Source: a virus
IMG/VR virus record: IMGVR_UViG_3300037621_000475
Location: 1-31,364 of that record
DNA: 31,364 nucleotides
Reading direction: 5' to 3' (one strand)
The position numbers and the translations under genes were made by a program. The notes beneath the pieces were generated by a model. It did no database searches. It was not told the DNA's origin and saw only the letters and a list, made by a program, of their open reading frames with translations. This document shows positions 1 through 31,364 of this stretch, one piece after another (within the stretch, counting starts at the first letter, position 1; each line of letters opens with the position of its first letter).

Positions 1-209
1 AGTTCATGTCCTGCGTCTTCTAGAAACTTTCTTAGTCCAAGTTCGCCAGATACACAACCTAACAGTTCACCCGCATTAAAATCTCTGCCTTTTGGTGATG
101 GTAGTGTCATACCGTCTGGATACTTTTCTAACTTGGGTAAATCCGTAAGTGGATAAGACTTAGGCATTCCGCCTTTTGGGTCATCGTATAAAATACAAAG
201 TATTTTCAT
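1..209 (-). CDS. fdh: NAD-dependent formate dehydrogenase, N-terminal part (cut by window edge)
   Basis: Only the first 69 codons lie in the window; the frame stays open through position 1. The protein begins MKILCILYDDPKGGMPKSYP and continues with a KYPDG-TLPSPKG stretch and an SGELGLRKFLEDAGHEL stretch. I recognise these as the N-terminus of single-subunit, metal-free formate dehydrogenases (Pseudomonas sp. 101 type), which oxidise formate to CO2 and make NADH in the cytosol. The catalytic Asn/Arg/His residues and the Rossmann domain are outside the window, so activity cannot be judged. The start has a good ribosome site (AGGAG about 9 nt upstream) and its own sigma70-like promoter, so it can be expressed apart from the upstream uvdE gene. 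As phage cargo this would be an auxiliary metabolic gene tied to C1 oxidation or NADH supply. Family assignment is firm; intactness is unknown. Confidence 0.85.
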   Translation of the reverse strand, partial: MKILCILYDDPKGGMPKSYPLTDLPKLEKYPDGMTLPSPKGRDFNAGELLGCVSGELGLRKFLEDAGHE

Positions 210-233
210 TTTTTATCTCCTGTTAGTGTAATG

Positions 234-262
234 ATTATACAGAATTGTCTAGGTATTGTCTA
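234..262 (-). promoter_or_regulatory. sigma70-like promoter for formate dehydrogenase
   Basis: On the minus strand a -35 box TAGACA (257-262) is followed after 17 nt by a perfect -10 box TATAAT (234-239). Predicted transcription starts near 227, giving a leader of about 18 nt that contains AGGAG. The promoter overlaps the uvdE stop codon (235-237). Confidence 0.65.
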
Positions 263-1275
263 TATAATTGTTCCGTGGCCATGTTTTTACCTTTGGCCTC
301 TACTTGAATATCAAAGTTCTCGGAGAAACTCAATGCCCAATCATTCACCTTTCTGTTTGGTAATAGATCCGAGTGTGCTCGTAGTTTCTGTTTCTTGCAA
401 CCTCTGTCTAGTAAATCTTTCATGTTGTGCATCTCTGTGTGCATAGTGTCTGTCAATCCTGCGACTGCAAGGTGTTCGTCTCTTGAATAAGAGTAGTGCA
501 TGGAAGGTCTCACACCACGCCATGAGTCTATGACTCTCTTGACTCTGTCATCTGTGGCTTCTATATATTCTTCATCTCGGATCCAATGGTGATGTATGTC
601 CAGAACCAGTGCTAGATGTTTTTCAAGCATCAGTGATTGATCAAGCCCATGCGACATCTCGTCATTCTCTATGGTAATTAAATTCCTTGCCTCTTGCGAT
701 AGTCTAGGTAGTGCTTTGATAATACCGTCTGGTCCTTGCTTACCTGAGATGTGTACATTTATCTTGCAACCGTCTTGGAATGATTTGCCGAATCCCATCC
801 ATCTTGCCATGTCTGCATGATATTCAAATTCTTCTATGCTACGTTCAACGATGTCTGGAGTCACACTTGAAAGCACACAGAATTGTCCAGGGTGGAAACT
901 AATTTTTACATCTAATTTTCTTGCCATTTCACCTACGGGTGCAAACAACTTTGCCAGGTGACTTTGCAATTCAGGTTGTTGCCACCATGCCTTCCAGTCT
1001 TTCTCTGTGTATCCTTGTAGCATCTCACTACCTAGCCTTACCATCCTACGTTCAGGTGGTAAGCTACCAACACGTTGCACCAATCTACGTGCGGCCAGTG
1101 TGTTGTGTGTGAGTATATCCCATTGTCGTTGTTCGGCTTCGTCTTTGTGTTCTCTCAACCAACGCATGGTTGTTGATCTGCCGTTAAGTTCTCTGTCTTT
1201 GGCATTGACTTTCATGCCACCAAACTCAGACTCATTGTTTAGCCATTTACAGCAAAAACCAAAACGTTGTATCAT
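235..1275 (-). CDS. uvdE: UV damage endonuclease UvdE/UvsE
   Basis: 346 aa, full length for the family. UvdE nicks DNA 5' of UV photoproducts and starts excision repair. It is a TIM-barrel enzyme with a metal cluster. Numbered from the Met at 1275, the expected ligands are visible: HPGQF (H128), H153, NVHISGKQG (H175), ITIENDE (E203), LVLDIHHHW (D226, H228-229), MHYS (H260), AHSD (H301) and EAKGK (E326). I chose the ATG at 1275 over the one at 1281 because the protein then starts MIQRFGFCCKW, the usual family start, and because the TATAAT box directly abuts 1281 and would start transcription at 1275. Marine T4-like phages often carry this gene, presumably to repair phage DNA in sunlit water. 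Formate dehydrogenase follows after 25 nt. Confidence 0.95.
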   Translation of the reverse strand: MIQRFGFCCKWLNNESEFGGMKVNAKDRELNGRSTTMRWLREHKDEAEQRQWDILTHNTLAARRLVQRVGSLPPERRMVRLGSEMLQGYTEKDWKAWWQQPELQSHLAKLFAPVGEMARKLDVKISFHPGQFCVLSSVTPDIVERSIEEFEYHADMARWMGFGKSFQDGCKINVHISGKQGPDGIIKALPRLSQEARNLITIENDEMSHGLDQSLMLEKHLALVLDIHHHWIRDEEYIEATDDRVKRVIDSWRGVRPSMHYSYSRDEHLAVAGLTDTMHTEMHNMKDLLDRGCKKQKLRAHSDLLPNRKVNDWALSFSENFDIQVEAKGKNMATEQLYRQYLDNSV

Positions 1276-1281
1276 GCTCAT

Positions 1282-1309
1282 ATTATAACAGATATTTTTT
1301 TTATGTCTA
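1282..1309 (-). promoter_or_regulatory. sigma70-like promoter for uvdE, leaderless layout
   Basis: Minus-strand TAGACA (1304-1309), 16-nt spacer, TATAAT (1282-1287). Counting -7 at 1282 puts +1 at 1275, the A of the preferred uvdE start codon, so the message would have no leader. No Shine-Dalgarno sequence is visible. The -35 box overlaps the stop codon of the ParB-like gene. Confidence 0.65.
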
Positions 1310-1690
1310 CTCTTCTAATAGTGTTTGCATCATAGCCCAATGTCCTATTATGTCGCTACAATTAAGTTTGAATTTAAATTCTCTATCTATGTCTCGTAGA
1401 ATTTTATTTGCTTTGGCCATACTTAATCCTGCGTTTGCTGGTAATTGTAATGCGTTGATAGTTTTTTTCTTCAATTCTTTTGCCGCCTGTACCCTGTGCC
1501 AACCATCTGTTAACAAGTAATATCCTGAATCCTTTATTGGTGTTACAAGAATTGGATCCCATGCCCCTTCTTTTTTCAGTTTGTTAATCCATGTTCTCTT
1601 TTCTTTGTTCAGCGGACGAACTGCACCCAGCCCTAGCTCTGCCATGGTGACTAGTTTTTGTATTTCAACATTGACCTTTTTAATTTTCAT
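1307..1690 (-). CDS. ParB/Srx-like domain protein
   Basis: 127 aa. Residues about 46-82 hold a beta strand (PILVTPI), then YYLLTDGWHRVQAAKEL. The DGWHR motif (62-66) is the counterpart of the DGxHR nucleotide-binding motif of ParB N-terminal and sulfiredoxin-like domains. There is no helix-turn-helix DNA-binding region as in chromosome-partitioning ParB, so it is a stand-alone single-domain version, common in phages, where such proteins may be nucleotidases, nucleases or regulators. The start at 1690 has no ribosome site but sits 5 nt after a TATAAT box. It lies upstream of uvdE and divergently from the plus-strand oxygenase gene. Fold assignment is fairly sure; the biochemical role is unknown. 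Confidence 0.7.
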   Translation of the reverse strand: MKIKKVNVEIQKLVTMAELGLGAVRPLNKEKRTWINKLKKEGAWDPILVTPIKDSGYYLLTDGWHRVQAAKELKKKTINALQLPANAGLSMAKANKILRDIDREFKFKLNCSDIIGHWAMMQTLLEE

Positions 1691-1695
1691 TCTAT

Positions 1696-1724
1696 ATTAT
1701 AAAATATTTGCTTGATAATAGCAA
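1696..1724 (-). promoter_or_regulatory. sigma70-like promoter for ParB-like gene
   Basis: TTGCTA (1719-1724), 17-nt spacer, TATAAT (1696-1701), with the start codon beginning 5 nt further on. Predicted +1 is 1689, within one base of the ATG. The -10 is perfect, the -35 matches 4 of 6. Confidence 0.5.
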
Positions 1725-1726
1725 AT
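1706..1726. repeat. Inverted repeat between divergent genes
   Basis: ATTTGC (1706-1711) and GCAAAT (1721-1726) form a perfect 6-bp inverted repeat with a 9-nt spacer in the 34-nt divergent gap. It overlaps the minus-strand -35 box and the plus-strand start codon, so it could be an operator for both genes or a chance palindrome in AT-rich DNA. Confidence 0.35.
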
Positions 1727-2255
1727 GTTAAATATTTCTATGACAAACAAGTTTGGTATTATAAAAAATAAATTTTCAAGCGACCTGCTTGATGAATGGC
1801 AGGATATCTTTAAGAAAAATACAATTACCAAAACTGATTCTGGTGACAACTGTTGGGGGATAGATAAGAAATGCTTGTCATACAATTGGTTTACGAAAAA
1901 AGTGATGCCACAGTTAATTGAATCATTCTCAGAAGACACAAAATTAATTTTTTCTTCTTTGATTGACTTACATTCAGCATTTCCAATACACGATGATATC
2001 AAACCTTTGCCCGAAGGAGCAGAAGGAAAGCATTATTTGAGTATACTGATTCCTTATAGTGTTGACAATAGAAAAGAAAAATATAACGAAGTCTCGACAT
2101 GTTTTTACGACAACAATGAAAAACTACTTGATTGTGTAAAATGGGAGGAAAACTCGTTGATCTGGTGGGAAAGTGATTTGCTACATGCCAGTTCAGATTT
2201 TAAAAGCAAAGGCATCGAATCTAAACAATATTTTATTACTCACACTTATGTATAA
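1725..2255 (+). CDS. Putative 2OG-Fe(II) oxygenase-like protein
   Basis: 176 aa on the plus strand, opposite to nearly everything else. The pattern suggests a double-stranded beta-helix dioxygenase. HDD at 89-91 gives an H-x-D iron motif, a strand rich in Leu/Ile follows (YLSILIPYS, 104-112), and a second His at 154 lies in SDLLHASSDF, with K167 in SKQYFITHTY as a possible 2-oxoglutarate anchor. The layout resembles small phage oxygenases of the phytanoyl or prolyl hydroxylase type. The substrate cannot be inferred. It overlaps the next gene by 8 nt (ATG at 2248, TAA at 2253-2255), so the two are translationally coupled. The start may be 1725 (5 nt after a GATAAT box) or 1740. Neither has a Shine-Dalgarno site. 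Confidence 0.55.
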   Translation: MLNISMTNKFGIIKNKFSSDLLDEWQDIFKKNTITKTDSGDNCWGIDKKCLSYNWFTKKVMPQLIESFSEDTKLIFSSLIDLHSAFPIHDDIKPLPEGAEGKHYLSILIPYSVDNRKEKYNEVSTCFYDNNEKLLDCVKWEENSLIWWESDLLHASSDFKSKGIESKQYFITHTYV

Positions 2256-3069
2256 TAAAAAACTGCTAATACATCCTGAACTGCCGCCATTAAACACAGA
2301 TGTTTTTGACGAACTAAGAGCAAATATCAATGTTCCTGATTGTAGAAAGTTAGATCTTGAAGAATTCAAAAAAGATGCTGTAAACCATTTTAAAAATACA
2401 ACAGTAAACAAGCTATCAGGATTTGATTCTTTTCCACAGCATGATATTATTGCCGGATGTCAGCAATATATTGATAATTTAATTTCGAAGAACGGGCTAG
2501 ACGGCCTACAAATCTTTGAGCATGACTATCATTATTATAAAACATTAAATCCTGCAATAAAATACACAACAGTGGATACACTTCATGCCAACAAACCATT
2601 ATTAATTGCTATGCCTTTCCCAGGACATCTAGGAACACACAGGCAAATGGAAAATATTTTAAAAATTTGCAATGAAAAAAATATAGATGTGCATATAGAC
2701 TGTGCATGGCTTGTGTCTGCATTTGACATTTACTTTGATTTTGATCAACCCTGTATAAAAAGTTTTGCAATGAGTTTGAGTAAGGCCTATTCTTTGCATT
2801 GGAACAAGGTAGGCATTAGATGGTCGAGAAAAACTGATACGCAAGACACTGTAACAATACTGAATAAAACAAATGCTGTATCTCGTTTGGCTTTATACGT
2901 CGCCAGACAATATATGGAGCGTTTTCCAATTGATTATCTTTGCAAAAAATACAAATACGAATATTTTAAAATTTGTAAAGAACTAAAATTAAGACCTAGT
3001 AATATAATCCATGCTTGTTTCTCTATTGATCGACAGTTTCTTTATGGATTACAAAATTTTTTTCATTAA
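2248..3069 (+). CDS. PLP-dependent aminotransferase-like protein (fold type I)
   Basis: 273 aa from the ATG at 2248, which overlaps the oxygenase stop. A start further upstream at 2173 is possible but lies inside the oxygenase gene. The sequence follows class I/II aminotransferases: HDIIAGCQQYIDNLI (65-79) as the glycine-poor cofactor turn, FEHDYHYYK (90-98), ICNEKNIDVHIDCAW (140-154) with D151 as the likely pyridine-nitrogen partner, and SLSKAYSLHWNKVGIRW (176-192) with K179 as the Schiff-base lysine. It is about 100 residues shorter than usual at the C-terminus, where the substrate-binding Arg normally lies, and its 3' end overlaps the convergent gene by 47 nt. It may be a minimal or decaying enzyme. 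Pairing with an oxygenase suggests a two-step amino acid modification, an inference only. Confidence 0.6.
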   Translation: MYNKKLLIHPELPPLNTDVFDELRANINVPDCRKLDLEEFKKDAVNHFKNTTVNKLSGFDSFPQHDIIAGCQQYIDNLISKNGLDGLQIFEHDYHYYKTLNPAIKYTTVDTLHANKPLLIAMPFPGHLGTHRQMENILKICNEKNIDVHIDCAWLVSAFDIYFDFDQPCIKSFAMSLSKAYSLHWNKVGIRWSRKTDTQDTVTILNKTNAVSRLALYVARQYMERFPIDYLCKKYKYEYFKICKELKLRPSNIIHACFSIDRQFLYGLQNFFH

Positions 3070-3562
3070 TCACTTTCCAACGTTGGAATAGCATTTTTTC
3101 ATCTTCGTTTATTGTAATATCTAGTTTGTCCAAAAAGTTTGCATTTGAAAATATATCAGAAATATCCAACTGCTGTTGAAATCTTTGCGGCCAGAAACTG
3201 TTCCATTTGCTGACATCTTCATTGTATTCATTAATGGAAGTATTAGTAAAGTATTCTGGATTATACATCTTGAATCTTTTACATAAAAACCCTGACACTA
3301 ATGGATCATCGCATTTTATTACAAGTGTATTTTTTTGATGCTTCAATGCAAATTCACTATCGCAACAAGATATGATATTCTGCCTATCAAAGTATTCTTC
3401 TTTTTGTTGAATACTCATTCCATTGCTGTTTTGTAGTAATGTAGTTTCTTTATCTAGTTCAATCTTGCCATTAGGTAAAAGTTCTATGAAACAATCTTTA
3501 TTGTGTAATGCTGTGATTAGATCACCAGCAAATCCACCACGGAATAAAATAATTTTAATCAT
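3023..3562 (-). CDS. Hypothetical protein with GGFAGD N-terminal motif
   Basis: 179 aa, not recognised. It starts MIKIILFRGGFAGDLITAL, a beta strand running into a Gly-rich turn and helix, as in Rossmann or P-loop-like nucleotide-binding folds, but there is no GKS/T Walker motif. The middle contains CCDSEF and a VIKCDDPLVSGFL stretch, and the C-terminus is charged. The start overlaps the 3' end of the GroES-like gene by 8 nt, indicating coupled translation. The 3' end overlaps the convergent aminotransferase-like gene by 47 nt, which supports the view that the plus-strand pair was inserted here. Base composition is AT-rich like that pair. Real coding is likely from length and coupling; the function is unknown. 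Confidence 0.6.
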   Translation of the reverse strand: MIKIILFRGGFAGDLITALHNKDCFIELLPNGKIELDKETTLLQNSNGMSIQQKEEYFDRQNIISCCDSEFALKHQKNTLVIKCDDPLVSGFLCKRFKMYNPEYFTNTSINEYNEDVSKWNSFWPQRFQQQLDISDIFSNANFLDKLDITINEDEKMLFQRWKVINEKNFVIHKETVDQ

Positions 3563-4019
3563 TGCCAGGGAGTTTAGTCATCTGTTGGGCACCGCCCATG
3601 TTGATGTACCCTGCCTTGTGTCTATTGAAATCTGGTTCTTCTTCTGAGACTAGCAAGATGTCATTTTCATCTATCATTCTCACTTCTAGTTCAACACCGA
3701 TGTCGCCTGCTGATCCTTTTTCTTTTCTCTTGAGTTTAAAAGCTCTTGACCATCTGCCATGTGCGACCATTACCCATTGGCCAACTTCAACATCATTTTG
3801 TAGTTTTCCCACGGCATAAACTTTGCCCCATCTAGGGTGGATACCTTCTGCTGTGCCGTCGTCGTCAACTAGTATAATACCACCTTTGGATTTGGTCTCT
3901 CCAAAGTGCATGTCTGAAACAAGTACTCGATTCTTTAGGGGTGTGATATCGTTCTCGACAGTGTATTGTTTGCCACCATCTCCTCCAAATCCTTTTGCCT
4001 GTGCTGATTTTATGTCCAT
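3555..4019 (-). CDS. GroES-like cochaperonin (T4 gp31-type)
   Basis: 154 aa, longer than bacterial GroES (about 97). Residues 25-72 match the cochaperonin core: DITPLKNRVLVSDM, then a mobile-loop-like segment GETKSKGGIIL (40-50) that would contact GroEL, then HPRWGKVYAVG. The strand VGQWVMVAHGRWSRAF (79-94) fits the barrel, and ENDILLV (118-124) closes it. The extra C-terminal tail ends in GAQQMTKLPGND. In T4, gp31 replaces host GroES so GroEL can fold the major capsid protein; marine T4-like phages encode similar proteins, and that is the inferred role here. It has a strong sigma70-like promoter 9 nt upstream, consistent with early expression, and lies 21 nt after the Lys/Ala-rich gene. Confidence 0.8.
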   Translation of the reverse strand: MDIKSAQAKGFGGDGGKQYTVENDITPLKNRVLVSDMHFGETKSKGGIILVDDDGTAEGIHPRWGKVYAVGKLQNDVEVGQWVMVAHGRWSRAFKLKRKEKGSAGDIGVELEVRMIDENDILLVSEEEPDFNRHKAGYINMGGAQQMTKLPGND

Positions 4020-4028
4020 CTTAGTATT

Positions 4029-4057
4029 ATTATACTAGATTTATTCTAAGCCGTCAA
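4029..4057 (-). promoter_or_regulatory. sigma70-like promoter for GroES-like gene
   Basis: TTGACG (4052-4057), 17-nt spacer, TATAAT (4029-4034): 11 of 12 consensus bases. Predicted +1 near 4022 leaves a leader of only about 3 nt before the ATG at 4019. No ribosome site is visible. Confidence 0.65.
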
Positions 4058-4424
4058 GTGCTTCTTCAATACCTTTTTGAGGTGCAGTCACTTTCTTTGG
4101 TGCCGCTTTTGTCACTCTAGGAGTTGCTACTTTTTTAGGTTCCACTGCTTTCTTCTCAACTTTAACCGGTTGAGGTGCTGGAGTTTGCACTACTCTTGCA
4201 GGTGCTTCACTCACTTTGCCTTTAGGTTGTTCGTAATATTTTTTTATGACTGCTTCCTTTGGTGTAACTATTTTTCCACCTACTCCCAGTACATCACCTC
4301 TTGCATTAACTTTCATGTTACCAATTGCTTGAGTAGATTCGTTGGCCGCTCTTAATTTTTCAATATCAACCATACGTCCTTGCATGGTTCTGTACATTTT
4401 TTTTCTTGTGGGTCTTGCTACCAT
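4041..4424 (-). CDS. Hypothetical basic protein with Lys/Ala/Pro-rich tail
   Basis: 127 aa in two parts. Residues 1-70 (ARPTRKKMYRTMQGRMVDIE, then an NMKVNARGDVLG stretch) are compact, and I believe they resemble a small conserved protein family in T4-like cyanophages, though I cannot name it. Residues 71-120 are a low-complexity run of Lys, Ala, Pro and Val (for example PVKVEKKAVEPKKVATP), probably disordered and possibly nucleic-acid or protein binding. The start is well supported: AGGAG lies about 8 nt upstream (4431-4438). The gene sits between the AspH-like oxygenase and the cochaperonin. Function unknown. Confidence 0.7.
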   Translation of the reverse strand: MVARPTRKKMYRTMQGRMVDIEKLRAANESTQAIGNMKVNARGDVLGVGGKIVTPKEAVIKKYYEQPKGKVSEAPARVVQTPAPQPVKVEKKAVEPKKVATPRVTKAAPKKVTAPQKGIEEALDGLE

Positions 4425-4445
4425 AATAATATGCTCCTATTACAT

Positions 4446-5450
4446 TTACTTATCATTGTAAAATTCGCCAGCTACAGAAATCACCAGTCGAGGTTTCTTG
4501 CTTTGATTTACAACACTATGTACGTGTTCGATTGAATTTATAAACAGAGGAGTGTCTAATGGTAAAAGTCCACATCTTCCAAATTTAAAGTATATGTCCT
4601 TTGGATCTGTGAGTAGCCAATAGAATATTCTACATCCTTTGACATAATCAAAACCTTTTCTAGAATAATTTCCGCTGTCTCGGTGAATATGAAAATGTTT
4701 TCCTGGATTCAATGTATTGACCCCTATACTCATTGGTCTCTTCATTCCTATAAAATCAAAAAGCTGTTTCAAATTTGGAAATTTAATTGGATCAAAATTC
4801 GCAAATGGAAGATCAAAAATACAATCTGGATGGGTAGATTTAATAGTGTACTCCTGGCCCTCTTTTTCCTTGGGTGAAATCGTTTTTTCATAAGTGCAGA
4901 GTGTATCACATTCTTTTAAAATCAAATCTTTGTCAAGATCTGGCGAAGCAATTTTTTTGTATGGTAAAGATTCACTGTCATTTCTCCACCAGTATGGGCC
5001 GTCTCCTGTCCCGAAGAAACTTCTTATTTCGATTGGATAGCTAGGGTCTATATCATGTGGCCGGTCAACAATCAAACTGTATTTGTCAAATAAATTAGTT
5101 CCAAAATCTCCGCCCCTCAAACATCTTGTAGTTCTCTCCATGAATACTCCAATATCACTGTGCAACCAAATACGGAAACAACCTCCGCTATCCCATACTG
5201 CTGTTGCTGGCTGATGTATTTTGCTCTGCCCGTCGGTATAATACCCGGTGTATATCAGCTCTTCGAGGCTCACGTCATTAAGCACGATATCTTGGAAGTT
5301 GTTTTTTGTTCCTGAATAAGGTATGTGTAGTTCATACCAGCCATGGTCTAAAGCAAATTCTTCTCCTAATTTGAAATCAATCTGTTCATTTCTTAAATTT
5401 TTTAGATAATATGACTCAATAGGATAAGTGCTTTTTATATCAATTTTCAT
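4446..5450 (-). CDS. AspH-like 2OG-Fe(II) oxygenase domain protein
   Basis: 334 aa. The C-terminal third looks like an aspartyl/asparaginyl beta-hydroxylase-type double-stranded beta-helix. HFHIHRDSG (252-260) carries the H256-x-D258 iron motif, EHVHSVVNQS (308-317) supplies the distal His (H311), and R321 in KKPRLVIS is placed to bind 2-oxoglutarate. The N-terminal 200 residues are unrecognised and rich in Trp, Tyr and Gly, perhaps a substrate-binding region. The start follows the stop of the radical SAM gene after one base, so both are likely cotranslated and may act on the same substrate, perhaps a peptide or protein side chain (inference). The TATAAT touching the start codon arises from the Val-stop end of the upstream gene and has no -35, so I do not call it a promoter. 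Confidence 0.65.
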   Translation of the reverse strand: MKIDIKSTYPIESYYLKNLRNEQIDFKLGEEFALDHGWYELHIPYSGTKNNFQDIVLNDVSLEELIYTGYYTDGQSKIHQPATAVWDSGGCFRIWLHSDIGVFMERTTRCLRGGDFGTNLFDKYSLIVDRPHDIDPSYPIEIRSFFGTGDGPYWWRNDSESLPYKKIASPDLDKDLILKECDTLCTYEKTISPKEKEGQEYTIKSTHPDCIFDLPFANFDPIKFPNLKQLFDFIGMKRPMSIGVNTLNPGKHFHIHRDSGNYSRKGFDYVKGCRIFYWLLTDPKDIYFKFGRCGLLPLDTPLFINSIEHVHSVVNQSKKPRLVISVAGEFYNDK

Positions 5451-5451
5451 A

Positions 5452-6555
5452 TTATACTTTCAATACCTCTGCTAACACCGGATCAAACTCTTTCAAGGGT
5501 TTTCTGATAGTATTGAACGATTCGATGTATTTTTTTAGGGCCTGAGAAGATCCTGCTCTGTGTGTTTTTCCAATTAGTTGATAATATTCTTTGAATCCAT
5601 GCTTTGTCAACACATCTTCGTTGACTAATTGATCTGGATCACCATCCCAGTTCTCTAACGACATATACCATGGGTTACTCAATAAATGAATTTTTAATTT
5701 AATTGAATTTTTTTTACAATATTCATGGAGGCCAGGAAGATCACATATGTTTAGAACTCCCAGAGTACAATGGATCTCGATATAATTTGATAACTTGGCC
5801 AAGTGAGGAATATTTTGTTCCAACTTGTCCCATTTGGATCCATATCTTAGCCACTCTGCTTTTTTACCTACTGCATCAATACTTAAAAAAATACAGATGT
5901 ATTTCCATGTTTGTGTGCTCAACAGTTCTCTGATTTTTTCTCCTGCCTGGGTAGCATTAGTATGAAACTCTAATCTTGTTCTGTGAGCAAGTTTTGATCT
6001 TATTAGCTCACCAAGAAATGCCAACACCTTTTTATTATACAATGGTTCGCCACCTAGAATTGTGAGGGAAACAGTATCATGATAATTGTAACTTTCTAGA
6101 ATATCTTTCTTAAGGGTTTTCCAATTTTTTTCAAACACTAATTCTGGATCTTTAAACTTATATGGTAGCAGTCCTAATTTTTTTTTGTGCATTTGAATGG
6201 TGCTACTACTAGTTTCGTTGCATGACCAACAGGCCAGATTGCAAATATTACCAAAAATGATATTCCATCTAGATGGCCATTTGCTGTCTATTTTATCTAG
6301 ATCAACAGTTTTATTAATTGCTGTTCTGAAACTACTTCCTTGTACTTTTTCTGCTATTTCACATCTTTGACATGCTTTTGGTAACTTATCTTTTTTTAAA
6401 GAATCTCTAAAGTCGTTTAATTCTTTACTGTGCCACCATTCCTTAAACTTCTGTCCCGGCTTACTTTCAATATGTGGGTAGGTTGCACAGCAATTTCTAA
6501 AAGTTCCAGTGTCACTTGTAAAACCTTCTATAAACGGAACAGCACATTTGGTCAT
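5452..6555 (-). CDS. Radical SAM protein, twitch-type
   Basis: 367 aa. The CX3CX2C cluster motif is ICNLACWSC with C105, C109 and C112, followed by GGEP (168-171), which binds the SAM amino group. An N-terminal cysteine set (C4, C22, C23, and C62/C65 in KACQRCEIAE) looks like an auxiliary twitch or SPASM-like iron-sulfur site placed ahead of the barrel, as in twitch radical SAM proteins of marine phages and bacteria. Such enzymes often modify peptides or proteins, but no precursor peptide is evident nearby. It overlaps the upstream DnaE-like gene by 1 nt (TAATG) and is directly followed by the AspH-like oxygenase, suggesting a two-enzyme modification pair. Family sure; substrate unknown. Confidence 0.85.
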   Translation of the reverse strand: MTKCAVPFIEGFTSDTGTFRNCCATYPHIESKPGQKFKEWWHSKELNDFRDSLKKDKLPKACQRCEIAEKVQGSSFRTAINKTVDLDKIDSKWPSRWNIIFGNICNLACWSCNETSSSTIQMHKKKLGLLPYKFKDPELVFEKNWKTLKKDILESYNYHDTVSLTILGGEPLYNKKVLAFLGELIRSKLAHRTRLEFHTNATQAGEKIRELLSTQTWKYICIFLSIDAVGKKAEWLRYGSKWDKLEQNIPHLAKLSNYIEIHCTLGVLNICDLPGLHEYCKKNSIKLKIHLLSNPWYMSLENWDGDPDQLVNEDVLTKHGFKEYYQLIGKTHRAGSSQALKKYIESFNTIRKPLKEFDPVLAEVLKV

Positions 6556-7076
6556 TATCTTAGGAACTCACGATAATCGAGATCATAAAGCATTGGATTT
6601 ATTTTATGTACACCTATTAGGAATAGGCAAAAACTACTCACAGACGAACCTCTGCCTACACCCCATACTATGTTGTTTGCTCGTAAAGTATCAACAAAGT
6701 ACATAAGAAACTGCAACACTTTTATAAATTTCTTTTTTTCAAACAATTCGTATTCTGATTGAACACGTTTTTTTTCGTTTTCATTTTGACATTTGTCTAG
6801 TAACCATTCAAGTACATTGACTTGGTAGTATTTCTCAGGCATGTACCATTGGTCACAGTTTTTTTCGTCAAACTTTGATAGTGTTTCTCTGTCTGGTACT
6901 GTGTTTATGGCAGGTAGATCTATACCTAGCTTTTTGAGACTGTCGTTATATTTTTTTGTGTCATCAAAAAATAACTTAGAAATATCTGTGTTTGGATTTG
7001 TGTATAGTACGTCAATGGCATCCTGTTCTGTGAATATGCAGTCACCATGATCATTTATTTTTATCTTTGCCGCCAT
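6555..7076 (-). CDS. DnaE-derived fragment (DNA polymerase III alpha, pre-palm segment)
   Basis: 173 aa. Residues about 105-173 align by eye with the segment of bacterial DnaE that leads into the palm: EYELFEKKKFIKVLQFLMYF, a spacer, then VWGVGRGSSVSSFCLFLIG and INPMLYDLDYREFL. The DnaE counterpart is the PGRGSGAGSLVAY...DPLxYDLLFERFL region. The protein stops exactly where DnaE continues into the PDFDID catalytic aspartates, so it cannot polymerise. The N-terminal 100 residues are also DnaE-like in style (IDVLYTNPNTDIS, MPEKYYQVNVLEWL). Its stop overlaps the radical SAM start by 1 nt and its start overlaps the preceding gene by 26 nt, so it is a maintained small gene rather than debris. It might bind nucleotide, primer-template or the host polymerase. 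Similarity is fairly clear; role unknown. Confidence 0.65.
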   Translation of the reverse strand: MAAKIKINDHGDCIFTEQDAIDVLYTNPNTDISKLFFDDTKKYNDSLKKLGIDLPAINTVPDRETLSKFDEKNCDQWYMPEKYYQVNVLEWLLDKCQNENEKKRVQSEYELFEKKKFIKVLQFLMYFVDTLRANNIVWGVGRGSSVSSFCLFLIGVHKINPMLYDLDYREFLR

Positions 7077-7686
7077 CTAATACCTTCGGGTTGAACTCGA
7101 ATATTTTAGCATGTTCTTCGTGCTTCTTGTCAACTGGAATCGTATTATTATTCCAACTAAAATGTCCTGTGTATATGCCTTTTTCGAATTCTTCATCATA
7201 AGTTGCCGTGTCTGCTCTCAACCACCAAGGGTCAAAGTTAGTGTATTTGTCTGAGAACCAGTCCGGTGCATCTAATAGTATAAGCTCTTTGCTGTCTTTG
7301 TCAACCGTATAGGTAATACCATCACCTTGCCACGATGATAATTCTATGAAGTTGATGGTAATCTTACTGTCTAGTATAGCATTCGCCTTGCAGAAGCAAA
7401 CTGCGGCCATGATCTGATCGTATGGTGGCCTAGGTAGTTCTACAAATCTATTGTTGCTAGATTTTTTTAAATTGTGATAAAGTTTTTCATTTCTCCAAGT
7501 AGTAATTGTATTTGCAAAGACAAGTTCAAAAAGATTTTTCAATCTGTCAAAGTACTCTGTCTGTTCTTTTAAATTTGCTGTGTGAGGTGTGAGAGAAATA
7601 TTTAAATTATACTCGTTACCAAATAACTCACCGTCTACTATGATAATTGATTTGAATTTAGTCTTCCAAGAAAATACGTTTGACAT
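7051..7686 (-). CDS. Hypothetical protein
   Basis: 211 aa, not recognised. It is acidic and aromatic-rich with no signal peptide or membrane segment. Notable stretches are IIIVDGELFGNEYNLNISL near the N-terminus, FVELPRPPYDQIMAAVCFCK in the middle, and a Trp-rich C-terminal half (SWQGDGITY, FDPWWLRAD). The C-terminal tail is Lys/Asp-rich. It overlaps the DnaE-like gene by 26 nt and follows the 84-aa coiled-coil gene by 12 nt. A TAAATA box at 7693-7698 is 6 nt from the start, which could be a late promoter with almost no leader. The position just upstream of replication-like and enzyme genes gives no clear role. Confidence 0.6.
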   Translation of the reverse strand: MSNVFSWKTKFKSIIIVDGELFGNEYNLNISLTPHTANLKEQTEYFDRLKNLFELVFANTITTWRNEKLYHNLKKSSNNRFVELPRPPYDQIMAAVCFCKANAILDSKITINFIELSSWQGDGITYTVDKDSKELILLDAPDWFSDKYTNFDPWWLRADTATYDEEFEKGIYTGHFSWNNNTIPVDKKHEEHAKIFEFNPKVLDGGKDKNK

Positions 7687-7698
7687 CGCAAGTATTTA

Positions 7699-7953
7699 CT
7701 ACTCGATGTTGACTAGGTCGCCTAGGTCTGGTTCGTTCCTTAACTTTTTGTTGTTCTTGTGCCATGCTTCTATTCTTCTTTCTTTGATGGCGTTTTGATA
7801 TGTGAAGAGTGCGTGTTGAAGTTGGGCCAGCATGTCTGGATTTCTACCAAATCTCTTGGCAGTGTTCACTTTTCTCGAAAGCTCTTTTATTCTTTTTGAA
7901 ATATCCTCGTCTGAAAGATTTCCAATCTCTTCTTGTAGTGGATGGAAATACAT
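7699..7953 (-). CDS. Small helical hypothetical protein
   Basis: 84 aa. Almost entirely helical by composition: NLSDEDISKRIKELSRKVNT then a LAQLQHALFTYQNAIKERR stretch with heptad-like Leu/Ile spacing, so probably a short coiled coil. It ends in an acidic tail (DLGDLVNIE). The ribosome site is strong (AAGGAG about 7 nt before the ATG, 7961-7966). It is placed directly downstream of the fibre gene cluster and could be a small virion or assembly factor, but nothing in the sequence proves that. Confidence 0.7.
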   Translation of the reverse strand: MYFHPLQEEIGNLSDEDISKRIKELSRKVNTAKRFGRNPDMLAQLQHALFTYQNAIKERRIEAWHKNNKKLRNEPDLGDLVNIE

Positions 7954-7966
7954 AAGCTACTCCTTG

Positions 7967-8530
7967 TTAGATGTAGATTTTGCCTATTTGATGCATTAAG
8001 ATAGTTGTTCCACCGTCTGGCGTCAAAAATTCATACAAAAATCTTTTGTTATCTGGGAACGTAATTGTGTCTGACGACCCGTCACCACCTGTAACATTAT
8101 CCGCAACTAATACTGCACTTGGTATTGTAAGTGTATGGGCTACATTGGCACAAGAAATGTCCAAAACAATTCTGCCAAGTTGTCCAGTAGCAGGCATATT
8201 TGTAAATGCTAAAGTGACTGATGCATTTGTTGTAATTGTTTGGTAATGGCCATTGTTATGATTCAATGTGATTGCTCCACCTGTAGTTCCGTGTGCATAC
8301 ACAGTTTCGGAAGTATTTTTAAATTTTGCCTTTATAACTTCATTGTTGTTGAAGTCACTAGAGCTATTCAATGATGCTTTATTAGTCTGTAATGACTCTA
8401 TGTCTGTTTTAGCTTCGGTGAAATTATTTTTTATTGCGTTAAAATTATCTCTAAAACCCTGTGACGAGTTATCTTGTCCTGCTATTGGGAAAGTTCCGTC
8501 TATATTACCTGGTACTATTTTACTTGCCAT
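7967..8530 (-). CDS. Small tail fibre-like structural protein
   Basis: 187 aa. The N-terminus (GQDNSSQGFRDNFNAIKNNF, 18-37) is a variant of the GDxLRxAxxKxNxNF module shared by the other fibre genes here. Residues 40-60 suggest a short coiled coil. The rest is a beta-rich, Gly/Thr/Asn-rich domain typical of phage fibre or baseplate decoration (ITLNHNNGHYQTITTNASV, TGQLGRIVLDISCANVAH). A late-type GATAAATA box lies 32 nt upstream, and a weak ribosome site TAGGAA is present. It is the last and smallest member of the virion gene run. Its exact place in the tail is unknown. Confidence 0.75.
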   Translation of the reverse strand: MASKIVPGNIDGTFPIAGQDNSSQGFRDNFNAIKNNFTEAKTDIESLQTNKASLNSSSDFNNNEVIKAKFKNTSETVYAHGTTGGAITLNHNNGHYQTITTNASVTLAFTNMPATGQLGRIVLDISCANVAHTLTIPSAVLVADNVTGGDGSSDTITFPDNKRFLYEFLTPDGGTTILMHQIGKIYI

Positions 8531-8534
8531 ACTT

Positions 8535-11156
8535 TTAAATTCCTATATTTTTAAATGCTAGGTATTTATCGTTCAACCTTTCCACCTTGATAATAGTGCC
8601 CTCTGCAGGTACTTGTTTGGTAAATGTTATAGTTGTTTTCTTGCTTGTTTGATCATGTGTTAGTTTTAATCCTAGCTCGTGATCTGAAGATCTTAATGTG
8701 CCGTCAGCAGTCAAGTAACTTGGACCGGAAAATAAGCTATTATGATCTGCTGTCACTCCAGTGCCATGATACACAATGTTCGATCCTTCTTTTACCAAAA
8801 TGTCTTCTTCGTGTACAATCTCATTTAGTTCAAATGTTTTCGTGCTTCCGTCTCCAATGAAAGTTTCTGGAGACACAATACTTTTGCTTATGTTATATCC
8901 GTCTAAAGTGAACTGTATATTTTTAAGTTCTATTTTTTTATCCTCAATTCTTTTCTTTAGTCTAGCACTAGTGCCTGGTTTACAGAAACATATAGGAACA
9001 GCCATTACATACCCTATTGGTCCTAGAGTGTTTGCTTGTTGTGTTCTCATCCACAATGGCAAATACGTATACTCTTTGTGTCCTAGGCTTTTCATCCTAG
9101 TTCTCATATTAGCGACTGCGTTAGGATAAAGATGTGTAATGCTTCCTAAGTCAGCACTCAATTGATTAGCAAATCTAATCTTTGATCCAGAAGTGCTAAA
9201 TGATAGTCCACCATCTGTTCTCACTTCATATACATTTGTGTCTGTGGTTGCATTTGTACTAGAAGCTCTTGGTCCTAACATCGGTTTGACAACAGCATCT
9301 CTTAATTTTATTGAACTTGCAACAGATTCACCTTTGCCGTTACTCATGTTGTCTTTCATTTCAACATAAACAACTTCGTATTTTACAACTCCGTCTTCTT
9401 TTGCTATTGCTGTCTTTAAATCTCCAAAGTATAAAGTTTTAGGGGCATGGTTCTGTTCCATCTGTTGTTGAAACACAGTAAGTGTTTGCGCCTCTAGGCC
9501 CGCAAGTAATAACATCTCAGGCAAATTTTTCATTCCAAAGTTTGGATCCTCTGGCCTGTATATGTATTCTGGTGAATTTATGTTTGGATCTTGTGCTATG
9601 TTGTAAAAAACATTTTGATCTACAAATGATGTAGAGTGTCCTAATAAGTTTCCATATTCTGTCTGTGTGAATGGTATGTCTATGTTGAGAGTAAATTCTT
9701 TTGTGGTACCAACTGCTTCATACTGGTCACTTGCATTCACACTGAATGTAAAACTACGTGTGGAATCTGTGAAGTCACTTGGATCTATTGTTCCAATAAG
9801 ATTGCCTGCTAGTGAAAGTGTAATGCCTGTTGGTAAAGAGCCTTGTGTGACCTTGTATGATAAAACACGTTCGACCGGTCCTGTTTCCGTCTCTGCTTCT
9901 ATTGAAAATGTGCTAGGTATGTCTGCTGTCAGTGTTCCTAAAATAGTGGGAGTAATGAAAGATATTCCAATGTCAATCTGACCAATTACCTTCATGGTAA
10001 ATGTACGTTCAGTAAATGTATTCAAGCCTGTTGCCACTGTTCTGTTGGCTCTGACTGTAAAACTGTAATCTGTTTCTACAGCAGACGATGTTTGTAGATA
10101 GCCGTATATCTCTCCAGAGGACACATCAATAGAAAGTCCTGATGGGAGAGCCCCTGCTGTGATAGTATATTCTAAATTCTTCTGCAAAGGGTCAAAGTCT
10201 GATACTTCGATCATAATAACAACTCTGTTGTCGTGTCTAAATGTTCCTAAGTCTTTTGGTGTAATGAATACTGGAGGTCTACCTGTGTGTAAATCCATAG
10301 TGATAGAATTGTCACCTATAGATATTTGATCCACTGTCACATTTGAATTTGAAACAATCCAGTAGTCTGCTGAGTAAACAAAAATGTTAAAATTACGATC
10401 AACACTAGATACGCCGTCTGTGACTCTTATTATGAAATCATAATTGACAGATTTAGATTTTGAAATTACTGTCCGGTCAAAGATATTTTGCGGATCAAGA
10501 GGATCTCCACCATCACTTGGAGTTAAGGCCGAGTAATCAGGATAAGCATCAAAGTCATAACCACCTTGTGGGCCATACTGATCATCAATTGCTAATTCAA
10601 CAATACCTGATATTTTTCCGCCTGTTGATAATGTTGTTCCTGGAGGAAGTTCGCCCTGGACAACTTCGTAAACAAGATTTTGTCCTGCCGCGGTGTCTGT
10701 ATCTGTCGCCACTATGTCATACTCGATGTATGATCCGTCAAGCACTGTCACGTTACCTGTGATGTCAGTTGTTTGTGATATGTTATCACAGGTTACACTG
10801 GTGTCATCAGAAGTGTAAACAACTGATAGAGGCTTGTTAAGTTGTCCTGCTATTGTTGTAAACACAGGAGAATCTGCACCTGACACATCTATTGTAAATG
10901 TTCTGTCTGTGATTGCGGATCCGGCCGTGGCTCGCACGACGAAGGTGTAAAGAGTTCTTTTTGCTACCTCAGCCGGAGTTCCTGTTAATAAGCCTGTGGA
11001 AGTAAGAGACATTCCTGATGGTAGGCTTCCTGCAATCAATGAGTATACAACGGCCGTGGAATCAGTTGTGTTCGCTTCTAGTTGTAGCGAAAACGATGCT
11101 TGTTCGTTTATAGATGCCAGTTTACCAGCTGTGGTTGTCCACACGGGTGTAGCCAT
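8535..11156 (-). CDS. Tail protein with putative Ig (He_PIG) repeats
   Basis: 873 aa. At least four cadherin/Ig-like He_PIG-type repeats occupy about residues 1-500. Each carries the signature of a strand ending in Y, then G-LP-G--L---G-L-G (for example SLIAGSLPSGMSLTSTGLLT, 42-61; ELPPGTTLSTGGKISG; ALPSGLSIDVSSGEIYG; SLPTGITLSLAGNLIG), followed by a FTVRATD-like strand. The remaining 370 residues are non-Ig, with FYNIAQDPNINSPEYIYRPE and a FIGDGSTKTFELNE stretch typical of phage fibre adaptors. Ig-like domains on tailed-phage virions usually help surface binding. The start has a strong ribosome site (AAGGAG, 11165-11170) and an AATAAATA late-type box 20 nt upstream. It may be a baseplate-attached adhesin rather than a distal fibre. 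Confidence 0.8.
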   Translation of the reverse strand: MATPVWTTTAGKLASINEQASFSLQLEANTTDSTAVVYSLIAGSLPSGMSLTSTGLLTGTPAEVAKRTLYTFVVRATAGSAITDRTFTIDVSGADSPVFTTIAGQLNKPLSVVYTSDDTSVTCDNISQTTDITGNVTVLDGSYIEYDIVATDTDTAAGQNLVYEVVQGELPPGTTLSTGGKISGIVELAIDDQYGPQGGYDFDAYPDYSALTPSDGGDPLDPQNIFDRTVISKSKSVNYDFIIRVTDGVSSVDRNFNIFVYSADYWIVSNSNVTVDQISIGDNSITMDLHTGRPPVFITPKDLGTFRHDNRVVIMIEVSDFDPLQKNLEYTITAGALPSGLSIDVSSGEIYGYLQTSSAVETDYSFTVRANRTVATGLNTFTERTFTMKVIGQIDIGISFITPTILGTLTADIPSTFSIEAETETGPVERVLSYKVTQGSLPTGITLSLAGNLIGTIDPSDFTDSTRSFTFSVNASDQYEAVGTTKEFTLNIDIPFTQTEYGNLLGHSTSFVDQNVFYNIAQDPNINSPEYIYRPEDPNFGMKNLPEMLLLAGLEAQTLTVFQQQMEQNHAPKTLYFGDLKTAIAKEDGVVKYEVVYVEMKDNMSNGKGESVASSIKLRDAVVKPMLGPRASSTNATTDTNVYEVRTDGGLSFSTSGSKIRFANQLSADLGSITHLYPNAVANMRTRMKSLGHKEYTYLPLWMRTQQANTLGPIGYVMAVPICFCKPGTSARLKKRIEDKKIELKNIQFTLDGYNISKSIVSPETFIGDGSTKTFELNEIVHEEDILVKEGSNIVYHGTGVTADHNSLFSGPSYLTADGTLRSSDHELGLKLTHDQTSKKTTITFTKQVPAEGTIIKVERLNDKYLAFKNIGI
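8563..8570 (-). promoter_or_regulatory. Late-type promoter box GATAAATA
   Basis: T4 late promoters are TATAAATA with no -35. This near match lies 32 nt before the 187-aa structural gene, inside the 3' end of the Ig-protein gene. Confidence 0.5.
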
Positions 11157-11161
11157 TAAAA

Positions 11162-11190
11162 TACTCCTTACATGGATATTTATTGGAGTA
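11162..11190 (-). promoter_or_regulatory. Ribosome-site-sequestering hairpin over the Ig-protein leader
   Basis: On the minus strand TACTCC (11185-11190) can pair perfectly with GGAGTA (11162-11167), which is the Shine-Dalgarno site of the Ig-domain gene. The late-type box AATAAATA lies in the 17-nt loop. A transcript reading through from upstream would contain both arms and hide the ribosome site; a transcript started at the late box would lack the 5' arm. This is the logic known for T4 gene e. Pairing is seen; regulation is inferred. Confidence 0.5.
11177..11184 (-). promoter_or_regulatory. Late-type promoter box AATAAATA
   Basis: Lies 20 nt before the ATG of the 873-aa Ig-domain gene, in a 74-nt intergenic gap. 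No -35 element is needed for T4-type late promoters. The predicted start is about 6 nt downstream, leaving a short leader with AAGGAG. Confidence 0.6.
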
Positions 11191-11230
11191 CTAACGATTT
11201 ACAGTGTGTGATATAGTGTATTATTAACTA

Positions 11231-12661
11231 TTAACTAACTGTTGCACTAAATGGTGTAACTTCCGTACCACTTGCATTAAGCATACCGCTCACAACGTAT
11301 TGGTTAGCAATCATGTCAGTAAGTAGGATATAGTCACCTATGCTAACACCACCGCTTGTAGTACCGTTGAGTGTGATTGTGTCCGAAGCCGCCACTGTTG
11401 GCCATGCAATCAAAGATGCAGTTCCACCAGCTGTAGAGTCATTCTGTACAATAACCATGCCGTCGATTGTGTCAGTTGCATCAGCTACCTTGATAATGTA
11501 GTTGGATGTGTTAACAACCCCAACAACAAATTTGAATACTGCTCCACTGCCCGTCGCCGCCGGAAGTGTAAATGTAGCGGCCGCGTTGCCGTCAACCTCT
11601 GCCATGTTTAGTGTTCTTCCACTGTGTGCCGCTACCGTGATGGCACCGGTTGCAACAAGAGTAGTAACTCCAGGGTTGATACCACTATTATGAGTTACAG
11701 CACCTGTTGTTGTTAGTGTTCCGCTTATCAACGCATTGTTTGTTATTACTGTGTTACCTGTTGCTGTGATAGTACATAGTCCACCTGATGTTACTGTAAG
11801 GTTTGTGTTGTCACCTTCGATCTTCTCACCAGTACCAAATGTTACACCAACGTTGGCAGGTACAACTACATCTGTTGTTGCAGTTAAATTGATTGCACCA
11901 CCTGAAGTTACTGTAAGGTCTGTGCTGTCACCTTCAATCTTCTCACCTGTACCAAACGTGATTCCCACGTTTGCAGGTACAACGATGTCTGCCACCGCTG
12001 TAAGATTGATGTTGTTTCCTGAAATAGTTAAATCTGTTCCGTCACCTTCGATCTTTTCAGCATCATCACCGAAAGTCAAACCAATGTTTGCTGGTAAGTT
12101 TACATCAGCACCTGCCGTTAAGTTGATGTCACCAGTTCCTGTTGGATCTAGTGTGATATCAGCGTTGGATCCATTTGATACGATTTCGTTTGTTGTTACA
12201 CTTGTTGCTGTCAAGGCATCTGTAATAGTTGTTGCACCTGTCACTGCCAAAGTGCTTGACAATGTTGTTGCACCAGTAACTGCCACAGTCGAAGTGGCCG
12301 TAACCGCTCCGTCAATGTTAACTACGCCATTGGCTTGTAGGCCTTCTGCAATCGTTATTGATGATGAATCATCTGAGCTCAATGTTGTTCCTGCTATTCT
12401 CACTGCTGAAGCAACTACTCCACCTGTACCGTTTGGTAATAAGATGATGTCTTCGTTTGATCTTGCTGATGTAATTCTTTGTCCATTTACATCCATATCA
12501 CCACCTAGTTGCGGAGAAGTGTCCTCAACTAAATCGTTGGCTTCTGCTGTTGAGCCATATAATTCTGTGAAATTGTCGTTAATCTTGTCAAATGCTGTTC
12601 TTAACGGATCACCTGTTCCGTCGTTTGCACTTGATCCTATACCTATTGTTTGTTTAGCCAT
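11231..12661 (-). CDS. Tail fibre protein with GEKIEGD repeats
   Basis: 476 aa. The N-terminal module GSSANDGTGDPLRTAFDKIN then DNFTELYGS (7-35) matches the other fibre genes. It is followed by a DIILLPNGTGGVV strand pattern and a Thr/Ala-rich region. Three repeats of about 38-40 aa (PANVGxTFGxGEKIEGDxTDLT) occupy roughly residues 190-310; they look like a repeating beta-helix or trimeric shaft. The C-terminal 130 residues (AEVDGNAAATFTLPAATGSG, later SIGDYILLTDMIANQYVVSG) form a globular-looking tip also common in marine phage fibres. A ribosome site AGAGGAT is 9-15 nt upstream, with a GCTAAATA box further up. Probably one of several fibres assembled on the same tail. Confidence 0.8.
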   Translation of the reverse strand: MAKQTIGIGSSANDGTGDPLRTAFDKINDNFTELYGSTAEANDLVEDTSPQLGGDMDVNGQRITSARSNEDIILLPNGTGGVVASAVRIAGTTLSSDDSSSITIAEGLQANGVVNIDGAVTATSTVAVTGATTLSSTLAVTGATTITDALTATSVTTNEIVSNGSNADITLDPTGTGDINLTAGADVNLPANIGLTFGDDAEKIEGDGTDLTISGNNINLTAVADIVVPANVGITFGTGEKIEGDSTDLTVTSGGAINLTATTDVVVPANVGVTFGTGEKIEGDNTNLTVTSGGLCTITATGNTVITNNALISGTLTTTGAVTHNSGINPGVTTLVATGAITVAAHSGRTLNMAEVDGNAAATFTLPAATGSGAVFKFVVGVVNTSNYIIKVADATDTIDGMVIVQNDSTAGGTASLIAWPTVAASDTITLNGTTSGGVSIGDYILLTDMIANQYVVSGMLNASGTEVTPFSATVS

Positions 12662-12686
12662 GTGTAAAATCCTCTGTTAATAAGAT

Positions 12687-12694
12687 TATTTAGC
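12687..12694 (-). promoter_or_regulatory. Late-type promoter box GCTAAATA
   Basis: Lies 25 nt upstream of the 476-aa fibre start in a 59-nt gap. Shares TAAATA with the other late-type boxes. Confidence 0.5.
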
Positions 12695-12720
12695 ATCAAT
12701 TCTAAGAACCTAACGTAAAA

Positions 12721-14502
12721 TTAGATATCTATGGAAACTCTTTGGAACTTGAATACTGTGCTATCGCTTGAAGTGTTTGTGACTAGAACTCTAACATTAC
12801 CACCGCTTATATCAGCTGTGAATGTTGTCAAAGGGCCTGTGTGGTCTGTTGTAGATCCAAACACTGTGATGTAAGCATCTGTACCGTCGTGCGTAACATT
12901 GGCTTCCACTATCTCAAATCTGCTGTTTGTGGCATCTGTTATGGATATAAAGTATTTGCAACTTCTGTATGTGTCCACAGCAAAAGTATTCAAAACAGAC
13001 GTTGTTGAAGTTGCCACTGTTGTCGTAGCATCTGCAATATCTGAATTATTAAGTGTTGCACCTGCAGTGGCAAATGATAATGTACCTGATCCGTCAGTTT
13101 TAAGGAACTGATTCGCACTTCCATCTGACGTTGGGAAAGTAAACCCACTTATTGTGACACCACCTGTACCGTTACCTGACAGTTCAAGGTTTGCATTTGA
13201 CGAATTAGTCTTCACTGTGTTATCGTCAAGTGTGATCCCTTCAAGTGTAAGTGCTGAAGTCACTGTCAATGTTGTAAATGTACCTGCCGCAGGTGTGGTT
13301 GCACCAATGGCAGTGCCATCAATTGAACCGCTGTTGATATCTGCTTTGGCAATTGATACTTGCCCTGTTCCCGAAGGTGACATAACTAGATTCGAATTTG
13401 AAGCTGTCGCTTTAATCTCATTATCAGTAATATTGATGTTGTCATCAATAGTTAAGCTGTCAATGATCACAGAACCTGTACCGCCTGGTGTTAAACGAAT
13501 GTCTGCATTTGAATCAGATGATATAATGTTGTCAAAAAAGTTTAAATTGTCTACACCCAAAGTACCTGTGATGTTCATATCACCGGTTACTGTCAATGCT
13601 CCTAGTGTGGTCAAACCAGTTACATCAAATGTTCCTGTGGTGCTTAAATTTTCATTACCAAAACTTATGTCTCCACTTGAATCTGTGATAGAAGCACCAG
13701 CCATGGTCAAAGTGCCAGCAGTCATTGTTCCTGATGTTGTTAAATTCTCGTTTCCAAAACTTATGGCTCCACTCGAATCAGTGATTGAGCCATTTGCCAA
13801 TGTTAAATTTCCTATTGTAGATCCTGTTGCACCAGTAATAGTTCCTGTTGTGGTTAAATTTTCATTTCCAAAACTTATAGCACCCGAGGAGTCAGTTATT
13901 GATCCATTTGCTAGGGTAAGGTTCCCTATTGTGGACCCTGTTGCCGCAGTCATTGTTCCTGTGGTAGTTAAATTTTCGTTGCCAAAACTTATTGCACCAC
14001 TCGAGTCTGTAATAGAACCATTTGCCAGAGTTAAGTTTCCGACTGTTGATCCCGATCCTGCTGAGATGGCACCTGCAAATGAGATTGTTCCAGACACTGT
14101 CAAATCACCGTCAACAATCAAACCATCATTGATGTTGATTGCTGTTGAGTCATCTGAGCTCAATGTTGTGCCGGCTATCTTAATTGCTCCAAATACAACC
14201 GAACCTGATCCCGAAGGAAGTAAATTTATATTTTCGTTAGTCCTGGTTCCTTCAATATTGTTACCGTTGAATCTTATTGCTGGCATCACTACTGCGCCAC
14301 CGCCAGCTGGTGAGAATATTAAATCGTCATCAGATCTGGTAGCTCTAATTTCGTTGCCTGTAACCTGAATGGTTGTTAGATCAAATCCGGGTGATGCATA
14401 AATTTCGGTGAAGTTCGTGTTCACCTTGATCATTGCATCTCGTAACGTATCCCCCGTTCCGTCGTTTGCGTTTTGTCCTACATTTAATACTAATTGTGCC
14501 AT
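12721..14502 (-). CDS. Tail fibre protein with 38-aa repeats
   Basis: 593 aa. N-terminal module GQNANDGTGDTLRDAMIKVN then TNFTEIYAS (8-36). Residues about 155-285 hold four to five copies of a 38-aa repeat, TIGNLTLANGSITDSSGAIS then FGNENLTT, spaced 114 nt in the DNA. Later come DIRLTPGGTGSVIIDSLTID-type strands. The C-terminal 110 residues (YFISITDATNSRFEIVEANV, THDGTDAYITVFG, TADISGGNVRV) are one copy of the repeat unit that makes up most of the neighbouring 2056-aa protein. The start lies one base after that gene's stop, with a poor ribosome site (GGTTAATGG), so translation is probably coupled to it. It looks like a shorter paralogue that keeps the shared base and tip but lost the shaft. 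Confidence 0.85.
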   Translation of the reverse strand: MAQLVLNVGQNANDGTGDTLRDAMIKVNTNFTEIYASPGFDLTTIQVTGNEIRATRSDDDLIFSPAGGGAVVMPAIRFNGNNIEGTRTNENINLLPSGSGSVVFGAIKIAGTTLSSDDSTAININDGLIVDGDLTVSGTISFAGAISAGSGSTVGNLTLANGSITDSSGAISFGNENLTTTGTMTAATGSTIGNLTLANGSITDSSGAISFGNENLTTTGTITGATGSTIGNLTLANGSITDSSGAISFGNENLTTSGTMTAGTLTMAGASITDSSGDISFGNENLSTTGTFDVTGLTTLGALTVTGDMNITGTLGVDNLNFFDNIISSDSNADIRLTPGGTGSVIIDSLTIDDNINITDNEIKATASNSNLVMSPSGTGQVSIAKADINSGSIDGTAIGATTPAAGTFTTLTVTSALTLEGITLDDNTVKTNSSNANLELSGNGTGGVTISGFTFPTSDGSANQFLKTDGSGTLSFATAGATLNNSDIADATTTVATSTTSVLNTFAVDTYRSCKYFISITDATNSRFEIVEANVTHDGTDAYITVFGSTTDHTGPLTTFTADISGGNVRVLVTNTSSDSTVFKFQRVSIDI

Positions 14503-14503
14503 G

Positions 14504-17500
14504 TTATACTACCATTAACCTTCTTACCACTGTAACTTCATGTGTGTTAGTACTACTTATCGTTCCTCTGAGTCTAACATTGCCACCTGATATGTCTGTT
14601 GTGAACTCCACTAGATCACCTGTGCTGTTTGTGGTTCTTCCAAATACGGACATATATGGTGTTGTGCCGTCGTGTGTGATCCTTATTTCACCTGTTTCGT
14701 ACAATCCTCTTTCACCACTGCCTGAATCTGATATTGAGAACACATATGACGCACTTCTGAATTCAGATACACTGAAACTGTCCAGTGTTGCAGTGTTAGT
14801 CGGTGTCCCCACTGCTCTCGCTAGAGGTATCTTGAATATGTTTGTGATGGTTGTGGACTGTTCAATTGTGCTTTCTGCCCTTAGTTCCACGTTGCTACCG
14901 TTCACTGCCGATGTGATGGTAATGAATGGAGCCGTTGTTGACTCACTGTTTATGTCAAACTCTGTGTGGTATGCGTCGGTGCCGTCACTGACCAACATTA
15001 CTTCTGAAAACTGTACCCTGCTGTCGCCATCCTTCATTGCCACTAGATAGTTTGCGGCCTGTACACTGGAGTGGGCAAATGAGTCAAGTGTGGTGTATGG
15101 ATCTCTATCTCCCCTATGCATGTGAGTCCTGAATGCATTCACTGTTGTCGATGATCCAGACGTGGATGCCGCTGAAAGAGTAACTGTGCTTGACCCGTTA
15201 TGTGCCGCTGTCAATGTCAGTTGATGTGTTCCTTTTGATGAAACATATGGCCCTTCATGCACGAATGCTTCTGTGCCATTGGTAAGCACAGTGGCTTCCA
15301 TGATCGAAGCTGTTGATTCTGAGTTGTTGAATCCAACTATTATGTAACTTGCACCTGTGAAACTAGTATCTTCAAAAGTGTCTATAGCTGTGGCACTACT
15401 TGATACCGTTGAAGCGGCCACAGTGTTGAAATCTGTTCCTGTTGATCCTGACTCGTTGTCGGCCAATAACACTCTGTAAAACTTGACCTGGATGTCAGGT
15501 ATGTTTCCTGCACATCTTAATCTCACATCACTTCCACTGATGTCTGTTGTCAGAGTGACTAGTGCCCCGTGTGAGAAATGTTCATTGAATGTAGTAATAA
15601 ATGAATTAGTGCCATCATGCACAACCATTGCTTCCAGCGTGTCAATATACCCGGTTACTGTCTCTTTGGCTGACACATAATATTTGGCTCCTCTATAACT
15701 GCCTTTTGCAAAGGTGTCTAAATTGTCTGTTTGTCCTGTTGGAGCCTTCATGTGTACTCTATATGCGGCAACCTTGGTTGAACTGCCAGATGTCGATGAT
15801 GCCTTCAATGTCACTGTGTTGGATCCATCATGTTCAGCTGTAAGATCTAATTGGTTTGTGCCCTTGGTACTGACATATGGTCCAGACGAAACAAAAGCAT
15901 CTGTTCCTTCTGTGATCACATTGGCTTCCTGTATTGATGCCGCGGCCTCACTGGAATTGTATCCAACAATCACGTAATGGGCTCCGTCGACAGACGTGTC
16001 ATTAAATGTGTCTACTGTTGTGGCAGAGCTGGATGCCGTCACTCCACCAATCACTTTGGTGTTTGTGTGTGTTGCTGTGGTTGGCGCATCGGCCAACAAA
16101 ACTTTATAGAAAGTGATTCTTGTGTTGTCATTTGCCACAACGCATCTTAATCTGAGATTACCACTGTCAATGTCTGTGGTTAGGTCGCCGTTGAAAAGAC
16201 TGGAACTGCCACTGAAATGTTCGTTGTACTGGTTTATGAATGCATTGGTACCATCATGCACAACCAAACACTCTACGTTGCTGACTTCATTACTGTCAAG
16301 GTTGTTTACAGATATGTAATACTTGGCACCCCTGAAATTTGCGATAGCAAAACTGTCAATTGTTGCTGTAGAACTTTCAGGTGCTTTAAGATCAATCCTG
16401 TAAGCTGTGACAATGGTATTGACACCACCACCAGCGGCATTTGTTGCCGATGCCTGTAGCGTCACTGTGCTTGATCCATTGTGTGATGCTGATAAAGTTA
16501 AATGGGCAGTGTCGTCTTGTGTTTTTGAAGAACATTCACCGTACTGTGTAACAAAGGCATTTGTGCCATCATGCACCACGGTCGCCTCCATTGCGGTAGC
16601 GCCACCTCCACTTGCTCCACCAGTTCTTGCCACTATTATGTAGTGTGCGGCGTCGACAGCAGTTGCGTCGATAGTGTCTATAGTTGTAGCCGCACTGGTG
16701 ACGTCGGTCACAGTGGCAGTCGTTCTAACATTCGAACCTGTTTCTGCACTCTCTGTGTCACCAAGTAAAATTCTGTATGCAGTTACTCGTGTGTTTGATC
16801 CTACTGTCGCACTGCCTCTCAATCTGACAGTTGTCCCATCTATATCTGCTGTCAAAGTGATTAGTGAATTGTTTCCTGAAAAATGTTCGTTGTAAGAAAC
16901 TATGAACGCATTTGAACCATGATCATGTGTGACAAGAGCTTCAAGGTTCGAAACTTCACCAGTCTCCATGTTGTTTACTGAAATAAAATATTTTGCTCCA
17001 TTGTTTGCATTTCTGGCAAAGGTGTCAATGTTAGCAACCGTGCTTCCTATGGTTACTCTCGCTATTGATGATTCATCTGTTTGTTCACCCGAGTATCCTG
17101 TTGAGTCATCGTCACCCAAACCGATCCTGTAATAAGCGAATGTGTTGTTGTTGGCCACAGTACTGCCATCATTGTCAGTTGATCTTATTCTAACCTTGCT
17201 GGTGCTGTCACCTGATGTTACCACATCTGTGGTGTAGACTGGATGGTTGTCGCCCTCGTCAGTATTGACAATGGCCGAATTCGTCATAAAAGAATCTTGT
17301 AGGTTATGCATCAATGATATTTTCCTTGTTTCAAAACTGCCATTGGCAACATCTTTATTGACCACAAAGAACCAAGCACTGTCATACTGTCCCGCCGTAA
17401 ATTCTGCACAGGTTGTGGTTCCTGAGTGTGATAGTGTGGAGTGTGTGCCATGTGCTGTCACATGGTCAATTTCTGTCTCTTGTATTCCACCTACCGTGAC

Positions 17501-20500
17501 TACGTCTGTGTCTGCTACTCCGTCATCACTGCTGTAGGACGATGAGTCGTTGTCACCCAGTCCGATCCTGTAGTATGCTATTGTGTTGGAATTGGATTTT
17601 GCTGAATCGTCATGTAGTCCACCATTACCTAAAAGTCTTATGTTACTACCACTCAAATCTACATCAGTTTCTAAATGGGCGTGTGCTGAGTCTGTTCTTG
17701 TGATGCTTGAAGATGTGATGAATGCATCTTGTGTACTGCCGTCGCTAGTAGTTCCATGCATCGTAGAGTATTTGAAAGTTGCCAGTCCTGAATTTTCGAT
17801 GTCGTTTGATACTCCCAAGTACCATACACTGTCGTATTCAGTAGCAGTAAATTCTGCTAGAGTTCTTTGCGAACTCAAAATAGAAGTTGTAGTTCCTGTT
17901 GCTGTCAGTGTGTCGACCCTCGTTTCATTGTTCCCACCAAATGTAACTCCTGCGTGTGTCTTAATGTTTCCAGATGTTGCGGTCGCTGTGTTGTCTCCTA
18001 GTCCCAACGCAAAATAGCTTGTTGCATTTTTGATGGCAGTAGACCCGTCGTTCTGCCCGGTAGCTTTGAGATCTATGTTTGAACCATTTATAGCAACATC
18101 TACCACATTGATGTCATTCATTGCACCGGTTTTAAGCACAGACGAATCTGTAATTCCGACCTGCCTTGTACTGCCATCAGTAGTGATACCGTCATTAGCT
18201 GAATATTTGTGCATGGCAAATTCGTTGTTTGTTTGGTCTTTGTGTATAGCATGGAACCAGACACTGTCAAATGTGTTTGCGAAACTGCTTATGGTTTTTT
18301 GTGAACTGACGTCTGGTGCGGCATCTCCCCTAAATGTGTTAGTGTCTATTGTTGTCTGTCCAATATTGGTTACACTTTGAGCACCAAGCACATCTACATA
18401 TGTTCCGTCCGAAGCTGAATCATCATCTGATATTAAAATTCTGTACATGGTCACCCTACATGTTCCTGCTGTTCCATTCGCACCTCTCAATCTGGCATTG
18501 CCACCACTGATGTCAGCAGTGAACGTGGCCAAAGGTGTAGATTCTCCATTGGAAACTATTGTGTTGTATTCTGATATGAAGGCGTTTGTGCCATCATGGA
18601 TCAACATCACTTCTGTTGAAGAAACTTCATTTGTTGTGGTGTTGTTTATTGACACGAAATACTTCGCCGCCCTGTGATCTGCAATGGCCCAACTGTCCAG
18701 CGTGGCCGCGGCTGAGTCCAGGTCCGCTACTAATTTTGTTTGTGCAAGTCCTGAACCTGCCTGTGTTCCTGATGAGTCATCATCTCCCAATCCAATTCTA
18801 AAATATTGAACAGCATTAATAAGTGACGTTGTTGAGCCGTCCTCCAACGTACCACCTTGTCCTAGAAGTCTCACACGTCCAGTGGCACTTCTGATATCAG
18901 ATGTAAGTTGTATTTCTTGATTGGCCGCTGTCCTAACTATCTGTGAGTTACCATTGAATGCATCAAAGGTAGAACCGTCAGCCGTCCCTTGTGCTATCAC
19001 TGATTTCTGCATTTGATATTCTATTGCACTGTCCGCCGCTTCGAGTCTGTTCAATACCAGATACCATGCACTGTCATATTTAGATTGTGCAAATTCATCT
19101 ATCACACTGGTGTCTGCCAGTATAGATTCATGAGCACCTACTGCCGTGTTGGCATCGATAAGAGTTTTTGATGAAAATCCTATTGTGTTCCTTGAGTCCT
19201 GAATTGTGGATACTCCCAATGCTATGGAAACACCCACGAATGAAAGTGTGCCACTACCATCAGTCTGCAAGAACTGTCCTGTTTGGCCATCTGCGTTAGG
19301 CAGTGCAAGACCATTAACTTTTACATTACCAGAACCACTTGCTTCAAACTCTAGGTTGTCGTTGGATCTGCTAGATGAAAGTGTGTTGCCTGAGAATGTT
19401 AATTTTGTAGGTATAACCAAAGTGTCAAAGTTCAATGGACTAAACAAACCTGTTGATGGATCGTTGGCTCCGATCACAGTGTTATCTATTGTACCATCAT
19501 CTAGATCTATCCTGTTGATCTCTACAGACCCTGTACCACTCCCAGATAAAATCAAGTCTGCATTTGATGTTGTCACCTTGACAACATTGTCTGTGAAATT
19601 TATAGATGAGTCTATGGTCAAATTTGACACATTTACAACACCTGTACCGCCAGGTGTAAGTTTTAGGTCTGCATTTGAACTTGTTGAAATTATGTTGTCA
19701 TTGAAAGTAAGATTGTCCACAGTCACAGGAGCGGCAAACGATGTTGCACCAGAAACTGCCATGTTGGCCATTGTAGTTGCCCCGTCGACAGTCATGTTTC
19801 CCGATGTTGTTAAATTGTCATTTCCAAAACTAATGGCTCCTGTTGAGTCTGTGATAGATCCACTTCCTGCAGTCAGTGTGCTGTTTATTGACATGCTCGA
19901 AGCTGATGTTGTTAGATTCTCGTTACCAAAACTTATAGTACCTGATGAGTCAGTTATTGAGCCGTTTGCTAGTGTAAGGTTACCTATCGTGGAACCTGTA
20001 GCGGCTGTTATAGTTCCTGAGGTTGTTAAATTTTCATTGCCAAAACTTATTGCACCACTTGAGTCAGTTATTGATGCGTTAGCTAAAGTTAAATTCCCTA
20101 TTGATGAACCAGTGGCCGCAGTCAATGTACCTGTTGTAGTTAGATTCTCGTCTCCAAAACTTATGGCTCCACTTGAGTCTGTAATTGATCCATCCGCCAG
20201 TGTCAAACTGCCAAATGTCGAACCAGTTAGGAAATTTTTTGTTGTGGCAAAATCAAATCCACCAGCAACTGATGTGTTGCCGTCTACAATTAAATTCTCG
20301 TTGACATTTATGATTGAAGAATCTAAAGCATGAATGCTGGTGCCTGCATTGAAACCAATTCCGTCTATGACAACATATCCTGATCCGCTGGCCATAATTC
20401 TTATATCATCATTAGTCCTTGTCGTTTCGATATTGTTGTCTTTAATTCTGATTCCAGGAAACACAATTGATCCTGTACCGCTTGGATGTATATCTATGTC

Positions 20501-20674
20501 TGCGTTTGATAATCTTGATGTGATGTTGTTGCCAAAGAATTTTATATCCGCTTTGACAGGTACTAGATCAAAGAAATCACCGAAGTTATTGTTGATCTTA
20601 TTGCCCGACGCATATAACGAATCACCGTCACCGCTGTTCGCTATTACACCGACATCTATTATTTGTTGAGCCAT
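14504..20674 (-). CDS. Giant tail fibre protein, 2056 aa
   Basis: The largest gene in the window. N-terminal module GVIANSGDGDSLYASGNKIN then NNFGDFFDLV (8-37); 38-aa SIGNLTLANASITDSSGAIS repeats at about 150-290; DLKLTPGGTGVVNVSNLTID-type strands to about 480; then roughly 13 units of 105-115 aa to the end. Each large unit has DSFAxxxFRGAKYxISVNN, then LxVHDGTNAFIxxYNEHFS, then TxDIxGxxVRLR and a VxxYRILLxD end. Two versions alternate, one with YNEHFS and one with GPYVSSKGT then LTAxHNGSSTVTL. Such tandem beta domains would build a long shaft or a chain of adhesive beads. A late-type ACTAAATA box lies 9 nt upstream of the ATG, with no clear Shine-Dalgarno. The frame is fully intact over 6.2 kb. 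Long-distance host contact is the likely role. Confidence 0.85.
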   Translation of the reverse strand: MAQQIIDVGVIANSGDGDSLYASGNKINNNFGDFFDLVPVKADIKFFGNNITSRLSNADIDIHPSGTGSIVFPGIRIKDNNIETTRTNDDIRIMASGSGYVVIDGIGFNAGTSIHALDSSIINVNENLIVDGNTSVAGGFDFATTKNFLTGSTFGSLTLADGSITDSSGAISFGDENLTTTGTLTAATGSSIGNLTLANASITDSSGAISFGNENLTTSGTITAATGSTIGNLTLANGSITDSSGTISFGNENLTTSASSMSINSTLTAGSGSITDSTGAISFGNDNLTTSGNMTVDGATTMANMAVSGATSFAAPVTVDNLTFNDNIISTSSNADLKLTPGGTGVVNVSNLTIDSSINFTDNVVKVTTSNADLILSGSGTGSVEINRIDLDDGTIDNTVIGANDPSTGLFSPLNFDTLVIPTKLTFSGNTLSSSRSNDNLEFEASGSGNVKVNGLALPNADGQTGQFLQTDGSGTLSFVGVSIALGVSTIQDSRNTIGFSSKTLIDANTAVGAHESILADTSVIDEFAQSKYDSAWYLVLNRLEAADSAIEYQMQKSVIAQGTADGSTFDAFNGNSQIVRTAANQEIQLTSDIRSATGRVRLLGQGGTLEDGSTTSLINAVQYFRIGLGDDDSSGTQAGSGLAQTKLVADLDSAAATLDSWAIADHRAAKYFVSINNTTTNEVSSTEVMLIHDGTNAFISEYNTIVSNGESTPLATFTADISGGNARLRGANGTAGTCRVTMYRILISDDDSASDGTYVDVLGAQSVTNIGQTTIDTNTFRGDAAPDVSSQKTISSFANTFDSVWFHAIHKDQTNNEFAMHKYSANDGITTDGSTRQVGITDSSVLKTGAMNDINVVDVAINGSNIDLKATGQNDGSTAIKNATSYFALGLGDNTATATSGNIKTHAGVTFGGNNETRVDTLTATGTTTSILSSQRTLAEFTATEYDSVWYLGVSNDIENSGLATFKYSTMHGTTSDGSTQDAFITSSSITRTDSAHAHLETDVDLSGSNIRLLGNGGLHDDSAKSNSNTIAYYRIGLGDNDSSSYSSDDGVADTDVVTVGGIQETEIDHVTAHGTHSTLSHSGTTTCAEFTAGQYDSAWFFVVNKDVANGSFETRKISLMHNLQDSFMTNSAIVNTDEGDNHPVYTTDVVTSGDSTSKVRIRSTDNDGSTVANNNTFAYYRIGLGDDDSTGYSGEQTDESSIARVTIGSTVANIDTFARNANNGAKYFISVNNMETGEVSNLEALVTHDHGSNAFIVSYNEHFSGNNSLITLTADIDGTTVRLRGSATVGSNTRVTAYRILLGDTESAETGSNVRTTATVTDVTSAATTIDTIDATAVDAAHYIIVARTGGASGGGATAMEATVVHDGTNAFVTQYGECSSKTQDDTAHLTLSASHNGSSTVTLQASATNAAGGGVNTIVTAYRIDLKAPESSTATIDSFAIANFRGAKYYISVNNLDSNEVSNVECLVVHDGTNAFINQYNEHFSGSSSLFNGDLTTDIDSGNLRLRCVVANDNTRITFYKVLLADAPTTATHTNTKVIGGVTASSSATTVDTFNDTSVDGAHYVIVGYNSSEAAASIQEANVITEGTDAFVSSGPYVSTKGTNQLDLTAEHDGSNTVTLKASSTSGSSTKVAAYRVHMKAPTGQTDNLDTFAKGSYRGAKYYVSAKETVTGYIDTLEAMVVHDGTNSFITTFNEHFSHGALVTLTTDISGSDVRLRCAGNIPDIQVKFYRVLLADNESGSTGTDFNTVAASTVSSSATAIDTFEDTSFTGASYIIVGFNNSESTASIMEATVLTNGTEAFVHEGPYVSSKGTHQLTLTAAHNGSSTVTLSAASTSGSSTTVNAFRTHMHRGDRDPYTTLDSFAHSSVQAANYLVAMKDGDSRVQFSEVMLVSDGTDAYHTEFDINSESTTAPFITITSAVNGSNVELRAESTIEQSTTITNIFKIPLARAVGTPTNTATLDSFSVSEFRSASYVFSISDSGSGERGLYETGEIRITHDGTTPYMSVFGRTTNSTGDLVEFTTDISGGNVRLRGTISSTNTHEVTVVRRLMVV

Positions 20675-20683
20675 ATCAAGTAA

Positions 20684-20691
20684 TATTTAGT
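20684..20691 (-). promoter_or_regulatory. Late-type promoter box ACTAAATA
   Basis: Lies 9 nt before the start of the 2056-aa fibre gene. Predicted transcription start would leave a leader of only about 4 nt. Confidence 0.5.
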
Positions 20692-20709
20692 GGATTTAGG
20701 GTATATGCG

Positions 20710-20728
20710 AAAACGGCTACTATTAGCC
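20710..20728 (-). terminator. Possible intrinsic terminator
   Basis: On the minus strand GGCTA-ATAG-TAGCC (20715-20728) is a perfect 5-bp stem with a 4-nt loop followed by G and TTTT. It includes the stop codon of the 163-aa structural gene. The U tract is short, so it may only attenuate transcription ahead of the giant fibre gene. Confidence 0.4.
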
Positions 20729-21214
20729 TGTACTGATTTTCAAATCATTGCCGTTACGCCATAATTTGCCAGCAACGTTTGGATCACTGGTTGGAATACT
20801 GCCGGTTAAAAAGATAGATGCTCCATCAAGTTTTACAGCACCTGTTCCTGAAGCGGCAATGTGTATGTCATCATTTGACGCATTTGTTGTGATTTTGTTA
20901 TCTGCTATTGTTACAGCACCTAGAATGATATCACCTGTTCCATTTGCAGTGATTGTGACATCACCGTTTGTGACCAGTGAAGTAATAGCGGAATCTGTTA
21001 TTTGTAATTGATCTATCTCCACAACACCTGTACCGTTTGGTTGGACTTTTATGTCACCGTTGGTTAAGGATGTAGTCAAAAGTCCTGTGTCAGGATCTCC
21101 AACTATCTGATATACTTCTTCAAAATTCGTATTGACCTTGGTCATAGCGGTACGTAAAGTATCGCCTGTCGCTGGATTTCCTGCTGTTCCTGTGTCTATG
21201 TTTAATCTTGCCAT
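20723..21214 (-). CDS. Small fibre-family structural protein
   Basis: 163 aa from the ATG at 21214 (MARLNIDTG); a longer reading from 21271 adds a stretch that overlaps the divergent gene and lacks the module. The N-terminal module is GNPATGDTLRTAMTKVNTNF then EEVYQIVG. Two DIxxxxNGTGxxxID-type beta repeats follow (DIKVQPNGTGVVEIDQLQI, DVTITANGTGDIILGAVTI), and the C-terminus PNVAGKLWRNGNDLKIS is a common end of marine phage fibre proteins. It lacks the long shafts of its larger paralogues, so it may be a cap or short fibre. An AATAAATA box lies 13 nt upstream and there is no Shine-Dalgarno. It is the first gene of the virion run. Confidence 0.8.
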   Translation of the reverse strand: MARLNIDTGTAGNPATGDTLRTAMTKVNTNFEEVYQIVGDPDTGLLTTSLTNGDIKVQPNGTGVVEIDQLQITDSAITSLVTNGDVTITANGTGDIILGAVTIADNKITTNASNDDIHIAASGTGAVKLDGASIFLTGSIPTSDPNVAGKLWRNGNDLKISTG

Positions 21215-21227
21215 AATGTGTTGTACA

Positions 21228-21235
21228 TATTTATT
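21228..21235 (-). promoter_or_regulatory. Late-type promoter box AATAAATA
   Basis: In the 31-nt gap between the divergent 163-aa fibre gene (13 nt away) and the plus-strand Zn-ribbon gene. It would start the whole virion transcript toward lower coordinates. Confidence 0.55.
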
Positions 21236-21245
21236 AAATACTAAT

Positions 21246-21527
21246 ATGTTCATAGAAACGCTCAAGACCATGAGATTGTACGAACGCCAGAGTAAATTGG
21301 GAGTTTATCATACCTTCCATAGGAAAAACACCATATATGTATTCAAGTGTGACTCTTGCGGTGTAACTTTTCTAAGGCCCAGAGCACAGGTTGATCCTGA
21401 CAGGGCATCAAACGATTACAAACACGTTTGTTCCTATTGTGATACCAAAAAGTACGCACAAAAAGTTGGTGTAAAAATGAGAAAAATATACCAGCTGGAT
21501 GCCAGTTCTACTACAAAGACTTTATAG
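21246..21527 (+). CDS. Small Zn-ribbon-like protein
   Basis: 93 aa from the ATG at 21246 (MFIETLKTMRLYERQ); the open frame extends upstream only through the opposite fibre gene. Two cysteine pairs, CDSC (about residues 35-38) and CSYC (about 62-65), spaced about 24 residues apart, form a probable zinc ribbon between basic flanks (FLRPRAQVDPDR, KKYAQKVGVKMRK). I believe similar small proteins occur next to structural genes in T4-like marine phages, but the function is unknown; nucleic-acid binding is plausible. It is one of three plus-strand genes in the window, and its 3' end overlaps the convergent IGNGESR gene by 6 nt. Confidence 0.65.
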   Translation: MFIETLKTMRLYERQSKLGVYHTFHRKNTIYVFKCDSCGVTFLRPRAQVDPDRASNDYKHVCSYCDTKKYAQKVGVKMRKIYQLDASSTTKTL

Positions 21528-22265
21528 TTTCACCCATCTAATATCATCACGTTGGCCATCAACCCATCTACGTAGATCAGCATATATACCGGTTCTGATG
21601 TTGGGTTGGTCAAAGTACCATCTCAAAAATGTATTACCTTCGATGTATTCTTTCCTGTTGATGAAATAGAAATTTGTATCTGGAAATTTCCTAAAAGTCT
21701 GCCTCAGCTGGTACATCCACTCGTACTTAAGGTATGCCTTCATGCTGACACGTGATGGATAGTTAATGGTATTCTTGTACATATTGTTCTGTTCCCTACT
21801 AGGCATATCTCTTTCCCATTGTCGCGAACCCAATATGTCGAATGCCAGTATGACAACATTCTTTACACCTGATTGTGCCGCCATCAATACAGCCGAACAA
21901 CCAGAACCTCGATTCAAAGAAAAATCTATTGTTCGTATTGTGGTGCCTTTCTTGATGTCACCACCTCTCCACATCCTATACAATTTTAGATTCTTTGGCG
22001 TGTCTGTTTCTTTGTCTCCTTCGCAGACGTAATTCCATTTACTGATATCTTCCGGGCCGTGTATCTTTAAATTTGTTTTTGCTTTGTCATGCCATGCTTT
22101 GAGTTCTTCGTACATGGGTTGGTTGACTGCAACTATGTGGTCACAAAGTTCTGGGTTGTCTCGGTAAATGGCATTACATCCGTAAATGATGCCTTTGTCT
22201 TTTAGATCTTTAATTGGGAATATTGGTCTACTTTCACCATTACCTATAACAAATGCGGTGTCCAT
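21522..22265 (-). CDS. IGNGESR-family protein (Rossmann-like, paralogue A)
   Basis: 247 aa. Starts with a hydrophobic strand and IGNGESRPIF (7-16), then GIIYGCNAIYRD (25-36), later SLNRGSGCSAVLMAAQSGVK and VVILAFDILG. This is a Rossmann-like arrangement also seen in MptE/DUF115-like and some glycosyltransferase-related proteins of marine phages. A second copy lies at 27408-28046 with the same IGNGESR and GCNAMFRD motifs, so the phage keeps two. The start overlaps the HesB/IscA stop by 1 nt (TAATG). The possible substrate is a nucleotide sugar or pterin pyrophosphate, but neither is shown by the sequence. Confidence 0.6.
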   Translation of the reverse strand: MDTAFVIGNGESRPIFPIKDLKDKGIIYGCNAIYRDNPELCDHIVAVNQPMYEELKAWHDKAKTNLKIHGPEDISKWNYVCEGDKETDTPKNLKLYRMWRGGDIKKGTTIRTIDFSLNRGSGCSAVLMAAQSGVKNVVILAFDILGSRQWERDMPSREQNNMYKNTINYPSRVSMKAYLKYEWMYQLRQTFRKFPDTNFYFINRKEYIEGNTFLRWYFDQPNIRTGIYADLRRWVDGQRDDIRWVKL

Positions 22266-22600
22266 TAAACACCAAAACTCTCACCACACCCACAGCCGCT
22301 TGATGCATTGGGATTGGATATTTCAAACTGTGATCCAAACACCTCTTCCTTCCAGTCAATTTTTGTGCCTGCCACGTACATCATTGAAGTCTCATCAACA
22401 ACAAATTTCCCTGTGTGCCAATCTTCTATGTGGTCACCTTCTGCTATGCTTTCTTTAGTGTCAGCAAATCCCCACTCGTATTTGAATCCTGCACAGCCGC
22501 CGCCGTTAACTGCTAGGCTGACCGCATATTTGCCCGGATTCTTTTCCAGCAATTTTTCAATTTGATTCTTTGCTTCATCTGTTATTTCAAATAAGTTCAT
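22265..22600 (-). CDS. A-type iron-sulfur carrier (HesB/IscA family)
   Basis: 111 aa from the ATG at 22600 (MNLFEITDEAKNQIEKLL). The extra 18 residues in the longer reading run into the upstream gene and are not family-like. The three conserved cysteines are present: C36 in NGGGCAGFKYEW and C103/C105 in SGCGCGES at the C-terminus. The family carries [2Fe-2S] or [4Fe-4S] clusters to target enzymes. With two radical SAM proteins in the window, supplying their clusters during infection is a reasonable idea. HesB-like genes are known in marine T4-like phages. It is coupled to paralogue A downstream by a 1-nt overlap. Confidence 0.9.
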   Translation of the reverse strand: MNLFEITDEAKNQIEKLLEKNPGKYAVSLAVNGGGCAGFKYEWGFADTKESIAEGDHIEDWHTGKFVVDETSMMYVAGTKIDWKEEVFGSQFEISNPNASSGCGCGESFGV

Positions 22601-22608
22601 ACTATTAA

Positions 22609-22938
22609 TTATCTGTCCTTGTTCCCCATATTTGCAATACCGACAGCCAACCAAAAACGTGTTGCATCTTTTTTCTTTTCAAAACTCATGAAACTGTTCT
22701 GATCCTCCCAATGGTTCCGGGGGTTCTCTATGTGTCCTGCAGGTTCAAACCACCAACCCCATCTGCCCTCACAATTTCGTTGACACCACTCGATGCATTC
22801 ACCCGCTATTCCGTTGCTGTTCATGTCAACATTGTGTTCAAACTGTTTCTGGTATCCGCAATCCTCAGATATATCGTTGAGATCAGCTATTACTTTTTTA
22901 ACTTTTACTCTGCCGTAACTACTACCATTGTGTGGCAT
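22609..22938 (-). CDS. Hypothetical Trp/Cys-rich protein
   Basis: 109 aa. Central CIEWCQRNCEGRWGWWFEPA (48-67) followed by HWEDQNSFMSFEKKKDATRF (77-96) is a pattern I have seen in small conserved marine myovirus proteins, but I cannot name a function. Cysteines at about 27, 48, 52 and 56 could bind metal. The start has a ribosome site (GGAG about 9 nt upstream) and lies within the last 17 nt of the upstream radical SAM gene, so the two are coupled. Confidence 0.65.
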   Translation of the reverse strand: MPHNGSSYGRVKVKKVIADLNDISEDCGYQKQFEHNVDMNSNGIAGECIEWCQRNCEGRWGWWFEPAGHIENPRNHWEDQNSFMSFEKKKDATRFWLAVGIANMGNKDR

Positions 22939-23944
22939 GATCTAAACTCCATTTTTTTGCAGAACATTTTTCACCACACTCTCTGGGTGCTGTTTCTGAC
23001 TGTATATCTCCAAATAATTTCTTCCACATTGAGTCGTCTAGCACTTCTCCCAGGGTCTGCTGGGGTTTGATGTAATCAAAAATATCTTTGTTGTGTCCAT
23101 ATCTTAGTGCCGTCCAACAACAAGGATAGAACTTTCCTTTCGCATTCAAGTATAGCCCTTTGTTGCCAATCATACACAAAGGTATAATGGACGGAGTACT
23201 ATCTGTATTATAAAACCTTTTTGTAAAAATATCAACACAGTTGTCATGCCATTTTTTACCAGTCAGCTTGGTAGTTGTTCTAGTGAATCTCCCAGAAGCT
23301 ATAAACTTATCGCTTGGTTGAAGTGGATCATTTTCTGGATACGTTCCGTAATTTTTTCCAAACTTAGAACTGAGTGTCAATTGGAAGCTGTCAAATTTGT
23401 GTTGCTTTGCCATATCCTTCATGATCTCTAGCTTGTCTTCGTTGAACTTGAATGCAATCGCGGCCCAGGTCTTGTATGCTTTGCTTCCACGTAGGGCATT
23501 AATGCCCAACATTATTGAATACCAGTTGCAGTTGACCCTGTACAGGTTATTTGATTGTTGATCCCAACCGTCTAGTGAAAAATGTATGTGATCTTTTTCG
23601 TTTAGGATGTTATCAAGTTGTTCCCACCAAGATTTTGTCTTATAAGATCCGTTGGTAATAATCACAAATTGAACTTGACCATTGTGTTCCCTTAACCATG
23701 CAAGTATTTTTAAAAGATCTTTTGCATATATAGGATCACCATCGTCACCACAGAATGTTATTTTCCGCACTTCTGTCAGCAGTTTGCCGGTCCAATTTTG
23801 CTTGAACCATTCCAGACTTAAATCTGTATTTGTAAGGCCTTCAGGGACTTCCTGCCTAGAACATCTAGGACATTTCAGACTGCATTTAGAACACAGTTCT
23901 ATGTGCCAATGCTCCAAAGGCCAATTATGTATGTTTTCAAACAT
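22922..23944 (-). CDS. Radical SAM/SPASM protein
   Basis: 340 aa. CSLKCPRC gives CX3CX2C with C21, C25 and C28 near the N-terminus; FCGDDGDP (about 63-70) replaces the usual GGEP loop. A C-terminal SPASM-like cysteine set is visible: LCMIG, GKFYPCCW and ECGEKCSAKK. SPASM radical SAM enzymes often modify peptides, but others act on small molecules or sugars. Its neighbours are a glycosyltransferase-like gene and an IGNGESR-family gene, which suggests surface or sugar modification. A 139-nt upstream gap holds a hairpin and a late-type box, so it has its own structured leader. There is no Shine-Dalgarno. Family is sure, substrate unknown. Confidence 0.85.
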   Translation of the reverse strand: MFENIHNWPLEHWHIELCSKCSLKCPRCSRQEVPEGLTNTDLSLEWFKQNWTGKLLTEVRKITFCGDDGDPIYAKDLLKILAWLREHNGQVQFVIITNGSYKTKSWWEQLDNILNEKDHIHFSLDGWDQQSNNLYRVNCNWYSIMLGINALRGSKAYKTWAAIAFKFNEDKLEIMKDMAKQHKFDSFQLTLSSKFGKNYGTYPENDPLQPSDKFIASGRFTRTTTKLTGKKWHDNCVDIFTKRFYNTDSTPSIIPLCMIGNKGLYLNAKGKFYPCCWTALRYGHNKDIFDYIKPQQTLGEVLDDSMWKKLFGDIQSETAPRECGEKCSAKKWSLDHATQW

Positions 23945-24083
23945 AACGTATTTTACACTCTAATTTTTTAATTGTAAAGCTAGTGGAGATTCCACTTACG
24001 GCCTGGCCCACGCAGTTAAGACATCAAGAGGTCAGTGTTTTTTGCCGACGTCACACACTGTGGCGTTGCATGTGTATTTATTA
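23945..24083 (-). promoter_or_regulatory. Structured 139-nt leader of the SPASM gene
   Basis: The longest non-coding stretch in the window. A late-type AATAAATA box (24075-24082) sits right after the stop of the upstream glycosyltransferase gene. Downstream of it are a CACA-GTG-TGTG hairpin (about 24052-24062) and a perfect AGTGGA-3 nt-TCCACT hairpin (23982-23996), 38 nt before the ATG. No tRNA fold, glutamine-riboswitch motif or small reading frame was recognised. It could be a regulatory leader or a small RNA. Confidence 0.4.
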
Positions 24084-24782
24084 CTATTTCCAGTTATCAA
24101 TTACGAATTGATCTGCACATTCCATTGGGTTCGGTTGCCCATGGAAGACTGCTACTCTGTTTTCGCTTTTCACTGTCGCAGGTTTTTTAAAAAACCATTT
24201 GCCGTTCTTGTCCCTTAATTTTGTGTCTTTGAATCCTATCATCTCCCATTTGTATGAACGTATCCAGTCGTCGGGCCAGTGTGTTATTTGATCCTTACCT
24301 GCTTTCATGATCCAGTCTTGATCTCCCCAATTCTGTTTCATTATTCTTTCATGGTTGCTTACAAAATCTGTGTACAGGTGATTCATGGTTCCTGCCTCCC
24401 AACGCATACAGCTGGAGTTACTTTGTTTCCAGTCTGCTACCCTACATCTGTTGAAGTCCCTGATTATCATGAACTTGCCTGGATTGTGAGTGAATAATGG
24501 ATCTATGTTATTGTGTATTATCACATCCAGATCAAAAAATAATATATTGCCCTTTAATGGCATGTCTGGACTGAACATCCACAACTTGCTCCACCACGTT
24601 TTGATCCATGGTTCGCTAGGAAACTTTATTGTTTTAATTTCAGGATTAAGCCCTTTGATGTCGTCTGTTATACAGTGGAATTCGAAAGGTACTGTGGTGT
24701 GCCTCTTGACCATACTGTAAAGGATGTTGGCATATGGTGATGGATACTTGTTCCCCCACTTAACGCATACTACGTGATTCAT
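24084..24782 (-). CDS. Glycosyltransferase-like protein (GT-A type)
   Basis: 232 aa. NILFFDLDVIIHNNIDPLF (79-97) carries a D84-L-D86 metal and nucleotide-sugar motif, preceded by WSKLWMFS as in GT8-like enzymes. CITDDIKGL (37-45) fits the first Rossmann unit, and GDQDWI plus a late VAVFHGQPNP His complete the expected pattern. It would transfer a sugar to a phage or host acceptor. The ribosome site GAGGAT is about 5 nt upstream. The start lies inside the last 23 nt of the upstream gene, so translation is coupled. It may work with the SPASM protein and IGNGESR proteins. Confidence 0.7.
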   Translation of the reverse strand: MNHVVCVKWGNKYPSPYANILYSMVKRHTTVPFEFHCITDDIKGLNPEIKTIKFPSEPWIKTWWSKLWMFSPDMPLKGNILFFDLDVIIHNNIDPLFTHNPGKFMIIRDFNRCRVADWKQSNSSCMRWEAGTMNHLYTDFVSNHERIMKQNWGDQDWIMKAGKDQITHWPDDWIRSYKWEMIGFKDTKLRDKNGKWFFKKPATVKSENRVAVFHGQPNPMECADQFVIDNWK

Positions 24783-25941
24783 ATCCTCGCTTTAATCCTT
24801 TTATTTGCATTTCTTTCCAGTCGTCACTGTCAAGCGTGTATGGAAAAACATTCTCCCAACTTCTTGAACCAATTGTGTGAATACTTTTTATATTTAAATT
24901 ATCTTTCATCATATGATATACTTCTGTGAACGGTTTGTTTTGAAATCCAATTTTCATATCCACTTGTCCAATTTTTATATAACCTAGTGAAAGTTTAGGA
25001 TCATCCCAATCATAATTGTTTTGTTTTAGCCATTTTCTAAAATCATCCATCTCTTGTTTTTTAAAATCATGTGTGTTTTCAGTGATAGTATCTCCCCATT
25101 CTATATCAAACTCGCCAGAATAATACTTTTGATGATTGATTTCTGAACATAATGCTTCGGTCATGACCGGTGCGTGTTCGTCTCTATAAACTTCAAACAA
25201 TGTTTTGCCCACTTGTGACCAATGCAAGTATACACCACCCATTTCTCTATCATACCTATTTTGTTTAAACAGCTCATAGTCCTCTTGGTGCAAATCGTGT
25301 CTGGGTGCATTTAAAAATGTAGTAATTTGTGATGGCCTCATCCACTCAGGTTCAACAACACTTTTCCTGTATGACAGAACCCAGCTCTCAATCTCATGAC
25401 ATATATTGTTCAATTGTCTAATTGCATACTTGGTTTCGTTGTCTGCTTGTTTGTAGAAGTCTGATATTTTCCATGCTGTACCTTGTAGTTCTTCAAAATA
25501 CCTGTGCAATAAATTGCAGGCGTCGTGCTTTAGTCTAAGTCCTGGAGTTTCTTTTTCTGGTCCTAGGCCTACTTTCAACCTAGAACTAAATTGAAAATCA
25601 TCTACTGTAAATGGATTGATATATTCATATGGTGGATCAAACTTGAAAGAATTGATCTGAGCTATATGTTTGTTCAAATCACTACATAAAAAAGATAAAT
25701 TTCTCTTTGAATCAGCCCAACCTAAAAAACAAAAATTTTTTTCTAATATTCTTTTCTTCTCGAGATTGTCCTTGAGAGCTTCAATAAATCTTCTGCCTAG
25801 GGGTGTATCGTATAAATGAATCCTTATTTGCTTGTTGTCATATTGTACAACAATGTTTTCAAATAAAAAATTAAATTCTGCTTTTTTCTCTATAGATGGC
25901 ACTGTTGGCTCCGTGTTCGGCACATTCCACTTCCACGACAT
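24760..25941 (-). CDS. Hypothetical protein, 393 aa
   Basis: Not recognised. I start at 25941 (MSWKWNVPNTEPTVPSIEKK); the frame stays open to 26016 but the added residues look like out-of-frame queD. The protein is rich in charged and aromatic residues, with LFENIVVQYDNKQIRIHLY near the N-terminus, a long helical middle (HRYFEELQGTAWKISDFY), an R-E-MGGVYLHWSQVGKTLF stretch, and GYIKIGQVDMKIGFQ near the C-terminus. No signal or membrane segment. It overlaps queD by 71 nt and the glycosyltransferase gene by 23 nt, so it is embedded in a translation-coupled series. I believe homologues occur in marine T4-like phages; role unknown. Confidence 0.7.
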   Translation of the reverse strand: MSWKWNVPNTEPTVPSIEKKAEFNFLFENIVVQYDNKQIRIHLYDTPLGRRFIEALKDNLEKKRILEKNFCFLGWADSKRNLSFLCSDLNKHIAQINSFKFDPPYEYINPFTVDDFQFSSRLKVGLGPEKETPGLRLKHDACNLLHRYFEELQGTAWKISDFYKQADNETKYAIRQLNNICHEIESWVLSYRKSVVEPEWMRPSQITTFLNAPRHDLHQEDYELFKQNRYDREMGGVYLHWSQVGKTLFEVYRDEHAPVMTEALCSEINHQKYYSGEFDIEWGDTITENTHDFKKQEMDDFRKWLKQNNYDWDDPKLSLGYIKIGQVDMKIGFQNKPFTEVYHMMKDNLNIKSIHTIGSRSWENVFPYTLDSDDWKEMQIKGLKRGYESRSMR

Positions 25942-26329
25942 AGCATCTATTGTCAGTTTTCTCTCTGATAAGTTTGTCCGCGAATTCAAATGCATGTTTG
26001 GCAAACATCTCAGCACCTACACCATCGAACATTCTTATTTCTGCTAGATCTAATTTTTCTAGTTCTTTGAACTTTTCAAGGTGTGGGTCATTTTTGTCCA
26101 ATGCAAGTTTATGATCGAAGTTATCCTCCAGCCATGCCTTTAAAGGCTTCAAACCTCCAAAGTCCACTGCCCAGTTCTTGTCGTCTAGTGCATCACAACC
26201 AAATGTGAATCTAAACTGTAAACTGTATCCGTGTAGCAAATGACAATGTGAGTGATCTGCATTAGGTTGCCTGAACACACAGGCTAGTCCTATGTTGTGT
26301 CCGTATGTTTTAGTTGAGTAGTAAGTCAT
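25871..26329 (-). CDS. queD: QueD-like 6-carboxytetrahydropterin synthase
   Basis: 152 aa. QueD/PTPS family: DHSHCHLLHGYSLQ (25-38) supplies C29 and zinc-binding His residues, WAVDFGGLK (53-61) and FDHKLAL (71-77) are signature motifs, and E135/E138-H139 lie in VECAEHGAN near the C-terminus. It belongs to a subgroup where the canonical HGH reads HGY and extra His residues (H26, H28) precede it. QueD makes 6-carboxytetrahydropterin on the route to preQ0 and queuosine or 7-deazaguanine DNA. No queC, queE, folE or transglycosylase gene lies in the window, so this step would feed host or elsewhere-encoded enzymes. The ribosome site AAGGAG is strong, and the leader can form a pseudoknot. Confidence 0.85.
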   Translation of the reverse strand: MTYYSTKTYGHNIGLACVFRQPNADHSHCHLLHGYSLQFRFTFGCDALDDKNWAVDFGGLKPLKAWLEDNFDHKLALDKNDPHLEKFKELEKLDLAEIRMFDGVGAEMFAKHAFEFADKLIREKTDNRCYVVEVECAEHGANSAIYREKSRI

Positions 26330-26347
26330 CTTTTCTCCTTAATTGAT

Positions 26348-26392
26348 GACTTGCAGAGTGTTTATAGAGGGATGAAAGTCTTTGAGTCCTCT
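26348..26392 (-). promoter_or_regulatory. Possible pseudoknot riboswitch in the queD leader
   Basis: On the minus strand AGAGG (26388-26392) pairs with CCTCT (26366-26370), and within that loop GACTT (26376-26380) pairs with AAGTC (26348-26352) lying downstream. This forms an H-type pseudoknot ending 9 nt before the AAGGAG site. CCTCTATAAA right after stem 1 resembles preQ1-I riboswitches, but loop lengths and the A-rich tail differ from the consensus. Pairing is seen; ligand control is inferred. Confidence 0.35.
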
Positions 26393-26394
26393 CA

Positions 26395-26655
26395 TTAGTG
26401 CAATCTCTTTTTAATATCCTCGAGATCAAATCCTAATTCTGTTTCTGACTTGTTTCTTATCTTGTCAGTAAGTTCGTTTGGTATATTTAACTCACCATCA
26501 ATAATGCTCTTTAAAAAATGTATTAATATTGTAAACTCAGGCCTCTGTGACAACGTTTCCGGGTCAATTCCATGTTTCTCCATTGCATTAAGCATGGCTT
26601 CTGTCACATCAATAAGAGAGTTAATACTTTTGTTGTGTTTTTCAAAATGTTTCAT
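26395..26655 (-). CDS. Small hypothetical protein, 86 aa
   Basis: Helical and acidic: KHNKSINSLIDVTEAMLNAM, EFTILIHFLKSIIDG, then SETELGFDLEDIKKRLH. No motif recognised. It follows the Sm-like gene with a 1-nt TAATG overlap, so both are translated together, and 65 nt separate it from queD. The TATAAT touching its start comes from the Val-stop end of the Sm-like gene. A partner of the Sm-like protein is possible. Confidence 0.65.
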   Translation of the reverse strand: MKHFEKHNKSINSLIDVTEAMLNAMEKHGIDPETLSQRPEFTILIHFLKSIIDGELNIPNELTDKIRNKSETELGFDLEDIKKRLH

Positions 26656-26960
26656 TATACAATAATTTTTGGTTTCTCAGGTGTTTTGATAGTCTGGAAC
26701 ACTCTTTTGTATTCTTCTTCTATTTTTGAATTAATAACTGAGACGCACTGTATCTTGTCTTTGGCGATAGTAATTTCTTTTTCTTGATCTGCAGTTGAGA
26801 AGAAAGTACCAAATGCAAGGCCTTGTGGCCCTTGCATTAATGTCAATGCTTTTTTAATTTCAATTGTAGTCTCGGTTTGTGATTGCAGAGTAGAGATCAC
26901 CTCTTCACCATGCATTAATTTAAGAGTTATAAGATCTCCATCTTTATATTTTTCAAACAT
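26655..26960 (-). CDS. Sm-like (LSm/Hfq-type) fold protein
   Basis: 101 aa. The N-terminal half follows the Sm1 pattern of strands: GDLITLKLMHGEEVISTLQS then TTIEIKKALTLMQ, with a second block EITIAKDKIQCVSVINSKIE. Glycines and the LxxGEEV turn fit Sm-like proteins, and I believe small proteins of this kind occur in T4-like cyanophages; RNA binding is not proven. The start at 26960 is fixed by a perfect promoter placing +1 exactly on the ATG and by the absence of a Shine-Dalgarno. It is downstream of the MBD4-like glycosylase gene (14-nt gap). Confidence 0.55.
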   Translation of the reverse strand: MFEKYKDGDLITLKLMHGEEVISTLQSQTETTIEIKKALTLMQGPQGLAFGTFFSTADQEKEITIAKDKIQCVSVINSKIEEEYKRVFQTIKTPEKPKIIV

Positions 26961-26966
26961 AATACT

Positions 26967-26994
26967 ATTATAAACTATACTGTCAATTTGTCAA
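26967..26994 (-). promoter_or_regulatory. Consensus sigma70 promoter, leaderless layout (Sm-like gene)
   Basis: Perfect TTGACA (26989-26994), 16-nt spacer, perfect TATAAT (26967-26972), then 6 nt to ATG. Predicted +1 is 26960, the A of the start codon. The -35 lies inside the 3' end of the glycosylase gene. Confidence 0.7.
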
Positions 26995-27385
26995 TGTATT
27001 TCCTCAATTCCTTGTCTTGCACATTAGGTGGAATATGGTTGAAGAAGAAAATTTGGTAACTGTCAGAGCCATACTTGCCAATACCGTGCAGGTCACTTGC
27101 TTCTTTACCGTCCCAGCTCAAAAATTCAACACTCATGTTTCTAATTCTTTTAGCTCTAACTTTCCACATGCCTAATGGCTTGAGTAAATTTTCTTGAGTT
27201 TTTTGTCGGCCTCTTATAAAAGATACTGGATCAGGATAACGTGCAAATAACTTGGGCAATATCTGTTTAACTTGTTTTCTGTAAGTCAAATTAAGACACA
27301 TTACAGCAACCATGTGTTTCCACTTTTTGTATGGTCCACGTATCTGTTCTTGCACCATTAAATGATCAACCATTTTTTTACTCAT
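26975..27385 (-). CDS. MBD4-like DNA glycosylase (HhH-GPD)
   Basis: 136 aa, the size of the isolated catalytic domain of vertebrate MBD4. The match by eye is strong: MVAVMCLNLTYRKQVKQILP, KLFARYPDPVSFI, NLLKPLGMWKVRAKRI, then the helix-hairpin-helix LHGIGKYGSDSYQIFF (99-114) and QDKELRKYIDKL (123-134), where D124 sits like the MBD4 catalytic Asp. MBD4 removes T or U opposite G, so a phage version could repair deaminated cytosine or 5-methylcytosine, or act on modified bases. No metal-cluster cysteines as in MutY/Nth. It starts at 27385 with a perfect leaderless-type promoter. Assignment fairly sure; substrate unknown. Confidence 0.75.
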   Translation of the reverse strand: MSKKMVDHLMVQEQIRGPYKKWKHMVAVMCLNLTYRKQVKQILPKLFARYPDPVSFIRGRQKTQENLLKPLGMWKVRAKRIRNMSVEFLSWDGKEASDLHGIGKYGSDSYQIFFFNHIPPNVQDKELRKYIDKLTV

Positions 27386-27391
27386 ACTACA

Positions 27392-27419
27392 ATTATATTT
27401 GTTATTTTTATTTTGTCAA
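27392..27419 (-). promoter_or_regulatory. Consensus sigma70 promoter, leaderless layout (glycosylase)
   Basis: Perfect TTGACA (27414-27419), 16-nt spacer, perfect TATAAT (27392-27397), 6 nt, ATG. Predicted +1 is 27385, the first base of the start codon. The -35 overlaps the 3' end of the upstream gene. Confidence 0.7.
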
Positions 27420-28046
27420 CTGCTTGTTAACGAACTTGGCAAGACCTTCGTAGGTGTCTTGGAAGACATTTTTATTAGCCTTCCATTCTTCTGGCATTTT
27501 CCAACCATCTTCATTTACCACAATCCATCTGCAATCCGAATGCTCGAAAAGTTTGTTGAACTGATATATCCAATAACTTGGATCGACAGGTCTTTTAATA
27601 TAGGTGTAGCCTGTGCTACCTTTGTATATGTTGTTGACATTTTCTGGCTTTTGTTCCTTGCCCAAACCATATAGGTCCATGCCAACTAGGAATATGGCTT
27701 TTGGTTTGAAGCTCATGCCGACCAGTGCCGCAAACTGTCCGGTACCCCAATGGAAAGGATTATCCTGTCTCTTGTCTCCTTCGTAGGGCAACTCCGGCAC
27801 TTTCTTTACATTAGACCAAAAGGCAAATTGTTTGTACCAGTCTTCTCTGGTATAGATTGTTGTATTTTTACCAACTGTGTTAGCGGCCTCTTGGCACATA
27901 TGCCTGTCAGCACAAACCACATATTCTAGGTTGTGATCTCTAAACATGGCATTACAGCCAACCATTGTTGTAACACTTTTGAGTGGTGTTATATCAAAAC
28001 CTCTTCTGCTCTCACCGTTTCCTATTACACTTACAAACTTGGTCAT
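27408..28046 (-). CDS. IGNGESR-family protein (Rossmann-like, paralogue B)
   Basis: 212 aa. Shares IGNGESRRGFDI (8-19) and MVGCNAMFRDHNL (28-40) with the 247-aa protein at 21522-22265, and has YVVCADRHM, WGTGQFAALVGMSFKPKAIF and FLVGMDLYGLG as Rossmann-like strands. Same probable fold, clear paralogue, but the second half differs (TGYTYIKRPVDPSYWIYQF and WIVVNEDGWKMP). Likely a different substrate. It has an 81-nt upstream gap with a late-type box at its far end and no Shine-Dalgarno. The role is unknown; proximity to repair genes is not informative. Confidence 0.6.
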   Translation of the reverse strand: MTKFVSVIGNGESRRGFDITPLKSVTTMVGCNAMFRDHNLEYVVCADRHMCQEAANTVGKNTTIYTREDWYKQFAFWSNVKKVPELPYEGDKRQDNPFHWGTGQFAALVGMSFKPKAIFLVGMDLYGLGKEQKPENVNNIYKGSTGYTYIKRPVDPSYWIYQFNKLFEHSDCRWIVVNEDGWKMPEEWKANKNVFQDTYEGLAKFVNKQLTK

Positions 28047-28084
28047 AATGTTGTTTAAATACCCCTTTAGACTGCTTTAGAGCG

Positions 28085-28094
28085 GCGTATACGC
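28085..28094. repeat. Perfect 10-bp palindrome GCGTATACGC
   Basis: Lies in the 81-nt gap (28047-28127) between the 87-aa gene and paralogue B, flanked by GCTTT and AAAGC that can pair around it on the minus strand. It could be a leader hairpin, an operator, or a weak terminator without a U tract. Confidence 0.35.
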
Positions 28095-28127
28095 ATGGTA
28101 AAAGCACTCTTGGAATAGTTGTATATC

Positions 28128-28391
28128 CTATTTATTGGCCATAATTAAATGCCAGACTGTCTTGTAGTGTTTCCATGCTTTACCAAGTGCAGGATACTTT
28201 CTCCTCATTTTGACAGCGTGTTCGTTTACCATATCATCCTCATCTCGAACAGTTTCTAAATCTTTTGAATATTGACTTTGTGAAACTAGCCTGCCTCTAC
28301 TTCCGTCTTTTTTCTGCACATAAACAGTCTCCCCACCATCAGGTGATATGTATATTTCTTCTCTTCTCTTTAATTTTTTTACTTTTCTCAT
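28128..28391 (-). CDS. Small basic hypothetical protein
   Basis: 87 aa, strongly basic (MRKVKKLKRREEIYISPDGG, then VYVQKKDGSRGRLVSQSQYS, later KMRRKYPALGKAWKHYKTVW). No family recognised; the charge suggests nucleic-acid contact. Translation is coupled to the HIT gene by a TAATG overlap at 28391. Real coding is likely from this coupling. Confidence 0.6.
   Translation of the reverse strand: MRKVKKLKRREEIYISPDGGETVYVQKKDGSRGRLVSQSQYSKDLETVRDEDDMVNEHAVKMRRKYPALGKAWKHYKTVWHLIMANK
28129..28136 (-). promoter_or_regulatory. Late-type box AATAAATA ahead of paralogue B
   Basis: Overlaps the stop codon of the 87-aa gene. A transcript from here would carry a leader of roughly 75 nt with the GCGTATACGC palindrome. 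The layout matches the SPASM gene leader at 23945-24083. Confidence 0.4.
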
Positions 28392-28798
28392 TAGTAATAA
28401 TTAGTGTGGTCACCAGAGGGTACAGATAATCTTATACCGTTATGAGAATCTCCCTCATGGTCGTTTTTGTTTCTTGGGATAAAATGTATGTGTGGCCAAA
28501 ATATGCTCTGTCCTGCCGCGGCACCTCTGTTTTGTCCAACGTTGAATCCATCCATCTTGCCTTCTTCTATCCATTTTTCTCCGCAGTAGTAGGCCAGTTT
28601 GTATGCTTCTGCTATTGTGACTGGATCATTTTTCTTAGGTACAAAAAGTAGATGTCCTTTTACTACCGGATACTTGTCTCGGAATACGCCACAATGTTCG
28701 TTTTCAAATATAGGGTTGTCATTACCAACCCATGTTGATTCATTATAGCTGTCAATTTTTTCCCAGGGTTTCTTGTAGATAGGTTTTTTTGATTGCAT
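28391..28798 (-). CDS. HIT-family protein
   Basis: 135 aa. VKGHLLFVPKK (47-57) and GQNRGAAAGQSIFWPHIHFI (88-107) are the HIT nucleotide-binding and active-site segments; NRGAAAGQ matches the family strongly. The motif is normally HxHxH. Here the first His is Trp (W101) while H103, which should carry the nucleotidyl intermediate, and H105 remain. Family members hydrolyse nucleotide phosphoramidates, ApnA or similar small molecules. The phage role is unknown. The 5' end overlaps the upstream 122-aa gene by 47 nt, and the stop is coupled to the 87-aa gene. A shorter start is possible but would remove family residues only if far downstream. Confidence 0.8.
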   Translation of the reverse strand: MQSKKPIYKKPWEKIDSYNESTWVGNDNPIFENEHCGVFRDKYPVVKGHLLFVPKKNDPVTIAEAYKLAYYCGEKWIEEGKMDGFNVGQNRGAAAGQSIFWPHIHFIPRNKNDHEGDSHNGIRLSVPSGDHTNYY

Positions 28799-29120
28799 TT
28801 GTTTTTATTATTCCTATCTTTATATTACTTGAATTTGGCCTGTGTCGCAACCTTATTTGTTCCCAACGTTTGGTTTTAGTGACACTTGGATTGTATGCAT
28901 TGATGTCCAAAAGATTCACAATAGCTTTCCTTACTTTTTCAGCACCACCGTGTTTCTTACAGGTATCTGATCTTCCAACTTCTACTGTTGTGTCGTTGAT
29001 CTTGATTTTGTACACACATGGTAATCTAATCCATTTTGTTACAGGATCTTTTTTGTGTTTAATTTTGTAGTCTTGTATGGTGTAAAGGTCTTGTATGGAA
29101 TACCATTTAGTATCTGTCAT
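28752..29120 (-). CDS. Basic hypothetical protein, 122 aa
   Basis: Start taken at 29120 (MTDTKWYSIQDLYTIQDYKI); the longer open frame upstream is the shadow of the exonuclease gene. Very basic, with WIRLPCVYKIKINDTTVEVG then RSDTCKKHGGAEKVRKAIVN and a Lys/Arg-rich C-terminus. I see no named family; it could bind nucleic acid. It overlaps the exonuclease gene by 14 nt and the HIT gene by 47 nt, typical of coupled phage genes. Confidence 0.6.
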   Translation of the reverse strand: MTDTKWYSIQDLYTIQDYKIKHKKDPVTKWIRLPCVYKIKINDTTVEVGRSDTCKKHGGAEKVRKAIVNLLDINAYNPSVTKTKRWEQIRLRHRPNSSNIKIGIIKTNAIKKTYLQETLGKN

Positions 29121-29646
29121 TTTTAATACCCAACTGCTGAAAAACTTGCTGAACTTTTCTTGCTTGGAAGTAACAGTCTTCGAGTGCGTTGTGTAGTCCT
29201 GTTCTCTTTTCATTTGGATCACGAGGCACAAGACTGAACAGTGTTCTGGAGTCTCTGATCTGCCAGTAGTTCCAGGGCACAGGCACATCCATCTGTGCGT
29301 AAAAATTTTGTAGTATTGCGTAGTCAAACAAAGGACCTTGACACCAAAATACGTCTACACCCACGCTCCACTTGTTCAATTGTTTAATGAAGTATTTCAA
29401 ATCTATTCTGTCATGGTCGCCTAGTGCTTCTTCCCTCACGTCCTCTGCCTGTTTGCCCCACCATTCAACTGTGTCCTCCATTATATCTCGGCCCATGGCA
29501 GTTTGTGAATCAACATCTATTCTGTAATATAATCCTTGTGATGGTTCTATATTCTTGTACGGATCAAATTTCACACCACCTATCGTAAGTATGGTAGCAT
29601 TTGGTCGTGTGGAAAGTGTTTCAAGATCTATCATTGCGTGAATCAT
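29107..29646 (-). CDS. DEDD-type 3'-5' exonuclease
   Basis: 179 aa. DEDDh exonuclease residues are in place: D7 and E9 in MIDLETLSTRPN, D108 in GPLFDYAILQ, H152 and D157 in LHNALEDCYFQAR. The TIGGVKFDPY strand and an RTLFSL helix fit the Rv2179c/DexA-like group found in T4-like phages. T4 DexA is a 3'-5' DNA exonuclease, while Rv2179c-like members act on RNA, so the substrate is open. The start at 29646 lies exactly at the predicted +1 of a sigma70-like promoter and has no Shine-Dalgarno. It heads the gene run that continues to the 122-aa protein and HIT. Confidence 0.85.
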   Translation of the reverse strand: MIHAMIDLETLSTRPNATILTIGGVKFDPYKNIEPSQGLYYRIDVDSQTAMGRDIMEDTVEWWGKQAEDVREEALGDHDRIDLKYFIKQLNKWSVGVDVFWCQGPLFDYAILQNFYAQMDVPVPWNYWQIRDSRTLFSLVPRDPNEKRTGLHNALEDCYFQARKVQQVFQQLGIKNDRY

Positions 29647-29652
29647 ACCAAT

Positions 29653-29681
29653 ATTATACTATAGAAAACGTGTGTCGTCAA
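29653..29681 (-). promoter_or_regulatory. sigma70-like promoter, leaderless layout (exonuclease)
   Basis: TTGACG (29676-29681), 17-nt spacer, perfect TATAAT (29653-29658), 6 nt, ATG. Predicted +1 is 29646, the A of the start codon. It lies wholly in a 35-nt intergenic gap. Confidence 0.7.
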
Positions 29682-29948
29682 CTAGGCGTCTATGCCTGAA
29701 TGTCCTGGATCTGGGTTAAACAATGATGGCTTATTACCATTATCCATGAATTTTTGGAATTCGTCTAGTTGTTGTTCGTTGAAGCAGTGTATCTCACCAG
29801 ATGACATTGGGTACATCTGTTGCATATATGCTGTTGTCTGTAGGGCAGTTGAATAGCAGGTATCATAATTGCTGAAAGTAGATGTAGGATCAAATACGGC
29901 ATCACAATCTATACCAAAACATATGATCATTACCATTACAAATTTCAT
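29682..29948 (-). CDS. Small exported-looking protein
   Basis: 88 aa. Begins MKFVMVMIICFGIDCDAVFD, a short basic start and hydrophobic run that may be a signal peptide or membrane anchor. Cysteines at about 10, 15, 31 and 55 could form disulfides outside the cytoplasm. The C-terminus is Pro/Asp-rich (FNPDPGHSGIDA). No family recognised. A TAAATA box at 29954-29959 is 5 nt upstream and may give a leaderless late message. It lies between the exonuclease and the small membrane genes, where lysis-related proteins could be expected. Confidence 0.55.
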   Translation of the reverse strand: MKFVMVMIICFGIDCDAVFDPTSTFSNYDTCYSTALQTTAYMQQMYPMSSGEIHCFNEQQLDEFQKFMDNGNKPSLFNPDPGHSGIDA

Positions 29949-29985
29949 ACAAATATTTAAACTATAAAATACAGAAGTTAAACTA

Positions 29986-30219
29986 CTACTTCTTACGTTT
30001 TTTGCTAAACGTTCGCACCTTGGTTTGCAGTCGAATTAGATCGTTGTCAAGTAATCTTACTCTGTCAATCAATTTTATGAGTGTGGCCGATGTTGATGAC
30101 AACTTAGGTTTGATTTGATTTACAATGTAGTTGTAGAGATACCAGATGAAATATGCAAGAAAGAAAACTGCAACTACCGGAAATCCATAATCGTTGATTA
30201 GTGTTACTATGTCCATCAA
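29986..30219 (-). CDS. Small membrane protein with coiled coil (A)
   Basis: 77 aa. One transmembrane helix near the N-terminus (FPVVAVFFLAYFIWYLYNYI, 13-32) follows a short MDIVTLINDYG, like YvrJ-type or holin-like peptides. The rest is a basic coiled coil ending in RTFSKKRKK. Its ATG overlaps the stop of the 92-aa gene by 4 nt, and both have the same plan (short N-terminus, one hydrophobic helix, coiled coil), so they look like tandem paralogues or partners. A holin pair is one possibility. No lysin gene is in view. Confidence 0.65.
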   Translation of the reverse strand: MMDIVTLINDYGFPVVAVFFLAYFIWYLYNYIVNQIKPKLSSTSATLIKLIDRVRLLDNDLIRLQTKVRTFSKKRKK

Positions 30220-30494
30220 TCTTTCCTTGCGTCCACTTTGCCGTCAGCTCTTGCAATCCTGTCTGTGTCCACAGGCAATCCAAGTCGTTCAGATACTTCT
30301 TGGTCAATTTTTAATATGTCATTATTCATTGTTTTTACTCTGTTGTCTAGTTGTGTAATGACATTTTCAATAAAAGTAATGCTACTTACAACCGAGCCCA
30401 AGATATACTTGATAATGATCATTATAAAAGCACCAAGTCCCACTGTTGCCGCAATAGGCATGCCAAGTTCTGCTACTAGATTCCAAAAGCTCAT
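30216..30494 (-). CDS. Small membrane protein with coiled coil (B)
   Basis: 92 aa. SFWNLVAELGMPIAATVGLG then AFIMIIIKYILGSVVSSITF gives a transmembrane region at about 10-36. A heptad-rich helix follows (ITQLDNRVKTMNNDILKIDQ) and then a charged tail (RIARADGKVDARKD). Coupled to gene A by an ATGA overlap. A GTTAAATA box at 30503-30510 lies 8 nt upstream of the ATG. The arrangement suits a membrane complex, perhaps a holin and its modulator, but this is not shown by the sequence alone. Confidence 0.65.
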   Translation of the reverse strand: MSFWNLVAELGMPIAATVGLGAFIMIIIKYILGSVVSSITFIENVITQLDNRVKTMNNDILKIDQEVSERLGLPVDTDRIARADGKVDARKD

Positions 30495-30505
30495 TATATG
30501 TGTAT

Positions 30506-31364
30506 TTAACGTGTTAGTGTGTACACGTTCACAGGTTCGGTTTTGCCCTTGACTGTGATGCTGTCAACAAACTCAAAAGGAAACTTATCGTCGATTACCT
30601 TTTTGGTCTGCTCACCTACTATCAAAGTGTGTCCTAGTGTCTTACTTGCACTCTCTAGTCGTGCCGCAAGATTAACAGGATCACCTATGACGGAGTAATC
30701 AAACCTCTGATCTGATCCCATGTTACCAACCAGTGCCTCCCCTGAGTTGATACCAATGCCTATCTTTATGTTTGGTAAATTTTCTGCAGTAAGTTGTGTG
30801 TTCAGCATGGCCAATTCTGATTGCATCTGCGAAGCAGTAAGCACTGCCAACATCTGATGATCCGCAGTCTTTAGTGGTGCGTTCCAGAATGCCATGATAC
30901 AGTCACCCATGAACTTGTCCACAGTACCACCATTGCCAATTATGACGTTGGTCATGCGTGTTAGGAATCTATTGATCAGTTTTGTAAGTTCTGCTGGATT
31001 GTCCTTGTACTGTTCTGATATGGGAGTGAACCCTCTGATGTCGCAGAACATGAAAGTCATGTATCTTGTTTCTCCACCCAGTTTCAATAAGCCAGGATCT
31101 TTCTGTAACTTCTTGACCATTCTGGGATCTAGGTAGTGTTCAAACTGTTTCTTGATCTGTTGTCGTAGTCTGCTCTGTGTCGCGAAGTTGTTGTACACTG
31201 AATGAGCCCAGATTAAAAACACAGACAGCACAATCCAAGATGGATCCACAAGGAACCCTTTGTTTGTGTATGCCATGAATGCGCCGTACACAACACCAAT
31301 CTCCACGAAGAACAACAGAGGCACTGCTAGTAGCACACTGGTTCTCGGCAGTACAAGTATTAAC
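30506..31364 (-). CDS. Class III adenylate cyclase with N-terminal membrane segments (5' end outside window)
   Basis: The frame remains open to the last base. A GTG at 31336 could start a 276-aa protein, but codons further up continue a hydrophobic segment, so the gene is probably longer, possibly with a CHASE2-type sensor. Numbered from that GTG: hydrophobic helices at about 1-20 and 32-48; then a linker FEHYLDPRMV typical of CHASE2 cyclases; then the catalytic domain. Active-site residues are present: D99 in FCDIRGFT and D143-D145 region in KFMGDCIMAFW (metal), K141 (base recognition), and YSVIGDPVNLAARLE with D219, N222 and R226. This looks catalytically complete for ATP to cAMP conversion. 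Cyclases are unusual in tailed phages, and altering host cAMP would be the inferred effect. Confidence 0.8.
   Translation of the reverse strand, partial: LILVLPRTSVLLAVPLLFFVEIGVVYGAFMAYTNKGFLVDPSWIVLSVFLIWAHSVYNNFATQSRLRQQIKKQFEHYLDPRMVKKLQKDPGLLKLGGETRYMTFMFCDIRGFTPISEQYKDNPAELTKLINRFLTRMTNVIIGNGGTVDKFMGDCIMAFWNAPLKTADHQMLAVLTASQMQSELAMLNTQLTAENLPNIKIGIGINSGEALVGNMGSDQRFDYSVIGDPVNLAARLESASKTLGHTLIVGEQTKKVIDDKFPFEFVDSITVKGKTEPVNVYTLTR

Follow-up and report, generated by a model that had tools for sequence, protein, structure and literature searches.

The gene that runs off the edge of the 31,364-nucleotide stretch of DNA analysed here (the window) encodes a CHASE2-type class III adenylate cyclase, probably active, in the genome of a large marine phage. 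In related phages it closes a cassette for an adhesin and a reduced type I-like secretion apparatus, and we see about an even chance that the product of this last gene is a dedicated envelope sensor whose cAMP output is shared. This reading rests mainly on the observation that the CHASE2 domain stays with its cassette while the catalytic output is shared between cassette types.

Phage origin of the window

The contig is phage, as the sequence-only reading had taken it to be. The window is a virus record and is collinear with a 172-kb contig (G003) that encodes a phage-type DNA polymerase, a ribonucleotide reductase and a Clp-like ATPase. The cyclase gene does not lie in host flanking DNA. Since searches for gp23 (PF07068), phrog_2 and Terminase_6N found none in the partial records of the window type, assignment of the lineage relied on the DNA polymerase and further genes. 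For the G003 polymerase the nearest counterparts are those of Sinorhizobium phage Phosso (469 kb; 49%) and Agrobacterium phage Atu_ph07 (490 kb; 45%), both of which are also matched by the Clp-like ATPase, and the best matches of a 173-aa polymerase-III-like protein in the window (6555-7076) come from phages of 340-440 kb. The lineage is probably an uncultured marine one of jumbo type, and is not firmly placed.

Features of the window are collected in the table. G003 also encodes a TonB-dependent outer-membrane receptor (L188:7397-9259) with Plug and beta-barrel domains, which is BtuB-like at approximately 24% identity. On the minus strand of the window, positions 11231-20674 encode three consecutive fibre-like proteins of 476, 593 and 2056 aa with repeated GSITDSSGAISFGNENLTTTGT-type modules, and this region is partially similar to the same region of G003.

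Table. Features of the window.
Feature	Position	Strand	Remark
Endonuclease-family protein	235-1281		looks UvsE-like
GroES/head-morphogenesis-like protein	3555-4019		
QueD-like pterin synthase	25871-26329	-	
Small membrane protein, 77 aa	29986..30219	-	phrog_18771 (E 1.6e-24); paralogue of 92-aa neighbour
Small membrane protein, 92 aa	30216..30494	-	phrog_18771 (E 1.5e-26); next gene downstream of cyclase
CHASE2-adenylate cyclase, C-terminal 285 aa	30506..31363	-	5' end beyond window edge
Transition-state Arg R235	30659..30661	-	alignment with relatives
Transition-state Asn N231	30671..30673	-	alignment with relatives
Second base-recognition residue Ser224 (class IIIb position)	30692..30694	-	alignment with solved cyclases and relatives
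Second metal-binding Asp D154	30902..30904	-	alignment with relatives
Base-recognition Lys K150	30914..30916	-	alignment with solved cyclases and relatives
Metal-binding Asp D108	31040..31042	-	alignment with relatives

Identity of the cyclase and its active site

The reading frame stays open to the window edge over 285 aa and has hydrophobic segments N-terminal to the catalytic domain, in agreement with the membrane segments noted from the sequence alone. It matches the Pfam domain Guanylate_cyc (E = 5e-21), with scores of 73-76 bits for this frame and its full-length copy against a curated cut-off of 21.9, and PHROG 35576, an unannotated phage family of 681 positions (E 1.5e-94). The closest solved structures are class III cyclases (6fht, E = 4e-38; CyaB, 3r5g, 3.6e-34). 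An exact copy of the final 38 bases of the window occurs in one other IMG/VR contig, L085, which has 12,776 bp in common with window positions 18589-31364 at 99.945% and extends 1,134 nt beyond. This contig of the same species supplies the missing 5' end: the full cyclase (L085:11921-13843, minus strand) has 641 aa with CHASE2 and Guanylate_cyc domains, and the CHASE2 domain (PF05226, E 1.8e-40), which had been suspected from the partial gene, sits outside the window. The dN/dS ratio of the cyclase is approximately 0.05 (0.04-0.08; Nei-Gojobori), which points to purifying selection and shows that the reading frame is not a chance one.

The sequence-only reading had described a complete catalytic set with a Lys/Asp base-recognition pair. 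Five of its six residues (D108, D154, K150, N231 and R235) stand, and the corresponding positions are near-invariant among approximately 110 phage relatives; the base pair is Lys/Ser, and the claimed Asp is wrong. The Asp within the 'IGDPVN' motif is not at the base-binding position, which is held by Ser224. This residue aligns with a Thr of Pseudomonas aeruginosa CyaB (3r5g), and the position is occupied by Ser in 97, Thr in 14 and Asp in one of 112 relatives. An adenylate cyclase of class IIIa (K/D) is thus ruled out; going by its residues, the window cyclase is of class IIIb type with a K/T(S) base pair, and the K/S pair suggests cAMP, made from ATP, as the product. P. aeruginosa CyaB, itself of class IIIb, has the same catalytic fold family and K/T(S) pair, but its N-terminal region is different and it is not a phage protein.

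Two departures were seen among other phage cyclases. In the cyclase of the cultured Melnitz phage (L083:13005-15053), Asp occupies the base position and the transition-state Asn is replaced by Ser, so that its activity may be altered or absent. Several curli-type cyclases (L083, L064, L066, L038, L060, L071) carry a C-terminal extension of approximately 60-90 aa that ends in W(D/N)xxxxAT(S/T)K or similar, whereas the window clade is without it.

Phage cyclases and curli cassettes

Cyclases in phages had been thought rarely described, a view that does not hold: a single-protein scan found at least 598 IMG/VR stretches encoding relatives, and among cultured phages the gene is annotated in HTVC008M and the Melnitz phages, where it directly follows the CsgF, CsgG, curlin and FecR genes. 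A phage cluster of curli, FecR and adenylate cyclase genes has been described (PMC9599517, 2022), as have phage curli genes (PMC7029224, PMC9004378). Matches of the cyclase, HlyD and ABC proteins to Acinetobacter and Salmonella 'phages' seem to come from bacterial contigs labelled as phage; they were set aside because of housekeeping annotations in the single region that was read and, for the others, host-type annotations and record sizes.

The pelagiphage curli (T8SS)-FecR-cyclase cassettes resemble those of the window clade in having a terminal CHASE2-class III cyclase, a FecR domain and envelope fibre or secretion genes directly upstream of the cyclase, and cyclases of both kinds together are monophyletic against the bacteria sampled. 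They differ in that adhesin, TolC, ABC and HlyD genes replace CsgF, CsgG and curlin in the window clade, whose CHASE2 domains form a clade of their own (22-30% identity) and whose phage background is of jumbo type. In L085 it is the end of HlyD, and not a CsgF, CsgG or curlin gene, that lies directly upstream of the cyclase.

A type I-like cassette with a reduced transporter

In L085 the C-terminus of HlyD stops at the start codon of the cyclase, which places the window cyclase in a type I-like cassette; the cassette genes beyond this HlyD end are inferred from relatives. There the gene order is adhesin, TolC, ABC, HlyD, sometimes a protein of approximately 121 aa, and cyclase, with an adhesin of 1.0-1.7 kaa, an ABC membrane domain of 248-251 aa and HlyD of 232-241 aa (323 in one case). 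Pfam and NCBIfam domains in these relatives correspond to a FecR and cadherin adhesin, OEP, an LssB-like ABC permease and HlyD; the matches of HlyD to TIGR01843 (E 1.2e-48) and of the TolC-type protein to PF02321 (E 3.5e-51) both score below the NCBIfam curated cut-offs. The linkage is tight: the cyclase lies 0-559 nt downstream in 29 of the 30 contigs carrying this HlyD. The exception, L214, has no adjoining type I cyclase, and its HlyD is followed by a convergent curli cassette. In G015 (18,211 bases; L206/L215) a type I cassette with its cyclase lies beside a convergent curli/FecR cassette with a second cyclase. The searches of genuine cultured phages turned up no genes for ABC, HlyD or TolC, and a phage type I secretion-cyclase cassette was not found in the open-access literature searched, relative to which the adhesin-TolC-ABC-HlyD-cyclase cassette seems undescribed.

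It is noticeable that the transporter of this cassette has been reduced. Aligned with bacterial homologues, the phage ABC protein is missing the entire nucleotide-binding domain, together with the loop that joins membrane segments four and five and would contact it; Walker A is absent from all 17 full-length phage ABC proteins, the relatives of 148 kb and 172 kb gave no ABC_tran match above the cut-off, and phage HlyD is approximately half the size of its bacterial counterpart. Of the components of a type I system, the relatives thus possess HlyD and TolC, and lack an ABC protein with a nucleotide-binding domain. These features make export by the phage cassette alone doubtful. The low dN/dS ratios of ABC (0.05-0.15) and HlyD (0.06) nevertheless indicate that both are maintained genes.

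Bacterial counterparts

The nearest cellular relatives among the matches listed are mostly from Alphaproteobacteria, at 31-38% identity. Full-size ABC, HlyD, TolC, FecR proteins or FecR/cadherin adhesins are encoded nearby in 40 of the 72 bacterial loci listed. Chance is an unlikely source of this linkage, since the share of reading frames matching cassette genes declines with distance from the cyclase, being 21.6% within 2 kb and 7.7, 6.2, 0.7 and 0% in the 2-kb intervals that follow, the last covering 8-10 kb. The CHASE2-cyclase loci of Tardiphaga (L103), Afipia (L112) and Roseovarius (L119) have the same gene set as the phage cassette; the order adhesin-ABC-HlyD-cyclase is shared by the first two, and a FecR and cadherin adhesin was confirmed in the first and third. 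In contrast with the phage proteins, bacterial ABC proteins have 498-760 aa with a full ATPase (approximately 250 aa in phages) and bacterial HlyD has 417-464 aa, or 571-574 in some; bacterial and phage cyclases are approximately 35% identical. The literature found contains no description of this bacterial arrangement, in which a CHASE2-cyclase adjoins type I secretion genes and a FecR/cadherin adhesin.

Separate histories of the two cyclase domains

All trees were built by a quick method. In the full-length tree, phage cyclases are separated from the sampled bacteria (support 100) and those of type I group in a single clade (100). The two domains tell different histories: the CHASE2 tree divides type I from curli cyclases by a single change (100), while the catalytic-domain tree needs at least five changes between them, and forcing the type I catalytic domains together was rejected (AU p = 7e-56, lnL difference 129). 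The conflict in topology rules out that the catalytic domain is just slower-evolving. The CHASE2 domain of the window cyclase shares 63-93% identity with those of its nearer type I relatives, 37-40% with those of the L019/L020 branch and 22-30% with curli types; for the catalytic domain, identity to the curli-linked L010, L014, L015, L016 and L214 is 76-84%. CHASE2 therefore tracks cassette type, and catalytic domains have been exchanged between cassette types. The exchange partners share genomes, as two cyclases are encoded on single phage contigs in both G015 (L206/L215) and G017 (L010). Co-inheritance of the domain with the cassette, together with the conserved neighbourhood, suggests physical coupling.

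Discussion

What such a cyclase does for the phage can be explained in several ways. The sequence-only reading suggested retuning of host catabolite control or interference with cyclic-nucleotide signalling. Under the first, more cAMP in the host would redirect its transcription and metabolism to the benefit of the phage, and the secretion genes would be incidental. The active site is intact, and as no cNMP-binding protein was detected among the phage records searched, the target would probably be a host regulator; but the cyclase is tightly linked to adhesin and secretion cassettes in phages as well as bacteria, consistently as their last gene in phages, and its CHASE2 domain follows cassette type, which a free-standing metabolic gene would not need. 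The gene's surroundings do not suggest catabolite control, and we regard this explanation as unlikely. We hold it quite improbable that the cyclase and small membrane proteins time lysis by sensing the envelope state or superinfection, in the way proposed for the Melnitz CsgGF pore. A lysis-timing role was proposed for phage curli genes by Buchholz et al. (PMC9004378), and the adjoining 77-aa protein has a weak holin-like match (E 5e-4 over 23 aa), yet this match spans one membrane segment only, and at other loci the small membrane proteins found at the same place occur in either orientation and are not always present. For the tandem phrog_18771 proteins of the window, a link to the cyclase is not established beyond their position.

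A role in defence or counter-defence, either as a pyrimidine (Pycsar-like) cyclase or as a decoy against host cyclic-nucleotide immunity, has very little probability in our estimation. PADLOC PycC models do match the catalytic domain (E 2.4e-29), but they match bacterial CHASE2-cyclases equally (E ~1e-28), so the match is generic; moreover, the pyrimidine-specificity residues (PMC11224242) are absent, the K/S pair is that of class IIIb adenylate cyclases, and the cassettes showed no gene for a Pycsar effector. Judged from residue positions and this bacterial control, membership of PycC is unlikely. It is just as improbable that the cassette is captured bacterial DNA in decay and without present function: the lost ATPase of the ABC protein and the shortened HlyD could be read in this way, but dN/dS is 0.04-0.15 for ABC, HlyD and cyclase, and the 17 full-length copies examined all retain the cassette order and the ABC length of 248-251 aa.

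Most likely, the cyclase reports the state of a phage-made envelope structure and does not simply serve sugar metabolism. During infection, the phage would make the FecR/cadherin adhesin, the TolC-type protein, the ATPase-less ABC membrane domain, the shortened HlyD and, from the final gene, the inner-membrane CHASE2-cyclase. The CHASE2 domain, predicted to be periplasmic, would sense the envelope complex of its own cassette or the binding target of the adhesin, and the cytoplasmic class IIIb domain would make cAMP for a cAMP receptor of the host. Such a receptor is the likely target, as a search of 15 phage records turned up no cNMP-binding protein; we infer both this target and what CHASE2 senses. 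Display of the adhesin is presumed, and is uncertain owing to the missing ATPase: either export is driven by an ATPase of the host, or the complex serves for anchoring and signalling. Curli cassettes in other phages may work on the same principle, with another fibre and another CHASE2 domain.

There is a precedent for such signalling in Sinorhizobium meliloti, whose CHASE2 cyclases CyaD1, CyaD2 and CyaK raise cAMP when an external protein is present; the signal is relayed to them by the outer-membrane protein NsrA, and they act through the CRP-family regulator Clr (PMC13001267). These are, however, cellular proteins of a plant-signal system for which no secretion cassette is described. We tentatively propose, as a possibility well short of an even chance, that the ATPase-less mini type I apparatus of marine jumbo-type phages is mainly a signalling or anchoring complex for the adhesin, that CHASE2 reads this complex, and that the cyclase domain is a swappable output held in common with the curli systems. 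If the sensor reading is true, phages build and monitor a structure in the host envelope, which would be a little-explored form of control over infected ocean cells, and the co-inheritance of sensor and cassette, with interchangeable outputs, would give a direct handle on what is sensed.
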